This document shows, piece after piece, positions 1 to 64,000 of a stretch of 64,000 nt of DNA. A program made the position numbers and the translations under genes. The stretch spans positions 1 to 64,000 of the forward strand of contig JAGBSL010000009.1 of NCBI GenBank assembly GCA_017631875.1. Direction: 5' to 3'. The stretch comes from Bacteroidales bacterium. GTDB lineage: Bacteria > Bacteroidota > Bacteroidia > Bacteroidales > UBA932. The first letter of the stretch is position 1; every line of letters begins with the position of its first letter. The notes beneath the pieces were generated by a model. The model did not search any database, had not been told where the DNA came from, and worked only from the letters and a program-made list of their open reading frames with translations.

Positions 1-135
1 AAGGTATCCGTTTGGCTCAGGCGGGAAACGGGTCATTACCGATTCACACTTGCCGCTTGCGAGATCAGCCTCGATGATCTCCTCCAAAAAGTTGAGATTT
101 CTGGTCTCAACGACTTCCTTGTTTACCTCTTCCAT
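1..135 (-). CDS. glnS: Glutaminyl-tRNA synthetase, N-terminal fragment (cut by window edge)
   Basis: The first 45 codons read on the minus strand from an ATG at 135 and run off the left edge. The peptide contains [16 protein letters not shown] followed by [11 protein letters not shown]. This is the canonical start of GlnRS, where the [14 protein letters not shown] segment holds the class I HIGH signature; the HIGH itself lies outside the window. The enzyme charges tRNA-Gln in the cytoplasm. A TATATTTG -7 box lies about 35 bases upstream of the ATG. The call rests on this short but very diagnostic segment. Confidence 0.93.
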
Positions 136-169
136 ATCTTTGGTAGTTTCTTATTTGCAAATAATCGGG

Positions 170-177
170 CAAATATA
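170..177 (-). promoter_or_regulatory. Bacteroidetes -7 box for glnS
   Basis: On the minus strand the bases read TATATTTG, a perfect match to the TAnnTTTG -7 consensus of the Bacteroidetes primary sigma factor. It sits about 35 bases upstream of the glnS ATG. No clear TTTG -33 element is seen at the usual spacing. Confidence 0.6.
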
Positions 178-219
178 CTGAATTTTTGACGATTATCAGT
201 ACGTTTGCCCGAATTTATG

Positions 220-1020
220 TCAGTCACCAATGATGAATCCCGGATACTTCTCTAAAAAGACCTTCACGTCTTCCATCATGTATTCATACATATTCTTCCT
301 TGACATGCCGAAATATGAAGGATGAAATGAGTTGATGACAAGCTTGTTTGCCGACGGCGAGTAATGCGCCCAATTTCCCATAACTGTAATCTGTTGCAGA
401 TCAGGCAGATACTCCTTTTTGATAAAATTCTTAAAAACATGATCTCCGCAGCAGCAAAGTATAATGTCGGGATCATACATCCTGATCTGCCTGAGAATCA
501 GATCCCCATATTTGACAATATGGTCATTCAATTCCCGAGACTTACATCTGCTGCCACCTACGGCTTTCTTGCAGTTGATGCGTGCAATCGGAAGAGTTTC
601 ATAATATTCCCTCAGCTGATCTTCCGAATACGGAAGCGCGTCACCGACAGGCATCAATATTTCATTACCCATACAGGCATTGAGCAGAGCATACGACCAG
701 AGGGTCAGATTAGGATAAAAATAATTATGCAGCACGGGCAGTTCCGATCCTTTTTTACGTCCGGTTTCTATCCTGACATCCCAAGGCTCGTCATCATACA
801 GATCCTTTGTCAGGACCAGCAGTCGTTTAGGGGCAGTATCCCATATCTCGGCTTCGTTGCCCTGTTCCCTATCCCAGCAGCCAGTCTCGTTAGCATATAT
901 GATCCTACCACGGAACAAAAGACCATCTTCCGCAAACAGGTCTTCACTGATGCCGTTCACGACGAAGCGTTCCTTCCATTCCTTGAAGAGAGCTTGTTCT
1001 CTATCGTAATATCTTGTCAT
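220..1020 (-). CDS. Hypothetical protein, possibly uracil-DNA-glycosylase-like fold
   Basis: A complete 266-residue cytoplasmic protein with no signal peptide or membrane segment. I do not recognise it by name. The layout recalls UDG-superfamily proteins: an early LLVLTKDLYDDEPWDVR segment, a middle block with PIARINCKKAVGG, then PDIILCCCGDHVF, and near the end VINSFHPSYFG, where a His-Pro-Ser motif in a similar place is typical of the second active-site loop. This is a fold-level inference; no catalytic residue can be assigned safely. It lies downstream of parE on the same strand with a 50-base gap, so it may be cotranscribed with it. The start is the first ATG of the open frame. Confidence 0.6.
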   Translation of the reverse strand: MTRYYDREQALFKEWKERFVVNGISEDLFAEDGLLFRGRIIYANETGCWDREQGNEAEIWDTAPKRLLVLTKDLYDDEPWDVRIETGRKKGSELPVLHNYFYPNLTLWSYALLNACMGNEILMPVGDALPYSEDQLREYYETLPIARINCKKAVGGSRCKSRELNDHIVKYGDLILRQIRMYDPDIILCCCGDHVFKNFIKKEYLPDLQQITVMGNWAHYSPSANKLVINSFHPSYFGMSRKNMYEYMMEDVKVFLEKYPGFIIGD

Positions 1021-1070
1021 CCGAACACTTTTTATATCTACAAATTTATCACTTTTTCCAAATAGACAAG

Positions 1071-2948
1071 TTATTCGATTCCGTCAAGATCAACTTGACT
1101 TTTAAGGTTTGAAAATATGAACTCCTGCCTTTCTCTGGTGTTGCTTCCCATATAGAACTCCAGAATCATCTCTATGGATTCACCGTCTTCAAAGGTAACT
1201 CTCTCAAGCTTCATGTCCGGTCCGATGAAGTCCTTGAATTCTTTGACATCCACTTCTCCCAAGCCCTTGAATCGGGTGATCTCAGCACCACGGCCTAATT
1301 CCCTGATGGCTTCCTGCTTTTCACGTTCGCTGTAACAGTAGCGGCTTTCCTTCTTATTACGCACTCTGAAAAGAGGCGTCTCAAGAATGTAGACATAACC
1401 CTGCGACACCAGATCAGGGTAAAACTTCATGAAGAAGGTCATCAGAAGCATCCTGATATGCATTCCGTCGTTGTCCGCATCCGATGCAATGACAATTTTT
1501 GCATACCTGAGCCCCTTGATTCCCTGTTCGACACCAAGGGCTGCCACAAGATTATTGAATTCGCGGTTTTCAGCAACCTTCTTCTCGCTTTCCTTATAGC
1601 AGTTGATGGACTTTCCACGGATACTGAACGCCGCCTGGAAACGCGCGTCACGGGCCTTGTTTACTGTACCCGAAGCGGAATTTCCCTCTGTTATGAACAA
1701 GGTCGTCATATCCAGGAATGCTTCATTTGCATGAGTCCTCCTGTCACAGAAATGATGCTGGCAGTCGTTGAGATTCTCATTATAGATCCTGCTTCTCCTG
1801 ATGCTGTCCCCCTTAGATGAACGCACTGCGGCAATCTGCTCCCTTTCAGACTGCGAAGACTTGATCTTCGCCTCTATCGCATCGGCAACATCCTTGTGCT
1901 TGAGCAGATAGTTGGGAAGCTGAATAGAGAGAAAATCATTCATGAAACTCTTGATGGTGGGGCCTTGCTTCCCTCCTTTTTCCCACATGTAAGTAGACCC
2001 AAGCTTATTCTTAGTCTGACCATTGAAATGAGGCTCCTGAATCTGGATGCTGATTGCCCCTGAAATGCCATGACGGCAGTCTTCCGGCGCGTAATTCTTC
2101 TTATAGAATTCTTTAAGGACTCGCGCCACCGACTCCCTGAATGCAGCCAGATGGGTTCCGCCTTCACGCGTGAACTGGCCGTTGACAAACGTGTACATTT
2201 CTTCACCATACCTGTTTGTATGGGTGAAAAGAATCTCTATATCGTCACCTTGCAATCGTACCGGCTTATACAGAACCTGACCGGCGAATTTCTCATTCAG
2301 GAGATCCGCAAGACCGTTTTCCGATTCGTAAAGCTCCCCATTGAATCTTATCCGAAGACCCTTCTTAATGTAAGTATAATGCCTTATCATCTGGATGACG
2401 ATATCCATCCTGTACGAGAATCCTTCGAATATCTCCTTATCGGGCAGAAAGGTTACGAAAGTACCATCCTTCTCTTGGGTCACTCCCTTTTCCGTATTCA
2501 AAAGATCCCCCTTCGAGAATTCCGCCGACACATATTCTCCATTTCTATATGACACCACCTTGAATGATACCGAAAGAGCATTCACCGCCTTTGTACCGAC
2601 ACCATTCATTCCGATGGACTTCTTGAATACGCTGTCGTCAAATCGACCACCGGTATTTGGAACGCCCACTGCCTTTACTACCGACCCAAGAGGGATGCCG
2701 CGTCCATAATCCCTGACACTTACCGTTTCATTTTCTATGTTCACGACGATCTCCTTTCCATAGCCCATCGTAAACTCATCGACCGAATTGTCAATTATCT
2801 CCTTCAACAGGACATATATTCCGTCATCGGGATCCGCACCGTCGCCAAGCCTGCCGATATACATGCCCGAACGAGTCCTGATATGCTGGTTCCAGGCCAG
2901 GGTCCTGATACTGTCCTCATCATAATTGCACTGCATGTCTCCTTTCAT
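1071..2948 (-). CDS. parE: DNA topoisomerase IV subunit B
   Basis: ATPase subunit of topoisomerase IV, the type IIA enzyme that unlinks daughter chromosomes. The GHKL ATPase shows LLKEIIDNSVDEF (catalytic Glu and metal-binding Asn), DYGRGIPLG and MNGVGTKAVNALS. The Toprim part shows ITEGNSASGT and ASDADNDGMHIRMLL, then the TRFKGLGEVD segment. At 625 residues it has the short length of ParE, without the extra C-terminal region of long GyrB proteins, and the DADND variant is usual in Bacteroidales ParE. parC, often adjacent, is not here. The start could be the first ATG or the one four codons later. The gene is divergent from the WYL regulator. Confidence 0.93.
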   Translation of the reverse strand: MKGDMQCNYDEDSIRTLAWNQHIRTRSGMYIGRLGDGADPDDGIYVLLKEIIDNSVDEFTMGYGKEIVVNIENETVSVRDYGRGIPLGSVVKAVGVPNTGGRFDDSVFKKSIGMNGVGTKAVNALSVSFKVVSYRNGEYVSAEFSKGDLLNTEKGVTQEKDGTFVTFLPDKEIFEGFSYRMDIVIQMIRHYTYIKKGLRIRFNGELYESENGLADLLNEKFAGQVLYKPVRLQGDDIEILFTHTNRYGEEMYTFVNGQFTREGGTHLAAFRESVARVLKEFYKKNYAPEDCRHGISGAISIQIQEPHFNGQTKNKLGSTYMWEKGGKQGPTIKSFMNDFLSIQLPNYLLKHKDVADAIEAKIKSSQSEREQIAAVRSSKGDSIRRSRIYNENLNDCQHHFCDRRTHANEAFLDMTTLFITEGNSASGTVNKARDARFQAAFSIRGKSINCYKESEKKVAENREFNNLVAALGVEQGIKGLRYAKIVIASDADNDGMHIRMLLMTFFMKFYPDLVSQGYVYILETPLFRVRNKKESRYCYSEREKQEAIRELGRGAEITRFKGLGEVDVKEFKDFIGPDMKLERVTFEDGESIEMILEFYMGSNTRERQEFIFSNLKSQVDLDGIE

Positions 2949-3029
2949 TTTTAATGCAAAGTTGTACTGCCTGGCTGCAATAATATGTCAGTTACTGTTT
3001 TTTGATGAAATTTTTGACATAATCCATCT

Positions 3030-3050
3030 TACTGCCTAAATTTGGCAGTA
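3030..3050. promoter_or_regulatory. Inverted repeat in the parE/WYL divergent promoter region
   Basis: TACTGCC and GGCAGTA form perfect 7-base arms separated by 7 bases (TAAATTT). The site sits 37 bases upstream of the WYL regulator ATG and just upstream of TACCTTCG (3059-3066), a 7/8 match to the -7 box. Position, size and symmetry suit an operator for a dimeric regulator, most simply the WYL protein itself. That link is inference. Confidence 0.5.
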
Positions 3051-3086
3051 GATTAGTTTACCTTCGCATTCATAAAATTGGAAGTC

Positions 3087-4004
3087 ATGGCTAAGAACTA
3101 TTTCAACAGGTATGTCTGGCTTATCGGACTGATTCAGAGATACGGGTACATAACATTGGAGGAAATCAACAGGAACTGGGAACGATGCAGCCTCAATGAG
3201 ACAGGTGAGCCTCTGCCGGAAAGAACCTTCTTCCACCATAAAGACGCGATAAAGGATATCTTCAAGATAGAGATCAGGTGTGACAGGACGCTGGGATACT
3301 ACATCGCAAACAGCGAGGATATCGCCAGCGACGGGATACGCCAATGGATGCTCCAGGCTCTGTCATTAAGCAGTCTTATCAATGAGAGCGGCTCTATCCG
3401 GGACAGGATACTGTATGAAGATACGCCGTCTAGCCAGAAATGGCTCCCTGATATAATCGGAGCCATGAAGAGCAGCAGGATGTTGGATATCACTTATCAA
3501 GGTTTCACGTCAGCGAATGCCTGGTCATTCGAAATCAGCCCATTATGCATCAAGCTGTTCAGGCAGAGATGGTACATGCTTGCATGCAGCGACGCATATC
3601 CGGATCCGCGAATCTACGCATTGGACAGAATCCTTGAACTTGAACAGACAGACAAATCTTTCGTACTGCCGGATGGATTTGATGCGGAAGACACCTTCAG
3701 CAGGCTGTTCGGGGTCATTACATCTTCAGATCCGGTAGAAGACATCACCATCAAGGTACGCGAAGACCAGACATGTTACTACAGGACCCTGCCTCTGCAT
3801 CATACACAGGAGGAAGGAACATCACATGAAGGCTGGACAGAATTTCATTACAGACTCATACCTACATACGACTTTGTCAGAGAACTATTGTCCAAAGGAG
3901 ACAGCATAGAGGTGATGAGTCCGAAATGGCTTAGAAAAGAGATCGCAGACGAGCTCAGAAGAGCCACTATTTACTATTCTAAAGAACCTCTAAATTCACT
4001 ATAA
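3087..4004 (+). CDS. WYL-domain transcriptional regulator
   Basis: A 305-residue cytoplasmic regulator. The N-terminal RYVWLIGLIQRYGYITLEEI stretch suits a winged helix-turn-helix. The middle and C-terminal parts form a WYL sensor domain: ISPLCIKLFRQRWYMLACSD contains the W-Y-M version of the name motif, followed by RIYALDRILEL and a C-terminal extension typical of WYL proteins (WYL C-terminal domain). WYL domains bind ligands such as nucleic acid ends or nucleotides, and many regulate stress or defence genes. An in-frame TTG lies three codons upstream, but the ATG at 3087 is preferred. Its 3' end overlaps the convergent hydrolase gene by 31 bases. A 7-7-7 inverted repeat upstream may be its operator. 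Confidence 0.85.
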   Translation: MAKNYFNRYVWLIGLIQRYGYITLEEINRNWERCSLNETGEPLPERTFFHHKDAIKDIFKIEIRCDRTLGYYIANSEDIASDGIRQWMLQALSLSSLINESGSIRDRILYEDTPSSQKWLPDIIGAMKSSRMLDITYQGFTSANAWSFEISPLCIKLFRQRWYMLACSDAYPDPRIYALDRILELEQTDKSFVLPDGFDAEDTFSRLFGVITSSDPVEDITIKVREDQTCYYRTLPLHHTQEEGTSHEGWTEFHYRLIPTYDFVRELLSKGDSIEVMSPKWLRKEIADELRRATIYYSKEPLNSL

Positions 4005-4768
4005 GCGGAAGATATCAAACATGTTATCCTTTCTGCGACCTGGTCGGGGTGGTCGACGAGAAGCTGACCGTGGTTAAGGCATTTGAAGATTTCTATATGG
4101 GCCTCCGGGTGGATGGACTTGAGATGCTTGGCCTGAGGCTTTGCCACGAAGGCCTCAAGAGTGCCGTACCAGTAATGGATATCGGCTCCGGTAATCGATA
4201 CCAATTTATTGGTATACACCGACTTGTATCCATCAAGAACTGCTTTGCTTCCTCCGAACGGATAGACCTTTCTGCACTCATCAAGAAGCACATCGAAATA
4301 ATGCGAGCGGAACACCCATCTCCAGAATCCTGTCCAATGGTAGCATGTCCAGACATTGGCACACTGAAGATAACGGAGCGGACCGACCAGCCAGCGCGGA
4401 AGCGGCAGAAGCGGAGCTGCATCCATGACTGCATGGTCTATGACTACGTCATTTCTTTCAAGAACACGAGACAGGATCTTACCACCCAGAGAGAGTCCAT
4501 AGGCAACATCAAGATGGCCGGCATGATGCTCTTTGACATATTCAATGATCTGCCTAGCCTGATCGTCTACTGATGTAAAGTCAGTATGACGGTCCAGTGT
4601 AAAACCGTCTACCTCTACGGCGATGATATGGAATCTGTCTTCAAGCAGGCCGATCAGAGGCAGGAATATCTCATACGAGACGCCCAGACCCGGAATCAGC
4701 ATGAGCGTCGGAGCTGCCTTATTTCCTAATGTCCTGAAATTCATACTCTCATGATATATAGTCCGCAA
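3974..4768 (-). CDS. Alpha/beta hydrolase
   Basis: A 264-residue single-domain alpha/beta hydrolase. LMLIPGLGVSYEIF near residue 23 fits the oxyanion-hole strand. GLSLGG at 91-96 is the nucleophile elbow with Ser93 as the catalytic serine. NHGQLLVDHP near the C-terminus supplies the likely catalytic His. There is no signal peptide, so it should act in the cytoplasm; the substrate cannot be told. A second possible ATG eight codons downstream (4744) gives a start closer to the conserved part. It is convergent with, and overlaps, the WYL gene. Confidence 0.8.
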   Translation of the reverse strand: MRTIYHESMNFRTLGNKAAPTLMLIPGLGVSYEIFLPLIGLLEDRFHIIAVEVDGFTLDRHTDFTSVDDQARQIIEYVKEHHAGHLDVAYGLSLGGKILSRVLERNDVVIDHAVMDAAPLLPLPRWLVGPLRYLQCANVWTCYHWTGFWRWVFRSHYFDVLLDECRKVYPFGGSKAVLDGYKSVYTNKLVSITGADIHYWYGTLEAFVAKPQAKHLKSIHPEAHIEIFKCLNHGQLLVDHPDQVAERITCLISSAYSEFRGSLE

Positions 4769-4884
4769 TTTAGATATTAAATCTGAACTTTACAAAGTAG
4801 ACAGTGGAGGGGGACCCTTTTGGATACTAGTAGTTCTTAGACTTACTCCACCCAACTAATTAATTATCAATCACATAAATCAAC

Positions 4885-4910
4885 AAGGGTCGGAAAAATT
4901 TCCGACCCTT
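4885..4910. terminator. Hairpin, likely terminator
   Basis: AAGGGTCGG and CCGACCCTT are perfect arms around an A/T-rich centre. The arms almost meet, so the RNA stem is strong whichever strand is read. It lies just downstream of the minus-strand outer-membrane gene that ends at 4969. The 200-base gap between 4769 and 4968 otherwise shows nothing I can name. Confidence 0.6.
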
Positions 4911-4968
4911 AATCAGTTAAAAAGCTGTCCACCAAGCACTTGACTAACACCATCAAGAAGCAGAGATG

Positions 4969-5586
4969 CTAGTTATCTTTGGGTAAAACGAAGGCAAAAG
5001 TGACTTGGAAGCCACGAGAACCGTCAGTGTTGAAATATTCTTCAAGAGATATACGGTAGATTGATTTGATCTCAAAGCCGGCACGAAGGGCAAATGATGC
5101 TATCGGGCTGCGATCATGCCTATAGATGCCCTGAGCATATTCTATAGAGTCATTGGCCTCAAAACCTTCGAGAATCTTCGCACATCCCTTTCCTCCACCG
5201 ACTCCGAGTCCGAGATATGGAGAAAATTTTCTATCTGCAAAGAAGTTATAATCAGCAAACGCAAGGACATTCCAAAACTCATAAGTAATTATGCTTCCGA
5301 GAGGTGTCGCCGAACCTGCCTCTACTGGCTCCATTGAAAAAGGAAGTGACAATCCCCCGCCAAGTCCTACCGACACAGGACACTTACGCAGATTATATCG
5401 GAATTCTGCACCGAGCATGATGTGTGCAAGATGATCCATATTCGTCGTACCGAATGAATTCCAAAATTTAAAATCCACCTCGAAGGCACGAGATGATCTG
5501 ACATGATCCTTCCGTGTGGTGTCAGTCTGCGCAGCCGCCATGAGCGGAAACAGCAGACATAAAAAAGCTATGATCACTTTCTTCAT
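4969..5586 (-). CDS. Exported outer-membrane beta-barrel-like protein
   Basis: A 205-residue protein with a clear Sec signal peptide (MKKVIIAFLCLLFPLMAAAQ). The mature part alternates hydrophobic and polar strands rich in Gly and aromatic residues, such as GAEFRYNLR, VGLGGGLSLPF and YLGLGVGGGKG, and ends FAFVLPKDN. This pattern suits a small eight-stranded barrel of the OmpA/porin-like type. I cannot assign a substrate. It is monocistronic, with a hairpin terminator downstream. Confidence 0.7.
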   Translation of the reverse strand: MKKVIIAFLCLLFPLMAAAQTDTTRKDHVRSSRAFEVDFKFWNSFGTTNMDHLAHIMLGAEFRYNLRKCPVSVGLGGGLSLPFSMEPVEAGSATPLGSIITYEFWNVLAFADYNFFADRKFSPYLGLGVGGGKGCAKILEGFEANDSIEYAQGIYRHDRSPIASFALRAGFEIKSIYRISLEEYFNTDGSRGFQVTFAFVLPKDN

Positions 5587-5685
5587 CGGTCAAGAGTTTG
5601 AGTTGTTCGCGTTTTAGATGCAGCAATATAGGAAGTTGTTGCATAAAACTTTGCGTCGAGGCACTACTGAATTCTGCAAAAACAC

Positions 5686-5693
5686 TATATTTG
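5686..5693 (+). promoter_or_regulatory. -7 box TATATTTG
   Basis: Perfect TAnnTTTG match 18 bases upstream of the GTG start of the His-rich peptide gene. No TTTG -33 element is present at the standard spacing. The close distance supports the GTG start. Confidence 0.55.
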
Positions 5694-5711
5694 CCGCTCG
5701 ATTTTTAGAGA

Positions 5712-6044
5712 GTGGGACATATAAGGAAATATTCGGCGGCGGTGCTGCTGCTTATATTCAGCTGTTACTATTGCGGTATCAGCATGTTCTCACATACCCA
5801 TATCAGCAATGGGTCGTCCATAGTCCACTCTCACCTTGGAGGCTCGAGCGAGCACAGCCACACGGATGAGCAGATCGCCATCATAGACATCCTGTCCAAC
5901 TTCCAGTCGGAAGGCGCTGTGTGCTTTCATGGACTTGAGACACCTTCTATACAGTTATCTGAATCACATACCGAGTATGAAGCGCCGCTGTATCTGAGCC
6001 TGGCGCTGTCGGTGCATACGCTTCGCGGACCGCCGCAGGCGTAG
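5712..6044 (+). CDS. Small His-rich exported/membrane protein
   Basis: A 110-residue protein read from GTG; no ATG occurs in frame before codon 25. The N-terminus is a hydrophobic segment (AAVLLLIFSCYYCG) suited to a signal peptide. It is followed by a His-rich stretch: HTHISNG, VHSHLGG and EHSHTDEQ. The rest is not recognised. Small His-rich proteins of this shape are often found upstream of TonB receptors in Bacteroidales, as here (the receptor begins 149 bases on). The His cluster suggests metal binding at the cell surface or periplasm, perhaps feeding the receptor; this is inference. Its last codons are followed closely by an intergenic repeat. Confidence 0.6.
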   Translation: MGHIRKYSAAVLLLIFSCYYCGISMFSHTHISNGSSIVHSHLGGSSEHSHTDEQIAIIDILSNFQSEGAVCFHGLETPSIQLSESHTEYEAPLYLSLALSVHTLRGPPQA

Positions 6045-6052
6045 AGCGAAAA

Positions 6053-6086
6053 ATTGCCACGGCTTCTGCGAAGCCTCGCAATGACG
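6053..6086 (+). repeat. Interspersed ATTGCCAC...CGCAATGACG repeat, copy 1
   Basis: The element runs from AATTGCCACGGCTTC to CTCGCAATGACG and contains an internal palindrome (GGCTTCTGCGAAGCC). Its two ends match a second copy at 58853-58885. It lies between the stop of the His-rich gene and the TonB receptor. Confidence 0.75.
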
Positions 6087-6100
6087 TGTATACAGCAGTC

Positions 6101-6142
6101 GGCAAGACAGTACAGGCAAGACAGTACAGGCACGACAGTCGG
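6101..6142 (+). repeat. Short tandem repeat, 14-base unit
   Basis: Two exact copies of GGCAAGACAGTACA stand head to tail, followed by a degenerate third (GGCACGACAGTCGG). They sit about 50 bases upstream of the TonB receptor ATG, so copy-number change could alter leader length. No coding role is seen. Confidence 0.7.
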
Positions 6143-6193
6143 CAGGTCGGACTGCCATGAAATCAGAAATCAGATAACTTCAAACCAATAAAG

Positions 6194-8473
6194 ATGAAAA
6201 AATTATTTTCAGCTTTGGTGGCGGCATTGTGCATGATGCTGCCGGCCAAGGCGCAGGATACGGATGCACACATCCATGGACACGTAATTGACAAGAACAC
6301 AGGCGAACACCTTCCATATATAGTAGTCATACTCAAGGGAACGACCATAGGCGTATCCACCGAGAGCACAGGACATTACATGATGAGGAACATCCCGGAA
6401 GGCACATTCACCGTCGAGGCGGCGGCTGTTGGGTATAAGACACAATCCAGAGAAATTAACGTCAAGAGAGGACATTCATATGAGGTCAACTTCACCCTTG
6501 AAGAAGACCTTGTCCAGATCGACGGAGTCATCGTTTCGGCAACCCGAAGCGAGACCACGAGAAGGATGTCCCCTACCCTTGTCAATGTCGTCGGAATGGA
6601 TGTATATAATAAGGCAAACGCGACGACTGTGGCACAGGGACTTTCATTCCAGCCGGGAGTCAGGGTCGAGAGCAACTGTCAGAACTGCGGCTTCCAGCAG
6701 GTCAGGATCAATGGTCTTGACGGCCAGTACACCCAGATCCTCATAGACTCCAGACCCATTTTCAGCGCACTTGCAGGGGTCTATGGCATCGAGCAGCTTC
6801 CGGCGAACATGGTCGACAGAGTGGAAGTGATGCGAGGCGGCGGATCGGCACTCTTCGGGTCGTCAGCCATTGCCGGAACCATAAACATCATCACCAAGGA
6901 ACCTGTCCGCAACTCCGCTGCCATATCTCATACGACTACTGCCATCGGAGGCTCGGGAGCCTTCCATAACACAACCGATATCAACGCCTCTATCGTATCC
7001 GAGGACAACAAGCTGGGCCTCGCGATATTCGGCCAGAATACGGCCAAGGACGCCTGGGACGCCAATGGTGACGGCTTCACTGAGCTTTCTACCATCTCCG
7101 GACAGACACTCGGATTCAGAGGTTATGTCAAGACCGGACTTTACTCCAAGATCACCGCGGAGTATCACCATCTGCAGGAGTTCAGAAGAGGCGGAGACAA
7201 CTTGGACCTGCCGCCACACGAGGCTATGATTGCCGAGCAGACTGACCACGGAATCAATACAGGAGGCCTCAAGTTCGACTGGTTCTCCAAAGACCAGAGA
7301 CACCGTATGAATGCGTTTGCTTCTGTCCAGCACATCAACCGAGACAGCTATTATGGAGCGGGAATGGACCCGAATGCATACGGCAAGACCAACGACCTGA
7401 CATGGGTCGGAGGCGCACAGTATATATACAAGGCCGACAACTGCCTGTTCATGCCTGCCGACCTGACCGTAGGACTGGAATACAACGAGGACTACCTCAG
7501 GGACAACATGTCCGGATATGGAAGAGTCACCGAGCAGACTGTCAGGATCGTGAGTGCATATGCCCAGAACGAATGGAAGAACAGCCGTTGGGGAATCCTG
7601 ATCGGAGGCCGTCTTGACAAGCATAATCTCATAGACGGACTCATCTTCAGTCCTCGTGCGAACCTGCGATATAATCCCACAGAAAACATAAATCTCCGTG
7701 CAAGTTACTCATACGGTTTCCGTGCACCTCAGGCCTTTGACGAGGACCTGCACATTGACAATGTGGGCGGAACGGTTTCGATGATCAGGCTTGCAGACGA
7801 CCTGAGGGTAGAAAAGTCGCAGAGTATCAGCGTCTCAGCAGACATGTACCACAGCTGGGGAAACTGGCAGGGAAACATGCTCGTGGAAGGATTCTTCACT
7901 GACCTTGACGATGTGTTCGCATTAAGGGAACTGGGCTTTGAGGACGGCATCCTCATAAAGGAAAGGCATAACGAGTCCGGAGCGAGGGTGTTCGGAGCCA
8001 ACCTGGAAGGTAAGTTTGCGTACAAGGATATCTTTCAGGTACAGCTCGGTGTGACCGCACAGAGTTCGAAGTACAAGGAGGCACGTTCATGGGGCGAAGG
8101 CGTAGAGGCAACCAGAAACATGTTCAGGACACCGGATCTTCATGGCTATATGACTGCATCATACAATCCCATCGAATCCCTGACACTCGCCGTGACAGGA
8201 ACTTATACCGGAAGCATGTATGTCGAGCACCACGCCGGCATGATCGCGCAGAACGTGACCGTCAAGACTCCAGATTTCCTTGACATGGGCTTCAAGGCCT
8301 CATATGACCTCAAAGTATACAGAAGTTTCTCGATGCAGCTCAATGCGGGAGTGCAGAACATCTTCAATTCATTCCAGAAGGACTTTGACAGCGGCGCAGA
8401 CCGCGACTCGGGCTACATGTACGGCCCTACCCTTCCCCGCACATTCTTCTTTGGAGTGAAGTTATCATATTAA
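6194..8473 (+). CDS. TonB-dependent outer-membrane receptor with CarboxypepD_reg-like N-terminus
   Basis: A 759-residue receptor. Signal peptide MKKLFSALVAALCMMLPAKA. Residues of about 25-105 form a carboxypeptidase regulatory-like domain (HIHGHVIDKNTGEHLPYIVV). The plug follows at about 110-235, with VEVMRGGGSALFGSSAIAGT and INIITKEP. The barrel ends at the C-terminus in FFFGVKLSY, a typical aromatic end. The plug carries an unusual Cys-x-x-Cys, NCQNCGFQQVRINGL. There is no SusD partner, so it is not a standard glycan receptor. With the His-rich peptide upstream, uptake of a metal or metal complex is plausible but unproven. The GH9 gene follows 35 bases downstream. Confidence 0.88.
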   Translation: MKKLFSALVAALCMMLPAKAQDTDAHIHGHVIDKNTGEHLPYIVVILKGTTIGVSTESTGHYMMRNIPEGTFTVEAAAVGYKTQSREINVKRGHSYEVNFTLEEDLVQIDGVIVSATRSETTRRMSPTLVNVVGMDVYNKANATTVAQGLSFQPGVRVESNCQNCGFQQVRINGLDGQYTQILIDSRPIFSALAGVYGIEQLPANMVDRVEVMRGGGSALFGSSAIAGTINIITKEPVRNSAAISHTTTAIGGSGAFHNTTDINASIVSEDNKLGLAIFGQNTAKDAWDANGDGFTELSTISGQTLGFRGYVKTGLYSKITAEYHHLQEFRRGGDNLDLPPHEAMIAEQTDHGINTGGLKFDWFSKDQRHRMNAFASVQHINRDSYYGAGMDPNAYGKTNDLTWVGGAQYIYKADNCLFMPADLTVGLEYNEDYLRDNMSGYGRVTEQTVRIVSAYAQNEWKNSRWGILIGGRLDKHNLIDGLIFSPRANLRYNPTENINLRASYSYGFRAPQAFDEDLHIDNVGGTVSMIRLADDLRVEKSQSISVSADMYHSWGNWQGNMLVEGFFTDLDDVFALRELGFEDGILIKERHNESGARVFGANLEGKFAYKDIFQVQLGVTAQSSKYKEARSWGEGVEATRNMFRTPDLHGYMTASYNPIESLTLAVTGTYTGSMYVEHHAGMIAQNVTVKTPDFLDMGFKASYDLKVYRSFSMQLNAGVQNIFNSFQKDFDSGADRDSGYMYGPTLPRTFFFGVKLSY

Positions 8474-8508
8474 TTTGTTAACTTTACAGACCAAAAGCTC
8501 GAAGAATT

Positions 8509-10374
8509 ATGAAACTCAAAGGAATGTTCATTTGCGCAGTTGCGGCTGCGGCTGTGTGCTCGTGTACCACGAAGACAGACAGCATCAGGATCAATCAGGT
8601 AGGATTTTATCCGGCACAGGAGAAGACACTGACCCTGGAACCGGAAAACCGATGCAGGACCGTGCAGATCTATAAGGAAGGCACTCTTGTATGGGAAGGC
8701 GAGGCGCTGCGCGAAGCAACGTCGCCGTGGTCCGGAAAGGTACGCAGGATATTCGACTTCAGCGAGCTGACCGAGCCGGGAACATATACTGTGCAGGCTG
8801 GCAAGGAAATAAAGGAGTTTGTGATCGACGAGAATGCTTTGGATGAACTGGCTGAAGCCGCATTGACAGCATTCTATCACCAGCGCAGCGGCATGGACCT
8901 GGACAGCACTATTGCCGGTCAGTGGGCACGCAAGGGCGGGCATCCTGATACAGAAGTCCTCATCCATGCAAGCGCCGCTTCGGAGTCTCGTCCGGAAGGA
9001 ACCGTAATATCCTCTCCTAAAGGATGGTACGATGCCGGAGATTATAACAAATATATAGTAAACTCAGGCTATTCCATGGGTCTGATGGCGGAGGCATTCC
9101 TGATGTTCCCGAACATGTATGACTCGGTTAGCAAGGAAGACTATTACGAATACTGTCGCAACACACAGGAGATATACAACCCTTTGTTCGAGGAGCTTCT
9201 GTACAATGAGAAGTGGATGCGGACCATGCAGGATCCGGAAGATGGAGGAGTCTACCATAAACTCACCACGCCAAACTTCGAGGGATTTGTAACTCCGACA
9301 GAGTGTCATCAGCAGCGTTATGTGGTACAGAAATCCGTAACCGCAGCGTTGGATTTTGCAGGAGCTCTGTGCTCTATGGCCGGATTGAACGGCATGGCAT
9401 GGATAGGCAATGACGTAAACGCATACAATATATACAAGGTAAGGTTCGACAAGGCGGAGGCTGCATACGCATGGGCAAAGGCACATCCGGACGCATTCTA
9501 CAACCAGTGGGAACTCAATGCGACATACGACCCCGACATCACGACAGGAGCATACGGCGACAACAGTGCCGACGACGAGTTCTTCTGGGCAGCATCGAGC
9601 CTGTACTTGGCAACCAAGAAGCCCGAATACCTTGAAGATGTAAAGAAATACTTCCCTGAACGATTCGATCTCATGACATGGGGATATGTCGCACCTCTGG
9701 GCGTATTCAACTGGCTCCAGTATGAAAAATTCATGACTGTAGAAAAAGTCCACCATACAGGTGAATCATACTATGATGAGTCTGAGGACATCTATAAATA
9801 TAAAGCATATACCATCACCGAGCAGGAACAGGAAATAATCGACCGTTGCAAGGCAATGCTTCTTGAATACTGTGACTCGGCTATCCTTGACGCCGATGGC
9901 TCATGCTACAACAGCGCCTACGGCAACAAGCCGGAGGATTTCCGCTGGGGCTGCGCATCGTCATTCTGTGACCAGGCGATCTGTTTCCTCTATGCATACG
10001 ACATCACAGGTGACGAGAAATATCTTGTCAATGCCCATAGAAACGTAAACTATATCCTCGGTCAGAACGCGACAGGATACTGCTATGTGACAGGATTCGG
10101 AAGCAAGAGTCCGATGTTCCCTCACAGCAGACTCTGCCACTCGGACGGCATCGTGGAGCCTATCCCTGGCCTGCTGGCAGGCGGTCCGAACCCTGGCCAC
10201 CAGGACTCTGCTGAAGTGACTTACTCTTCAGAATACCCTGACGAGTCATACGAAGATGTAATGCCGTCATACGCATCCAATGAGATTGCAATCAACTGGA
10301 ACGCCTCGCTCGTGGCTGCAATCAACTGGTTGAAGTATGAAGAAGGACAGCGTGGCAGCAAAAGCACTGAATAG
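8509..10374 (+). CDS. Glycoside hydrolase family 9 lipoprotein (endoglucanase-like)
   Basis: A 621-residue exported enzyme. The N-terminus has a lipoprotein-like signal ending in CSC (Cys17 or Cys19). Residues of about 25-105 match the Ig-like CelD_N domain that precedes GH9 (RINQVGFYP, FSELTEPGTYTV). The (alpha/alpha)6 catalytic domain follows: KGWYDAGDYNKYIVNSG at 171-187 carries the two catalytic Asp residues of GH9. The C-terminal YASNEIAINWNASLVAAI carries the expected catalytic Glu. GH9 enzymes cut beta-1,4-glucans by inversion. No other polysaccharide genes are adjacent, so the natural substrate is uncertain. It is probably cotranscribed with the TonB receptor upstream. Confidence 0.9.
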   Translation: MKLKGMFICAVAAAAVCSCTTKTDSIRINQVGFYPAQEKTLTLEPENRCRTVQIYKEGTLVWEGEALREATSPWSGKVRRIFDFSELTEPGTYTVQAGKEIKEFVIDENALDELAEAALTAFYHQRSGMDLDSTIAGQWARKGGHPDTEVLIHASAASESRPEGTVISSPKGWYDAGDYNKYIVNSGYSMGLMAEAFLMFPNMYDSVSKEDYYEYCRNTQEIYNPLFEELLYNEKWMRTMQDPEDGGVYHKLTTPNFEGFVTPTECHQQRYVVQKSVTAALDFAGALCSMAGLNGMAWIGNDVNAYNIYKVRFDKAEAAYAWAKAHPDAFYNQWELNATYDPDITTGAYGDNSADDEFFWAASSLYLATKKPEYLEDVKKYFPERFDLMTWGYVAPLGVFNWLQYEKFMTVEKVHHTGESYYDESEDIYKYKAYTITEQEQEIIDRCKAMLLEYCDSAILDADGSCYNSAYGNKPEDFRWGCASSFCDQAICFLYAYDITGDEKYLVNAHRNVNYILGQNATGYCYVTGFGSKSPMFPHSRLCHSDGIVEPIPGLLAGGPNPGHQDSAEVTYSSEYPDESYEDVMPSYASNEIAINWNASLVAAINWLKYEEGQRGSKSTE

Positions 10375-10450
10375 CAACACTTTACAGTATAATCATCCAT
10401 ATTTTTTAGAGGATAATCATTACTTAATCACAAGGCAATCAATAAGTTAG

Positions 10451-11410
10451 ATGCCACAGTCAGAAATGATAAGAAAAGCGACATACGAGGATATGCCGGA
10501 GTTGATGGAGGTGTTCGGCAAGGCGCGCGAGATCATGCGCGCGAGCGGGAACATGAACCAGTGGAATGACGGTTATCCATCGGAGGAGATCATCAGGAAG
10601 GACATTGAGAAAGGTGTGAGTTATGTGCTATGCGAACCGAACAAGTGCGTCGGACGAGATTTCGGCAAGGAAAGGATCATAGCGACGATGGCCTTCATTC
10701 CGGGACCCGATCCAACATACGCCAAGATATATGACGGGGAATGGCTGGACGATTCTCCCTACCATGTCATCCATCGTATCGCAGCGGCAGAGCCTGGCCA
10801 CAATGCGGCATACAGGCTGCTGGCATGGGCCTTCACACAGACGGAATGCATCCGTATAGACACCCATAAAGACAATGTAATCATGCAGCATATCCTTGAC
10901 AAACAAGGATTTACACATTGCGGAATGATTTACCTTGCAAATGGGGATCCGCGCGAGGCATATCAGATGAACATAAAAGTCAATAAATACCAAGCACTAT
11001 ACAATCTCGCCCAATGCTACTTCAAGGGTGAGGATGACATGATAGCCAACATGGCGAACCTCAGTGCGATGTTACATCGTGAATTCGGATTCTGGTGGAC
11101 AGGTTTCTATAGAGTTGTCGGCGAGCAGCTTGTATTAGGACCGTTTCAGGGACCGACCGCATGCACTAAAATAGCGTACGGCAAAGGCGTATGCGGAACC
11201 GCATGGAAACGGGGCGAGACGATCGTCGTGCCGGACGTGGAGGAATTCCCGGGACACATCGCATGCAGCAGCGAATCGCGAAGCGAGATCGTGGTGCCGG
11301 TATGGCGCGACGGCCGCATAGTCGCCGTCCTGGACATCGACAGCGAGAAACTCTGCACCTTCACTGAAACCGACCGCTACTGGCTCGAAATAATCGTCAA
11401 CTGCATATAA
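10451..11410 (+). CDS. GNAT acetyltransferase fused to free methionine-(R)-sulfoxide reductase (GAF)
   Basis: A 319-residue fusion. Residues 7-175 look like a GNAT N-acetyltransferase (MIRKATYEDMPELMEVFGKA, then HRIAAAEPGHNAAYRLLAW, then HILDKQGFTHCGMIY). Residues of about 180-319 are a GAF domain of the fRMsr/MsrC type, which reduces free Met-R-sulfoxide. The three Cys of that family are all present at 238, 248 and 272; the 10 and 24 residue spacings equal those reported for E. coli fRMsr (84, 94, 118). The GAF also shows EFGFWWTGFYR and DIDSEKLCTFTETDR. The joined activities suggest amino-acid or oxidative-stress repair; the acetyl acceptor is unknown. An in-frame ATG at 10466 is an alternative start. 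Confidence 0.85.
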   Translation: MPQSEMIRKATYEDMPELMEVFGKAREIMRASGNMNQWNDGYPSEEIIRKDIEKGVSYVLCEPNKCVGRDFGKERIIATMAFIPGPDPTYAKIYDGEWLDDSPYHVIHRIAAAEPGHNAAYRLLAWAFTQTECIRIDTHKDNVIMQHILDKQGFTHCGMIYLANGDPREAYQMNIKVNKYQALYNLAQCYFKGEDDMIANMANLSAMLHREFGFWWTGFYRVVGEQLVLGPFQGPTACTKIAYGKGVCGTAWKRGETIVVPDVEEFPGHIACSSESRSEIVVPVWRDGRIVAVLDIDSEKLCTFTETDRYWLEIIVNCI

Positions 11411-11545
11411 CAGGTGGCGCACAAACCATTGACCCTCAAATACATACCCCCTCTCCGTGCCGCCAAAAGGGAGCACAGAGGATACAACAAAGGGCTGGTG
11501 GTCAATCAGTTAGGCGACACCGGTATTTATATTGAGAAAATTTTA

Positions 11546-11553
11546 TATTTTTG
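11546..11553 (+). promoter_or_regulatory. -7 box for yicC
   Basis: TATTTTTG matches TAnnTTTG and lies 27 bases upstream of the ATG at 11581. This argues against the in-frame TTG at 11551, which overlaps the box. Confidence 0.55.
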
Positions 11554-11580
11554 CACCGCAAATCTGAAAACCGAAACAAC

Positions 11581-12468
11581 ATGATAAAGTCAATGACAGG
11601 CTACGGCAAGGCCGAGGCCATCCTCGAAACAGGAAAGATCACAGTGGAAGTGCGTTCACTCAACGGCAAGACAGCCGACATCAGTCTTAAGACATCCATG
11701 CTCCCTAAGGACAAGGAAATGGCTGTAAGACAGAAGATTGCAGCTGCGTTGACACGTGGTAACATTGACTTTTTCATCACATTCGAGCCTAATGCTGCTG
11801 ACAGTGCGAAAAAGATCAACATGGCGCTGGCTATGGAGTATTACAGCCAGATCAGCGAACTGGGCGGTCAGATTGGAGCGCACAATCTGTGGAGCCAGAA
11901 CCCTAATGACCTGCTGGCGATGATTCTCCGCATGCCGGAAGTGATGGATGCGAAGAAGCAGGACGTGATCACAGACGATAACTGGCCTGTTGTGGAGGCA
12001 TGCATCGATGAAGCTCTTGCAAACATCAACGCTTTCCGCGCACAGGAGGGAGAGGTCCTTTACAAGGATGTCACTTCAAAGGTGGAGAACATCATGGAGT
12101 ACTCACGTCAGGTCGAGACCTTCGAGCAGGAGCGCGTGGAGGCCATCAGGGAAAAAATTTTGAGCAGATTCGCAGAGCTTAAGGCTGAACCGGACGAGAG
12201 CCGCCTCGAGCAGGAGATGATCTACTACATCGAGAAACTGGACCTCAATGAGGAGAGGGTACGCCTGCGTCAGCACTGCAAGTACTTCATCGATACCATC
12301 ACCAACGAGGACTGCCCTGGCAAGAAGCTGGGATTCATCGCACAGGAGATGGGACGTGAGATCAACACCACAGGATCAAAGGCCAATCATACTGAGATCC
12401 AGAAGATCGTGGTGAAGATGAAGGATGAATTGGAAAAGATTAAGGAGCAGAGTCTTAATATACTATAA
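11581..12468 (+). CDS. yicC: YicC family protein (endoribonuclease-like)
   Basis: A 295-residue cytoplasmic protein starting MIKSMTGYGKAEA, the hallmark N-terminus of YicC. The C-terminus also fits the family: KKLGFIAQEMGREINTTGSKA, the conserved DUF1732 block with its acidic residues. YicC proteins act as RNA endonucleases or adaptors in RNA decay and stress responses. The start is set by the family N-terminus and the -7 box. A very strong stem-loop begins two bases after the stop. Confidence 0.93.
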   Translation: MIKSMTGYGKAEAILETGKITVEVRSLNGKTADISLKTSMLPKDKEMAVRQKIAAALTRGNIDFFITFEPNAADSAKKINMALAMEYYSQISELGGQIGAHNLWSQNPNDLLAMILRMPEVMDAKKQDVITDDNWPVVEACIDEALANINAFRAQEGEVLYKDVTSKVENIMEYSRQVETFEQERVEAIREKILSRFAELKAEPDESRLEQEMIYYIEKLDLNEERVRLRQHCKYFIDTITNEDCPGKKLGFIAQEMGREINTTGSKANHTEIQKIVVKMKDELEKIKEQSLNIL

Positions 12469-12470
12469 TA

Positions 12471-12561
12471 GAAAGTGGCAGTAGCCACCTGAGGTCCTCC
12501 CCACTTCGTGGGTCCCTTCCCTTTTCGGGAGCCAATGCCTCAGGTGGCTACTGCCACTTTC
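12471..12561. terminator. 24-bp perfect stem enclosing two small hairpins
   Basis: Bases 12471-12494 are the exact reverse complement of 12538-12561. The 43-base interior holds CCCAC-TTC-GTGGG (12500-12512) and TCCC-TTTTC-GGGA (12518-12530). RNA from either strand would fold into a three-way junction. It separates the convergent yicC and porin genes, so a two-way terminator is the simple reading, yet the size and branched design are unusual for one and there is no long T-tract. Confidence 0.75.
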
Positions 12562-12568
12562 CATATAA

Positions 12569-13759
12569 TTACAGTACAGGAATGATGTACTGGATTCCGA
12601 GGGAGATGCGCTGGGTGTGCGGTTTTGTTGCACCTAGCGCTTTTGCATTTTCGGTGAGCTCGAAACCTTTGTAGACGTAGTGGGCGAAGACCTTGAAGCC
12701 CTTGTCCTCCTCGAACGGGAACCACTCCAGGCAGGCCTGGGCATTCCAGGCGTTCATCATGCGACCTTTGACGAACGGGCCGTTGTCTTCATAAATGCCT
12801 GCAGTTTCATATGCACCCTTGAGGTAGCCGTTCCATTTCGGATGGAAACGGTAGTCAACATTTCCGATTACTGTCAGATACTGGATGTTCTGAGCCACAG
12901 ATGGACCAGGAGAAAGTGACGAGATACGATGCTGATTATCAAGGCCTGAGCGCTGGTAAAGAACGTCAAGATATGCGAGGATCGGGCCCTTCTCATAGAT
13001 GTTTCCGCACATCAGATAATAGATATTCTTTCCTTTCGCAAGCTGGCCGGCTGAAGCTGAGTACTGCAGATTGATCGCGCCATCGGCGAACCATCCCATC
13101 CAGCATGCTGAAGCAAGAAGCGGGAACTTTGAAGGCTCTACTCCGGCTGGAAGTCCATAGTCCTCGAGTCCTGTCTTCTGGTTTACGACCTGGAAATAAA
13201 GATGCTGGTCAGGAGTCAGATAGGCAGCGGCCTTGACACCGGTCTGGAAAATCGCGAAGTTATTGTTGAACTCACTGAACTCCCTGACGAGCAAGCCGTT
13301 TACATATCCCTCATAACCTGCTACAGCCAGGAACTGCTTACCTACCACGAGGTCAAACTTATCGTTGAAGCGCCACTTTAGGTTTGCATACTCGATTGAT
13401 GAAGGGAGATTCTCGACAGTATTCACATTATTATAGCTGTTGAAGGACTGACGGAAATGGTATGACAGATGGTCATTAAGCCTTCCGTAGATCTCAAGCC
13501 TCACACGATTCATCTTGAATGAAGCCTCATCGAACTGTCCTGCAGTGAAATATGCATTGGCGCTTGAAGCGAATTCCAGGTTGATATGAGACTTGATCTT
13601 CCTTATCTTGTAACCATCATTCATGACTGAATCGCGACGCTCAATGATCCTCTCGACCATTGTCGGAAGCTCATCCTCTGCAATCAGAGTCTTCGGATTA
13701 TGCTGAGCAAATGCATTTAATGCGAAAAATATCGATAATGTGAATAATAATTTCTTCAT
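12569..13759 (-). CDS. Outer-membrane porin (phosphate-selective porin O/P-like)
   Basis: A 396-residue exported barrel protein. The start is the ATG at 13759, giving the signal peptide MKKLLFTLSIFFALNAFAQ; the longer frame adds 18 codons that overlap the promoter. The mature part begins with a short coiled segment (PTMVERIIERRDSVM), then porin O/P-like strands: FKMNRVRLEIYGRLNDHLSY, KFDLVVGKQFLAVAGYEGY and WNGYLKGAYETAG. It ends LGIQYIIPVL. Such porins pass small anions or nutrients. Substrate specificity cannot be read from the sequence. Confidence 0.82.
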   Translation of the reverse strand: MKKLLFTLSIFFALNAFAQHNPKTLIAEDELPTMVERIIERRDSVMNDGYKIRKIKSHINLEFASSANAYFTAGQFDEASFKMNRVRLEIYGRLNDHLSYHFRQSFNSYNNVNTVENLPSSIEYANLKWRFNDKFDLVVGKQFLAVAGYEGYVNGLLVREFSEFNNNFAIFQTGVKAAAYLTPDQHLYFQVVNQKTGLEDYGLPAGVEPSKFPLLASACWMGWFADGAINLQYSASAGQLAKGKNIYYLMCGNIYEKGPILAYLDVLYQRSGLDNQHRISSLSPGPSVAQNIQYLTVIGNVDYRFHPKWNGYLKGAYETAGIYEDNGPFVKGRMMNAWNAQACLEWFPFEEDKGFKVFAHYVYKGFELTENAKALGATKPHTQRISLGIQYIIPVL

Positions 13760-13779
13760 AGGTACGTATAATTTGTGTG

Positions 13780-13787
13780 CAAATATA
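13780..13787 (-). promoter_or_regulatory. -7 box for porin gene
   Basis: Minus-strand TATATTTG, a perfect match, 20 bases upstream of the porin ATG. A minus-strand TTTG occurs at 13811-13814, giving 23 bases between the boxes, slightly longer than usual. Confidence 0.6.
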
Positions 13788-14002
13788 AGATTTTTGAAGT
13801 TTTGCAGAAACAAATATCTTATTTATCAGTATAATATAATTGCAGGCTGGGATTACAGTCTTTGAGTTCTTTGTCATCTGACGTTATTCGCACTTTGATC
13901 ACATCATGATTACAGGTATGAGTATGAATATTATTAATGAGAGACCTTAAACGGTCTACTACCTGGTTTCATGATTTACTAACCCAATAACGCGACAGAC
14001 AA

Positions 14003-14563
14003 ATGGACACAACACCTGTACTTAGGTCTTCGGACCTCGAGCGTATCGACGCTATTGCTTGCAAGGCTATCATCGAGTATTTCAAGGCGAAGGACTTTAC
14101 CTACAGCAGCTATGATGTAGAGGAAGCACTCGCCGGAGTGCACGAGAGATTGGCTAAGAGCTGGGCCAACTATGACCCAGAGAGATCCAAGTCATCTTAC
14201 TTTGTAAGAATGGCGAGGAACTGTGCCTGCGACGTGATAAGGCGTGAGGCCAACTGGAGACTCCATCGTGTCGGCATGCAGATGACGACAACAGATGGTG
14301 AAGTCTACGAGTTGGATTTCGCCGACAGAGAATGCCCGGAAGTATTCCAGGCAGACTACCAGGTCCTCATCAATGAGGAAATGGATGAGGTAGAGAGGGA
14401 GATTGACACCCTCGGCTTCAAGACTGCGCTTGCGCTCAGACTTGATGCCATGGGTTACAGTCGTGACGAGATCATGGAACGCCTTGATTGCAGTTACAAC
14501 TCCGTTTCCGGCCTCTTGTTTCGCGGTCGCAAGCTTCTCAAGCAGAAGCTGCATGCAGCTTAG
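14003..14563 (+). CDS. Sigma-70-like (ECF-type) RNA polymerase factor
   Basis: A 186-residue protein. The region-2-like part includes KSSYFVRMARNCACDVIRRE (residues about 60-79), and the region-4-like helix-turn-helix is YSRDEIMERLDCSYNSVSG followed by LLFRGRKLLKQKL. The arrangement matches small group 4 sigma factors, but similarity is loose and a sigma-like DNA-binding role is also possible. No anti-sigma gene is beside it. A textbook terminator follows. A second, similar gene occurs at 36680. Confidence 0.75.
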   Translation: MDTTPVLRSSDLERIDAIACKAIIEYFKAKDFTYSSYDVEEALAGVHERLAKSWANYDPERSKSSYFVRMARNCACDVIRREANWRLHRVGMQMTTTDGEVYELDFADRECPEVFQADYQVLINEEMDEVEREIDTLGFKTALALRLDAMGYSRDEIMERLDCSYNSVSGLLFRGRKLLKQKLHAA

Positions 14564-14580
14564 TTCTCCCCAGCTTGTAA

Positions 14581-14607
14581 AAGTCCTCTGGTCCAGAGGA
14601 CTTTTTT
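14581..14607 (+). terminator. Intrinsic terminator
   Basis: AAGTCCTCTG and CAGAGGACTT form a 10-bp stem with a GTC loop, followed by a T run to 14607. It starts 17 bases after the sigma-like gene. Confidence 0.9.
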
Positions 14608-14613
14608 GTGTAA

Positions 14614-14811
14614 TTAAATTGCAAGTATCGGTTTGCCGAAGAGGTGGAGGTTGTCAGGGAGGGTGTATGGAAGCTTGCCTTCGATCTCGACGAGTCTGGC
14701 ACCCCAGAAGAGGTTGGAAGCATAGTTGGTAGCTGTTGCATCTTCGACCGGGATCTTGTCGGTCGAATGGAGATCCTTGCGGAAGGTAAAATTGGCGGGG
14801 TTTGAAGTGTG
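14614..14811 (-). pseudogene. C-terminal remnant of an unknown protein
   Basis: An open minus-strand frame of about 65 codons ends at TAA 14616-14614 and reads THTSNPANFTFRKDLHST, then TNYASNLFWGARLVEIEG, then LPDNLHLFGKPILAI. The composition is that of a genuine globular protein. There is no ATG, and upstream it runs straight into the terminator of the PARG-like gene. It looks like the tail of a gene whose front was deleted. The family is not recognised. Confidence 0.45.
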
Positions 14812-14820
14812 TGTGTAACA

Positions 14821-14854
14821 AAAGGGCGATGCTGAAATTCCAGCATCGCCCTTT
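14821..14854 (-). terminator. Intrinsic terminator of the ADP-ribose cluster
   Basis: AAAGGGCGATGCTG and CAGCATCGCCCTTT form a perfect 14-bp stem with a 6-base loop. On the minus strand a T-rich tail (TTTTGTT) follows. It begins 18 bases after the PARG-like stop codon. Confidence 0.88.
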
Positions 14855-14871
14855 AAATATTTGACACAAAG

Positions 14872-15825
14872 TTAGTTAAACATCTTGTAGAACGGAGCGA
14901 ACTTACCCTTCTCTCCATCCTTGTCCAGGATCGCAAAGACCACTTCCTTGAACTTGTTCTTGAACTCAGTCTCTTTAAGGATCTCGTCAAACAAGGCAGC
15001 GACCTTGTCTGCCGGGAGACGGAATGCTCCGCATCCGAATGCTCCTGCAACCAATGAATCATGACCATTGGACAGAGCTATACGGTAGATTGTGCGGATC
15101 TTGTTCTTCATGATCTCATGGCCCTCTGGAGTGAATCCGCCGTCAGTCGCCTTATACTCCAGATTCTTTCCATGCTTCTCGTTGAAGTCAAGAGCAGCTA
15201 CGGAGACGATTCCAACCTTGTATGGCTCCTCGGAAAGCGAATACAGATCTTCACTATTACGGAAGACAGTCACGCCTGGAGAATAGATTCCTCCAAAGTT
15301 CATGTCCATCGGATATGCCTCGAACTTGATCTCTACATTCGCCTCTACAGCATATACATTCTTCGGATACGACTTGGCCTTGTAGAACTGGAAGAGAGAA
15401 CGGCTCAATGTCGAAGCCCTGCAAAGAGCCTCCTCCTGGGCCCTTGATCCACTCTTATACATTCCGCACGCAGTATATGCATCAGCAAGATTCATCACGC
15501 ATGGGTTCAATCCCCTGTCAAGCATTGATTTGGCTGTCTTAAGGCAGTCTTCATTGACAACTCCTTTCACAGTCGGCTCCGAAGACGATGCCAACTCATT
15601 CACATCGAATGCCTCAGAATACACCTTTGTACCTTCAAGCATCGGGTCATCGACAGGCAGTTCCACCTCCTTTCCGGACTCACACACATATCCGCCGGCA
15701 TGGAATATCAGACTATTATTCTTGTATACATCCTGGCGCAAAAGCCGGCCTTTGCGTGGACCCGCCACAAGTCTCTGCTGGGCATATTCACGATCCCATG
15801 AAGGGAATTTCTTAGATTCACCCAT
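14872..15825 (-). CDS. TIGR02452/DUF2263 family protein (microbial PARG-like ADP-ribose glycohydrolase)
   Basis: A 317-residue protein of the macrodomain-related microbial PARG group. MNLADAYTACG (111-121) and SGSRAQEEALCRASTLS (125-141) match the PARG signature, with Glu131-Glu132 as the catalytic pair. The late segments DSLVAGAFGCGAFRLPADKVAALF and VVFAILDKDGEKG are also typical. The glycine-rich loop that usually reads PGGG is TACGMY here, so activity may be altered. The family removes ADP-ribose from proteins or nucleic acids, or hydrolyses related compounds. It is the last gene of a minus-strand group after ART, NADAR and PfkB genes, and ends at a strong terminator. Confidence 0.85.
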   Translation of the reverse strand: MGESKKFPSWDREYAQQRLVAGPRKGRLLRQDVYKNNSLIFHAGGYVCESGKEVELPVDDPMLEGTKVYSEAFDVNELASSSEPTVKGVVNEDCLKTAKSMLDRGLNPCVMNLADAYTACGMYKSGSRAQEEALCRASTLSRSLFQFYKAKSYPKNVYAVEANVEIKFEAYPMDMNFGGIYSPGVTVFRNSEDLYSLSEEPYKVGIVSVAALDFNEKHGKNLEYKATDGGFTPEGHEIMKNKIRTIYRIALSNGHDSLVAGAFGCGAFRLPADKVAALFDEILKETEFKNKFKEVVFAILDKDGEKGKFAPFYKMFN

Positions 15826-15931
15826 AATCTTCCTATGTTTAAAATGGCACTTCTAATATACAAATTCGATTTAATAATATAGTATTTACTGCGGGTAAAA
15901 CACACCGGATGCTCTCCTTTTGAGAAGATCG

Positions 15932-16579
15932 TCAATCAAGGACCGGACGTCTGGAACCTTCGACATATTGCGCTTTTGCGTCAAGGTCCACCTCTTCAAT
16001 CTGGACTACCTTCACTTTTGACGGATCAAGGACAGCGATGTTCTTTTCGCAGTTCGGATACTTGGCCCAGCCGCCTTGAGGCCATTCAATGAACAGCACT
16101 CCGACTGAAAGAAGAAATTCAGAAGCCTTCACTTCGGCAGCCAAGGTCGTCTTCTTATCGATTTGCGACTCTTTCACCAACTTCTCCTTCGCCACACCTG
16201 AAAGTCTATGAGCGATGTATTTGCGCAAATATTTTCCAACAGACACCCCTGTGCCCTCAGCATCCCTTCCCGACCCTTTGATCAAATCAGGCAGACTCTC
16301 CCCCAGTTTCGCCTCAACTCGCTCTATGATACCAGCAGGAATCGGAACGCCATAATAAGGCAGACAATTATCTTCCGTCTTCTCCGGCACCTCTACTGTA
16401 TACACATAATGATGATCTGCAGTCCCCTTCCTTGGCTCGGAATAATGTGCAGCTGTATCAAAAGCCTCTGTCAGGTAAACACCCACTCCGAACTTGCAAC
16501 CGCTGCCTTCACCCAATGAATCCAAGTTAAACTTATCAAATATGACCGGTGAACCATGATAATATGTACCCATATGCAA
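15932..16579 (-). CDS. ADP-ribosyltransferase-like protein (PARP/polyvalent-ART type)
   Basis: A 215-residue protein. The N-terminus YYHGSPVIFDKFNLDSLG followed by FGVGVYLTEAFDTAAHYS is the two-part NAD-binding signature of H-Y-E type ADP-ribosyltransferases; His8 and Tyr35 are the likely first two catalytic positions. The C-terminal NIAVLDPSKVKVVQIEEV (from residue 180) aligns with the last strand of polyvalent ARTs, often written as xxVVFDPxxI; the third catalytic residue is not certain. Such enzymes move ADP-ribose from NAD+ to protein, RNA or DNA. The start lies 2 bases after the NADAR stop, so the two are translationally linked, as in toxin-antitoxin pairs. An alternative start is two codons inward. 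Confidence 0.72.
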   Translation of the reverse strand: MHMGTYYHGSPVIFDKFNLDSLGEGSGCKFGVGVYLTEAFDTAAHYSEPRKGTADHHYVYTVEVPEKTEDNCLPYYGVPIPAGIIERVEAKLGESLPDLIKGSGRDAEGTGVSVGKYLRKYIAHRLSGVAKEKLVKESQIDKKTTLAAEVKASEFLLSVGVLFIEWPQGGWAKYPNCEKNIAVLDPSKVKVVQIEEVDLDAKAQYVEGSRRPVLD

Positions 16580-16581
16580 AA

Positions 16582-17190
16582 CTATTTTTTTAATTCCTTT
16601 ATTATTCTAATGAACTCAAAGGCATCATCCGGAAGCTTATACTCCAATTTACCATCACCGTCGCGAAGTTCCATCAGCAGACGGCCCATAAGGTTAGGGC
16701 CGACCCACTTGTCTCCTACAAGGTTAGCATTCCACGCATCAGCGCGTCTTCCAGCCTTGGGCTGTTTCTCCACAATGTATTTCCCACGACTGCGTTCCAG
16801 CTCCTTACGGAACGCCTCACACTGCTCATACTTCTGTACAATACAGAACTTCATCGCGTCTATAAGCATGCAGCCCCAGTCTTCCCTACGAAACTCCGGC
16901 TCATAACTCTTAGCCGTCATCTTTGTACTTGATGACTTTGCGCCACGAGCAGTCTCTCCGTTCCAGACTTTCTTCACGATTTCAGGATCCTTGAACTTCA
17001 TCATCTGGTAAAGATGTTCGGTCGACTTGAACTCGACACCATCGACCACAATCTTTGCCGTGGTCATATTTCCCAATATCCCCCACTCCTCTTTCGACTT
17101 GGAAAAAACCGCACACTGATCAGCCGGGTATTCGGAAATACCCCAATACTCATTATAATTGTCATGAATATACTGCGCTATACTTGGCAT
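16582..17190 (-). CDS. NADAR family protein (ADP-ribose-linked hydrolase)
   Basis: A 202-residue cytoplasmic protein of the NADAR/YbiA family. Diagnostic parts are AVFSKSKEEWGILGNM, VEFKSTEHLYQMMKF (Glu58 a likely active-site residue), ETARGAKSSSTK, and the late RADAWNANLVGDKWVGPNLMG. NADAR proteins cleave N-glycosidic bonds of ADP-ribose-like compounds, and some act as antitoxins that remove ADP-ribose from guanine in DNA opposite DarT1-type toxins. Here it stands directly before an ART-like gene with a 2-base gap. The natural reading is that it reverses or limits the ART reaction. Confidence 0.88.
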   Translation of the reverse strand: MPSIAQYIHDNYNEYWGISEYPADQCAVFSKSKEEWGILGNMTTAKIVVDGVEFKSTEHLYQMMKFKDPEIVKKVWNGETARGAKSSSTKMTAKSYEPEFRREDWGCMLIDAMKFCIVQKYEQCEAFRKELERSRGKYIVEKQPKAGRRADAWNANLVGDKWVGPNLMGRLLMELRDGDGKLEYKLPDDAFEFIRIIKELKK

Positions 17191-17326
17191 AACTACTTAT
17201 TTTTAAATGTTTACGATATTACCACCTTACTTCCTGCAACATCAATCATCACCTTGAACGACTTATAGCTAATTTCGTTTTCTGTTAACATATACGGAAA
17301 AAACCATGATTTCATTATGCAGAATA

Positions 17327-18247
17327 TCAACGAATCATTCCTTTGCTGCCCATATATGAGACACTCTTCGAGGCGGTCTCCTGTGCTTTTTCGAGAGCGG
17401 TGCGGACCACATCCTCAGTCATATCGCTCAGACGGAGGCAATCGGCCTCGACCAGAGCATTGAGGAAGGCCGAAGTCGTCCAATCGCCGGCACCCTCCCA
17501 GTCAACCACATTGTCATTTGCTACTGGAGGAAGCTTCACCCAACCTGCACCTTTCAGGTTGAAGCGGAGACCTTCAGAACCGAGGGTCTGGATGAATAGC
17601 TTATCCTTTCTTCCCTCTGCAAATGAAACGTCCGGCATATTCTGATCAGAGAACTTGACCACATCGCTGACCTCCACGCTATCGAAATCCTTCTTCTCCT
17701 TCATGGACGAAGGCTCGAAATACACCAACGAACCCTTTTCACGCAGAGCTTTCGCCATGAGCCTATGCCCCGCCGCAGGATCATCGAAGAAGAACACATC
17801 CGGCACAAAGTCAAGTGCAGCAAGGAAGGCCGGAGCCTCATCCCTCATACGCAGGAAATGTCTCCTAGGGAACCTCGAGCCTCCCGGCGAGCCCGAGCGG
17901 ACGCTGACCTTCGGCGAGCAGTCCGGCTCCAGCTTGTGGGTCACCTTCAGGAGAGTCGTTCCGCCACCTTCCACGTTGGACACGAACCTCATGTTGCAGC
18001 CATAGTCCTTCATGGACTCAGCCATCCTGTAGCCCTCTTCCGTCGTATCAAGGACGACTTGAGGATATGCGTCCCAGCCAAAATGAGACAGCATGCACAT
18101 GACGTTTCCACACGTTCCTCCGACCTCTTCAGCAACTGTCTTCTCGATGAATTTCCTATTCTCCGGTCCCTGTGGATACTCTCTGACAACGATAGTGTCA
18201 AGATTGAATATACCTGATCCTAATATCTTCTTCATATTCTCGCTCAT
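17327..18247 (-). CDS. PfkB/ribokinase family sugar or nucleoside kinase
   Basis: A 306-residue kinase. The N-terminal GSGIFNLDTIVVREYP and EEVGGTCGNVMCMLSHFGW fit the PfkB substrate-binding part. The C-terminal DWEGAGDWTTSAFLNALVEA is a variant of the DTxGAGD motif with the catalytic Asp in GAGD; Trp replaces the usual Ala after it. The middle SGSPGGSRFPRRHFLRMRD insert is unusual. It would phosphorylate a ribose-like or nucleoside substrate with ATP. Being upstream of NADAR, ART and PARG-like genes, it may recycle ribose products of ADP-ribose breakdown (inference). A 136-base gap separates it from NADAR. Confidence 0.85.
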   Translation of the reverse strand: MSENMKKILGSGIFNLDTIVVREYPQGPENRKFIEKTVAEEVGGTCGNVMCMLSHFGWDAYPQVVLDTTEEGYRMAESMKDYGCNMRFVSNVEGGGTTLLKVTHKLEPDCSPKVSVRSGSPGGSRFPRRHFLRMRDEAPAFLAALDFVPDVFFFDDPAAGHRLMAKALREKGSLVYFEPSSMKEKKDFDSVEVSDVVKFSDQNMPDVSFAEGRKDKLFIQTLGSEGLRFNLKGAGWVKLPPVANDNVVDWEGAGDWTTSAFLNALVEADCLRLSDMTEDVVRTALEKAQETASKSVSYMGSKGMIR

Positions 18248-18272
18248 TACAGATTCATAAAGTTATTAAAAA

Positions 18273-18348
18273 ATCCTGCAGACTACTGCAGGATCAGGAT
18301 ATTTTTACGGTTGAATGCCGTAATCGGGTCATGATTATCTTATCATGA
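18273..18348. promoter_or_regulatory. Two palindromes in a divergent intergenic region
   Basis: ATCCTGCAG-ACTA-CTGCAGGAT (18273-18294) and TCATGAT-TATCTT-ATCATGA (18329-18348) are perfect inverted repeats between the divergent pfkB gene and the 131-residue unknown. They may be operators or leader hairpins. No regulator gene is beside them. Confidence 0.4.
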
Positions 18349-18424
18349 GAAGATTAAAATCAAACATGTCTCACATAACAGATAATGGAAGCGTCGCGTA
18401 TCATAGATATAAATATGAGAATAT

Positions 18425-18820
18425 ATGATTCCAGAAAACGAAATAGACAGATATAGAGTAATATCTCACACGAGATATCTTTTCAAATTAGGATATAGCA
18501 AGGAATATCTTGTGGACAATGTACGCTACAACTATGGAGAAAACTGTCTGTTCCTACCGGACGCGCTCGAAGAGTACGACAGGTTGGTGGTAGAGCAGAG
18601 AAGAAAGGAGATACTGGTGGAGATCACCGCCGCCACCGCGCAGGGTATAATCGACGAGATGGTTGCCAATGGCACAGTGGAACTGCCGGAGAGCTATACG
18701 GTCAAAGGCACTGACACCGGAAGAGTGATCTTCGGGTCCCGCTCCCCCAAATGTACCATAAACACCCCTCTGAACTACTTTAGAGTAAAACTCTTGAGAA
18801 GATTTCCCAAACAGATATAA
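18425..18820 (+). CDS. Hypothetical protein, 131 residues
   Basis: Not recognised. It starts MIPENEIDRYRVISHTRYLF and is rich in charged and aromatic residues. The middle (EEYDRLVVEQRRKEILVEIT) is probably helical. The C-terminal third (VIFGSRSPKCTINTPLNYF) has a strand-like pattern. There is no signal peptide or membrane segment. It is the first gene of a plus-strand group leading, through a tiny ORF, into the AAA_13 ATPase, so it may be an accessory of that ATPase. Confidence 0.6.
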   Translation: MIPENEIDRYRVISHTRYLFKLGYSKEYLVDNVRYNYGENCLFLPDALEEYDRLVVEQRRKEILVEITAATAQGIIDEMVANGTVELPESYTVKGTDTGRVIFGSRSPKCTINTPLNYFRVKLLRRFPKQI

Positions 18821-18823
18821 TAA

Positions 18824-18988
18824 ATGAACAGAACTCCGAATCTTACAATGTTGAAGCCGGTAACCGAGTATGCTGAAATGGTTGCCAGACAGATTGATGT
18901 GAAGGCATATATGAGCAAGGGCAATGGTATGTACATGAGATTGACGGTATCATGTCATAATTGTAAAAATATATTCATAACTTTATAG
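18824..18988 (+). CDS. Possible 54-residue protein
   Basis: A short frame starting ATG three bases after the 18820 stop: MNRTPNLTMLKPVTEYAEM, then RLTVSCHNCKNIFITL. It has a CHNC pair. Its tight placement between the 131-residue protein and the ATPase (21 bases before the latter) suggests that it is translated, but there is no homology to support it. Confidence 0.4.
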   Translation: MNRTPNLTMLKPVTEYAEMVARQIDVKAYMSKGNGMYMRLTVSCHNCKNIFITL

Positions 18989-19009
18989 TCTTATAAAGGA
19001 AACGAGCAT

Positions 19010-21289
19010 ATGATAAGTTCGATATTAATGAAGGACGTGGCTTCTTACAAAGGCGAGGGCGTAACGTTCGAAGGGATGGATAAGGTCAACCTTATCTTCG
19101 GAAGCAATGGCACAGGAAAAACAACGATTTCCACATTCATGAAGGAGTATAGCGGTTATCTGGAAACAGGAGCTGCCGTGGATGGTCGCTTCGCACAATG
19201 CGGAGTTACGTGGGCAGACGATAGCAGGCAGAAGATACTCGTATACAACAGACAGTTCAAGAAGGAGAATATCGGACAAGGCAACATACCAGGCGTATTC
19301 ATAATGGGTAAAGACGCAGTGGACAATGCGCAGGAAATAGAAAATCTCGAGAAAAAACTGGCGGACAAAACAACAGCAGCCGAAAATCTCAGAACACAGG
19401 CCAGCACCCTGCGCTCAAGCGTTCTGCCAGGAGGCGGCATATATAAGGCATACTTTGAAAAGGCTGGAGACAAAATTTATAATGAAGCGACAAGTCATTA
19501 TGATGACACCTTCAAAAATATAAAGAAAGATTACGTCAAGCGACTGGAAAGAATCATCGATGCTTATAATAGATTGACGACAGTTGAAGTTCTGTCTGAA
19601 GAAAAACTGAAAGAACACATCAGTATCGCAAACCAGGCAACTGCCAACCCTATACCGGAACTGAAAGTGGTAGACATATCGCCGCTCATAGAAATCGAGA
19701 AGGACACCATATGGTCAAAGGCGGTAGTCGGCAGCGGAGATATTGACTTTGCCGGATTCATAAACGACCTCAACCTGAGCGACTGGGTAAAGAAAGGCAT
19801 GGAGAAGCTCCCGCAGACGGGCGACGTATGCCCATTCTGCCAACAGCACACGATCACAAGCAGTATCATCGAAAAGCTCAACAGTTACTTTGATGAAAGC
19901 TATGAGAAGGACATTGAGACAATCAGACGTTTGACAACAACATACGAGCGTAAAGCCATTGCAATCATTGAAACAATAAGGACATTGGAGCAATGCGAAT
20001 ACGTTGACTCGCAAGAGCTCGACAAGATGACTGATAACCTTGAGAACCTTATCAGAAGAAACCTGACGCAGATGCGCCAGAAGATAGACTTCCCTAGCTG
20101 CAAGGTAGACATGGAGGATTGCACTCCGGTTCTCAAAGACATCAACGGGGCAATCAGCATGGCAAATACAAAGATAGTTTCCAGAAACAGCCTGATAGTC
20201 CAAAAGCGTAAGATCAAGAGAGCCCTGCCTCAACGGGTGTTGGAATTTTTCGTCAAGAAATACGAAGCCGATATAGAGGCATATGTTAAAGAAAAAGAGA
20301 CCGCTCTCATAAAAGCACAAGCCCTGGACAGCGAACTAGAAAAGACTAACACAGAAATTAACCACATCGATCAAAAGATATCCGACCTCCGCGCGCAGTC
20401 ATCAGACTCAACGGCCGTCGTCGAACGCATCAATAAGGTTCTCTTAAAGCACAACTACAAGAGCTTCCACCTTGAAAACTTTGACGATTCATCATACCGC
20501 ATAGTCCGCAAAAACGGCGAAGACGCCTCCGAAACCTTGAGCGAGGGCGAAGAGACGCTTATCACATTCTTATACTTCCTGCAGCTCCTTGAAGGAAGCA
20601 CCGTGCGCGGCAAAGACTCCGGCGAACTGATCGCAGTCATCGACGACCCGATATCCAGCCTTGACAACAACATCCTTACGTTCATCGCAAGAGAAATCAA
20701 AGACCTAATATTCAGGGTCGGATACGACGATAGCAAGCTCCGACAGCTGATAATCCTGACCCACAACATCAATTTCCACAAGTCTCTGGCGAAGGGACCT
20801 GTATATGGCAGTAATACCAAAAGTCCGCAGAAGGCATACTATATCCTCGAGAAGTCTCTAGGAACAGAGTGCACCATCGTCAGAAAATCAGCAAACTCAG
20901 GTGAAGTTGAAAGCGAGTACAACGAAATGTGGAACCTGCTGAAGAGGGCGTATAGCAAACTCAATAGCGATAATACAGAAGAAGAGAACAGGGACTATAA
21001 ATATACGATCCAGAACACCATGCGACGTATCTATGAAACCTTCTTCTCCAACACCTGCGGGATGCGTGACCAGGAAATAGCCAATCTCTTCGAGCACAAA
21101 AGTAACCTATATAAATCGGCCGACTGCCGCAACCTTATCGAATGGCTCAACGAAGGTTCCCACAGCGTCTCCCTGAGCGGCTACAACGACCTCCCAAGCG
21201 ATGAGGTCATCAAAGAATACCTTGCCATCTTCGAGGAAATGTTCCGCGTTACGGGAAACATCGGTCAGTTCAAAAAGCTGATGGGATAG
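19010..21289 (+). CDS. AAA_13 family ATPase with zinc-hook motif (RloC/PrrC-like)
   Basis: A 759-residue SMC/ABC-type ATPase. Walker A is GSNGTGKTT at 31-39. Long coiled-coil arms flank CPFCQQH at 274-280, a CxxC zinc-hook as in RloC and Rad50. The ABC signature is TLSEGEETL, Walker B is LIAVIDDPISSLD, followed by the H-loop LIILTHN. Near the C-terminus MRRIYETFF and LNEGSHSV give an Arg-xxx-Glu plus a later His, the order of the anticodon-nuclease triad of PrrC/RloC. These residues are also common in other AAA_13 proteins, so tRNA cleavage is a hypothesis. The family is strongly linked to phage defence. It is followed by a two-way terminator. Confidence 0.82.
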   Translation: MISSILMKDVASYKGEGVTFEGMDKVNLIFGSNGTGKTTISTFMKEYSGYLETGAAVDGRFAQCGVTWADDSRQKILVYNRQFKKENIGQGNIPGVFIMGKDAVDNAQEIENLEKKLADKTTAAENLRTQASTLRSSVLPGGGIYKAYFEKAGDKIYNEATSHYDDTFKNIKKDYVKRLERIIDAYNRLTTVEVLSEEKLKEHISIANQATANPIPELKVVDISPLIEIEKDTIWSKAVVGSGDIDFAGFINDLNLSDWVKKGMEKLPQTGDVCPFCQQHTITSSIIEKLNSYFDESYEKDIETIRRLTTTYERKAIAIIETIRTLEQCEYVDSQELDKMTDNLENLIRRNLTQMRQKIDFPSCKVDMEDCTPVLKDINGAISMANTKIVSRNSLIVQKRKIKRALPQRVLEFFVKKYEADIEAYVKEKETALIKAQALDSELEKTNTEINHIDQKISDLRAQSSDSTAVVERINKVLLKHNYKSFHLENFDDSSYRIVRKNGEDASETLSEGEETLITFLYFLQLLEGSTVRGKDSGELIAVIDDPISSLDNNILTFIAREIKDLIFRVGYDDSKLRQLIILTHNINFHKSLAKGPVYGSNTKSPQKAYYILEKSLGTECTIVRKSANSGEVESEYNEMWNLLKRAYSKLNSDNTEEENRDYKYTIQNTMRRIYETFFSNTCGMRDQEIANLFEHKSNLYKSADCRNLIEWLNEGSHSVSLSGYNDLPSDEVIKEYLAIFEEMFRVTGNIGQFKKLMG

Positions 21290-21328
21290 CTCCACTATGC
21301 GGACGCTGACATACAATACTCTTTACAG

Positions 21329-21364
21329 AATAATAGCGAACTCAAGTTTGAGCTCGCTATTATT
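21329..21364. terminator. Bidirectional terminator hairpin
   Basis: AATAATAGCGA and TCGCTATTATT are perfect 11-base arms, and CTCAA/TTGAG extends the stem inward. It lies between the convergent ATPase and HIRAN genes and has A/T-rich flanks on both sides. Confidence 0.82.
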
Positions 21365-21366
21365 TA

Positions 21367-22521
21367 TTAGTTTTCTGGTTTATCAGTTTGATTAGACACT
21401 CCTGACCTATGGGCTTGCCAGTATATTTCCTTCATCTGAGGAATAGCTTGAGTATGAGGCATGCGTCCTGTCCAGCCATTGACCACCGTACCATCAGCGT
21501 TGAATCCGATAAAGTCACAAGCCTCATTATAGGCATCCACAGCATTATCATTACATTCTTGACTAGATGACCAATAACGATACAAGTCCGCACCAAGGCC
21601 ATACTTATTCTTCTTGCCATCTACTGATTTCAACACAAAATCTCCGAATCCAGGATATAGGCTATCAAGCTCCTGCGCAATAATTATAGCACCGCATTCG
21701 CAAGTTGGCTCCTCAAGATAACTGTCATGAGGATGCAACTGTTGACGAGGATCATGATCAAAAAGGGCATGCATGCACTCATGAATGAAGGTCTCGCAGA
21801 TCGTGAAGCAACGCCTGTCGGCATCCCCCTTTGAGTAGTAATCAATTCTATTGAGGTACACGCAGATGAGAGGATATTCGTCATCCTTTTTCATTGGAGT
21901 AAAGTACTCTCCGATAAAGTCATCTGGATTATTGCCATCAATTTCAACTTCTATCGGTTCCCTATCCCCTACCGGAACGTATGAATACTGACGTTCGATA
22001 TCCTTCAGTTCCCATATGGTGGTAAAAGCGACATCAGTCTTCCTCTGCGCCAACAGCGATCCAAGAGTCGGCATCTTGAGTGCACCTTTCTTATTAAGAG
22101 CACCGAACGCCCTGAAAACACTGCTCAGATCAAGATTCTTCACATCATCGATCATCTTCGCCTCCCTCTCAGTCAACGAATAACGACTAGCGCCATCCAA
22201 ACGGAGAGACACGGTTATCTCAAGGGCCTCCTCCTTACTATGAGTCTTTCGATTAATCGAAGCGACCGTAGCATGGAAGATCTCTGTCAAGCCACGATCA
22301 AACAACCTGTCATACTTCAGGTTACATGCCATAGGCACATAACCGAGCTTATAGCCTTTGTAATATACTGCCAAAGCCTTCTTATCGCGAGCATTATCCG
22401 GTTCCCTCTTGAAACAGACCTCTGCACCTAGAGGAATTTCATCTATGACGCGATCAAAATCACACGAATACGTTGCTCCAGCAACATAGAACTTATCGAA
22501 AAAGATGTATTTTACGTTCAT
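21367..22521 (-). CDS. HIRAN-domain protein with putative zinc metallopeptidase domain
   Basis: A 384-residue protein with two recognisable parts. Residues of about 8-110 are a HIRAN domain (YVAGATYSC, VCFKREPDNARDKKALAVYY, GYKLGYVP), a module that binds DNA ends or stalled forks in helicases and defence-linked proteins. Residues of about 210-350 hold FIHECMHALFDHDP (HExxH at 247-251) and LEEPTCECGAIIIAQE (Glu270/Glu271 a possible third ligand), a zincin-like metallopeptidase layout. No membrane segments or signal peptide. It sits convergent to the AAA_13 ATPase and upstream of Druantia on the same strand as druE. DNA-damage-triggered or phage-triggered proteolysis is a possible role, but only the domains are supported. 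Confidence 0.75.
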   Translation of the reverse strand: MNVKYIFFDKFYVAGATYSCDFDRVIDEIPLGAEVCFKREPDNARDKKALAVYYKGYKLGYVPMACNLKYDRLFDRGLTEIFHATVASINRKTHSKEEALEITVSLRLDGASRYSLTEREAKMIDDVKNLDLSSVFRAFGALNKKGALKMPTLGSLLAQRKTDVAFTTIWELKDIERQYSYVPVGDREPIEVEIDGNNPDDFIGEYFTPMKKDDEYPLICVYLNRIDYYSKGDADRRCFTICETFIHECMHALFDHDPRQQLHPHDSYLEEPTCECGAIIIAQELDSLYPGFGDFVLKSVDGKKNKYGLGADLYRYWSSSQECNDNAVDAYNEACDFIGFNADGTVVNGWTGRMPHTQAIPQMKEIYWQAHRSGVSNQTDKPEN

Positions 22522-22571
22522 ATTTGAATGAAATTCAAGAATTTACATCAAAAACACGCGCACCATTCTCA

Positions 22572-23021
22572 TCAAGCACAAGCAGGGGTATATGTGAACT
22601 CGTATGAATCTTCAACCATTTCACACTCAATCCCGTAAACTTCTTCGAGGTACTCGGCATATTCCGCAGTATCCATTTGAGCGATTCTCTCGTCTTCCTG
22701 GCTCATCCACTCATCAAAATCACCATCAAAACCGCTCTCATCGAACATTTCATGCAACTTTGTGAAGTCTGCTTCATAGCATCCACGATAATTCTTTATC
22801 CCGTCAATGATCAAGAGATCGTGTGCCCTGCTGTAGGCCTCATAATCAATTTCCTCATAGACCTCCGGAAGGCCTTCCTCCAACTGCTCATTGGTAACTT
22901 CCTTGCCATTTGCAAAGGCCTCCAACTGCTCAGCCATCGAATCTTCCAATTCGATTTCGAGCTGCTCTTTTTTGTCTAAGTAGGTTAGGTAGGTGGTTAG
23001 GGTTATTTTTATTGTTTTCAT
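22572..23021 (-). CDS. Very acidic hypothetical protein
   Basis: A 149-residue protein with about 41 Asp/Glu against about 10 Lys/Arg. It starts MKTIKITLTTYLTYLDKKEQ and has helical acidic stretches (EQLEEGLPEVYEEIDYEAY, MDTAEYAEYLEEVYGIE). Function not recognised. The segment PEVYEEIDYEAYSRA loosely resembles PEIYEKLEQAHRDAA in the acidic protein at 43733. Its place downstream of druE would allow a role as a regulator or nucleic-acid mimic, but this is only a guess. Confidence 0.6.
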   Translation of the reverse strand: MKTIKITLTTYLTYLDKKEQLEIELEDSMAEQLEAFANGKEVTNEQLEEGLPEVYEEIDYEAYSRAHDLLIIDGIKNYRGCYEADFTKLHEMFDESGFDGDFDEWMSQEDERIAQMDTAEYAEYLEEVYGIECEMVEDSYEFTYTPACA

Positions 23022-23094
23022 GTGGTTTTCGGGTTAATGTCATTTGAAATGAAAATCAAAAAGATGGTCGGAACTTTTGTCAAGTAATGATTCA

Positions 23095-26000
23095 TTATCT
23101 TAATTCCACATCATATTTGATGCGCTGATTCAACGAAATATCTATTTGTGAGGAGACATCGGTATCTTTAGGGTGATTATCCGATGACCATCCATTCGTT
23201 ATTCCTCCATCTGGATACAGAACTAATGTGGTGGTGCCATTTGATATTTCCATAGACCTCCAATGAGGCAGAGAGCCTCTCATTCTTACATCCATATCTA
23301 CAACCGTACCTACATTAAGGAAGAATCCCTGCAGATACATATCCCTATCATTTGAATACTTGAAGTTTTGAGTGAATGACCAGTCGTCGTACTTAGGATT
23401 AAAGCAATATGGGGTTCGATCCACATACCTTTCTCCCACATATTTTACAAATACATTCTTAGGTCGGTTAACCTTTGCGATAAAAGCCCTGATGAATTTT
23501 GCAAACAACAGAATTCCCAAATGTGATTTCAGATGCTCATCCGTATAAGTGAAAGTCAATACTGAATCACTACTATTATCAATAAACCTCTGAATCATAG
23601 ACGAATTATGAGTTCGCAACTCTTCCGTGATCAGTGAATCCAAGAGATCATCTGATGAGATTTGCAGCCCTGCATCCAAATATATCATCTCTACTCCACC
23701 AGTCATATTATCTATATCCAAACGTGTTTTACTGCCAAGACTATTCTGGTCAAATTCAATCGAATAGACAATATAACCCCAATCAGAGTTCATGCTGTTC
23801 CACTTCTTATTATCAGAGAAATACAGCCTTCCTCCTGCATAGGCTATTGGACAGAATCCAAATTGAGAGAAGTTATTCACGTAAGTACGGTCTATGCCGC
23901 CATCAAGATTCTTAAGCATGTTCATGACTGCCGGTGTAACCAGCTGTGGCAACTGACCGACAACATGAATCTCATTCCGCCTATCAGGTTTAAGTCCAAG
24001 AGTAATCCAGCCACTTTCGCTTATTATGTGCATACCCTGTGCATCATATACAGCAACCTTATCATAGTAATCATACTGATTAACCTCAGAGTTAAAGAAC
24101 AATATAGCCGATGGATCAGCTTCTATCGCGTGAATAATATCAGCACGAGTTTCCTTTACCACGGTTGGGTATGCATTCTGTATGTGGGCAGGAACTTCAT
24201 CCTCGATAAGCTCTTTTGCCCACTCGAGCCAATTCTTGAACAATTCGATATCAATCTGATCATAGTACCTTATGGTATTCCTGTCAAGAATCTGATGAGG
24301 TTCAGTTACAGTCCTCATCTTGTTAAAAATTTCCTGTTTTATAAGCTTCTTTATCTTAGCCGCATTAAGTTGAGTGGAAATTCCAGCACCGCCTTTTGCA
24401 GTATCAAATACGCACAATGTACCTTTCTTAGAGATGAAGAAGTCGATTTCTGAGCGGTCACGTTGCACCTCATCTGCAAAGATATCGCACAACACGATGG
24501 CGAAAGTCGTCACTATTTTTATATCATCGACATTTCTTGGGTCAATATCTTCGATCTTGATATCTTCCTTCTTAAACAACTGGATTTCAGAAAAGTTTGT
24601 CTGGAGCTTTCCTGCAAAGATAACCCCATGTTTAATATCAGAAGCCATGCAGTCACATTTACCATCATTGGTAACATTATCAGGATCTCTTCTGAGCGGT
24701 TTATGAGCACATTCCCAAATAGTCCAGCCATTAGGGTCAAGTGTACTATGACCAAGTTTATATCCCTCTTCTTCAACCACTGCCCTTCCACATTTAGCGC
24801 ACACAGAATATCCTTGACCAAGACCAGAATTATAATAAAGGATATATGGAGTATTATCCCAACTGTCACTTGTCCTTAATTTGAGAGGACTTTCTCCAAG
24901 ATGAGATGCCACACATGGTGTAAAAGGAACAGCCGCATCCTGCATTTCAAGGAATTGCGCAGAAACCTGAGAGAACACATTAGAACTTGTATCACGTGAA
25001 ACACCATACTCCGCCCTGAAGGCATCAGGATATATAACGACCTGTCCATCGGCTAATGGAGATATCTTAAGATACCCGTCCTCCATCTTATAATAGTCGA
25101 ACGGCTTGCTCCAATCTACTCCTCCTACTCTATATACAGAGTTATTGATCGTAACCACTCGTCCTGGTGCGAATTGCGCCAAAGCACGGACAAGATCAGC
25201 TGATGGTTGCTTGTTCTTACCCTTGCGATAGCCGGATTTTGCATCCTGCCTGCTTACAATCAGCTCAATGATATCAAGAGGCATGTTAGCGTTTGGAGTG
25301 AACTGATGGGTAGACATAAACTCCAGAAGATTGGTCTTCAACAGATTAGTCCACTTGAAATGCAGACCTCTAAGCAATTTGCTGAAACACTTGTTCGATT
25401 TCTGTTGCCATGTAAATGTAAAGGAGTCCACCGTAGTTATAAGATCTTGCTGAGATATTCCCGCATTTGCAGCCTCGTTATTGAAATACGTAGCAAGATT
25501 TTTAACAATAGACTGAAATTCCTCCTCCATCTGTTTGGCAGCTTCGATAGTCTTAAGAACAAGGGCATGAATATCGCCAATAGTCAAGGTTCTTCCAACA
25601 ACCTCGCCGATATTATTCAATTCCTTAACGATATCGCGATTGACCATGTTCGGTGCATGCATATAGTCTTCAAGAGTCTGAATAAATTCAGCGAATGCAG
25701 AACGGTAGACATCTGCTCCAGATGCCAGGCATATAAGATTGCCATGGCTATCCTGAATACAATCATACCTTGTCTTTGGTGAACCGGCACCGATAGGATT
25801 TTGTTTCGCAAACTTGTAATCTGTAAAGAAATCCATCAAGTTCGTGCCTGTCTCTCCCAAAGCAATATGGTTGAACACAGACTTAAACACATACGCATTG
25901 ACCTGTCTCTGAAGAATCACCTGGCTGGCAAAATCAACATACGGAGCACCTATCGCCTTGTTTATCAATGTCAAAGGATGCTCGCACACATTACGACTAT

Positions 26001-29000
26001 GTACATCCTGTCCACAAAGGGCAATCGAGGCACTCCTGTTCTGACTCATACGTCCACTTCGTCCGGCCCTCTGCTTATAATTCGCAGCTTTAGGCGGTAC
26101 GTTGTTCATGACCACAAGCTCAAGGCTACCTACGTCAACTCCCATTTCCATGGTTGTCGAACATGCCAGGATATTGATTACATGTTTATCCTTGAAATCC
26201 ACAAGGTAATCCCTTGCCTCCTGAAGATCAAGCTGAGCGGTATGCTCTTTCTGCACGAATATCATCGGCAAGCTATAATACTTATGCAACCTTCTATCCC
26301 AAAGGTGATGTATCGCCGCTCTATGCTGTGCATGCCATGACTCAATTGCAGCATATGATTTTCCAATTGCTAATGGAAGGTTAGGCATCGCATGCTTTTG
26401 TCCTGCACGCTGATAGCCTACTCCCTTAGTATAGTACGGACTCAACCCTTTGAAGCATACATCAAGAGGTCTGCGTGTTTCAGGACACACATATGCAGAA
26501 TCATATAGTTTGAAAGCTATATCATAAAGGTTCAAATAATATCCCTTTGCATCAAAGTCGACCCATCTTTGGTTCGTGTAGCCTCCACCACGAGCAGAGT
26601 CAACCTCTATACGGCCTCCTCCATAAACAAGCAGAGGGTCATTACCCGTTGTCAGGACGTTCCACATTTCATCTATTACCTCTTGCGGATTAAGTTGCGG
26701 ACACGCTTTTTCAACGATCTTGTAAATTCTGTGATCTTTAGTTGGTTTGGTTCTCGGTCTTCTCTTCTCTTTTGAATACTTAAATCTGCCGAGATCAAAT
26801 ATGTCTATGAAAGAGTCTACTTCTCTAGCATTGGGATCATCAATCTTGATGAAGAATGAACCGTTATTTCTGACATCAAAGTCTAGATACACTTTAAGCA
26901 GGTCTCGCCATTCAGCATCAGTAATTTCGGAGCTGAACTTAGCTGGTACACTTATACCTTCCAGTTTAGGATAATATGTTCTGAACAATCCAAGGGTTTC
27001 AGGAGCGTTCGCTTTCTTAGGACGGTTGCTCAATGCGTAGTACATGATAGAATGAGCATATCTTCTTGACTTCCAACTGTCTGCTGTAACAGAATGGTTG
27101 AATATGCGCTTTATGTCAGCATCGCCTGACAGGGCCTGTTTTGATGTATCATAGATGCCATAGAGAAGGTCAAAATCTACAGCATGTTCACTCATCAACA
27201 TGTCAGCAATATCTCTCCATGTCAAATAATCGTGACCACTTTGGATCTTATTGATCAGGGTTTGCAGTTTCATCGCCTCAGCTAATGCACCATTAGTGGT
27301 TGAAGCCTTTGAAAGAAGATTTTGAAATTCTGCATTATATTCTGCAAGTCTACTTGGATCCAACTTCAAAAGTGCATCTAAAATTCGGCTGTAGACCCAT
27401 TCCCTTTCAACCTCAACATTCTGCGAGAGAGTTGCCTTTGAACAACCTTGTCTACTGTCAACAAAAGAAATGTACTGCTGACCCTTGTGCGGTTTATCGT
27501 CGCCATTCTCAATCATTTGCTCCAGCAATGACGGAGCTATGATGCGTCCTATGAATGCAGTAGGACACGTAAGCAGTTTGAGGAACTCTCTTGACGTTTC
27601 CTCAGAATTTCCATCTTCATAGTTTTTGACATTAGACTTGTTGTTGTCCTTTCCGCAACATGGACATACGTGACCCTTAGAGAACAGAAAATCGCCACTT
27701 GCGTCCTCAACCAGTTTACCTCCTGATATTTCAGCAAGAGAAGCCGCATGTGACGGTGGCATTGCAGTACGATCCAGCAACGAGATCAATCTCTCACTAG
27801 AAATCTCCTCTGCTTTATGAACAGCCCCACCATCTCTATTAATTGTTTCATCACCATCCTCATCAACATCAAAGACATCCTTCACCTCACTCTTCGTTTC
27901 AAACGGAATCAGTTTGCCATTATCACCTACCTCGGAAGCAATCACCAAGTGTCCACACTCGCTACATACGTACATAGGGAATACACCGGCGCAATCTGCA
28001 AGTCTACACTGCGCCCCTTTATCCAATGCAGGGAAGAAGAAATGGGACTTGGCTTTCATAGTCTTGGTTTCATCTGTCAGAGAGTCCAAAATGCCAAGCT
28101 TTGCTTCCAGGTCAGACCCACTTGCAATCAAAGAATTAATTGTCATGTAATTGTCCGACCCTGTACCATACAATCTATCCTCAGTTGCCCGAACCTCAGC
28201 TTGCGAGATGCTGATGCCGGAATAGTTGCTTATCCTTGTCAGAGACCTCTTTCCTTCGATAACTTCTATATCAGCTACAGTCTGTCCACTGATATCAGCT
28301 ATGAATTTCTTGAGATCAGCCTGTCCATTGGCACCAGATATTGTCGCCGATGATGTGACGAATCTCACTTCATCTGGCCTTACACCAAAAGCATGCATAA
28401 CCCTGCGCAGCAGATATGCAAGTTCTGCTGCTGCAGCACCTGTAAAAGTATGCGTCTCATCGATAACGATCCACTTGAGAGTGCCTTGGGACCTTTGGAA
28501 AATAGCATCATCCTTCTGTCGCAACAGCATATACTCCAGCATGGATGGATTAGTAATCAATATGCTCGAACCTCTACCCCTTATATCTTCACGAGTGATT
28601 CTTTCATGCAGAATTTCCGGCGCGTGCGTTCCTACCCACTTTCTCGCATCTTTAGCAGTATTTTCAGCAGTGCTCTTTGCAACATTATATGCCGCCAGAT
28701 ACCCCTCATCGCTGTTATCCTCAGGAGTATTACCGTTATAAACGGCAAAAGAGATCTCTTTACCATGATCCGCCAGATTATATAGGAACTTGTCAATTCT
28801 TTCCTTCTGGTCATTCATCAGGGCATTCAACGGATAGAGGAACAGGGCCTCAACCGGATGCCAATCACCAACAGATCGACCGACTGCAGTGTCCGACAGA
28901 TACTTGACTACTGGAACAAGGAAACACTCCGTCTTACCTGATCCCGTACCAGTTGTAACAACGATTGATTTCTTTTCAGTCAACAATTTGCTCCATGCTC

Positions 29001-29268
29001 GATATTGATGCTTGAATGGCGTGAATTTCTCTCTCCATACTGGAGAAACAAGATTCTGTGCATCGACAGCGTCATTGCCTACCGTACTCTCCCAAGGATA
29101 CATAGACTGAATCACCACATTATCTCCATTAACCTTAGATATGTAGTTTTCAATGTATTCCTCAATGAATCGTCTCTCACGATCATTCATCGAATCTGTA
29201 ATCCACCACGACCTCAAGGTATCGCGGACTTGAGTCTTGCAATTATTGTAAATGTCCTGAAATTTCAT
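23095..29268 (-). CDS. druE: Druantia helicase DruE (DEAD/DEAH helicase with DUF1998)
   Basis: A 2057-residue superfamily 2 helicase. FKHQYRAWSKLL is the Q-like motif; TTGTGSGKTE (105-114) is Walker A; WIVIDETHTFTG (DETH at 270-273) is motif II; VTSSATISG is motif III; ACSTTMEMGVDVG and YKQRAGRSGR are the C-terminal helicase motifs. Zinc-binding Cys pairs occur at CSECG, CPCCGK and later CAKCGR with CDCMAS. FDTAKGGAGIS matches the end of DUF1998. The length and this domain order fit DruE of Druantia, a phage-defence helicase. The ATG lies one base after the upstream stop, so the two genes form one operon. The alternative is another large DUF1998 helicase, such as a DrmA relative, but no methylase or DrmB is present. 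Confidence 0.8.
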   Translation of the reverse strand: MKFQDIYNNCKTQVRDTLRSWWITDSMNDRERRFIEEYIENYISKVNGDNVVIQSMYPWESTVGNDAVDAQNLVSPVWREKFTPFKHQYRAWSKLLTEKKSIVVTTGTGSGKTECFLVPVVKYLSDTAVGRSVGDWHPVEALFLYPLNALMNDQKERIDKFLYNLADHGKEISFAVYNGNTPEDNSDEGYLAAYNVAKSTAENTAKDARKWVGTHAPEILHERITREDIRGRGSSILITNPSMLEYMLLRQKDDAIFQRSQGTLKWIVIDETHTFTGAAAAELAYLLRRVMHAFGVRPDEVRFVTSSATISGANGQADLKKFIADISGQTVADIEVIEGKRSLTRISNYSGISISQAEVRATEDRLYGTGSDNYMTINSLIASGSDLEAKLGILDSLTDETKTMKAKSHFFFPALDKGAQCRLADCAGVFPMYVCSECGHLVIASEVGDNGKLIPFETKSEVKDVFDVDEDGDETINRDGGAVHKAEEISSERLISLLDRTAMPPSHAASLAEISGGKLVEDASGDFLFSKGHVCPCCGKDNNKSNVKNYEDGNSEETSREFLKLLTCPTAFIGRIIAPSLLEQMIENGDDKPHKGQQYISFVDSRQGCSKATLSQNVEVEREWVYSRILDALLKLDPSRLAEYNAEFQNLLSKASTTNGALAEAMKLQTLINKIQSGHDYLTWRDIADMLMSEHAVDFDLLYGIYDTSKQALSGDADIKRIFNHSVTADSWKSRRYAHSIMYYALSNRPKKANAPETLGLFRTYYPKLEGISVPAKFSSEITDAEWRDLLKVYLDFDVRNNGSFFIKIDDPNAREVDSFIDIFDLGRFKYSKEKRRPRTKPTKDHRIYKIVEKACPQLNPQEVIDEMWNVLTTGNDPLLVYGGGRIEVDSARGGGYTNQRWVDFDAKGYYLNLYDIAFKLYDSAYVCPETRRPLDVCFKGLSPYYTKGVGYQRAGQKHAMPNLPLAIGKSYAAIESWHAQHRAAIHHLWDRRLHKYYSLPMIFVQKEHTAQLDLQEARDYLVDFKDKHVINILACSTTMEMGVDVGSLELVVMNNVPPKAANYKQRAGRSGRMSQNRSASIALCGQDVHSRNVCEHPLTLINKAIGAPYVDFASQVILQRQVNAYVFKSVFNHIALGETGTNLMDFFTDYKFAKQNPIGAGSPKTRYDCIQDSHGNLICLASGADVYRSAFAEFIQTLEDYMHAPNMVNRDIVKELNNIGEVVGRTLTIGDIHALVLKTIEAAKQMEEEFQSIVKNLATYFNNEAANAGISQQDLITTVDSFTFTWQQKSNKCFSKLLRGLHFKWTNLLKTNLLEFMSTHQFTPNANMPLDIIELIVSRQDAKSGYRKGKNKQPSADLVRALAQFAPGRVVTINNSVYRVGGVDWSKPFDYYKMEDGYLKISPLADGQVVIYPDAFRAEYGVSRDTSSNVFSQVSAQFLEMQDAAVPFTPCVASHLGESPLKLRTSDSWDNTPYILYYNSGLGQGYSVCAKCGRAVVEEEGYKLGHSTLDPNGWTIWECAHKPLRRDPDNVTNDGKCDCMASDIKHGVIFAGKLQTNFSEIQLFKKEDIKIEDIDPRNVDDIKIVTTFAIVLCDIFADEVQRDRSEIDFFISKKGTLCVFDTAKGGAGISTQLNAAKIKKLIKQEIFNKMRTVTEPHQILDRNTIRYYDQIDIELFKNWLEWAKELIEDEVPAHIQNAYPTVVKETRADIIHAIEADPSAILFFNSEVNQYDYYDKVAVYDAQGMHIISESGWITLGLKPDRRNEIHVVGQLPQLVTPAVMNMLKNLDGGIDRTYVNNFSQFGFCPIAYAGGRLYFSDNKKWNSMNSDWGYIVYSIEFDQNSLGSKTRLDIDNMTGGVEMIYLDAGLQISSDDLLDSLITEELRTHNSSMIQRFIDNSSDSVLTFTYTDEHLKSHLGILLFAKFIRAFIAKVNRPKNVFVKYVGERYVDRTPYCFNPKYDDWSFTQNFKYSNDRDMYLQGFFLNVGTVVDMDVRMRGSLPHWRSMEISNGTTTLVLYPDGGITNGWSSDNHPKDTDVSSQIDISLNQRIKYDVELR

Positions 29269-29269
29269 A

Positions 29270-32200
29270 TTATTCGTCTAAATTTAATTTTTCCATCAAG
29301 GTCTTGTATGAAGCATCTCGTAAAAGATAATTATAGATCTCTATTCTTTTTTCTTCGGATAAGGTCCAGACGTTTAGTTCACCACTCAAAACCAATGCGG
29401 CATACGTATCTATACGAGTATTCGCTGTAATCCTTCGACAATATCGGATCCGTTTGATTTTAGATATATATAATTCGATAAATGCATCAAAGTTTTTATT
29501 CCCCTTACATGGCGAAGTCTCCCTGAGGAAACGCAAAAGCAACCCATTATTGCTGACTACATCTCTCAAATTCCGGCAACCAAGCATAAGCCATGAAAAC
29601 TTTTTCGCCATTGAGATATTCATAAGGTAATCATAATCAGGATAACCTGCTGTATATCTTAAATATGAAACCAACAATTCGAATGTAGCATCTTCACTAC
29701 CTTCCCAATAATCCTCAACTTGCAGATGATGTTCAAGACATATACTCCAGAACTTCTCATCAAATGGTGGCAGGAAAGGAGAAACATATCTGTATATCAC
29801 ATCCGAATGGGAATCCCTGATAGACTGGAAGACAATACAAAGGTCCTGGTCGTCATATCTCCTGAATCCTATAGGAACTGTCAAATAAAATTTGCCATCA
29901 GTTTCATCATACCTCTGCGCCCGCAACAACCTCTTAGTATTCCAATTATAGAAATAAAATTCTGTAGGATCAGGAAAATCTGCTACTGCCTCTAAAAGAA
30001 AGACACCATCTCCACTACGTTTGATTCTATAACGGTCATCCGAGTATTCATCCAGTTTTAGAAGACTTTCAGTACACCCGTATTCATCAAACGTTCTAGT
30101 GAAATAAAAAGGCTTGCTTCTCTCATAAAATCTTGGCGACCTATAGACCTTTCTAATTGGATAAGTCAAAATTATATCCTCTAAATCAAACGGATAATAA
30201 ATCAGGCAGCGACACTCGCCTACTGACCGGTCTCCGACGAAGAACTCCTTTGAATTCTCCGGTTGATAGTCATATATACACTCGTACTCACATCCATTAA
30301 GACGAATGACTTGTCGTTCAAGATCTCGACAGGCATCAACTAGATAGACTCGCAACTCTGTACTTTTTCCACATGATACCCTAACAGTAGCAAGACCAAA
30401 ATAAGACTCAATCTGCTCAATGGCATTTCCTTCTGCATCCAGATACTCTACATTATATTTGTCTAATGTATCTCCACCGATGCAAACTGTCATTTTTTCA
30501 AGATCCCGATGCGATAGCAGCAGAACATCATCAACAGACACATCCATATGTTTGATCTGCGCGTAATACTTATCCCCGACGATTGACACACAAGACTTAT
30601 CAAAAACGCCTACCAAAGAATCTGACGACAAGCCAATCTCAATCGTACCATAAGGGGAAAGTCTAACTTCTCTACCCCTGACAGTAATTGTCATAGGTTC
30701 ATTGACAGGAATGAATTCAAATGATCCCAATGAAACATTACGTTCCTCGTTCTCATGTTGAATAAAGTCCCTTCTTAAAACATATAATTGCGCATCCTTT
30801 GGATTGCTATACATCAAAGACTGATAAATATCACCGTACAATTTTATGACATCGTAACTCTCGAATACATGTATCGGCTCATCACTGACTGCATCGAATC
30901 CATTGTCCAATCTAATACCAAACGGTCCCGGTACGTCCTCAACAAATATCTTAAAAGAATGAGGGATTTGATCATGAGAATCATATTTAGCAATCACACG
31001 ACCATCAAAATTATCTGCGGTAGAATAATATGCAGGATTCGCACACCTGTAATACGTCCATCCCTTTTCACCCACAAGCACCTCTTGTTCATCATATGAT
31101 CTGACTACAAGATTAAATCTTGTACATTTCTTAAGATCCACTCCACAGTCCGAAAGCATTGAACTTGGTATAGCGCCCTTTTCTGTAACTGATGTGAAAC
31201 ACAACAATGGAACCAGCTGATTGCGCATTCTTCCATTTTCAATCCTTCTGTCAAAGCGCCAAACCAAAGAGAATATACTACGATTCACTTCCTTCCTTAC
31301 AGCATGGACAAATTCATATATTCGAGTTTCATAACCAGGGAACTGCTCCTGTATATACTGAACATATGCTTCATCCTCAATGATACGGTTAAGATTTTCA
31401 AAAATACTTCCACGTTCTAGTATCGACTCCCTGATAGCATCATTTGTTACTCCTTGAGCAATCTCGTCTACGTCAGCATCGCCACTTCTTAACGCCCTGA
31501 ACAGTTTTGGAATATTACGGGCAATATTAGTGTTAGCATCGGAGAGAATATACTTCCATGGAAGCCCTCCTTGGATATACAACGAATCAAGATAGCGATT
31601 TCCACCACGCAGATTAATGCGCTTGACTCTTCCTACAATTCCTCGAGGCAAACTTTGTATGCCGGTGACTCCTAAACTTCTAAAGACAGGCAAATCCCCT
31701 TGACCATACCCATCATATTCTCTCTTATACCATTCTGCACAATATAGAGACAGATATTCCGCGTAACGCAATACGCCATCGCGACTTTGACCTCTGAGGA
31801 CTTTAGAAAGAAAAGCGCGCAAACTGTCATATTGTTCGGAGCTTATCATCCATGTCCAATAAAAGTCACTCTCGCCATGACATAAGCCCTCCCATGGAGA
31901 CCAGATCCTACTTTGGTCCTGGACGGCAGGTTCACTTACACCTGCCTGGTCAGGTAATTCTACACTCGATCCTTGTGGTAGTTCTTCATCTGTAAAACCA
32001 AAGTCTGCCATCAGGTTTCTTCCCTCAGCCTGCGGACTGGTTATCACTACAGTCTTTTCACCATCATGCATTTCCACCTTATACATGGTGTATATGCCCA
32101 CAATCCGATCTTTATCATCATCTTTAAATCTAGATATGATCTGGCTTCGAAGATTACTTGTGAGGTCAAAATAGGAATAGCTGTTCCACAATTCAGGGGC

Positions 32201-32425
32201 TCTCCTTATGATTTTCCAGAACGGCTTCAAGGTGTCATATACCCTTTTATCAAGAACGCGTCTATCATTAGGGGAAACAGCCTCGAATTTCTGAAAGCAA
32301 GAGGAATTCTTAGCCACCAAGATGCCCTGTAATAGCATAAAGTCATCTAAGGTTCCTTGTTGAAAGTATTTCCTTACAGAATGGTAGATTTCGGTTAGCG
32401 TATTATAATTCACAACAGAATGCAT
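29270..32425 (-). CDS. druH: Putative Druantia type III protein DruH
   Basis: A 1051-residue cytoplasmic protein without familiar motifs. It starts MHSVVNYNTLTEIYHSVRKY and has many aromatic, Arg- and Asp-rich strands (VEDVPGPFGIRLDNGFDAV, IYRYVSPFLPPFDEKFW) but no P-loop, nuclease motif or membrane helices. The call rests on context: Druantia type III consists of a large unknown protein (DruH, about 1000-1200 residues) followed by DruE, and here the 3' end meets the druE start with a single base between. A consensus promoter stands directly upstream. Its role in the complex is unknown. Confidence 0.65.
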   Translation of the reverse strand: MHSVVNYNTLTEIYHSVRKYFQQGTLDDFMLLQGILVAKNSSCFQKFEAVSPNDRRVLDKRVYDTLKPFWKIIRRAPELWNSYSYFDLTSNLRSQIISRFKDDDKDRIVGIYTMYKVEMHDGEKTVVITSPQAEGRNLMADFGFTDEELPQGSSVELPDQAGVSEPAVQDQSRIWSPWEGLCHGESDFYWTWMISSEQYDSLRAFLSKVLRGQSRDGVLRYAEYLSLYCAEWYKREYDGYGQGDLPVFRSLGVTGIQSLPRGIVGRVKRINLRGGNRYLDSLYIQGGLPWKYILSDANTNIARNIPKLFRALRSGDADVDEIAQGVTNDAIRESILERGSIFENLNRIIEDEAYVQYIQEQFPGYETRIYEFVHAVRKEVNRSIFSLVWRFDRRIENGRMRNQLVPLLCFTSVTEKGAIPSSMLSDCGVDLKKCTRFNLVVRSYDEQEVLVGEKGWTYYRCANPAYYSTADNFDGRVIAKYDSHDQIPHSFKIFVEDVPGPFGIRLDNGFDAVSDEPIHVFESYDVIKLYGDIYQSLMYSNPKDAQLYVLRRDFIQHENEERNVSLGSFEFIPVNEPMTITVRGREVRLSPYGTIEIGLSSDSLVGVFDKSCVSIVGDKYYAQIKHMDVSVDDVLLLSHRDLEKMTVCIGGDTLDKYNVEYLDAEGNAIEQIESYFGLATVRVSCGKSTELRVYLVDACRDLERQVIRLNGCEYECIYDYQPENSKEFFVGDRSVGECRCLIYYPFDLEDIILTYPIRKVYRSPRFYERSKPFYFTRTFDEYGCTESLLKLDEYSDDRYRIKRSGDGVFLLEAVADFPDPTEFYFYNWNTKRLLRAQRYDETDGKFYLTVPIGFRRYDDQDLCIVFQSIRDSHSDVIYRYVSPFLPPFDEKFWSICLEHHLQVEDYWEGSEDATFELLVSYLRYTAGYPDYDYLMNISMAKKFSWLMLGCRNLRDVVSNNGLLLRFLRETSPCKGNKNFDAFIELYISKIKRIRYCRRITANTRIDTYAALVLSGELNVWTLSEEKRIEIYNYLLRDASYKTLMEKLNLDE

Positions 32426-32445
32426 ATCTCAAATGTGATAACTTT

Positions 32446-32476
32446 CAAATTTAGGAAATCCGGATTAGAATTCAAA
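32446..32476 (-). promoter_or_regulatory. Promoter of the Druantia operon
   Basis: On the minus strand TTTG (32476-32473) and TAAATTTG (32453-32446) are separated by 19 bases, an exact match to the Bacteroidetes -33/-7 promoter. It ends 20 bases before the druH ATG, so the operon has a short leader. Confidence 0.8.
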
Positions 32477-32542
32477 GCTAAAAGGGGAAGCTAAGGTATT
32501 ACAATGGCTAATTTTTTATTTTCGCATACCAAATTAAAATCA

Positions 32543-32550
32543 TACCTTTG
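32543..32550 (+). promoter_or_regulatory. -7 box TACCTTTG
   Basis: Perfect TAnnTTTG match in the 270-base gap between druH and the next plus-strand gene. It would produce a leader of about 140 bases before the ATG at 32696. The leader is A/T-rich, with no strong fold seen by eye. Confidence 0.55.
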
Positions 32551-32695
32551 CAACGTAAGGTTATCAGACAGTAGTTCTTTGACAGTCTATATCAGGTTAA
32601 CACGAATTAATTGCTTGATTTTATTAGCTTTTGCCTCACTGTTTTTGAGGACGAAAGCACTTAATCCGAAGTATAACCAACTAAACGATATCGAT

Positions 32696-32929
32696 ATGGA
32701 AAAGAAAATTTCTATCTGTGACTACCTTACTGATGCTTCAGCTTACATCAATGCCCTCTACACTCTCAGCCAGGAGAGGGAGTGGCCTTCTGAGCCTACA
32801 AAAGAATTCCTCACCAGTGATTTCTGGGAGGCTTATGTGGACCAGATAGTGGAAGATGGGCTAAAAGTTGGACAGGATGGCTATATTCATAGCTACTTGG
32901 AAGACTACGAAGAGGGGCTCTGTGGCTAG
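32696..32929 (+). CDS. Small acidic hypothetical protein, 77 residues
   Basis: It starts MEKKISICDYLTDASAYINA and ends HSYLEDYEEGLCG. The frame stays open farther upstream, but the ATG at 32696 is preferred because the upstream part overlaps the leader. No family is recognised and there is no signal peptide. It has its own promoter box and a terminator overlapping its stop codon, so it is an independent unit between Druantia and the reverse transcriptase. Confidence 0.6.
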   Translation: MEKKISICDYLTDASAYINALYTLSQEREWPSEPTKEFLTSDFWEAYVDQIVEDGLKVGQDGYIHSYLEDYEEGLCG

Positions 32930-32942
32930 CCCCTCTTCTTTT
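32909..32942 (+). terminator. Intrinsic terminator overlapping the stop codon
   Basis: GAAGAGGGGCT and AGCCCCTCTTC form a perfect 11-bp stem with an 8-base loop, followed by TTTT. The TAG stop of the 77-residue gene lies where the loop meets the right arm. Confidence 0.85.
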
Positions 32943-33017
32943 CATGGACAAACAAGAGCGCCTGCCGTACCCTGGTAATCGCACGCATATATTATTATAA
33001 TTTTTAAACTAAATTCG

Positions 33018-33207
33018 CGGCCGTTATCTCATTATGTCTCCGGATGGCATGTGGCATATTAAACAGTCACGTGGGACGACATAAAATCCATCAAAGGGCA
33101 GCAAACACTGCCTATCGATCGCCATGGTGTGGGAACACACCGTCAGGTCCGGGATTCAGTAAGGCTCCTCCAGAGGAGCACACTAAAAAAGCAGGCGCTC
33201 TTTTTTA
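33018..33207 (+). ncRNA. Candidate structured non-coding RNA/leader of the reverse transcriptase
   Basis: Downstream of a near-consensus -7 box (TAAATTCG, 33010-33017) lies about 190 bases of folded sequence before the RT ATG. Hairpins seen are GGCAG-CAAACA-CTGCC (33097-33112), GGTGTG-GGAA-CACACC with a GNRA loop (33126-33141), GCTCCTC-CA-GAGGAGC (33164-33179) and AAAAAAG...CTTTTTT ending in a T run (33185-33206). An open frame crosses it by chance, but its peptide has no protein-like pattern. Several defence RTs, such as DRT2 and DRT9, use an upstream ncRNA. The ends are estimates. Confidence 0.55.
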
Positions 33208-33217
33208 TATAAACGTC

Positions 33218-34918
33218 ATGACAGGAAGTTTTGCAGAATACGTTTCCGAAAGGACAATCATCGACCTGGTCGTCAAGGAAAGAGTGAAGATTGCGTCTAA
33301 AGGCAGTCTTTCCGGTAAGAGTGTCCCAGAGACAGCCTTGGAGATCCAAAAGATGACTCCCCGACGCAACGATTGGAGAAGGCTTAGACTTCATTCCAGA
33401 GTCGGCAGGACTTCCACGGAGGAACTGAACACTGCTACCCTCAGGAACACGATCAACTTCGATCTGAGGAAATACAGGTCAGGCGAAGCAAAGGCTCCGA
33501 AATATCTCCGAAGGCTGCTTGAATTCACCAGTAACATTATCGACATCGTAAATTCCGACGCACCGATCGACTTCAACGATTGCATCCGGATCATGGCCAA
33601 GTTCAAGAAGAACGAGGGTGACACCGCCATATACAGGCCGCTGTCCATATACACTTCCCTTGAGGCTAAGACCCTGATTTCGCTTGCGACCGGTTATTTA
33701 AGTTCGGTGCTGGACAAGCATCTGCATAAGGAAATCCTGTCATATCGGCCGAAGCGCGAATATCACGGCCAGAAGCACTACGCAACGGACGGAAATGATG
33801 CGATCATCGGGCTGAGGAAGTTCACCGATGATCATAGAGGCCAGCATATCTATGTAGCCGAGTGTGACATCCAGAAATTCTTCGACATCATCAACCATGA
33901 CGTGGTACTAAAATGCTTCGCTGATATTGCGTCGGAGGCTGGACTTCCGGACTACCATCAGGTCGAGAGGATTCTTAAGGCATATCTGGACTCGTATAGC
34001 TTCCAGAAGGACGTCATGAATCTGAATGACGACGAGAACTACTGGAGCAGATACCAGAAGCAGCAGGAGATCAAAAACCACCGCTTCGCATGGGTGGATG
34101 ACGAATGCTTCAGCACATGCTATGAGAGCGAAGAGGAGTTCAAGGCATGCAGGGATTACCTCGGTGTACCGCAGGGTGGAGCTTTGTCGTGCATCATTTC
34201 CAACGTGGTCCTCAACAGCGTGGACAAGGCGGTCGTGGATGAGAATGATCCAGACAGGTTCTTCGTGCGCTATGGCGACGACATACTTCTCGCCCACACC
34301 AGCTATGAAAAATGCCACGAGTTGATGGATTCATATGTATCTGCGCTTGAGGCACACCATCTCCCCTACCATCAGTTCAAGCCTTTGACCGAGTGCAAGG
34401 ACGGCGCAAAGACGCTGAAGTCGTTCTGGGACATGAAGTCGAAAGAGCCGTTCCTCTGGGGACCTGGCGAAGGCAATGCTTTCGAATGGATCGGATTCGT
34501 AGGATACGAGGTCAGATACACAGGCGAGGTCCGCATGCGCAAGTCCACCCTCGACAAGAAGTTCGGCGCGATCAACAAGAAGTACCACTCATGCCTGAGG
34601 AAGGACAAACCGAAAAACTTCCCTAAATACATACAAAGCACCCGCAGAAAACTGTCCAGCATCTCGTCATCACTCACCAAGATGAAGGCGCTGAAGCTGA
34701 ACAGGTATTCGATATTCCAGGCCAAAAGCCTCGACCGCTACAGACTGCAGAAGATACAGAGACTCCAGGCCAAGCTCACCCGAAAGTTCTATCATCTATC
34801 CTGGGAAACCGGCAAGTCCATAGACCTGGAATACAACTTCATCACCCAAAGGGAAAAGGGCGCCGAGCACAGCTTCTACAGCAAGCTTACTTCGATCAGC
34901 AATCAGACGCAGTCATAA
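33218..34918 (+). CDS. Reverse transcriptase (non-retron, non-group-II candidate, possible defence RT)
   Basis: A 566-residue RT read from ATG 33218 (MTGSFAEYVSERTIIDLVV). The longer in-frame opening crosses the structured leader and is rejected. Motifs in order: IYRPLSIYTSLEAKTL; ECDIQKFFDIINHDVVL (motif A with catalytic Asp); GVPQGGALSCIISNVVLN (motif B); RYGDDILLAHTS with YGDD at 352-355 (motif C); FEWIGFVGYEVRY (motif E-like). The C-terminal 110 residues are basic and helical, like an RNA-binding thumb. An insert lies between A and B (residues about 235-300). No maturase HNH domain and no intron domain V follow, and there are no retron or DGR partners. Its place between Druantia and an ADP-ribosylglycohydrolase suggests defence. 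Confidence 0.8.
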   Translation: MTGSFAEYVSERTIIDLVVKERVKIASKGSLSGKSVPETALEIQKMTPRRNDWRRLRLHSRVGRTSTEELNTATLRNTINFDLRKYRSGEAKAPKYLRRLLEFTSNIIDIVNSDAPIDFNDCIRIMAKFKKNEGDTAIYRPLSIYTSLEAKTLISLATGYLSSVLDKHLHKEILSYRPKREYHGQKHYATDGNDAIIGLRKFTDDHRGQHIYVAECDIQKFFDIINHDVVLKCFADIASEAGLPDYHQVERILKAYLDSYSFQKDVMNLNDDENYWSRYQKQQEIKNHRFAWVDDECFSTCYESEEEFKACRDYLGVPQGGALSCIISNVVLNSVDKAVVDENDPDRFFVRYGDDILLAHTSYEKCHELMDSYVSALEAHHLPYHQFKPLTECKDGAKTLKSFWDMKSKEPFLWGPGEGNAFEWIGFVGYEVRYTGEVRMRKSTLDKKFGAINKKYHSCLRKDKPKNFPKYIQSTRRKLSSISSSLTKMKALKLNRYSIFQAKSLDRYRLQKIQRLQAKLTRKFYHLSWETGKSIDLEYNFITQREKGAEHSFYSKLTSISNQTQS

Positions 34919-34948
34919 ACTGACTCACTCTAAAACCCGACGAAACGG

Positions 34949-36136
34949 TTACTCCCCCATTAATGTCGGAGTAACCAAAACATTATCAAGTTCGAGGGCC
35001 CAGGAGAAAATTTCGCGGAACTGGTCTACGGTGAAGACTCCGGACTGGATGCCTACCTCGTGGAGGTGCCAGCGGGTATGACCACCCTCCTCACACTTGC
35101 GTCTGAGGGCATCGATTTGCCTGAGGATCTCCTCTTTCCCGACTCCATCTATACGGATATTGTAACCCTTGTTATAATGCCTGCTGAATCTTGTCTTATG
35201 TGTGAGATGGAAGGCCTTCTCGCCGTCGGTCTCGTCTGCGTTGGTACCGCAGATGACCACGTCGTGAATGCTCCAGCGGCTTGATTTCGGAGGGAGGAGC
35301 TTGGACGGCTTCCAGTCGGTGCCGTCGACCTGGTTGATTACGGCAAGCATATCGGATGGAATATAGATGAGGGCCTGCTCGATGAGTTCCTCAGGCACTC
35401 CGTAGTAGGCAGCGGCAATACCTCCGGCAATAGCAGCCTCGGTATCAGCATCGCCACCAAGGTAGATAGCCTTATGGATGACATCCTCGTAACTGTCGCC
35501 CTCGAGGAAAGCTATGACCGAGTCTTGGATGGTCGGTTCTGCATCAACGATTCTTGCATGCGAAGCCTCGTAATCTACCTCACGGTTTGCTCTCGCCTGA
35601 AGGATCTCCCCACGCACCTGATCATACGAACGGTGAAGGTCGTAGCCGAAGGTCTTCTCAAGGTAATCACGGATTTCATCCTTGGTTGCACCGGTGCGGG
35701 CCATGTATATGGCAGCCGCAGCGGCCTGAGCTCCGGCGATAGCTTGCGGACTGTCGTGACTCGGAAGTGCCGACTCCTTGGCGAGCTCGAGACACTCCTC
35801 AAGAGATGTCGCGAGGTAGCCCACAGGACTCACCCTCATGACAGCGCCGTTATGCGTACTGCCGGGACTCATCCTCGTCCCGCTGTCGCGGAACCTCTTG
35901 AAGGAACTGCCATAACCCGCATTAGGATACTCCTTCGCCCACCTGAGCAGCGACTGGGCGATGTCCACCCCATCCCTATCAAGCATCCACTGAGCTACCG
36001 CAATTGTCAACACGGTATCATCAGTTACGGTAGAACCGCTTGTAAAAGTCTTGAATCTCTTGCTTGAGACCGGTTTGGCCTCTCTTGTCGAACCGGCCAC
36101 ATCGCCGATCACCGCACCTATAATTCCTTTAATCAT
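34949..36136 (-). CDS. ADP-ribosylglycohydrolase (DraG/ARH family) with C-terminal extra domain
   Basis: A 395-residue protein starting MIKGIIGAVIGDVAGSTRE at the ATG 36136; a longer frame adds 28 residues of poor pattern. The ARH fold with its two-metal site is shown by GDVAGS, STVTDDTVLTIAVAQWML (Asp pair), SPQAIAGAQAAAAAIY and IYLGGDADTEAAIAGGIAAAYYG (metal-binding GGDADT). Members hydrolyse ADP-ribosyl-Arg, ADP-ribosyl-Ser or related bonds. After about residue 290 comes a roughly 105-residue domain (WSIHDVVICGTNADETDGE to the end) that I do not recognise. It is convergent with the RT gene, 30 bases from it. Its presence some 17 kb from the NADAR/ART/PARG group extends the ADP-ribose theme. 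Confidence 0.88.
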   Translation of the reverse strand: MIKGIIGAVIGDVAGSTREAKPVSSKRFKTFTSGSTVTDDTVLTIAVAQWMLDRDGVDIAQSLLRWAKEYPNAGYGSSFKRFRDSGTRMSPGSTHNGAVMRVSPVGYLATSLEECLELAKESALPSHDSPQAIAGAQAAAAAIYMARTGATKDEIRDYLEKTFGYDLHRSYDQVRGEILQARANREVDYEASHARIVDAEPTIQDSVIAFLEGDSYEDVIHKAIYLGGDADTEAAIAGGIAAAYYGVPEELIEQALIYIPSDMLAVINQVDGTDWKPSKLLPPKSSRWSIHDVVICGTNADETDGEKAFHLTHKTRFSRHYNKGYNIRIDGVGKEEILRQIDALRRKCEEGGHTRWHLHEVGIQSGVFTVDQFREIFSWALELDNVLVTPTLMGE

Positions 36137-36679
36137 ATCTTTGGGGATTACTACAAAGTTACTAACTAAATAATATACGCAAGGAAGAGATAATCCATTA
36201 TGCAACGAAAATAATTTCACTTAAAGTCTACTTTAGCACGGTTTATGCAGTAAAAGCTACACACTAAAAACTTAACCAAATCTGATGAAATTGTAATTTT
36301 CATTCTTTTCCCGTCACAAAATTACTTACCTGTGCCGCAATTTGGCCCAAGGTCAATTTATCTTTGCCCTTTAAATAGGGCGAATGAAGAAATTTATGAA
36401 ATTTTCTTCAATTTCTGACTAACAACTTACAAACTACTTTCGTATCATATATGTCAGGCCTCAAAACAGGCCTGTCGAGACAAGATGCACCGACACATCT
36501 AATAATAACATTAAAAAACGACTGCCTATGTCACTAAAGATCAAATAAGGTTAATCCAAGGCTCGTTGGCCTCCTTGAATTATCACGAACCATTAACCAT
36601 TGGCCAAATCCGACTACTACAATCATCGTCACAAGGACGAAAGATTCTATCGTTTAACCTTAATTGATTTTACTGACTT
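36137..36679. other. Gene-free region with a plus-strand -7 box at 36359-36366
   Basis: This 540-base A/T-rich stretch separates the divergent ARH and sigma-like genes. It contains a perfect -7 box TATCTTTG (36359-36366), which would give a leader of about 300 bases ahead of the sigma-like ATG. A small hairpin (AGGCC...GGCCT) lies near 36455-36474. No convincing ORF or tRNA was seen. Confidence 0.5.
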
Positions 36680-37216
36680 ATGGCAAAGAGTGCACACTAC
36701 AAGTGCGCCCTTGAGGGCGCGTCGTCTGACCTTTTTGGAGAGTATCTCTATTCTCTCGTGGACATGAATGTCCGCAAACTCACAAAAAAGTTTAACTCAG
36801 TGGTTTCCGAGCAGGACAAGGAAGACATTGTACAGGACATCTGGCTCATGATGCAGAAGAAGAAGCACATGGTCAAGGAAGATAACAACTTCAAGGGTTG
36901 GGTATACATGTGTTGCAGAAACTACATTTATTCATTCCTCCGCGAGAGGAAGAAAAAAAATGAAAGAGAGTTCCCTACAGACCACCTCTGGGGCATCCAT
37001 GACACCCATTCACCTGAAAAGGACTACATCTCACGCGAGGTCGAAAAGCGCCTCCATGAGGCTATCAGAAAACAGACCACTGAGCAGCAAAAGGTTGCAG
37101 AGATGTTGATTGATGGTGTACCATACAGCAAGATGGCACTCATACTTGACTGCAGTGAGAACACTGTCAGAGGCAGAATTTTCCGCCTCAGAAACAATCT
37201 AAAGGTTGCAAACTAA
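36680..37216 (+). CDS. Sigma-70-like (ECF-type) factor
   Basis: A 178-residue protein. SEQDKEDIVQDIWLMMQKKK and NFKGWVYMCCRNYIYSFLRE correspond to sigma region 2; QQKVAEMLIDGVPYSKMALI and LDCSENTVRGRIFRLRNNLK to the region 4 helix-turn-helix. The two regions are joined by a charged linker (KKKNEREFPTD). No anti-sigma partner is present. The long leader suggests control after transcription start. It is similar in size and layout to the gene at 14003. Confidence 0.82.
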   Translation: MAKSAHYKCALEGASSDLFGEYLYSLVDMNVRKLTKKFNSVVSEQDKEDIVQDIWLMMQKKKHMVKEDNNFKGWVYMCCRNYIYSFLRERKKKNEREFPTDHLWGIHDTHSPEKDYISREVEKRLHEAIRKQTTEQQKVAEMLIDGVPYSKMALILDCSENTVRGRIFRLRNNLKVAN

Positions 37217-37302
37217 TCCAGTTTGCAACCGGGATCCAACCACCACCTAACATTTCACAACCTAACCCGTATTATTAATGTAACGAACTTAAACTCCCAA
37301 CT

Positions 37303-37794
37303 ATGAACACTCAGACAATGAACACAAAGACCCAGATTATCAACCTCCTCCGTTCGACCAATAGAGAGGGCATAGAGAATGTAATCAACCTCCTTGAGAG
37401 CAGCAACTTCTTCACTGTCAAGTGTCACAGCCACCACAAGTACACCGGTGGCATGGCAGACCATGCACTTGAAACCTTGAACATTGCCCGCAAGACATCG
37501 CGTGGCATCCCTGAGGACAGTCTCATCATCTGTTGTCTCCTCCACGACATCTGTGATATCTATGGTCACTGGAAGTACAAGGGCCATGGTCAGCGTTCTG
37601 CTGACCTTGTAGCAAAACACTGCGGGTTAAAACTCAGTAAGGATGAGTGGAATGCCATCCGCTACCATATGAGAAGAGGCTACAAGAGACCAGACCATAC
37701 TCGATTGGGGATGGCAGTCTACTATGCAGACAAGGCAAGTGCTGCATCACAAGCTGTATCTGCTGCATTGAAAGGGTTCTTCTGCAAAGCATAG
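37303..37794 (+). CDS. HD-domain phosphohydrolase-like protein
   Basis: A 163-residue protein. The metal-binding HD set is visible: HHKYTGGMADHALETLNIA, LLHDICDIYGHWKYKGHG and YHMRRGYKRPDH, plus a late Asp in VYYADKAS. HD domains hydrolyse nucleotides or phosphodiesters. The substrate is unknown. It follows the sigma-like gene by 86 bases and precedes the UvrD helicase. An in-frame ATG at 37318 is an alternative start. Confidence 0.78.
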   Translation: MNTQTMNTKTQIINLLRSTNREGIENVINLLESSNFFTVKCHSHHKYTGGMADHALETLNIARKTSRGIPEDSLIICCLLHDICDIYGHWKYKGHGQRSADLVAKHCGLKLSKDEWNAIRYHMRRGYKRPDHTRLGMAVYYADKASAASQAVSAALKGFFCKA

Positions 37795-37820
37795 CCTTAG
37801 CAACTTAACAAAAGATTTAG

Positions 37821-37828
37821 TAAATTTG
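37821..37828 (+). promoter_or_regulatory. -7 box for the helicase gene
   Basis: TAAATTTG, a perfect TAnnTTTG match, 19 bases upstream of the UvrD-like ATG. It implies that the helicase and the AlbA-WYL gene behind it have their own promoter. Confidence 0.6.
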
Positions 37829-37847
37829 TGTTCCTTTTAGAAAACTC

Positions 37848-40019
37848 ATGGAACTGACAGGACTTAATGACAAGCAGCTGGAAGCTGTACAAGCTACCGA
37901 AGGAAGGGTAAGGATAATTGCCGGAGCGGGCTCCGGCAAAACTCGTGTGTTGGCATATAGGTACGCTTACCTTGTCGACGAGCTGGGAATAGATCCGGGC
38001 AACATCCTGTGCCTGACCTTCACAAACAAGGCCGCCCAGGAGATGCGCCACAGGATCAACTCCCTGATCGGCGGAGAATACGCCAGCGACTTCATCTGCA
38101 CGATCCACTCCTTCTGCGTCAAGTTCCTTCGCGAAGAGATCTTCAGGCTCGGATACCCCAAGACATTCCAGGTCCTCGATGAGGAGGACATGAAGGCTAT
38201 AGCCAAGGAGGCGCATGAGGAGAACGGCCTGGAGCGCAAGGAATCGACCGTAGAGAGGTTCCTGAGGGACTTCTATAAGACAAAGGCTCTTACCGGAGAG
38301 GAATACATCAAGACGTTCCTGCTCCCGGGAGGGCCGCAGCTGTTTTCGCAAGAGACAGCCGCGCAGCTTACCAAGGTCTATGGAGAGAACCATGTCGGAC
38401 TGTTCACCAGCACCATACTTAGAGAGAGGAAATACCTTTCCCTGGACTTTGACGACCTGATCTTCTTCACCATCTACATCCTCGAGAACTTCCCCGAAGT
38501 GCGCGAGAAATGGCAGAAGAAGATGAATTATGTCATGGTGGACGAGGTGCAGGACTGCAACGGACTGGACTGGAAGATATACGAAACGTTGAGCACCAGA
38601 CATGGCAACCTGTTCCTGGTAGGTGACCCTGACCAGACAATCTACGAATGGAGAGGAGCCGACCTGCCGCAGTTCCTCAACTGCAAGCCGCAGACCGACA
38701 TAGTCATGGCCCAGAACTACAGGTCTACTGCAACGATTCTCAATGCAGCCAACTCTATCATCGAGCATAACGACGAACGCATAAAGAAGGACCTGTTCAC
38801 ATGTACCGGCCTCGGAGAGAAGATCATCCACTTCCACGGTAAGGACGAGAAGAAGGAGGCGGACTGGATCTCGCAAAAGATTCTCAATACAACAGATAGC
38901 CTGTCCGACTGCGCCGTATTGGTGCGTTCAGCTTATCTCACCCGCGCGATCGAGCAGTCGTTCATGAAACATAAGATAAGCTACGTCATCTGGGGCGGCG
39001 TGCGGTTCTTCGAAAGGAAGGAGATCAAGGACTCGCTGAGTTACCTCAGGCTCGTCGCCAGCGGCGACGACATGGCATTCAAGCGCATAGCGAACGTGCC
39101 GTCGAGGAAGATCGGCCGTAAGGCGATGGAGGATATAACGGCGACAGCCGAAGCCAACGGATGCAGCCTGTTCGAGGCTTTGCGCACCCTCTCGTCAACA
39201 AGGGCATACGCTAAAGAGCCAATAATCAAGTTCATAGAGTTGATTGACACAGCGAGGAAGCTTGCCGCTGACGGCATGAGCATAAGCAACCTTCTGGAGT
39301 ATCTCCTGGCGAACAGCGGCCTGAACGAACTGTACCGCAACGACGAGCAGGAAGAGAGACTCGAGAACCTCAACGAGCTCGTGCAGTCGATAAAGACCTA
39401 CGAGAACGAGCACAAGGAGGACGAGATCACCTTGGACACATATCTGCAGGACATTGCGTTATATACCAATGCCGACTACATGAAGGACAAGAACTTTGTC
39501 AGGGTGATGACCATCCATCAGGCAAAGGGACTTGAATTCCCTTATGTGTTCGTGGCTGGACTGAACGAGGGCGTGCTTCCGAACAAGCGAAGCGTCCGCG
39601 AGAGGAAGAAGAAGGCGATGGAGGAGGAAAGGAGGCTCATGTATGTTGCCGTTACACGTGCGCAGAAGAGGCTGTTCCTGACCGAATCTGAGGGCTACTC
39701 CGTTCAGGGAGGATTTGATAAGCTACCATCAAGATTCATTCGCGAGATAAAACCAGAACTCCTTATCACTGAAGGAGATATGGACGAGGGATTGTGGAAC
39801 AGAGCGTGCAGTTTCAGCAAGACAATGGACGCGGAATGCGGTCTGCTCTCCCCTAGTGCGCCCCGCCCTGGACTCACAGAAGGAGACGAGGTCATGCACA
39901 AGGTCTTCGGCAGCGGCATCGTACGCAGCGTATATGACGGCGGCGATTACTGCGAGGTCGAATTCTTCGACAGCGGCCTGCGATCGCTGAAGTCTGACAA
40001 ACTGACAAAACAGAAATAA
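37848..40019 (+). CDS. UvrD/Rep-like superfamily 1 DNA helicase
   Basis: A 723-residue 3'-5' helicase. LNDKQLEAVQATEGRVRIIAG begins motif Q/I, AGAGSGKTR is Walker A, LCLTFTNKAAQEM is Ia, YVMVDEVQDCN is motif II, LVGDPDQTIYEWRGA is III, AQNYRST is IV, MTIHQAKGLEFPYVFV is V and RRLMYVAVTRAQKRLF is VI. The C-terminal HKVFGSGIVRSVYDGGDYCE resembles the Tudor-like tail of PcrA/UvrD. All motifs are intact. Only 12 bases separate it from the following AlbA-WYL gene, so it may be part of a dedicated two-gene system rather than the general repair helicase. Confidence 0.9.
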   Translation: MELTGLNDKQLEAVQATEGRVRIIAGAGSGKTRVLAYRYAYLVDELGIDPGNILCLTFTNKAAQEMRHRINSLIGGEYASDFICTIHSFCVKFLREEIFRLGYPKTFQVLDEEDMKAIAKEAHEENGLERKESTVERFLRDFYKTKALTGEEYIKTFLLPGGPQLFSQETAAQLTKVYGENHVGLFTSTILRERKYLSLDFDDLIFFTIYILENFPEVREKWQKKMNYVMVDEVQDCNGLDWKIYETLSTRHGNLFLVGDPDQTIYEWRGADLPQFLNCKPQTDIVMAQNYRSTATILNAANSIIEHNDERIKKDLFTCTGLGEKIIHFHGKDEKKEADWISQKILNTTDSLSDCAVLVRSAYLTRAIEQSFMKHKISYVIWGGVRFFERKEIKDSLSYLRLVASGDDMAFKRIANVPSRKIGRKAMEDITATAEANGCSLFEALRTLSSTRAYAKEPIIKFIELIDTARKLAADGMSISNLLEYLLANSGLNELYRNDEQEERLENLNELVQSIKTYENEHKEDEITLDTYLQDIALYTNADYMKDKNFVRVMTIHQAKGLEFPYVFVAGLNEGVLPNKRSVRERKKKAMEEERRLMYVAVTRAQKRLFLTESEGYSVQGGFDKLPSRFIREIKPELLITEGDMDEGLWNRACSFSKTMDAECGLLSPSAPRPGLTEGDEVMHKVFGSGIVRSVYDGGDYCEVEFFDSGLRSLKSDKLTKQK

Positions 40020-40031
40020 CACAAGATAATA

Positions 40032-42863
40032 ATGGCTGAGAATACAATGACGCCCCTGTGGCTGGACATCAAAAAGGAATATATTGACGAGAACTTCGAA
40101 GGAGTGCTCAAATACCTCCATAGAATGGTAAAGAATCCTGATCTCCAGGACAGTTTTTATCAGACTACGGTAAATCTTCTTGAGGAAAGGATGCAGGCGC
40201 TTATTGAAAGCGTCACTGCTGCTCCGCTTCAAGAAAACATGTGCAAGGATGCGGACCTTAAGCTTTACTGCAGGATGTGCGGACTGTATATCCTGACATT
40301 TCCTGATGATTCTGAGTTAAGGAGAAACGCATACTCGCTCATGCTTCAGTGTCTGCTTCTGCTTTCGCAGCAGCACATCGAGGAACTGGCCGAGCTGTCG
40401 GTTGCAAATCTTCTCGGACGTATGAGTGAAAGACGTCCTTTCTCATGGGAGGACATCATTGAGTTCAAGGAGCAGGTGCTTGCTCATAAGATCGTCAAAT
40501 CCACAGTTTTGACCGACGGTCTTGACGAAGAATTCAGGTTTGCAGGTAAAGGTTCTGTAACCATGAAGAAAGGAGTGATGGAACTTTCATGCCTTTCTCC
40601 GGATGATTCCGCAAGAGCTGGCCACATATCAGCTGTGGAACTACTTGACGGACAGCTCCATATCATGTCAGAAAAGGATGCAAGACTAAAGAAGTCCGAC
40701 CTGGACAACCTCCAGGCCATGTCCGATTTCACTGACGGATTCATCCATGATCTAAAAGAGTGTACCGTAAGACAAAACATTTACAAGAAGCACTATGAAG
40801 ACGGAGATACTGCCGAGGTCGTGATTGTCAGCAAAGGCCAGCGCATTAAGGTCAGGACAATCAGCAAGGAACACGAAACAATAGAAGGCTACATCAAGAC
40901 GCCAGAACTGTCAAACATAAATTACTATATCGAGGACTTCAACAAGTACCTGCTTGAAGGCGACATATTGAGACTTGAGATTGTAAATGCCGATGACGGA
41001 ATCTTCAGCCTGGACGAGGAGTTCAAGGATTACATCATCAATGACAGGAGCGACGACACAGTGAGCATCTGCGCGTACATCAATAGGATAATCCCTGACA
41101 GGACAGGAAACGAGAAGGTCTACATGTGGTGCGATCAAGGCTACGCCGTGCAGGCTTTCGGCAAGGGCGAATACAAGGAGGGGCAGTTCGTGATGGTCAA
41201 GATCCTGAGCTATGGCGAGCATTCGTTTTACGGCACCGTCCTGACAGAGATTCTCTGCGAGAGCGACGAGGACTTTGACGTTGATGAGGCAAAAAGCGAT
41301 TGCGTTGCGGGCTTCGCGCTTCCTGCTGAAGAGGAGAAAGAGGAAATCGGAACACTATCGGCTGAAACAATAAAAATGCTCTGCAGGACACTTAGCGTCT
41401 ACCAGAAACATCTTCTGAAGCCTTCCGACAGATATAGGATACTTTGCACCATACGCATATTGGCCGAGATGACTAAAAACACTGAGGACGCAAAATATGC
41501 CAAGTTCCTGTCGGAATACATGGAAAATCTTGTATTCTTCGCCAGAAGTGAATACGACAAGATACGCCTTATGGAATATGATTCGGAGGCCGAGCCCCAG
41601 AGCGTAGCAAGAAGAAAGCGCGTTGTGGAGATACTGAAGGCGTACGGAGACGACTCCATGAACGAGATGCTTGACCAGATCGTCGATACAGACACAGACG
41701 AACTGATAAAGAAAATTGCGATCCTGGTGCTCTCATGTAACCGCATCGACCACGTCATCAGCAAGTCCATGCAGAACGTGATCAAGCGAGAGGTCATCAA
41801 ATGTCTTGCGATCGAAACAGAAATAGAGGCAGACCTCGACGAAGAGAACGGAACATACCTCGGCATAGAGAATGACCGCCAGGAATTCAAGACTTCGTTC
41901 TTCATTGCTCCCAAAAACGCTAAGGAACAGAACCAGAAACTGACTATCCTCCGCGGCGTTTGCGCCTTCCTTAACACAAGAGTCGGTGGTACGCTTTACC
42001 TTGGAGTGGACGACCTCGGATACATCAAGGGAGTGAGCCAGGATATCGAATATATGGAGAGGACCACATATGGAAGGTACAAAGGACTTGACGGATACAT
42101 GCGTCTCATTACCGATGAGGCAAAAAAGATATTCGATATCAGCATATTGACCAACATCAGGATAGTCCCGATGTATGACAACCAGGTCGTGGCGATTACT
42201 GTAAGTCCATATGAATATGACATAGTCAAGGTTGAAGACCAGGCATGGATACGAATCAACAGCGAGACTGTCAGGATGTCAGAGGCTTCAAGGCGACAGA
42301 TCATGGCAGACAGAATCCTTTCGCAGAAGGAAGATGCCGCCAACATCGCAACGCTTATGGATGCGATCGAGAACAAGAGGCAGGTTATTCTCCACGGCTA
42401 CAGTTCGTCCCACAGCGGAGAGATCAAGGACAGGAAAGTAGAGCCTTTTGCGTTTGCGGCAGGAAAGAAGACCGTATGGTGCTATGAGCCTGAGACGAAA
42501 ACGAATAAGGTCTTCAAGATCGACCGCATCAGCAATGTAGAGATACTCGCCGAAGGATGGTTGTTCGAAACACACCACAAAAAGGGCAATATGGACATCT
42601 TCCATATGACCGGAGATATTCCTGTCAACGTCAAGCTCGAGCTTACACTTAGAGCAAAGAACATTCTTACCGAGGAGTATCCTGAGGCAGAAAAGTATCT
42701 GATCCCTACCGAAAGCGACGACAGATGGATTCTGGAAACAGCAGTGTATCAGATGTATGGAATAGGAAGGTTTTACCTTGGCCTGGCCGGAGATATCCAC
42801 ATTATCGAAGCACCTGGACTGTTGGAGTATGTTAGAGAATACATTGCCAAGCACATAAGCTAG
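40032..42863 (+). CDS. Large AlbA_2/Schlafen-like protein with C-terminal WYL domain
   Basis: A 943-residue protein. The N-terminal 600 residues are mainly helical and unrecognised, with a beta-rich stretch near 265-410 (VVIVSKGQRIKVRTIS, VYMWCDQGYAVQAFGKG). Residues of about 615-765 are an AlbA_2/Schlafen domain: ENDRQEFKTSFFIAP, GVCAFLNTRVGGTLYLGVDD, YIKGVSQDIEY. Residues of about 795-860 look like a WYL domain (VILHGYSSSHSGEIKDRKVE, TNKVFKIDRISNVEIL). AlbA_2 domains occur in RNA/DNA-binding regulators and Schlafen nucleases. Both domains recur in phage defence. The gene is tightly coupled to the UvrD-like helicase upstream. No known named system matches this pair to my knowledge. Confidence 0.75.
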   Translation: MAENTMTPLWLDIKKEYIDENFEGVLKYLHRMVKNPDLQDSFYQTTVNLLEERMQALIESVTAAPLQENMCKDADLKLYCRMCGLYILTFPDDSELRRNAYSLMLQCLLLLSQQHIEELAELSVANLLGRMSERRPFSWEDIIEFKEQVLAHKIVKSTVLTDGLDEEFRFAGKGSVTMKKGVMELSCLSPDDSARAGHISAVELLDGQLHIMSEKDARLKKSDLDNLQAMSDFTDGFIHDLKECTVRQNIYKKHYEDGDTAEVVIVSKGQRIKVRTISKEHETIEGYIKTPELSNINYYIEDFNKYLLEGDILRLEIVNADDGIFSLDEEFKDYIINDRSDDTVSICAYINRIIPDRTGNEKVYMWCDQGYAVQAFGKGEYKEGQFVMVKILSYGEHSFYGTVLTEILCESDEDFDVDEAKSDCVAGFALPAEEEKEEIGTLSAETIKMLCRTLSVYQKHLLKPSDRYRILCTIRILAEMTKNTEDAKYAKFLSEYMENLVFFARSEYDKIRLMEYDSEAEPQSVARRKRVVEILKAYGDDSMNEMLDQIVDTDTDELIKKIAILVLSCNRIDHVISKSMQNVIKREVIKCLAIETEIEADLDEENGTYLGIENDRQEFKTSFFIAPKNAKEQNQKLTILRGVCAFLNTRVGGTLYLGVDDLGYIKGVSQDIEYMERTTYGRYKGLDGYMRLITDEAKKIFDISILTNIRIVPMYDNQVVAITVSPYEYDIVKVEDQAWIRINSETVRMSEASRRQIMADRILSQKEDAANIATLMDAIENKRQVILHGYSSSHSGEIKDRKVEPFAFAAGKKTVWCYEPETKTNKVFKIDRISNVEILAEGWLFETHHKKGNMDIFHMTGDIPVNVKLELTLRAKNILTEEYPEAEKYLIPTESDDRWILETAVYQMYGIGRFYLGLAGDIHIIEAPGLLEYVREYIAKHIS

Positions 42864-42917
42864 CTGCGGGCACGATTTTGGTAGTGCTAATTTAAAATTA
42901 TTTTAAATTAACCAAAG

Positions 42918-43679
42918 ATGAAGAGATTACAAGATAACGTAACCATAATTACTGGTGCAGGCAAGGGTATCGGATACGGCCTTGCCGAAGCATTCGCCGA
43001 GGCGGGATCAAACCTCGTGATTACAGGCAGAACCGAATCAAGACTTTTGGCCGCAAAGGAAAGACTCGAAGCTCAGTACGGAGTGGAAGTTCTCCCTATC
43101 GTGGCAGACGGTGCTGATGAGGAGGCAATCAAATCGGTTGTCACCCAGGCTGTAGAGAAGTTCGGAAAGATAAACACCTTGGTAAACAACGCACAGGTAT
43201 CAAAGTCAGGATTGCCACTTGTGGAACATACACGCGAGGATTTTGACCTCGCGATCCTTTCGGGACTATATGCCGCATTCTTTTATATGCGCGAATGTCA
43301 CCCTTACCTCAAGGAGACCCGCGGTTCGGTGATCAATTTCGCTTCTGGAGCGGGACTGTTCGGCAAGCTCGGTCAGTCTTCATACGCGGCAGCAAAGGAA
43401 GGCATCCGAGGACTGTCGCGAGTCGCGGCAGCCGAATGGGGACCTGACGGCATCCGTGTAAACGTAATTTGCCCATTGGCTATGACAGAAAGCCTCCAGG
43501 AGTGGAAGGAACACTTCCCCGAGCTTTTCGAAAAGACCATCCAGGGCATTCCTCTTGGACATTTCGCCGATCCGAAGGATGACATCGGACGCGTAGCTGT
43601 GTTCCTCGCCAGCGAAGATGCACAATACGTAACAGGAGAGACCATCACCCTTCAGGGAGGTAGCGGACTCAGACCATAA
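42918..43679 (+). CDS. Short-chain dehydrogenase/reductase
   Basis: A 253-residue classical SDR. TGAGKGIGYGLAEAFAEAG is the NAD(P)-binding glycine motif, TLVNNAQVS is the NNAG motif with Gln in place of Gly, SVINFASGAG supplies the catalytic Ser region, and SSYAAAKEGIRGLSR holds the YxxxK pair. ITLQGGSGLRP is the usual C-terminal cap. The substrate is unknown. Confidence 0.88.
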   Translation: MKRLQDNVTIITGAGKGIGYGLAEAFAEAGSNLVITGRTESRLLAAKERLEAQYGVEVLPIVADGADEEAIKSVVTQAVEKFGKINTLVNNAQVSKSGLPLVEHTREDFDLAILSGLYAAFFYMRECHPYLKETRGSVINFASGAGLFGKLGQSSYAAAKEGIRGLSRVAAAEWGPDGIRVNVICPLAMTESLQEWKEHFPELFEKTIQGIPLGHFADPKDDIGRVAVFLASEDAQYVTGETITLQGGSGLRP

Positions 43680-43732
43680 CCATAATAGACTAAACTAACA
43701 GTTGCGCACGACACGGACCAGTGCATATACAC

Positions 43733-44314
43733 ATGGCACAATACAACATTTGGACTGAATGCTTTCTGGGCATGTCTCACTGCGGAGCGGTAACTGCAGA
43801 CGGATCCGGCACGGTGGAGTTTACAGACGAAGAAGTTGCAAAACTCGTGGAGATGATCCGCCAATGTGACTCTGATGATCTTGAGGTACTGAATCTTAAG
43901 GACACCTGTCCCGAGATTTACGAAAAGCTTGAGCAGGCGCACAGGGATGCCGCATATCAGGCGGAATACATGCACTGGCTCAGAGAAGGATATGAGGACA
44001 ATGTCTACGAGTACGACACTTATGAGTTGATGAGCTACTGCGAGGAAGAGTGCGGCTTCTGTTTCGATGAAGAACCGGAGGACTTCATGGACGAGGACGG
44101 AGACTATGATGAGGAAGCATACGAGGAAAGCAAGTACGATGCTTTCGTAGAATGGCTGGATGATTACATCTACTCACTGGATGATGAGGAGTTCGTGGAC
44201 TTCCTTATCAATCACATGAACGCTGATGTAGACATGAGCTCATGGTCCGAAGACTATACAGTCAGCTTGCCACCGGCTATTATCGAGATGGCTGCGGAGG
44301 CAGATGAAAAGTAA
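43733..44314 (+). CDS. Acidic hypothetical protein
   Basis: A 193-residue, strongly acidic protein starting MAQYNIWTECFLGMSHCG; a GTG four codons upstream is less likely. Acidic runs include YCEEECGFCFDEEPEDF and EDGDYDEEAYEESKYDAF. Not recognised, though part of it resembles the acidic protein at 22572. Its TAA stop overlaps the ATG of the TauE gene (TAATG), so the two are translationally coupled. Confidence 0.65.
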   Translation: MAQYNIWTECFLGMSHCGAVTADGSGTVEFTDEEVAKLVEMIRQCDSDDLEVLNLKDTCPEIYEKLEQAHRDAAYQAEYMHWLREGYEDNVYEYDTYELMSYCEEECGFCFDEEPEDFMDEDGDYDEEAYEESKYDAFVEWLDDYIYSLDDEEFVDFLINHMNADVDMSSWSEDYTVSLPPAIIEMAAEADEK

Positions 44315-45048
44315 TGCCGGAAAGCATACTATACATAATACTGTTAGCAGCAGGAGCCAGCTTCGTCCAGAGGACAATCGGATTCGGATTCGGCATATTC
44401 ATCATGACCGCACTCCCATTTCTGATGCCCTCTTATGGCGAAGCTGTAACTCTTTCCGGGCTGTTGTCGTTGACTTCGGCTACGGTCGTGATGGTGAAGT
44501 ATCTCAAGTTTGTCACATGGAAAAGGCTTCTGCCTATGGTGGGAGCGTTCATCATCTTCTCGACTTTGGCGATACTTCTGCTGGATAAGGTCGAAGGCCG
44601 GGCCATGAGGATGATTCTCGGTATCATGCTGATAATCATAAGCCTGTACTTCAGCTTCTTCAAGGAGAAGCTCCAGAAGATCATCCGTCCGACCAGAAGC
44701 TGGCAGCTCGGAACGGGGTCGGTCAGCGGCATCATGGGCGGACTCTTCGGCATGCATGGTCCCCCGGTTGTACTCTACCTGATTTCCGCAGAGCCTGACA
44801 AGGACCACTACATGGGCATGATCCAGACATACGCAGTGGTAACCAACATCACCATGCTTGCCGTACGCGCCTTCAGCGGCTACGTCACCCCGGCAGTGGG
44901 TTCGGCATACCTCTACGGACTGGCCGGTCTGGTGATAGGAGTGGCAGCCGGCAACTGGGCCTACAAGCGCATCCCCGGCAAGATCTTCACCTACGTCGTC
45001 TACGCCTACATCGCCTTCAGCGGCCTTATCATCTTCCTGACAGCCTGA
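44314..45048 (+). CDS. TauE/SafE family anion exporter
   Basis: A 244-residue inner-membrane protein with about seven or eight hydrophobic helices. The family repeats are seen as GASFVQRTIGFGFGIFIMTA in the first half and GSVSGIMGGLFGMHGPPVVL in the second. Members export sulfite, sulfonates or similar anions. The ATG overlaps the stop of the upstream gene. The patatin gene follows 8 bases later. Confidence 0.87.
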   Translation: MPESILYIILLAAGASFVQRTIGFGFGIFIMTALPFLMPSYGEAVTLSGLLSLTSATVVMVKYLKFVTWKRLLPMVGAFIIFSTLAILLLDKVEGRAMRMILGIMLIIISLYFSFFKEKLQKIIRPTRSWQLGTGSVSGIMGGLFGMHGPPVVLYLISAEPDKDHYMGMIQTYAVVTNITMLAVRAFSGYVTPAVGSAYLYGLAGLVIGVAAGNWAYKRIPGKIFTYVVYAYIAFSGLIIFLTA

Positions 45049-45056
45049 ACAAACAT

Positions 45057-45899
45057 ATGAATACAGAAAACACAGCACTTGTACTTGAAGGCGGCGGCCT
45101 TCGCGGGGTATTCACCTGCGGAGCGCTTGACTGCTTCATGGATCATGGAATCCGCTTTCCGTTTACCATTGGAGTGAGTGCCGGAGCATGTAACGGATTA
45201 TCGTACATGTCCGGACAGCGCGGGCGTGCCAAGAAGAGCAACATAGACCTGATGGACGAGCATCATTATGTAGGATTCAAATACCTTTTGACGCAAGGCT
45301 GTATCATGGACTTCAAGCTGCTGTTCGAAGACTTCCCCGAGAAGATCATACCATACGACTATGACGCATACTTCTCGAATCCTGACAGATTCGTCATGGT
45401 TACGACCAACTGCGTTACAGGAAAGGCGGAGTACTTCGAGGAGAAGACTTCGTCGGAGAGAATCATGGACATAGTGCGCGCATCAAGCAGTCTGCCTTTC
45501 GTCTGCCCTATCACTTATGTGGACGGAGTCCCTATGCTTGACGGAGGAATAGTCGATTCCATACCGGTAGAATACGCCCTCAGCCAAGGTTATGATAAGG
45601 CTGTCGTGATCTTGACCCGCAACAAGGGATACAGGAAGAAGGACAGCAGGATGCCGCTGGCAAAGGTCGTGTACAAAAAGTACCCCGCCCTGAGCAAGGC
45701 CTTGCAGGAACGCAACGCCGTATACAACCGCACAATGGACCTGATAGAAAGACTTGAAGACGAGGGCAAGATCACAGTCATCCGCCCCCTCAAGCCAGTA
45801 GATGTCGGCCGCATGGAAAAAGACACAGCCAAACTCCGCGCCCTCTACCAGGAAGGCTACGACATTGCGGAGGAGGTTCTGGCTTCGGCACAGCTGTAA
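45057..45899 (+). CDS. Patatin-like phospholipase
   Basis: A 280-residue cytoplasmic lipase-fold protein. ALVLEGGGLRGVFTCGALD is the oxyanion-hole block, IGVSAGACNGL contains the GxSxG nucleophile, and PMLDGGIVDSIPVEYA holds the catalytic Asp (DGG). The dyad is intact. Members remove acyl chains from membrane lipids. It lies just downstream of the TauE gene, so the acidic-protein/TauE/patatin genes form a small operon. There is no CD-NTase or sensor gene beside it, so a CBASS role is not supported. Confidence 0.88.
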   Translation: MNTENTALVLEGGGLRGVFTCGALDCFMDHGIRFPFTIGVSAGACNGLSYMSGQRGRAKKSNIDLMDEHHYVGFKYLLTQGCIMDFKLLFEDFPEKIIPYDYDAYFSNPDRFVMVTTNCVTGKAEYFEEKTSSERIMDIVRASSSLPFVCPITYVDGVPMLDGGIVDSIPVEYALSQGYDKAVVILTRNKGYRKKDSRMPLAKVVYKKYPALSKALQERNAVYNRTMDLIERLEDEGKITVIRPLKPVDVGRMEKDTAKLRALYQEGYDIAEEVLASAQL

Positions 45900-45975
45900 T
45901 GCATGGCACGTGCTGCAATCAATATTCAATCAATTGACAGCATTCTGATTATCAGGTAAACGAGGATTAAATAGC

Positions 45976-46026
45976 TCTAATTTGTACAGATAATATGATT
46001 TTTATTTGTTTTCTGTACAAATTAGA
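45976..46026. repeat. Perfect 15-bp inverted repeat
   Basis: TCTAATTTGTACAGA (45976-45990) and its exact complement TCTGTACAAATTAGA (46012-46026) flank 21 A/T-rich bases. There is no terminator-like T run. It lies in a 400-base gene-free gap downstream of the patatin gene, so it may be a regulator site, a recombination site or a mobile remnant. Confidence 0.7.
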
Positions 46027-46153
46027 ACTATATAGGCATAAAGAATTCAGGTAATGCATCACAGAATCTTGAAAGTCCTTCTGTTAAATCTCAACATCTT
46101 AACAACATCGAGTTGTTATCAGTCTGTCAAAGATAAAAATTTCGAAAGCAATT

Positions 46154-46263
46154 CCTCGCAGAAAAACAACGTGATTCTTTGACGACGATGGGCAGATTGA
46201 GGGTGCAGAAACAGAAAACACCCATCCTCGCAAAAAAACATCGCGATTCTTTGACGAGGATGG
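46154..46263 (+). repeat. Two copies of a 38-base repeat
   Basis: Copy A (46154-46191) and copy B (46226-46263) share about 34 of 38 bases, both starting CCTCGCA and containing GATTCTTTGACGA. Copy B with two flanking bases on each side is also a palindrome (CCATCCTCG...CGAGGATGG, 9-bp arms). They lie 40 bases before the acyl-CoA ligase stop codon and could serve as its terminator. Confidence 0.7.
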
Positions 46264-46304
46264 ATGAATGATGGGAGCAGAAGAATGCGGAAAGGCCCAA
46301 TGTA

Positions 46305-48041
46305 TTAGTCTATCGTCTTATCAATAGAGAATCGGGTAATCTTTCGTGAGGTGTTCTTCTGAAACTCCGTATCTCTAAGCTTAACGCACTTGACCGCCTT
46401 GTATGAAGGCATCTTGGCATTGAGGATTTTTACCTGATCTTCGAAATACTTCTGCAAGTCACTGATTCCCTTATCTTTAAGAAGGTCGGTATCAGGGAAG
46501 ATCTCTGCCACGATGATTATCTTGTCCTTTTGCACTTTGCTCTCACCGGCATAGACTACTACCTCGCTGACACCCTCTACCTTCTGCAAATCAGCCTCGA
46601 TTTCCTCAGGGTAGACATTTTTTCCGTTTGATAGAATGATGAGATTCTTCTTTCTGCCTGTGATGTAAATCCATCCTTCCTCGTCGAGTCTACCATAGTC
46701 TCCAGTATGGAAGTATCCATCCTTGTCGAATACCTCTGCGGTAGCTTCAGGGTTGTTGTAGTAGCCAAGCATTACATTCGGACCCTTTACGCAGATCTCT
46801 CCCTCTCCGTTCTCGTCAGGATTATCAATCTTAACTCGGCATGCGAGGATCGGGGTACCCACGCTGCCTGGCTTGCGATATTTATTTCTGTTTGCCGAAA
46901 TGAGTGGGGCACATTCTGTGATGCCATATCCATTAAGAATTGTAATTCCAAGTGAATCAAAGGTTTTAACGATCTCCTCGTCAAGTTTTGCACCTCCGCA
47001 AATGATCAATTCAAGCTTTCCTCCGAAAGCAGCGAGGACGCTTGAGAAGAGTTTCTTTCTGATGTCGATGCCGATGGCTCTGAGGCAGTCACTGACCTTC
47101 ATCATTGCTTTAAGAAGCCCTTCCTTGCCGGTCTTGCGAGCAGTTGCCCATATCTTTCTGTTCATTACCTCAAGGAATGCAGGCACCAGGATAAGATGGG
47201 TCGGCTGCTGCTCCTTGATTTCGTCGCTGACATGTTTGAGACCGCTTGAAATATATACTTCACAGCCCTGTGCAAGGTGGCCGACATAGTTTACGGTAGA
47301 TCCGAAAGTGTGGTGTGGAGGAAGCACATGGAGAGTCTTTCTTGTTATGTCAAAATTGTACATTCCAAGAGTCATGTCAAGGCAAATGTTTGCCTGCGAA
47401 AGCATTACACCCTTACCCTTTCCAGTTGTTCCAGATGTGAAAACGATTGATGCGAGCTTGTTTACGTCAATTTTGTAGTCATAGTATGAATTGTCTCCTC
47501 CCTGGTAAAGTTCTTCTCCTTTTACTTCAAGTTCGCCTATGGATGTGAGGGTCTTACCCGAGAGCAGTTCTTTGTCAATAGTACTTTCCGGATGGATAGA
47601 TACAAGAAGTCCAGCTGACTTGAGACCGCCGTTCCTGAGGATTTCCTTGATCTTCCCTTCTGCAGTCTTTCCGAAGATGACGGCCTTGCATCCTGTTGTC
47701 GTGATGATACCGTCAATGTCCTCTATAGGAAGTTCTTTGTCAACAGGTACAGTCACGGAGCCGATCGCCATGACTGCAAAGAAGGAGCAGCACCATCCGT
47801 ATGAGTTTTCACCGACAATGGCAATGTTCTCTTCTCTAAGCTTGTTGCCAATCAATGCGGTGCCAAGATTTCTAACATCGGTGCGCCACTGTGCGAATGA
47901 GACTTTCTTGACCTCCTTATCACTAGGATTGTCCTTGTATGACATAGCGATACTGTCCGGAAAATTCTGCGCAGACTCCTCCACAAGCGAACGCATGTCG
48001 TCTATGAAGGTAGTTTTGTAGATAGGGTAATTCTTATTCAT
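46305..48041 (-). CDS. AMP-dependent long-chain fatty acid-CoA ligase
   Basis: A 578-residue ANL-superfamily enzyme. ASIVFTSGTTGKGKGVMLSQ is the phosphate-binding loop, TILNGYGITECAPLISAN the adenine motif, FHTGDYGRLDEEGWIYITGR the hinge, and KNLIILSNGKNVYPEEIE the C-terminal motif, with a catalytic Lys near the C-terminus (KNTSRKITR). It activates fatty acids via acyl-AMP to acyl-CoA, probably on the inner face of the membrane. A minus-strand TAATTTTG box at 48066-48073 is a likely -7 element. Confidence 0.88.
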   Translation of the reverse strand: MNKNYPIYKTTFIDDMRSLVEESAQNFPDSIAMSYKDNPSDKEVKKVSFAQWRTDVRNLGTALIGNKLREENIAIVGENSYGWCCSFFAVMAIGSVTVPVDKELPIEDIDGIITTTGCKAVIFGKTAEGKIKEILRNGGLKSAGLLVSIHPESTIDKELLSGKTLTSIGELEVKGEELYQGGDNSYYDYKIDVNKLASIVFTSGTTGKGKGVMLSQANICLDMTLGMYNFDITRKTLHVLPPHHTFGSTVNYVGHLAQGCEVYISSGLKHVSDEIKEQQPTHLILVPAFLEVMNRKIWATARKTGKEGLLKAMMKVSDCLRAIGIDIRKKLFSSVLAAFGGKLELIICGGAKLDEEIVKTFDSLGITILNGYGITECAPLISANRNKYRKPGSVGTPILACRVKIDNPDENGEGEICVKGPNVMLGYYNNPEATAEVFDKDGYFHTGDYGRLDEEGWIYITGRKKNLIILSNGKNVYPEEIEADLQKVEGVSEVVVYAGESKVQKDKIIIVAEIFPDTDLLKDKGISDLQKYFEDQVKILNAKMPSYKAVKCVKLRDTEFQKNTSRKITRFSIDKTID

Positions 48042-48099
48042 GGTTTTGGTTTTATTACATCAAGGCAAAATTACGAAAAAGTTATGAAGCACGATCTTC

Positions 48100-48447
48100 C
48101 TAATGGCAGTCATGGTGGTCGCATGCCTCGCCGTTGTCCTTGACATTTCCGGCCAGGTATGATGCTACAAGCTCCTCCACATCACCACTGCAGCCACGGA
48201 TGACCTCAATGCGCTGAGCCTCAAGAACATTCTTGGCTCCCTGGCCCATGTTTCCGGCCAGCATGACTGCGACTCCCATCTGGCGTAGAACCGGAGCGAT
48301 TCCGCTCTTGCATCCGCATCCTTCCGGCGAAGCCATCTTGCTGACTCCGACTACTTTTCCGTCAATGATGTCAAATATTGTATAGTATGCGCAATGACCG
48401 AAGTGGTCATCCACGCGTCCGTCTCTTGTAGGTACTGCTATCTTCAT
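48100..48447 (-). CDS. NifX/NifB-like iron-molybdenum cofactor-binding domain protein
   Basis: A 115-residue protein starting MKIAVPTRDGRVDDHFGHC, the mark of the dinitrogenase iron-molybdenum cofactor family (DHFGHC with metal-binding His/Cys). GCGCKSGIAPVLRQMGVAV and LAGNMGQGAKNVLE complete the fold. It ends in a Cys/His tail (EACDHHDCH). Outside nitrogen fixers these small proteins bind iron-sulfur or metal clusters; no nif genes are here. The ATG lies two bases after the upstream stop, which favours this start over a longer overlapping one. Confidence 0.82.
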   Translation of the reverse strand: MKIAVPTRDGRVDDHFGHCAYYTIFDIIDGKVVGVSKMASPEGCGCKSGIAPVLRQMGVAVMLAGNMGQGAKNVLEAQRIEVIRGCSGDVEELVASYLAGNVKDNGEACDHHDCH

Positions 48448-48449
48448 GT

Positions 48450-48917
48450 CTATCGGTTTTGTATTACTTTCCATCTTAAACGCCACACGCCATCGGCATA
48501 GGAGTGGCTGATTATCTTGAATGTGCCGATCTCACTTGTATTGTTCACATGAGCACCGATGCATGCACATGCGTCGTAATCCCCTATCCTCACGATGCGG
48601 AGAGTCTCCGACGCATCCTCGGGAAGTTTGCTGAGATCCACGATGTCAGCTGCCTGCTCACGAGGCATGAACTCGATTGTGACCTCATGATTCTTAGCTA
48701 TCTCCTCATTGACCTTTGCCTCGATCAGTTCCACCTGCTCAGGTGTCGGTTCCGCATCAAGGATATAGTCACATTTAGACTTCTTCTTCTCCACATGAGC
48801 ATTCCTCGAACGAGGGCATCCGAACATCTTCACCATCGTAGCATTCAGCAGATGCTCGGCTGTATGAGCCGGCTCAAATTCGGCCTTGTTATGAGCATTT
48901 AGTATCGGTTGTTCCAT
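48450..48917 (-). CDS. AlaX-like alanyl-tRNA editing hydrolase
   Basis: A 155-residue protein with a tRNA second additional domain. EPAHTAEHLLNATMVKMFG carries the HxxxH zinc motif, and DYDACACIGAHVNNTSEIG the CxxxH pair. Free-standing AlaX proteins hydrolyse Ser- or Gly-tRNA-Ala. The start is taken at MEQPILNAHN; seven residues upstream is another ATG. It is cotranscribed with the NifX-like gene. Confidence 0.83.
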   Translation of the reverse strand: MEQPILNAHNKAEFEPAHTAEHLLNATMVKMFGCPRSRNAHVEKKKSKCDYILDAEPTPEQVELIEAKVNEEIAKNHEVTIEFMPREQAADIVDLSKLPEDASETLRIVRIGDYDACACIGAHVNNTSEIGTFKIISHSYADGVWRLRWKVIQNR

Positions 48918-48972
48918 AACTTCAAAATAGTGTTTCACGTAAAACTTTATATATCAACGATTTAAAGAAGTA

Positions 48973-48996
48973 TCCTGCCTTCCGTGCCATGCAGGA
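48973..48996 (+). repeat. 24-base interspersed palindromic repeat, copy 1
   Basis: TCCTGCCTTCCGTGCCATGC plus AGGA. It is present in reverse orientation at 54415-54438 with 22 of 24 bases the same. Its TCCTGC/GCAGGA ends can pair. It is located between the alaX start and the lactonase stop. Confidence 0.65.
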
Positions 48997-49026
48997 CATT
49001 CACTCAACGATCTGTCATTCAAGGCA

Positions 49027-50112
49027 TTACGCGTCACGCCCACAAGCCACCAAGCACGAAGGCTGGTCGGAGTCGAAGCGGAGGACGGTGTCGGTCAGGG
49101 TGAGGGTGCCGTCTTCTGCTATGCGGAAGACCTGGATCAGGTTGTCATGCATGCATGTCACCATCAGCAGACTGCCGTCCGGAGTAATCATGAAGTTGCG
49201 AGGGTGGCGGCCTGTTCTTGTGTAGGCGATCTTTTCAAGGAGACCGTTCTCTCCAACAACGAAGACTGATATGCCGTCGTTGTCAAGGCGGTGCGATGTG
49301 TAGAGGTATTTTCCTGACGGGTGCATGTGGATGTCTGCGCTGCCTCCTGCGTTGACCTCGTCAGCCTGGATGCGCTGGAGCAATGTGAAAGCAGGGACAT
49401 CATAAACCAGCACCTCACCCGAAAGTTCACATATACAATAGAGTCTATCCCCTGCCTCATTGAACTCCATGTGCCTTGGACCGCTGCCTGAAGGACATTC
49501 CAGATCTTCCACATGAACCAGCACCCCATCTTCAAATCTAAGCTGCCTGATTACATCTGCTCCAAGGTCTGAAGCCAGGATCATGTCAGTTCCGGGCACA
49601 GGCTTCAGCTGATGGATATGCGACGACTCCTGTCTTCCTTCAACAGGGCCGCTGCCGGTGAACTGCAGCTGCTGGATGCAGTCTCCTATGACACCGTCCA
49701 CGAGCGGAAAAACACTGACAGAGCCACCGGAATAGTCGGCAGTGAGTATCTTTCCGTCATACGACATGATGAAGCATGGATCGGCTCCGGTCTGTCTCTT
49801 TTCGGCTGTCATCACCAGGCCTTCTGCACAGTCAAACGAATAAACGCCAGATTCTGCTCCGGTTTCACTGACCGCATAGACATGAGAGCCATCCTGTATC
49901 AGATATGAAGCATTATATGCCTCAGTCTTCTCCAGAAGGGTGAACTCCAAGATCTCGGTATCTAACGCATACCTATATATATGGTCGCCGTATGTACCTA
50001 CATTTATCTTCATTACAGATTTCTCCGAAGTGAATAATCCGAAGTATATGCAGCATGTAAGGATTACTGCAAGGGCGCCGCAGGCCCAGACTATTGTGTT
50101 GGTTATTTTCAT
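49027..50112 (-). CDS. Lactonase-family seven-bladed beta-propeller protein (6-phosphogluconolactonase-like)
   Basis: A 361-residue protein. It starts at ATG 50112 with MKITNTIVWACGALAVIL, a membrane anchor or signal peptide. The propeller repeats match the YbhE/Pgl lactonase family: SHVYAVSETGAESGVYSF, GSGPRHMEFNEAGDRLYCIC, MHPSGKYLYTSHRLDNDG and TGRHPRNFMITPDGSLLMVT. As it is likely exported, cytosolic 6-phosphogluconate chemistry is doubtful and another lactone may be the substrate. Confidence 0.8.
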   Translation of the reverse strand: MKITNTIVWACGALAVILTCCIYFGLFTSEKSVMKINVGTYGDHIYRYALDTEILEFTLLEKTEAYNASYLIQDGSHVYAVSETGAESGVYSFDCAEGLVMTAEKRQTGADPCFIMSYDGKILTADYSGGSVSVFPLVDGVIGDCIQQLQFTGSGPVEGRQESSHIHQLKPVPGTDMILASDLGADVIRQLRFEDGVLVHVEDLECPSGSGPRHMEFNEAGDRLYCICELSGEVLVYDVPAFTLLQRIQADEVNAGGSADIHMHPSGKYLYTSHRLDNDGISVFVVGENGLLEKIAYTRTGRHPRNFMITPDGSLLMVTCMHDNLIQVFRIAEDGTLTLTDTVLRFDSDQPSCLVACGRDA

Positions 50113-50122
50113 ACTTTTTAAT

Positions 50123-50145
50123 CTTGTGCTGTAACTTAGCACAAG
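50123..50145. promoter_or_regulatory. Inverted repeat, possible operator
   Basis: CTTGTGCT and AGCACAAG form perfect 8-base arms with a 7-base spacer. The site covers the -33 region expected for the plus-strand -7 box at 50153, and is 11 bases upstream of the lactonase ATG on the other strand. It could control both genes. Confidence 0.45.
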
Positions 50146-50152
50146 CGCACTA

Positions 50153-50160
50153 TACCTTTG
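50153..50160 (+). promoter_or_regulatory. -7 box for the 50-residue membrane protein
   Basis: TACCTTTG, a perfect match to the -7 consensus, 29 bases upstream of the ATG at 50189. It supports the short gene being expressed. Confidence 0.6.
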
Positions 50161-50188
50161 CAACTGTAAACATTAAACGATATATATT

Positions 50189-50341
50189 ATGTGGCTTGCA
50201 GTTATCATTGGAGTATGTCTCGCAGTTGAAGTTCTCAGTTATCTCTCTGGTGGCGAATTCCGCCTTAAGAAGGAAGAAAAAGAGCAGCCGGAGGAGACAC
50301 CGGTATTCTTTACTCAGACCAGTCTGAAAACGCTTCCATAA
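50189..50341 (+). CDS. Small single-pass membrane protein, 50 residues
   Basis: It starts MWLAVIIGVCLAVEVLSYL, a single membrane helix, followed by a basic then acidic tail (FRLKKEEKEQPEE) and TPVFFTQTSLKTLP. The positive residues just after the helix suggest an inward C-terminus. A perfect -7 box precedes it. Its last 32 bases overlap the 3' end of the convergent GH53 gene. Function unknown. Confidence 0.6.
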   Translation: MWLAVIIGVCLAVEVLSYLSGGEFRLKKEEKEQPEETPVFFTQTSLKTLP

Positions 50342-51419
50342 TCACGGTAGGGCGTCCGTCCTCCGTGAAGGCTCCGAGCTTGTACTGCGACGGTCTGCAC
50401 TCCGGCTCCCAGTAGAAGACTCCCTTGCAGCGTCCGTCTGTCTCCTCGATGCACTCGCGGATGACACGCGCAAGCTGACGGCGGCCTTCCCCAAGGACCT
50501 CAGGCTTTGACTCGTCCACGAGGAAACCTGTCTCGACGATCATAACGTCGCAACCGAACTTCTCGCTGACATAGCGGATGTTCTCGATGCAGTCTGTTAT
50601 TGTAGTCTCGGCATCGTCACGGTAGCCTCCGTCCATAGCCCAGTATGGATAAAGCGACATACCGATCATGTCCCACTTGGCTCCTCCTGCCTTGAGGACA
50701 CCGAGGTTATAGTCATAAAGGTCCCTGTCGAAACCGTTGTCCAGATGCACCATGACTATCGCGTCAGGGAAAACCTGCTTGCAGGCATCGTAGCCGGCGG
50801 CGAAGAGGCCGGCGTACTGCTCAGGATTGCGGTCTACATGTCCCATTGATTCGATTATGGTAGTATTTCCGTTCTCGTCAAGCTTAGGCCATCCATATTC
50901 ATTAGACTCTACAGTCCAGAGAAAACCGTTTCTGGTCTCGTTTCCGACCTGGATCCATTTCGGCTCTATGCCGTTGTCCTTGAGGTATGTCAGGACTTCG
51001 ATGGTATGAGCTGCAAGATCTTCCTTCATCTGCTCATAGGAATGACCGCTCCATGATGCAGGAATGTTCTGCTTCTGTGGATCTGCCCACCAGTCGCTGT
51101 AGTGAAAATCGACCATGATGGCCATATCAAGCGCCTTTGCACGCTGACATTTAACAAGGAGATCTTCCTTGCTGCACCATCCGCCATGAGCTGACGGATC
51201 TACCCAAACGCGGTGGCGTACGGCATTGAGTCCCAGCTCCTTCATGAGTGCTGTACACTCCATCTCCACTCCGTCCTTATTATAAAACTTATGGCCATAG
51301 GCCTCATATTCTGTGATCCATCCCAGATCGGCTCCAAGCCAGAATGATGGTTCGCGATTGCAGCTCACGAGGGCTGTAAGGGCAGCAAACACTGCCATGA
51401 CGCGTGTCATTGTCTTCAT
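50310..51419 (-). CDS. GH53 arabinogalactan endo-beta-1,4-galactanase lipoprotein
   Basis: A 369-residue exported enzyme with a lipoprotein signal ending LTALVSC. GH53 features: FWLGADLGWITEYE, LNAVRHRVWVDPSAHGG, DFHYSDWWADPQKQNIP, WIQVGNETRNGFLW (acid/base Glu in GNE), VMIVETGF (nucleophile Glu) and GVFYWEPE. It cuts beta-1,4-galactan side chains of pectin. The ATG lies 3 bases after the YfcC stop, so it ends a long operon headed by glycine-cleavage genes, an odd setting for a galactanase. Confidence 0.92.
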   Translation of the reverse strand: MKTMTRVMAVFAALTALVSCNREPSFWLGADLGWITEYEAYGHKFYNKDGVEMECTALMKELGLNAVRHRVWVDPSAHGGWCSKEDLLVKCQRAKALDMAIMVDFHYSDWWADPQKQNIPASWSGHSYEQMKEDLAAHTIEVLTYLKDNGIEPKWIQVGNETRNGFLWTVESNEYGWPKLDENGNTTIIESMGHVDRNPEQYAGLFAAGYDACKQVFPDAIVMVHLDNGFDRDLYDYNLGVLKAGGAKWDMIGMSLYPYWAMDGGYRDDAETTITDCIENIRYVSEKFGCDVMIVETGFLVDESKPEVLGEGRRQLARVIRECIEETDGRCKGVFYWEPECRPSQYKLGAFTEDGRPTVIMEAFSDWSE

Positions 51420-51422
51420 ATC

Positions 51423-52919
51423 TTAAAATCCTGGTAAATCAATAAACAATGTAGGCAGAAGAAGCAGGAAACCTACCACAACCATCAGCAGGATGAACTT
51501 CCAAGCCCACTTCACCCATTTCTCATAAGGTATCTTAGCTACAGAAAGTACTGCCATGAGCACTCCTGAGCATGGTGTAATCATATTAGTAAATCCGTCG
51601 CCGAACTGGAAGGCAAGCACGGTCGCCTGACGCGAAACACCTATCATGTCTGCGAAAGGTGCCATAATCGGCATGGTCACAGCCGCCTTGGCAGAGGCTG
51701 ACGGGATGAACAGGTTGATGAATGTCTGGATACCATACATCGAGCCGAGGGCGCCGACGCGGCCTGTGCCCTCAAGGGCAGAGGCCATGGAGGCGAGCAT
51801 GGTGTCGATCACCTGTCCGTTCTTGAGGATCACGATGATTCCCGCTGCGAAACCGATGATGAGTGCAGCTGAGAATATGTCCTTTGCTCCTGCTATGAAT
51901 TCCTTGGCGATTGTGTCTGCTGAATATCCGGCAGAGAATCCAGCCGCAATAGCCAATGCCATGAACAGGGCACAGATCTCTGAAAGGTACCAGCCGTATC
52001 CCATCGCTCCGATCACAAGGAAAACTATCGTGAACATAAGCATGTTCAGGATAAACATCTTCACTGAGTTTCTCAATGCGAAGAACGAAACCACGGCAAA
52101 CAGCCCTGTAGCCACCCACAGCAACCATGGAGTCTCATACGACGATTCTCCCAGCTTTATGACGCAATCCGAAGCGTAGAAGATCGAGAAAAGCACGAGG
52201 ACAACTGTGAGAGCAGCGTAACAGACCCATGCACGGACCTTGCTGACAGAAGCATCAGAGTCCGAAACCTCGTTAATCTCTTCCTCTTTGATTACCACCG
52301 GTTTACGGGTCTTATTAGCATACCACAGCACAAAAATTATGGCTATGAGCATAAGGACCACCCAGCAGAAGATGCGGTATTCTATGCCTGAGAACAGCGG
52401 CAGCTCAGCCATTCCTTGTGCGATTCCGATCGTGAACGGATTAAGCATCGCTCCTGCGAATCCGACATGGGCTGCAACATATACCATGCAAACTCCGACA
52501 AAGTCATCATAGCCGAGCGAACGAGCCAATGGAATCACAACAGCAACGAATGCAATCGTCTCCTCACTCATGCCGAACACGGCTCCGAAAAGTCCGAAGA
52601 GCAGCATGACCAGAGTGATCACGATGTTGCCCACTCCGAGCTTGCGCACCAGCGCATGACGCTCCAGATTCTGCACCTTTGAGATGAACTTCATGATGCC
52701 CTCGTCCACAGCCTTTGTGCTGTTGACCACCCAGAATGCTCCTCCGATTATGAGCACGAATGCTATGATGCCGGCCTGCTGGCTGAAGCCTTCATACAGA
52801 GCCGAAAAAACCTGCCAGGTCTGCGGCTCGCCTCCCGGCACAAGCCAGGTGGCGACGGCGCAGACCAGCAGAACAGTAAATATGATTACGTAAGTGTTTG
52901 GTACCTTGAGTTTTGCCAC
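51423..52919 (-). CDS. YfcC family (DcuC-like) membrane transporter
   Basis: A 498-residue inner-membrane protein with about 12 hydrophobic helices. MAKLKVPNTYVIIFTVLLV and ATWLVPGGE are typical of the YfcC group; other marks are FGAVFGMSEETIAFV, GFAGAMLNPFTIGIAQG, LFIPSASAKAAVTMPIMAP and FTNMITPCSGVLMAVL. Members are proposed to carry amino or dicarboxylic acids. It starts 9 bases after lpd ends, within the gcv operon, so glycine or a related amino acid is a sensible candidate substrate (inference). Confidence 0.88.
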   Translation of the reverse strand: MAKLKVPNTYVIIFTVLLVCAVATWLVPGGEPQTWQVFSALYEGFSQQAGIIAFVLIIGGAFWVVNSTKAVDEGIMKFISKVQNLERHALVRKLGVGNIVITLVMLLFGLFGAVFGMSEETIAFVAVVIPLARSLGYDDFVGVCMVYVAAHVGFAGAMLNPFTIGIAQGMAELPLFSGIEYRIFCWVVLMLIAIIFVLWYANKTRKPVVIKEEEINEVSDSDASVSKVRAWVCYAALTVVLVLFSIFYASDCVIKLGESSYETPWLLWVATGLFAVVSFFALRNSVKMFILNMLMFTIVFLVIGAMGYGWYLSEICALFMALAIAAGFSAGYSADTIAKEFIAGAKDIFSAALIIGFAAGIIVILKNGQVIDTMLASMASALEGTGRVGALGSMYGIQTFINLFIPSASAKAAVTMPIMAPFADMIGVSRQATVLAFQFGDGFTNMITPCSGVLMAVLSVAKIPYEKWVKWAWKFILLMVVVGFLLLLPTLFIDLPGF

Positions 52920-52928
52920 TTCTATAAT

Positions 52929-54341
52929 TTAGTTATGCACCGCACTCTGCAGAACTTCCGTCAGAGTCGGATGGGTATGGATAATATCTTCGAATTCCTT
53001 GAGGGTTGACTTGCGGGTTATGAGGGCACATGCTTCCTGAACTATGTCTGATGCATGAGGACCGTATAGGTGGCATCCAAGGATGCGGCCTGGTTCATAT
53101 GGACTCTCAGCACCCTCCTTCGGCTCTGCCGCTACGATGACTTTGCAGAATCCGTCGGTCTCCCCCATTGTAACGGCCTTGCCGTTTGCACGGAAGAATG
53201 ACTTCAGAGCCTTGATCGGGATGCCGGCTTCCTTGCAGTCCTCTTCGGTCATACCGACTGAAGCGGCTTCCGGAGATGTAAACACAGCTGCCGGCATCAC
53301 AGAAAGGTCGATTCCGTTCTCTATGCCCATAATATGATCAAGCGCGACTATACCCTGGAATGTAGCCGCATGCGCCAGCATCATCTTGCCGTTGATGTCA
53401 CCGACAGCATAGATATGCGGAATGTTGGTCTGCATGGTCTTTTCATCTACCACGATACCGCGCGGAGTGAACTCCAGACCTATGTCTGCAAGGTTGAGAG
53501 TGCCGACATTTGCCTTTCGGCCGACTGCCATGAGGACCTTGTCGGCCTCAACGACTTCCTCTTTGCCTTTACGGGTAAAGGACACTTTGTATACAGATTT
53601 CTTCACTCGGTCTCCGTCCTCGGTCGAAATGACAGCAGGAACTTCCTCGATAGCAGTAACCTGTGCCTGAGTATTGATCTCGATTCCTCTCTTTCCAAGA
53701 CTCTGCTTGAGTCTCTTGGAAAGGTCTGAGTCAAAACGAGGAAGGATCTCCTTGAAGTACTCCAGGACAGTGACCTCGCTGCCGAAGCTGCGGAATACAG
53801 ATGCGAACTCAAGTCCTATGACACCGCCTCCGATCACACATAATCTCTGCGGAACCTCCTCAAGGTCAAGGATTTCACGCGAGGTAAGTATTCCCGGAAG
53901 ATCAGCGCCAGGAATCGGGAGAGATGCTGAGACTGAGCCGGTTGCAATGATTATGTAATCTCCGACATAGTCCTGTCCATCTACTGTAACAGTATGCGCA
54001 TCTTTGAAAGCAGCCTTGCCACGTACAAGGGTGATGAGCTTATGGCCCAGGAGTCCCTCGACGCCGCCACGAAGCTGCTCCACGACGGCATTCTTACGTG
54101 CAGCCACAGCCTTGAAGTCAAAGCCATATGACAATCCGGTCACACCGAAGGCCTCGGCCTCACGCAGTCCGTCCAGTACTTCGGCATTCTTACAGAACGC
54201 CTTCGTCGGGATACAGCCTTCGTTCAGACATGTGCCTCCGACGTGACCGGCCTCAACCAGCACAACCTCGACTCCCCTCTTCGCAGCCAGCAGAGCGGTC
54301 TCATAACCGCCCGGCCCTGCACCTATGATTATAAGTTTCAT
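52929..54341 (-). CDS. lpdA: Dihydrolipoyl dehydrogenase
   Basis: A 470-residue flavoprotein, L-protein of glycine cleavage. It starts MKLIIIGAGPGGYETALLAA (FAD motif); GGTCLNEGCIPTKA has the redox disulfide. VIGGGVIGLEFASVFRSFG is the NAD motif and HIYAVGDINGKMMLAHAA the second FAD site. The C-terminal HTHPTLTEVLQSA holds the catalytic His-Glu. The frame opens 13 codons earlier, but the family start is used. It lies 141 bases after gcvPB, a gap holding a 24-base repeat. Confidence 0.93.
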   Translation of the reverse strand: MKLIIIGAGPGGYETALLAAKRGVEVVLVEAGHVGGTCLNEGCIPTKAFCKNAEVLDGLREAEAFGVTGLSYGFDFKAVAARKNAVVEQLRGGVEGLLGHKLITLVRGKAAFKDAHTVTVDGQDYVGDYIIIATGSVSASLPIPGADLPGILTSREILDLEEVPQRLCVIGGGVIGLEFASVFRSFGSEVTVLEYFKEILPRFDSDLSKRLKQSLGKRGIEINTQAQVTAIEEVPAVISTEDGDRVKKSVYKVSFTRKGKEEVVEADKVLMAVGRKANVGTLNLADIGLEFTPRGIVVDEKTMQTNIPHIYAVGDINGKMMLAHAATFQGIVALDHIMGIENGIDLSVMPAAVFTSPEAASVGMTEEDCKEAGIPIKALKSFFRANGKAVTMGETDGFCKVIVAAEPKEGAESPYEPGRILGCHLYGPHASDIVQEACALITRKSTLKEFEDIIHTHPTLTEVLQSAVHN

Positions 54342-54414
54342 ATATTTTGTCAATATCAATCCTAATAAATCCTGTTTCACCTAACACCATGAATATCAGC
54401 AGATTACTCAAATA

Positions 54415-54438
54415 TCCTGCATGTCAAGGAAGGCAGGA
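54415..54438 (-). repeat. 24-base interspersed palindromic repeat, copy 2
   Basis: Reads TCCTGCATGTCAAGGAAGGC plus AGGA on the plus strand; its reverse complement matches the copy at 48973-48996 in 22 of 24 positions. It lies in the gcvPB-lpd gap, so it would be transcribed within the operon. Confidence 0.65.
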
Positions 54439-54482
54439 CACCAGCATAAACAACTGATATTCAAGAGGTTAATCGAACACGG

Positions 54483-55940
54483 TTATTGCATATCACAGAA
54501 GCGTAAAACCGGCTGGCGTGCTGCTGTTGTCTCATCAAGACGACGCACCGGTGTTGTGTGAGGCGCTGTCTTCAATGACTCAGGGTCAGAGATTGCCTCA
54601 GCAGCGATGTGTCGCATGATTTCAATGAAGCCGTCAAGGGTCTCCTTCGACTCTGTCTCAGTAGGTTCTATCATGATCGCCTGATGGAAGAGCAGTGGGA
54701 AGTAGATTGTCGGAGCATGGAAACCGTAGTCAAGCAGTCTCTTGGCGATATCCAGAGTAGTCACTCCGGTCGACTGGTCAAGCAGACCGTCGAACACGAA
54801 CTCATGCTTGCACACTGACTCGATAGGCAGCTTGTAGCAGTCCTTGAGCGACTCCTTGATGTAGTTTGCACCAAGAACAGCAAGAGGACCGACCATCTTC
54901 ACATTCTGCTTTCCGAGCATAAGGATATATGTATATGCTCTCAGAAGCACGCCGAAGTTGCCCATGAATCCGGAAATCTGTCCGCATGACTCACCGTCCT
55001 GACCTACTACTGTCAGATAGCCTTCCTCATCCTCAACGACCTTAGGGACAGGGAGGAACGGTACCAGGTGGGCTGCTACACCCACAGGGCCTGCGCCAGG
55101 ACCACCACCGCCGTGCGGAGTCGAGAATGACTTATGGAGATTAAGATGGAGCACATCGAATCCCATGTCACCCGGACGTACCATACCGATAAGCGGATTC
55201 ATGTTTGCACCGTCGTAGTAAAGGAGTCCGCCACACTCGTGAACAAGGGCAGCAATCTCCTTGATATCCTTCTCAAACAGTCCGAGAGTGTTAGGATTGG
55301 TCATCATGATACCTGCAATCGTATCGTCAAGCAGAGGTTTGAGATCCTCAACATCTACAAGACCATTCTCCTTCGACTTCACCTGCACGATCTCAAGACC
55401 GCAGACTGCAGCCGAAGCCGGATTGGTACCATGCGCACTGTCAGGCACGATGATGCGTGTACGCTTGAGATCACCACGAGAAATGTGGTACTGACGGATG
55501 ATCATCAGACCTGTCAGCTCACCATGAGCACCAGCGAACGGATTGAGAGTGAACTCAGCCATTCCTGTAATCGCAGAAAGGGCATGAGCCAGTTCCTTAT
55601 AGACACGAAGAACGCCCTGAACGGTCTCGGAAGGCTGGAGCGGGTGGATGCCCGCGAAAGCCGGCATGGCCGCTATCTCCTCGTTGATCTTAGGATTGTA
55701 TTTCATGGTGCAGCTTCCGAGAGGATAGAATCCCGAATCCACACCGAAGTTCATCTGCGAAAGGTTGGTGTAATGACGCACCACGTCAAGTTCACTCACC
55801 TGCGGCAATGCCGGAGCCTCAGAACGGGTCAAACCTGCCGGCAGATCTGCCAAAGTCGCATCCCATGTGCGCGAAGGCAATGAGTATCCCTGTCTTCCTG
55901 CCTTGGAAAGATCAAAGATCAGTTTGTCGTAGTACTTCAT
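54483..55940 (-). CDS. gcvPB: Glycine dehydrogenase (decarboxylating) subunit 2
   Basis: A 485-residue subunit with the PLP site of P-protein. [20 protein letters not shown] holds the PLP-binding Lys and the glycine-rich loop. [42 protein letters not shown] and [18 protein letters not shown] are strongly conserved. With subunit 1 it decarboxylates glycine and passes the aminomethyl group to lipoyl-GcvH. The gene starts 2 bases after gcvPA ends. Confidence 0.96.
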
Positions 55941-55942
55941 TA

Positions 55943-57319
55943 TTACTCCTCCTTAGACAGATTTCTCGACTCGCTGCGCTCGCTCGAAATGACAGTGGAC
56001 AAGTCGTTTAACATATACACAACTGCGTCAATGTTCTCCTTTGACACCTTTTCTGTCACGCAGAAGTTCACAAGACCTTCCTCGACCTCGACAGCGCCGA
56101 AGACGCCGATCATCTGGAGTGCATCCTGGATCTGCTGCGCAGGCACAAGGGCTTTAAGGGTAAACTCCTTGAGGAACGGCTTGTCGAATGCCTTCTCAAA
56201 CAGTCCAGTCTCGAGAAGTCTGTCGTGCAGATAATGCGCTCCGCCATAGCTGAGCTCATTGACCTGACGAAGTCCCGAAGGGCCCATAAGTGACATATAG
56301 ACAGTCACATAAAGGGCCATCAAAGACTGGTTAGAGCAGATGTTGCTGGTCGCCTTCTCGCGGCGGATATGCTGCTCGCGTGCCTGAAGCGTAAGTACAT
56401 ACGCACGCTTTCCGTCCACGTCCTTTGTCGCACCGACGATACGGCCAGGAAGCTTGCGCACATGATCCTTCTTGCATGCAAGGAAGCCTACATACGGACC
56501 GCCGTAGCAGAGCGGAATGCCGAGCGACTGCGAGTCACCGCATACAACGTCCGCTCCCCACTCGCCCGGAGTCTTGATCACTGCGAGCGATGATGGATCC
56601 GAATATACCATGAACAAGCCCTTCTGAGCATGAACCGCATCAGCAAAGCCTGTGAAATCCTCTATGATACCATATTTGTTGATGCCCGGCACGAGAACTC
56701 CTGCGACATCACCCTTGGCAACCTCAGTGAGCATGGCACCGTACGAAGTAGCACCGTCTATACATGGAATGAATCCGAGCTCTACTCCATTGAACTTTGC
56801 GTAAGTCTTCACCACGTTGACCACATGAGGAAGAAGGCCTTCCGAAAGCAGCACGCGTGTCTTCTTCTTTGTAGAAGCCATCGCCATCATCATGGCCTCA
56901 GCAGCAGCTGTAGCACCGTCATACATCGAGGCATTGGTGCAGTCCATGCCGGTCAGCTCTGTGATCATCGACTGGTACTCGAAGATGTAGCGGAGCGTAC
57001 CCTGAGACACCTCAGGCTGGTATGGAGTGTATGCTGTGAGGAATTCAGAACGCGATATGATATGAGGGATCACAGCCGGCGAATAATGGTCATATGCGCC
57101 AAGACCGCACAGACAGAACAGCGAGGTGTTCTGCTCGGCAAGCTCCTCGAAATACTGACGGACCTCATGCTCGGACATTGCGTCCTGGAGGTCATATTCT
57201 TCACGGTAGATGACGTCCTGAGGCACATCGGAGTAGAGATCCTCGAGGGACCCTACTCCGATTCTGTCCAGCATCTGGCGCACATCATCTTCCGTATGTG
57301 GAAAATAAGCGAATGCCAT
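55943..57319 (-). CDS. gcvPA: Glycine dehydrogenase (decarboxylating) subunit 1, with repeat-derived tail
   Basis: A 458-residue N-terminal half of split P-protein. The start [17 protein letters not shown] at 57319 leaves 11 bases after gcvH. Conserved blocks are SFLGLGAY-like [60 protein letters not shown] and [14 protein letters not shown]. The final residues [16 protein letters not shown] are not family sequence: they are the translation of an interspersed repeat (55959-55995) that supplies the C-terminus. The rest appears intact, so function should be kept. Confidence 0.95.
55959..55995 (-). repeat. Interspersed repeat forming the gcvPA C-terminus
   Basis: On the plus strand it runs from AGATTTCTCGACTCGCTGCG to CTCGCTCGAAATGACAG and contains nested GCG/CGC palindromes. 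On the minus strand it reads CTGTCATTTCGAGCG onwards and is translated as [12 protein letters not shown]. Its plan resembles the ATTGCCAC...CAATGACG repeats but the ends differ. Confidence 0.75.
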
Positions 57320-57330
57320 ATGCGTATGTA

Positions 57331-57714
57331 TTACTCGTTTGCACACATAGCCTCGTATGCAGCTGCATCCATAAGGCCTTCAAGCTCAGAAGGATCGCTC
57401 ATCTGCACCTTCATGATCCAGTTTGCGAACGCATCCTCGTTAAGGAGCTCAGGAGCATCCTCGAGAGCCTCATTGATCTCGACAACAGTTCCCGATACAG
57501 GGCAGAAAAGGTCGCTGGCAGCCTTCACGCTCTCAACCGCACCGAACTCCTCGCCTGCCTCAAGCTCATCGTCAACCTCAGGCATGTCAACATACGAGAG
57601 GTCACCCATCGCATGCTGTGCGAAATCAGTGATACCGATGATAGCTACATCACCTTCTACCTTTACCCATTCGTGTGACTCGCTGTAATAGAGTCCTTCA
57701 ACTGTCTTTGCCAT
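57331..57714 (-). CDS. gcvH: Glycine cleavage system H protein
   Basis: A 127-residue lipoyl carrier. YYSESHEWVKVEGDVAIIGI begins the family fold; FGAVESVKAASDLFCPVSG contains the lipoylated Lys (ESVKA). EALEDAPELLNEDAFANWIM is typical of the C-terminal part. It moves the aminomethyl group between P-, T- and L-proteins. Placed between gcvT and gcvPA. Confidence 0.96.
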   Translation of the reverse strand: MAKTVEGLYYSESHEWVKVEGDVAIIGITDFAQHAMGDLSYVDMPEVDDELEAGEEFGAVESVKAASDLFCPVSGTVVEINEALEDAPELLNEDAFANWIMKVQMSDPSELEGLMDAAAYEAMCANE

Positions 57715-57736
57715 AATCTTATAGTTTTAATGTTAA

Positions 57737-58828
57737 TTATTTCTTGTAATTTGTTTCATAGAAGCGGCGCTTGGTCACGATGCCCGGGAAGACCTTCTTG
57801 CGGATGCGGATCTCCACCTGAGTTCCAAGCTCTGTATACGCCTTGTCGACCATAGCGACGCATACGCTGCGGTCGGTAGAAATCGAGCGGTAACCTGTAG
57901 TCACGACTCCTACCTGGACGCCATCGACCTCAACCGGATAACCTGCGCGAGGGATGGCCTTGTCCTGGAGTTCGATGCCCACGCTCTTGCGTGTCAGACC
58001 GGCCTCCTTCTGCGCCACAAGCGCATCGCGGCCGATGAACTCGTCCTTAGCCTTGATCTTTGCGAACATTCCGAGACCAGCCTCGAGAGGAGTGATCTCA
58101 TCGCTGAGTTCATGTCCATACAGAGGAAGTCCCGCCTCGAAACGGAGGGTGTCACGGCAACCAAGACCGCATGGAACGACTCCCGCTGCAAGAAGAGTAT
58201 CCCACATCTGATTGATGACAGCATGAGGAGCATAGATCTCGAAACCATCCTCACCAGTGTAGCCGGTACGGCTCACGATCATATCGTCAGTCCTATAATA
58301 TGTATAGAATCCAAGTTCGGCAGCCTTTGCAAGACCGAGGGTCTCGACAGCATACTTCTCTGCTCCAGGGCCCTGGAGGGCAATCTGTCCCCATACGTCA
58401 GACTGATTGTCTATCTTGACATCATAACCTTCAGCCTGCGCGCAAAGCCACTCATAGTCCTTTCCGATGTTGGATGCATTGACCACCAACAGATAGCTCT
58501 GCGGTTCAAACTCCTTATAAACAAGCAAGTCATCTACTGTAGTTCCATTCGGATATAGCATCATTCCGTAAAGGATATCGCCCGGCTTCATCGGCACGAT
58601 GTCGTTTGTGAACACATGTCCCACGAACTTATCAGCGTCAGGGCCGCTCACGAAGATCTCACCCATGTGAGACACATCGAACATTCCGGCAGCATTACGC
58701 ACTGCGTTGTGCTCGTCCGTGATGTTTGTATACTGGATCGGCATGATGAATCCTCCGAAAGGGCTCATCAGGGCGCCGAGGGCCACGTGCTTGTCGTATA
58801 GACAGGTCTTTAAAAGATTATCTTCCAT
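57737..58828 (-). CDS. gcvT: Aminomethyltransferase (glycine cleavage T protein)
   Basis: A 363-residue folate enzyme. It starts MEDNLLKTCLYDKHVALGAL at 58828; the longer frame reads through an intergenic repeat. Conserved parts are AGMFDVSHMGEIFVSGPDA, YLLVVNASNIGKDYEWL, RTGYTGEDGFEIYAP, CRDTLRFEAGLPLYGHEL and the C-terminal GIVTKRRFY. It transfers the aminomethyl carbon to tetrahydrofolate. Second gene of the operon, 17 bases after the lipoate ligase. Confidence 0.96.
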   Translation of the reverse strand: MEDNLLKTCLYDKHVALGALMSPFGGFIMPIQYTNITDEHNAVRNAAGMFDVSHMGEIFVSGPDADKFVGHVFTNDIVPMKPGDILYGMMLYPNGTTVDDLLVYKEFEPQSYLLVVNASNIGKDYEWLCAQAEGYDVKIDNQSDVWGQIALQGPGAEKYAVETLGLAKAAELGFYTYYRTDDMIVSRTGYTGEDGFEIYAPHAVINQMWDTLLAAGVVPCGLGCRDTLRFEAGLPLYGHELSDEITPLEAGLGMFAKIKAKDEFIGRDALVAQKEAGLTRKSVGIELQDKAIPRAGYPVEVDGVQVGVVTTGYRSISTDRSVCVAMVDKAYTELGTQVEIRIRKKVFPGIVTKRRFYETNYKK

Positions 58829-58845
58829 TATAGTGTTGTTTATGG

Positions 58846-59559
58846 TTATACAGATTGCCACGTCGCTTCGCTTCTCGCAATGACGCCTAAATCATTTTCA
58901 TCAAGATGGATCTCACCGTCAGTGAAGTATCTTACCAGGTATTTTTCCAATGCTTCCGGAGATTTCAAGGCATCATCCGGATCAGTCATCAAAGCCACAT
59001 ATTCGGAAAGGTTCATCACCCTCTGCCTTACGGACTCGACCCCATGCCTCTGAAGTTTCTCCACCGGAGGCCTTATCGCCTCGGTCAGCGCCTCCAGGTC
59101 CGTCGAATAAAGGAGGGTTCCATGAACTATGCTCCTGTCCGGGAGCTGATGAAACGCGTTTCCGCTTACTTTTCTCCCTTCGACCAGAATATCATTACGT
59201 CCGGACTTCTCCGCCGGCACTCCCAACGCCCTCAATGCCTCCGTCAAGGCGGTCATATAACGATCGAAGACCTCGGATACATCCCCTCGGCGGGAAACGT
59301 ATGAAACCATGATATTACCGAGATCCGAATACACGCATCCTCCCCCGCTCTTACGCCTTACGATATCGACCCCATGTTCTCGGCAATACTCCAGATTCAC
59401 CTCATTCTCAAGCACTTGATTGCGACCGAATATGACCGTCGGCTCAACACGCCACACGAAAAAAGCCTCACCTTCAATTTCCCTTGCCACGAACTCTTCC
59501 ATGGCAAGGTAGAAAGCGAGACTTCTTCGGACATCGTCCGGTAATATGACGTGTTTCAT
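58846..59559 (-). CDS. lplA: Lipoate-protein ligase A family, with repeat-derived tail
   Basis: A 237-residue BPL/LplA-fold enzyme that attaches lipoate, here most likely to GcvH. PTVIFGRNQVLENEVNLEY and VDIVRRKSGGGCVYSDLGNI (RRxSGGG) are the ligase motifs, followed by GRNDILVEGRKVSGNAFHQL and HGTLLYSTDLEAL. The last 13 residues, GVIARSEATWQSV, are encoded by an interspersed repeat (58853-58885) that supplies the stop codon region. It heads the gcv operon behind a consensus promoter. Confidence 0.9.
   Translation of the reverse strand: MKHVILPDDVRRSLAFYLAMEEFVAREIEGEAFFVWRVEPTVIFGRNQVLENEVNLEYCREHGVDIVRRKSGGGCVYSDLGNIMVSYVSRRGDVSEVFDRYMTALTEALRALGVPAEKSGRNDILVEGRKVSGNAFHQLPDRSIVHGTLLYSTDLEALTEAIRPPVEKLQRHGVESVRQRVMNLSEYVALMTDPDDALKSPEALEKYLVRYFTDGEIHLDENDLGVIARSEATWQSV
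58853..58885 (-). repeat. Interspersed ATTGCCAC...CGCAATGACG repeat, copy 2
   Basis: On the plus strand it starts GATTGCCACGTCGC and ends TCTCGCAATGACG, with ends shared with 6053-6086. Read on the minus strand it encodes the VIARSEATWQS tail of the lipoate ligase. Confidence 0.8.
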
Positions 59560-59579
59560 CAGTGCGGTTTAAAATCTTC

Positions 59580-59609
59580 CAAATTTAAGAAATAAATCGG
59601 AAAATCAAA
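59580..59609 (-). promoter_or_regulatory. Promoter of the gcv operon
   Basis: Minus-strand TTTG (59609-59606) and TAAATTTG (59587-59580) are spaced by 18 bases, close to the Bacteroidetes consensus. The box ends 20 bases before the lplA ATG, leaving no room for a glycine riboswitch. TGCGGTTT/AAACCGCA arms around it (59562-59615) may form the nhaA terminator. Confidence 0.75.
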
Positions 59610-59625
59610 ACCGCAGCGATAGGAT

Positions 59626-60969
59626 TTACTCTTTAGGCAGAGTCTTGTTGAGCAGCACACAGCCGAGAACTGCAGACACTACAGATCCGATAAGGACTCC
59701 GAGCTTGGCCTGGTTCAGAAGCGCAGCTCCAGCCGTTCCAAGACCGGCGTATGAAAGGTCTGCAATGAACATCGACACTGTGAATCCGATACCGCAGACC
59801 ACGCAGACGCTTGCGAATGACTTCCAGTCAGTTCCGGCAGGAAGGCTCACGAACTTCAAACGCACTGCAAGCCATGAGAAGCTGAATACTCCGAGGAACT
59901 TACCGAGCACGAGACCAAACATGACCGCGAGACCGACACCCGAGAAGATGCCACCGAGATCCATCTGTGAGAGGTCGATACCGGCGTTCGCAAAAGCGAA
60001 GAGAGGAATCACGATGAAGTTGATCGGGAAATGGAGATTGTCCTCAAGGTCCTGGAGCGGGCTGATCATCTTGTCGGCCGCAGACTCGATGCTCTTGAGA
60101 GTGTGGATTTCTGCATTTGTGAGCACTACGGTATTATGGAGTTCATCTACTTCGATCACAGGGAACTTGTTGATGTTCTGCCTGATACGCTCAAGATAAA
60201 TGCCTGTTCCCTTCTTGAGGGTTGCAGGGATACAGAACGCCACGATAACGCCGGCGATAGTCGCATGGATACCGGAGTTGAGCATGAAATACCAGAGCAC
60301 AAGTCCTATAATGACATAGAATGACTTCAGACGTACCTTCAGGATATTTCCAGCAACCATCGCAGCTACGCAGACGGCAGCAAGAAGCATGTACATCATA
60401 TTTATATGTGACGAATAGAACAGCGCAATGACGATGATTCCACCAAGGTCGTCAGCTACTGCGAGGGCTGCCAAAAAGACCTTCAGTCCTACGGGAACGC
60501 GTGTCTTGAACACAGCGAGCACACCGAGAGAGAAAGCGATATCTGTCGCCATAGGGATGGCGAGACCTCTCTGCATTGCTGCATCAGCAGGGCATACAAG
60601 TGCAAAAAGAAGCACCGGAACCAGCATACCGCCGCATGCTCCGATGATAGGAAGAAGGGCCTTCTCCTTGGTCGACAGCTCGCCCACACGGATCTCGCGC
60701 TTGATCTCGAGACCTACCGAAAGGAAGAAGATCGCCATCAGGAAGTCATTGATGACCGCACCGAGGTTCATCGCATGACCGTTGTGGCTGAAAAGGTTGA
60801 ACTTTCCGACAGAGAACATCACTTCATTCTGCCAGAGTCCGAAATACCAATCCTTTACTACCGGAAGATTGGCGCATATAAGAGCAAGCACGGTAAAGAA
60901 TATAAGCACCATGCTTGAGCTCACGTGTCTTTTGAATTTACTAAGGAAACTATAGTTTGATTGTGCCAT
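59626..60969 (-). CDS. nhaA: Na+/H+ antiporter NhaA
   Basis: A 447-residue inner-membrane antiporter. FFLSVGLEIKREIRVGELST, PMATDIAFSLGVLAVF and ALAVADDLGGIIVIALFYSS are NhaA signatures; the Asp pair in VADDLGG binds Na+ and H+. About 11-12 hydrophobic segments are visible. An interior stretch (IRQNINKFPVIEVDELHNTV) and a longer C-terminus are usual in Bacteroidetes NhaA. It expels sodium for pH and salt control. Confidence 0.95.
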   Translation of the reverse strand: MAQSNYSFLSKFKRHVSSSMVLIFFTVLALICANLPVVKDWYFGLWQNEVMFSVGKFNLFSHNGHAMNLGAVINDFLMAIFFLSVGLEIKREIRVGELSTKEKALLPIIGACGGMLVPVLLFALVCPADAAMQRGLAIPMATDIAFSLGVLAVFKTRVPVGLKVFLAALAVADDLGGIIVIALFYSSHINMMYMLLAAVCVAAMVAGNILKVRLKSFYVIIGLVLWYFMLNSGIHATIAGVIVAFCIPATLKKGTGIYLERIRQNINKFPVIEVDELHNTVVLTNAEIHTLKSIESAADKMISPLQDLEDNLHFPINFIVIPLFAFANAGIDLSQMDLGGIFSGVGLAVMFGLVLGKFLGVFSFSWLAVRLKFVSLPAGTDWKSFASVCVVCGIGFTVSMFIADLSYAGLGTAGAALLNQAKLGVLIGSVVSAVLGCVLLNKTLPKE

Positions 60970-61027
60970 AGGATTTAAAAGTTAAGTTTGAATAAAATCA
61001 GGTTGCAGATATTATGATGGGCACGAT

Positions 61028-61414
61028 TTAAATTATAAGCTTTCCAAGTCCTATCAGATGATGCGCAGCCTCGTGAGTTCCTGACGGGAAAAGAAGCATA
61101 CGCGGATGCAGGTCCAGATCACGCGGGAGAGCATTTATGGATACTCTACTACGTATCATGAATGATCCGGTATGATTCCTCTTTACCGGCATCCTCAAAC
61201 CTCTATGATTGTTGACTTCCGATGCTGAGGCACCGGATGAAATCGGAGACTCACAATATGTATTTGATGTCGCCGAATGCTGCACGACCACCATTTCCTC
61301 AAGACGAGATAACTCCGTCTCATCGGCAAAACCGGCATCACCCTTCCCCTCAACCAAGGAAAGCAGGCAAAACACAGCATAGAAAGCCAATGATATTAAG
61401 GTCTTGAAGTACAT
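61028..61414 (-). CDS. Small exported hypothetical protein
   Basis: A 128-residue protein from ATG 61414: MYFKTLISLAFYAVFCLLSL is a signal peptide. The C-terminal half PRDLDLHPRMLLFPSGTHEA and HHLIGLGKLII is compact and conserved-looking. I do not recognise a family. It lies upstream of nhaA on the same strand with a 58-base gap. An ATG eight codons upstream is less likely. Confidence 0.55.
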   Translation of the reverse strand: MYFKTLISLAFYAVFCLLSLVEGKGDAGFADETELSRLEEMVVVQHSATSNTYCESPISSGASASEVNNHRGLRMPVKRNHTGSFMIRSRVSINALPRDLDLHPRMLLFPSGTHEAAHHLIGLGKLII

Positions 61415-61480
61415 TCCTAATCTATAAAACGGGCGCAAAAGTAGTCAAATTTTCAACAAATGGTTACGATTAAATGAATT

Positions 61481-61512
61481 TTTGTGATTCTTGACAATTT
61501 TTTATAAATTTG
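61481..61512 (+). promoter_or_regulatory. Consensus promoter of the TPR-yebC pair
   Basis: TTTG (61481-61484), 20 bases, then TAAATTTG (61505-61512), matching the Bacteroidetes -33/-7 promoter. The ATG is 62 bases further on. Confidence 0.8.
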
Positions 61513-61574
61513 CCGCCTGTTTTTTGGCGCTTATGCACAAAACAGACCTAAGACAAATATAAAACTATTAAAAT

Positions 61575-62255
61575 ATGGCAAAGGAAATCAAAAACGAAAA
61601 GGCTGAGGCAGTAGTTGAGGCCGTTTCAAAGACAGAGCAGTTCTTCGAGAAGAACGGTAAGAAGCTTGCATACGCTGCAGCAGCATTTGTAGCGGTATGC
61701 GTTATTGTATTCTGCTGGTACAAGTTCGTACACCAGCCAAAGGTAGCTGAGGCTCAGGGCCAGATGGCATGGGCTGAGGAGAACTTCCGCAATGCGGCTG
61801 ATTCTACAGGCTACGCTCTCGCTCTCTACGGTGACGGCAACGTCCTCGGATTCGAGCAGATCGCTAAGGAGTACGGTTCAAAGGCAGGCAAGGCTGTGAA
61901 CTTCTACGCTGGTGTCTGCGAGTTCAACCTCAAGAACTACGAGTCTGCAATCAAGTATCTCAAGGCTTACAACGGAAAGGACGAAATCCTCGCAGCACGT
62001 GCTCTCGCATGCATCGGTGACTGCTACGTTAACCTCGAGGACTACAAGACTGCCCTCACATGGTTCGAGAAGGCTGTTGCTGCCGGTGACAACCTCTTCG
62101 CAGGCGAGTACCTCCTCGACGCAGGTCTCGTAGCTGAGAAGCTCGGTGAGAACGAGAAGGCACTCTCTTTCTACAAGAAGATCAAGGAGGAGTATCCTGC
62201 ATGCCCACAGGCATACGAAGTAGACAAGTACATCAGCCGCATCGAGGCTAAATAA
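61575..62255 (+). CDS. Membrane-anchored TPR protein (YfgM-like)
   Basis: A 226-residue protein. After a charged N-terminus (MAKEIKNEKAEAVVEAVSK), one membrane helix lies at about 34-50 (LAYAAAAFVAVCVIVFCWY). The rest folds as TPR pairs: AVNFYAGVCEFNLKNYESAI, AACIGDCYVNLEDYKTAL-like ACIGDCYVNLEDYKTALTWF, and EKLGENEKALSFYKKIKEEY. Topology and length match YfgM, a periplasmic-side chaperone helper of the Sec translocon. Codons are strongly biased (CTC, GCA, AAG), suggesting high expression. yebC follows 11 bases later. Confidence 0.8.
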   Translation: MAKEIKNEKAEAVVEAVSKTEQFFEKNGKKLAYAAAAFVAVCVIVFCWYKFVHQPKVAEAQGQMAWAEENFRNAADSTGYALALYGDGNVLGFEQIAKEYGSKAGKAVNFYAGVCEFNLKNYESAIKYLKAYNGKDEILAARALACIGDCYVNLEDYKTALTWFEKAVAAGDNLFAGEYLLDAGLVAEKLGENEKALSFYKKIKEEYPACPQAYEVDKYISRIEAK

Positions 62256-62266
62256 TTTCAGAAGAC

Positions 62267-62998
62267 ATGGGAAGAGCATTTGAGTTCCGTAAGGAGAGAA
62301 AATTCAAGAGATGGGGTCACATGGCCCGCGTCTTCACCAAGATCGGCAAGGAAATCACTATCGCTGTAAAGCAGGGCGGTTCAGATATCACAGGTAACCC
62401 ACGTCTCCGTGCGCTTATCCAGACTGCACGAAGCGAGAACATGCCTAAGGACAACATCGAGCGCGCTATCAAGAGAGCTACCGATAAGGATCAGGCAGAT
62501 TACAAGGAGGTAGTATTCGAGGGATATGGCCCTCACGGTATCGCAGTCCTCGTTGAGGCAGCTACTGACAACAACAACCGTACAGTCGCAAACGTACGTT
62601 CATACTTCACTAAGAGCGGCGGATCACTCGGCACATCAGGTAGCGTTGACTACATGTTCGACCGCAAGTGCATGTTCCGCATGAAGAGCGCAAACCCATA
62701 CGACCTCGAGGAGCTCGAGCTTGAGCTTATCGACTACGGCGTAGAGGAAATCTTCGAGGAGGAGAACGAGAACGAAGAAATGGAAATCGTGCTCTACGGT
62801 GAGTTCACAGCATTCAACACAATCCAGAAGTGGATCGAGGAGAACGGCTACGAGCTCGTTGCAGCAGAGTTCACCCGCCTCCCTAACGTAGAGCTCAAGG
62901 TTCTCGAGGGCGATGCTAAGGCAGACATCGAGAAGCTCATCGAGCGCATCGAGGAGGACGACGACGTTCAGAACGTATACACCACCATGCAGCCGTAA
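62267..62998 (+). CDS. yebC: YebC/PmpR family protein (translation/transcription factor)
   Basis: A 243-residue protein. MGRAFEFRKERKFKRWGHMA and FTKIGKEITIAVKQGGSD are the family start; NPRLRALIQTARSENMPKDN, VEAATDNNNRTVANVRSYF and GGSLGTSGSVDYMFDRK complete the three domains. YebC proteins act as DNA-binding regulators and have been linked to relief of ribosome stalling. It shares the biased codon use of the TPR gene upstream and is followed by a strong terminator. Confidence 0.95.
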   Translation: MGRAFEFRKERKFKRWGHMARVFTKIGKEITIAVKQGGSDITGNPRLRALIQTARSENMPKDNIERAIKRATDKDQADYKEVVFEGYGPHGIAVLVEAATDNNNRTVANVRSYFTKSGGSLGTSGSVDYMFDRKCMFRMKSANPYDLEELELELIDYGVEEIFEEENENEEMEIVLYGEFTAFNTIQKWIEENGYELVAAEFTRLPNVELKVLEGDAKADIEKLIERIEEDDDVQNVYTTMQP

Positions 62999-63034
62999 AC
63001 AAAGAGCCAGGCAAATTGCCTGGCTCTTTGTTTT
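62998..63034. terminator. Strong intrinsic terminator after yebC
   Basis: AACAAAGAGCCAGGCAA (62998-63014) pairs perfectly with TTGCCTGGCTCTTTGTT (63016-63032) and a T run follows. The A-rich left arm lets it work in both directions. Confidence 0.92.
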
Positions 63035-63047
63035 ATATCTAACCCCC

Positions 63048-63123
63048 GATATGCTCCCGCATATCACCCCGAGGGGTATCTCGGCCCTACCCGGGCCGGT
63101 CGTCATGTTGTCACCAACATGAC
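63048..63123. other. Cluster of short hairpins between yebC and the carboxylase gene
   Basis: Past the terminator lie GATATGC-TCCC-GCATATC (63048-63065), CCCC-GA-GGGG (63067-63076), GGCCC...GGGCC (63083-63097) and GTCATGTTG-TCAC-CAACATGAC (63102-63123). All lie upstream of the carboxylase -7 box, so they are not part of its mRNA unless another promoter exists. Confidence 0.6.
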
Positions 63124-63167
63124 TCTTTTGTATGTGCCCATCGCAAGGTTTATACATAAATAATAGT

Positions 63168-63175
63168 TATATTTG
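63168..63175 (+). promoter_or_regulatory. -7 box for the carboxylase gene
   Basis: TATATTTG, a perfect match, 21 bases upstream of the ATG at 63197. A -33 element is not clear. Confidence 0.6.
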
Positions 63176-63196
63176 CGTGAATAAATATGCACTATT

Positions 63197-64000
63197 ATGA
63201 GCACTCAGCAGGATAAGATCAAGGAACTGGTGGAGCGCAGGGCGGCGGCAAGGCTCGGAGGTGGACAGAAGAGGATCGATGCACAGCATCAGAAGGGAAA
63301 GCTTACCGCACGCGAAAGACTGGCTCTGCTGCTGGACGAGGGCAGCTTCGAGGAGTTCGACATGTTTGTACAGCACCGCTGCACGAACTTCGGAATGGAT
63401 AAAGTAAAGTATGACGGCGACGGCGTTGTGACCGGAATGGGAACGATCGACGGCCGTCTTGTATATGTATTTGCGCAGGATTTCACAGTGAACGGAGGAT
63501 CCATGTCGGAGACCATGGCACAGAAGATATGCAAGGTTATGGACATGGCTGTGCGCAACGGAGTGCCATTCATCGGCATCAACGACTCGGGCGGAGCCAG
63601 GATACAGGAGGGAATAAACTCACTAGCGGGGTTCGGTGAAATTTTCGAGAGGAACATTCTCGCATCGGGCGTAATCCCTCAGATCTCGGGCATCTTCGGC
63701 CCGTGCGCAGGTGGCGCAGTTTACTCCCCTGCCCTTACCGACTTCACCGTAATGGTCAAGGACACATCGTATATGTTCCTTACAGGACCGGGAGTTGTGA
63801 AGGCCGTGACCGGAGAGGAAGTGACCCAGGAGCAGCTCGGAGGAGCAGGTGTGCATGCGTCCAAGAGCGGAGTCGCGCACTTTGCCGCCGACAATGAGGA
63901 AGACGGTCTTGAGACGATCAGGCAGCTTCTCAGCTTCATGCCGTCGAACAACAGGGAGAGGGCTCCGTTCAAGCCAACCAACGACCCTGCAGGCAGAATG
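63197..64000 (+). CDS. Biotin-dependent acyl-CoA carboxylase beta subunit (propionyl-CoA carboxylase/methylmalonyl-CoA decarboxylase type), cut by window edge
   Basis: The first 268 residues of a carboxyltransferase. It starts [20 protein letters not shown], then [20 protein letters not shown] and [15 protein letters not shown]. The crotonase-like core shows [40 protein letters not shown] (oxyanion-hole glycines), [17 protein letters not shown] and [17 protein letters not shown]. In Bacteroidales this subunit acts in the succinate-propionate pathway with biotin carrier and membrane subunits, which would lie beyond the window. Carboxylase and decarboxylase roles cannot be told apart from this part. 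Confidence 0.93.

Follow-up and report, generated by a model that had tools for sequence, protein, structure and literature searches.

What brings an ART-like protein together with a NADAR protein, a bacterial PARG and a PfkB-family kinase in a single run of genes, and do the four act as one unit? The run lies in the window, the whole 64,000-nucleotide stretch of Bacteroidales DNA analysed here, where an original prediction from sequence had placed four consecutive minus-strand genes; all four open reading frames are present, in the order PfkB, NADAR, ART-like and PARG from 18247 down to 14872 (Table 1). Several defence systems share the window, and the gene set has a defence-island setting.

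Table 1. Features of the gene set, with positions in the window
Feature	Position	Strand	Details
PfkB-family kinase	17327..18247	-	306 aa; Pfam, alignment A2, residues; accessory gene
NADAR, putative ADP-ribosylhydrolase/antitoxin	16582..17190	-	202 aa; Pfam, NCBIfam, alignment A3; core gene
ART-fold protein, putative toxin/writer	15932..16573 (ATG)	-	213 aa; core gene
Bacterial PARG (TIGR02452)	14872..15825	-	317 aa; Pfam, NCBIfam, residues; accessory gene
Terminator-like hairpin and T run just upstream of PfkB	18272..18295	-	
Strong hairpin after PARG	14821..14854	-	-25.9 kcal/mol, z -7.2

The hairpin following PARG is probably a terminator that forms the downstream border of the set, and the one ahead of PfkB possibly marks its upstream border, terminator-like sites in the region numbering 3 by scan against 3.2 in shuffles. 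Within the set, wider intergenic gaps separate PfkB from NADAR (136 nt) and ART from PARG (106 nt). The spacing of 2 bases predicted between NADAR and ART holds for an alternative TTG start (15932-16579) and not for the ATG start, which leaves 8 bases and gives a protein of the same length as many close ART homologues.

Protein families

Profile comparisons bear out the predicted families for PfkB, NADAR and PARG, all above their cut-offs, and give the ART-like protein sub-threshold matches only. The kinase matches PF00294 (E 2.7e-12; 47.1 bits, gathering threshold 25.8), keeps the GAGD and N-terminal GG motifs and carries D255, which is invariant in alignment A2. PARG matches PARG_cat_microb (E 2.3e-24), PF10021 (86.9 bits, cut-off 23.5) and TIGR02452 (132 bits, cut-off 50), with the catalytic QEE motif kept in 10/10 and the GGG loop changed to ACGM. 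NADAR exceeds the PF08719 gathering threshold (E 4.2e-17; 63.3 bits, cut-off 35.1), remains below the cut-off of NCBIfam NF053876 from DS-32 (100 bits, cut-off 240), and has in its LLMELR motif a Glu174 that is invariant in alignment A3 (20/20). Glutamate at this position is described as the YbiA-type residue (PMC11125620), by which the window NADAR is, to judge from its sequence, apparently of the YbiA type.

Structure modelling of the ART-like protein, counted as 215 residues in the original prediction, which had tied its case to an ART fold, predicts that fold with its split beta-sheet for the 213-aa form, the VIA-align and Foldseek rows leaving room for other families; the YHGS and GVYLTE motifs claimed for it are both present. 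The Pfam matches are to DUF3990 (E 5.5e-4; 20.1 bits, gathering threshold 32.2), ART-PolyVal (E 1.8e-3; 19.4 bits, threshold 31.2) and PARP (E 0.033), and at E<=0.01 DUF3990 is matched by 34/36 family members and ART-PolyVal by 32/36. The candidate catalytic triad is H6-Y33-N178, in which H6 is conserved in 36/36 and Y33 in 35/36, and the third position, which was placed by eye according to the order of the strands, is Asn in 34/36 and Asp in 2/36. By this placement, the protein seems to be without the canonical catalytic Glu of H-Y-E and to have Asn there instead. E163 (Glu in 20/36) was considered as the catalytic residue and rejected, because strand order puts N178 at the third position. 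A PDB sequence search with the ART protein gave nothing relevant, a search of phages gave one record among 50,697, with a 41-residue match, and none was found in plasmids; two ART loci (L078, L079) lie on viral contigs.

Recurrence among relatives

The grouping of the four genes goes beyond chance. In a sample of 77 genome loci chosen by the presence of ART relatives, NADAR occurs in 68, this PfkB in 29 and PARG in 15; the genes are near-abutting, and their co-occurrence is far above the PARG chance estimate, so that the repeated association expected by the original prediction was found. A conserved four-gene row was not: gene order varies among the loci, and at the matching chromosomal site of a near relative (L001) NADAR-ART stands alone, without PfkB, PARG or the adjoining 20-kb defence island. 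An ADP-ribosylglycohydrolase (ARH) and a phosphosugar-isomerase-like (SIS) protein with a double-SIS phosphosugar-enzyme fold also recur at ART loci, no SIS gene being seen in the window's gene set, and cassettes are swapped among relatives. Because of the locus counts, the shuffled orders and the reduced L001 site, ART-NADAR is the core of this gene set of Bacteroidales bacteria and the remaining genes are accessory.

The accessory kinase belongs to a rare clade. It lies far below the ribokinase equivalog TIGR02152 (16.2 bits, cut-off 299.65) and the ribose-1-phosphate kinase model NF053626 (29.2 bits, cut-off 330), and its closest relatives, a sister clade, sit beside CARF6 proteins; on these grounds the predicted salvage of the ribose product was set aside as not specifically supported. 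Counting the sister clade as well, PfkB matches at E<=1e-30 were found in 10/173, 3/348, 13/347 and 9/349 genomes of four families and in 0/393 genomes of one order, with none on viral contigs and no match in phages at 1e-10. In-frame stops noted in several sister PfkBs were dropped for most: the counted stop in L085, L087, L088, L119, L121 and L122 is probably the gene's end, because a single stop-free ORF covers the PfkB match. The sister PfkB of L113 is in two pieces.

Proposed explanation and alternatives

On balance, we lean towards a conflict module built on ART-NADAR, to which genes for ADP-ribose processing are added as accessories; the core layer is the best supported and the accessory layer the weaker. 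As we infer its working, the ART-fold protein would use NAD+ to mark a molecule of the cell or of a phage; the likeliest target is a guanine base in DNA or RNA, since characterised NADARs de-modify guanine. The adjacent NADAR would hydrolyse the N-glycosidic ADP-ribose bond, acting as antitoxin. Escape from this control, for example during phage infection, may then stop growth or phage replication. PARG, or ARH in its place, would remove O-linked ADP-ribose beyond the reach of NADAR, and PfkB, with SIS where present, may have as substrate a sugar or nucleotide that derives from ADP-ribose. The toxin-antitoxin or anti-phage role originally proposed fits the ART-NADAR pair, through its likeness to DarTG1, YarT-YbiA and the DS-32 NADAR, as well as the defence island, and fits less well an ART seemingly without the canonical Glu.

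A more far-reaching form of modular NAD+/ADP-ribose immunity may be put forward tentatively. An H-Y-N ART and NADAR would set the mark, and the PfkB clade, together with SIS, PARG or ARH, would process the ADP-ribose product so as to make or unmake a signal, while the sister clade would serve a separate conflict system of P-loop NTPase, CARF6 and PfkB, found in Bacteroidota and on plasmids of Alpha- and Betaproteobacteria. Were this so, a kinase step on a molecule derived from ADP-ribose would add something new to bacterial immunity.

It is unlikely, in our estimate, that the ART instead makes a diffusible ADP-ribose derivative, or hydrolyses NAD+ to one, as a signal or toxin, with NADAR, PARG/ARH, PfkB and SIS as successive enzymes or tuners, as in other NAD-based immunity. 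The resemblance of PfkB and the double-SIS protein to metabolite enzymes would suit such a route, as would the departure of the triad from H-Y-E, a PfkB adjoining a SIR2-like gene in L127 (by eye), a PfkB in L065 that carries a fused nucleoside deoxyribosyltransferase-like domain and the proximity of PfkB relatives to CARF6 proteins, CARF domains being sensors of nucleotides. Against it, the commonest form of the locus is ART-NADAR alone (25 AN and 3 NA of 78 loci), a layout more suggestive of a toxin and its antitoxin than of a pathway, and the 6-kb flanks hold no other family as recurrent as NADAR, PfkB and PARG.

That NADAR, PARG and ARH mainly guard against the ADP-ribosylating toxins of competitors, beside a weak or inert ART, appears quite improbable. 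Bacterial PARGs are described as protecting E. coli from RhsP2 (PMC11833690), erasers for different bond types are gathered at one place, and the ART seems to be without the Glu; however, the near-invariance of His6 and Tyr33 is more than would be expected of an inert gene. Very improbable is housekeeping control of damage to NAD+/ADP-ribose or riboflavin intermediates, with no role in conflict. YbiA acts on riboflavin intermediates, the window NADAR weakly matches TIGR02464 (49.6 bits, cut-off 73.7), and PfkB and SIS are metabolic folds, but the patchy distribution of PfkB, the cassette swaps and the defence-island setting speak against it. Chance neighbourhood is scarcely credible: defence hotspots collect unrelated genes, and the window holds several defence systems, yet the near-abutting genes recur together in many gene orders.

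If the conflict-module reading is true, ART-NADAR toxin-antitoxin pairs widen into multi-enzyme cassettes with interchangeable erasers, and the gathering of NADAR, PARG and ARH at one place is accounted for. It raises the testable questions of what PfkB phosphorylates and why its sister clade accompanies CARF6 proteins. The minimal L001 and the swapped L033, L062 and L018 offer natural alleles for comparison.

Comparison with known systems

In DarTG1, as in the window, the genes for an ART and a NADAR are neighbours in one operon, and the DarT1-linked NADAR reverses guanine ADP-ribosylation (PMC11543638). The window ART differs in its weak matches to DUF3990/ART-PolyVal and its H-Y-N triad, its NADAR looks YbiA-type (Glu) whereas DarT1-linked NADARs use a catalytic Asp near the last strand, a separation made by description, and the cassettes studied here add PfkB, PARG, ARH or SIS genes. 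The YarT-YbiA system of myxobacteria, for which toxicity and rescue were demonstrated in E. coli, likewise joins a small ART, of the HYD1 group, to a YbiA-type NADAR; section 6 of the account names no accessory genes (PMC11125620). The window PARG shares its family with the RhsP2-immunity PARGs but has ACGM where these have the GGG loop; the latter remove O-linked ADP-ribose from RNA, and the PARG came from a species other than that of the toxin (PMC11833690).

DS-32, whose named anti-phage proteins are NF053875 and NF053876, includes a NADAR similar to that of the window (the Klebsiella protein matches profile A3 with E 1e-25). Its partner is a phosphoribosyltransferase-like protein and not an ART or PfkB: NF053875 has no match in the window ART or PfkB, and the partner shows no similarity to the ART and PfkB profiles; DS-32 was rejected as the parent system because of this partner. 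FrlD (PfkB) and FrlB (double SIS) form fructoselysine kinase/deglycase pairs, an analogy at the level of fold and gene pairing only (8-16% identity).

In the open-access literature searched, with other descriptions possible, no account was found of ART-NADAR with a PfkB/PARG/ARH/SIS accessory set, nor any paper joining DUF3990 with NADAR, or NADAR and DarT1 with ADP-ribosylation and PARG; the accessible portion of PMC9503650 mentions neither PfkB nor ribokinase, and ribokinase in that of PMC7824862 is a reference. With ART-NADAR toxin-antitoxin pairs already known from DarTG1 and YarT-YbiA, what is new here, on our best reading, is the interchangeable set of additional erasers and sugar enzymes.

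Gene identities and catalytic residues

The association of the PfkB kinase, NADAR, ART-like and PARG-like genes is real and conserved; the module's activity, target and trigger, and the role of PfkB within it, are what we infer. Profile searches bore out the original prediction for NADAR, PARG and PfkB, and left the ART-like protein with sub-threshold ART-type matches only. Within its family alignment A1, which takes in 35 proteins picked among the best 120 of 285 matches, members nevertheless matched DUF3990 (34/36), ART-PolyVal (32/36) and PARP (26/36) at E ≤ 0.01. Intergenic gaps, in the order PfkB-NADAR-ART-PARG, are 136, 8 and 106 nt; an alternative TTG start at 16579 gives the ART-like protein the originally predicted 215 aa.

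Positions of features in the window
Feature	Position	Strand	Profile evidence
PfkB	17327-18247	minus	Pfam and NCBIfam, clear
NADAR	16582-17190	minus	Pfam and NCBIfam, clear
ART-like (ATG start)	15932-16573	minus	sub-threshold DUF3990, ART-PolyVal, PARP
PARG (TIGR02452)	14872-15825	minus	Pfam and NCBIfam, clear
Defence island	18425-36220		
TTTG-N17-22-TANNTTTG	3013-3044		
TTTG-N17-22-TANNTTTG	32446-32476		
TTTG-N17-22-TANNTTTG	59580-59609		
TTTG-N17-22-TANNTTTG	61481-61512		
TTTG-N17-22-TANNTTTG	61554-61582		

The five TTTG-N17-22-TANNTTTG sites, a motif with the promoter consensus of Bacteroidota type, compare with 0.8 expected, and none adjoins the four genes. In PfkB, Asp255 of GAGD is retained; many relatives, including those at homologous loci L002 and L015, are ~400 aa long, with ~100 extra residues. 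The PARG QEE motif is kept in 10/10 rows, and ACGM replaces the GGG-like loop of most aligned rows, a change common to L014 and L035; this sub-group, with ACGM or ACGK and QEE retained, may differ in substrate. NADAR Glu174 (motif LLMELR) is invariant (20/20 aligned), and glutamate at this position, given as the YbiA-type residue in PMC11125620, apparently places the window NADAR in that type.

Neighbourhood survey

One genome per species was surveyed, yielding 168 pattern matches and 77 loci encoding an ART relative, which by their titles are nearly all from Bacteroidota, many of them assembled from animal guts; outside that phylum lie two loci of Kiritimatiellae (L044, L051) and one of Verrucomicrobia (L065). 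Locus-built profiles found NADAR in at least 68, PfkB in at least 29 and PARG in at least 15 of the 77, lower bounds because many contigs are short, in agreement with the repeated co-occurrence originally predicted. A stricter analysis of 78 chains, with viral-contig locus L078 added, gave NADAR in 68, PfkB in 26, PARG in 14, phosphosugar-isomerase-like SIS in 13 and ADP-ribosylglycohydrolase (ARH) in 8, the commonest arrangements being ART-NADAR (25), ART alone (7), ART-PfkB-NADAR (5) and ART-NADAR-PfkB (5). Ten chains, of which kind the seven with ART alone are, lack NADAR: in eight the ART is cut short or at a contig end (L047, L068-L070, L072, L074, L075, L077), and L068 has a NADAR 3 kb off, outside the chain; in L076 the ART is unscored; and L050 is the sole clear exception to ART-NADAR pairing.

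All four genes share a chain in 8/78 loci (L002, L014, L033, L036, L044, L062, L065, and L035 with a weak NADAR match of 45 bits), and lie inside 12.5 kb at L027 and L028. The predicted conservation of gene order did not hold, since these eight chains show five relative orders and none has the window's. In some loci an SbcC-like gene adjoins the module and in some AddB/AddA-like genes lie near (L018, L033, L036, L073 and L014, L058, L062; named by eye); a check of these neighbours gave one PDDEXK_1 match.

Chance or repeated association

PARG lies near ART 15 times against ~0.2 expected by chance, an arithmetic estimate over 77 windows of 12 kb from a background of 37 matched stretches in 28/50 genomes (50 of 66 listed loci, 77 in total, with all 15 genomes carrying PARG near ART included); their proximity is beyond chance. 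Furthermore, PARG and PfkB look to have become associated with ART repeatedly, because the ART tree of 68 sequences requires at least 13 changes for 15 PARG states and at least 14 for 26 PfkB states, with 25/65 inner branches open.

In the reciprocal test, drawn from samples of 173, 348, 347 and 349 genomes, ART and/or NADAR lie near 17 of 20 PfkB places (E ≤ 1e-80), a partly circular figure given that 11/20 are profile rows and centre genomes were picked for the module; at the nine places outside the profile rows, ART and/or NADAR lie near six, with one, L098, from a centre genome. Sixteen of the 17 have the partner within 1.5-kb flanks, and L099 has it by the longer locus L002. Among these sixteen, NADAR is the one partner seen at L107, where the contig ends, and a weak NADAR the one seen at L115, the longer locus L027 holding the ART-NADAR pair; neither partner was found near PfkB at L100, L106 and L118. 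The numbers of proteins matched at E ≤ 0.001, 1429 for the PfkB query versus 285 for ART, also argue against a strict link.

Gain, loss and exchange around the core

L001, the window's nearest relative, is colinear (82% identity between window 11534-14605 and L001 9226-6165, 75% over ART-NADAR, 86% over window 37318-40010), yet its site is without PARG, PfkB and the content of window 17.2-37.3 kb; in its draft genome no PfkB match was found at 1e-30 (5/8 candidates scored) and no PARG match at 1e-8. NADAR-ART is therefore the core, around which PfkB and PARG are gained or lost. The 17.2-37.3 kb interval, with an AAA_13/PDC-S06 protein, a HIRAN protein, a Druantia III-like DruE and a weakly matching DruH, forms a defence island; it also encodes a 131-aa unknown protein and is missing from the matching L001 site.

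Two module loci, L033 and L062, are 90% identical over PARG-NADAR-PfkB and up to ~47 nt into ART, beyond which identity falls to ~48%. L033 and L018 share ART and SIS at 97.7% and PfkB at merely 73.5%; L018 carries ARH-PfkB-NADAR in place of PARG-NADAR-PfkB, with the outer flank 89.7% identical. ARH thus occupies PARG's place at this site, and exchange of ART is separate from exchange of the erasers. ARH and PARG occur together in L014 and L054.

The kinase branch

In each of 12 module genomes searched a single PfkB matches strongly (E ≤ 1e-85), and the next paralogue reaches no better than 2e-11. A second set, at 1e-80 < E ≤ 1e-30, comprises 15 PfkB places. It excludes L109, where an incomplete gene adjoins NADAR, and L114, which is part of L108; it includes the partial L113 and L123, which may not belong. 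ART or NADAR was found near by in 0/15, several viewed with flanks ≤1.5 kb. A CARF6-like protein, named by PADLOC for L090 and three plasmid records and by our own profile elsewhere, lies near seven, the other eight being viewed with flanks ≤1.5 kb. Loci pairing PfkB and CARF6 come from Bacteroidota (L087, L089-L093, L111, L112) and from alpha- and betaproteobacterial plasmids (L130, L132, L133); at L132 a NADAR gene on the opposite strand overlaps the PfkB end. Agrobacterium, Paraburkholderia and Sulfitobacter plasmid records, the 3 of 8 matched records checked by profile, hold in a row a P-loop NTPase (~630 aa, motif by eye), CARF6 (~360 aa) and PfkB (~350 aa), and a Shinella plasmid matches this layout in gene lengths. 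Given these neighbours and rows, this PfkB branch appears more closely linked with conflict systems than with the breakdown of sugars, and PfkB with CARF6 (and the plasmid NTPase) may constitute an undescribed conflict system. At L127 (1347-3047), a module-clade PfkB directly adjoins a gene for a further NAD user, SIR2-like as judged by eye.

Relation to known systems

The NCBIfam model nearest to the window NADAR is named as an anti-phage protein of DS-32, a system that probably originates from the DefensePredictor paper (PMC13092281), although the name DS-32 is absent from its main text. Plasmid records show that the DS-32 partner resembles a phosphoribosyltransferase; it has no relationship to the profiles of the window's ART and PfkB. 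DarTG1 (PMC11543638) and YarT-YbiA (PMC11125620) are established ART-NADAR toxin-antitoxin pairs, and PARG and NADAR are described as reversing different RNA ADP-ribose bonds (PMC11833690). The ART-NADAR pairing is thus already known, and the window's set is a variant of it, newly recognised here.
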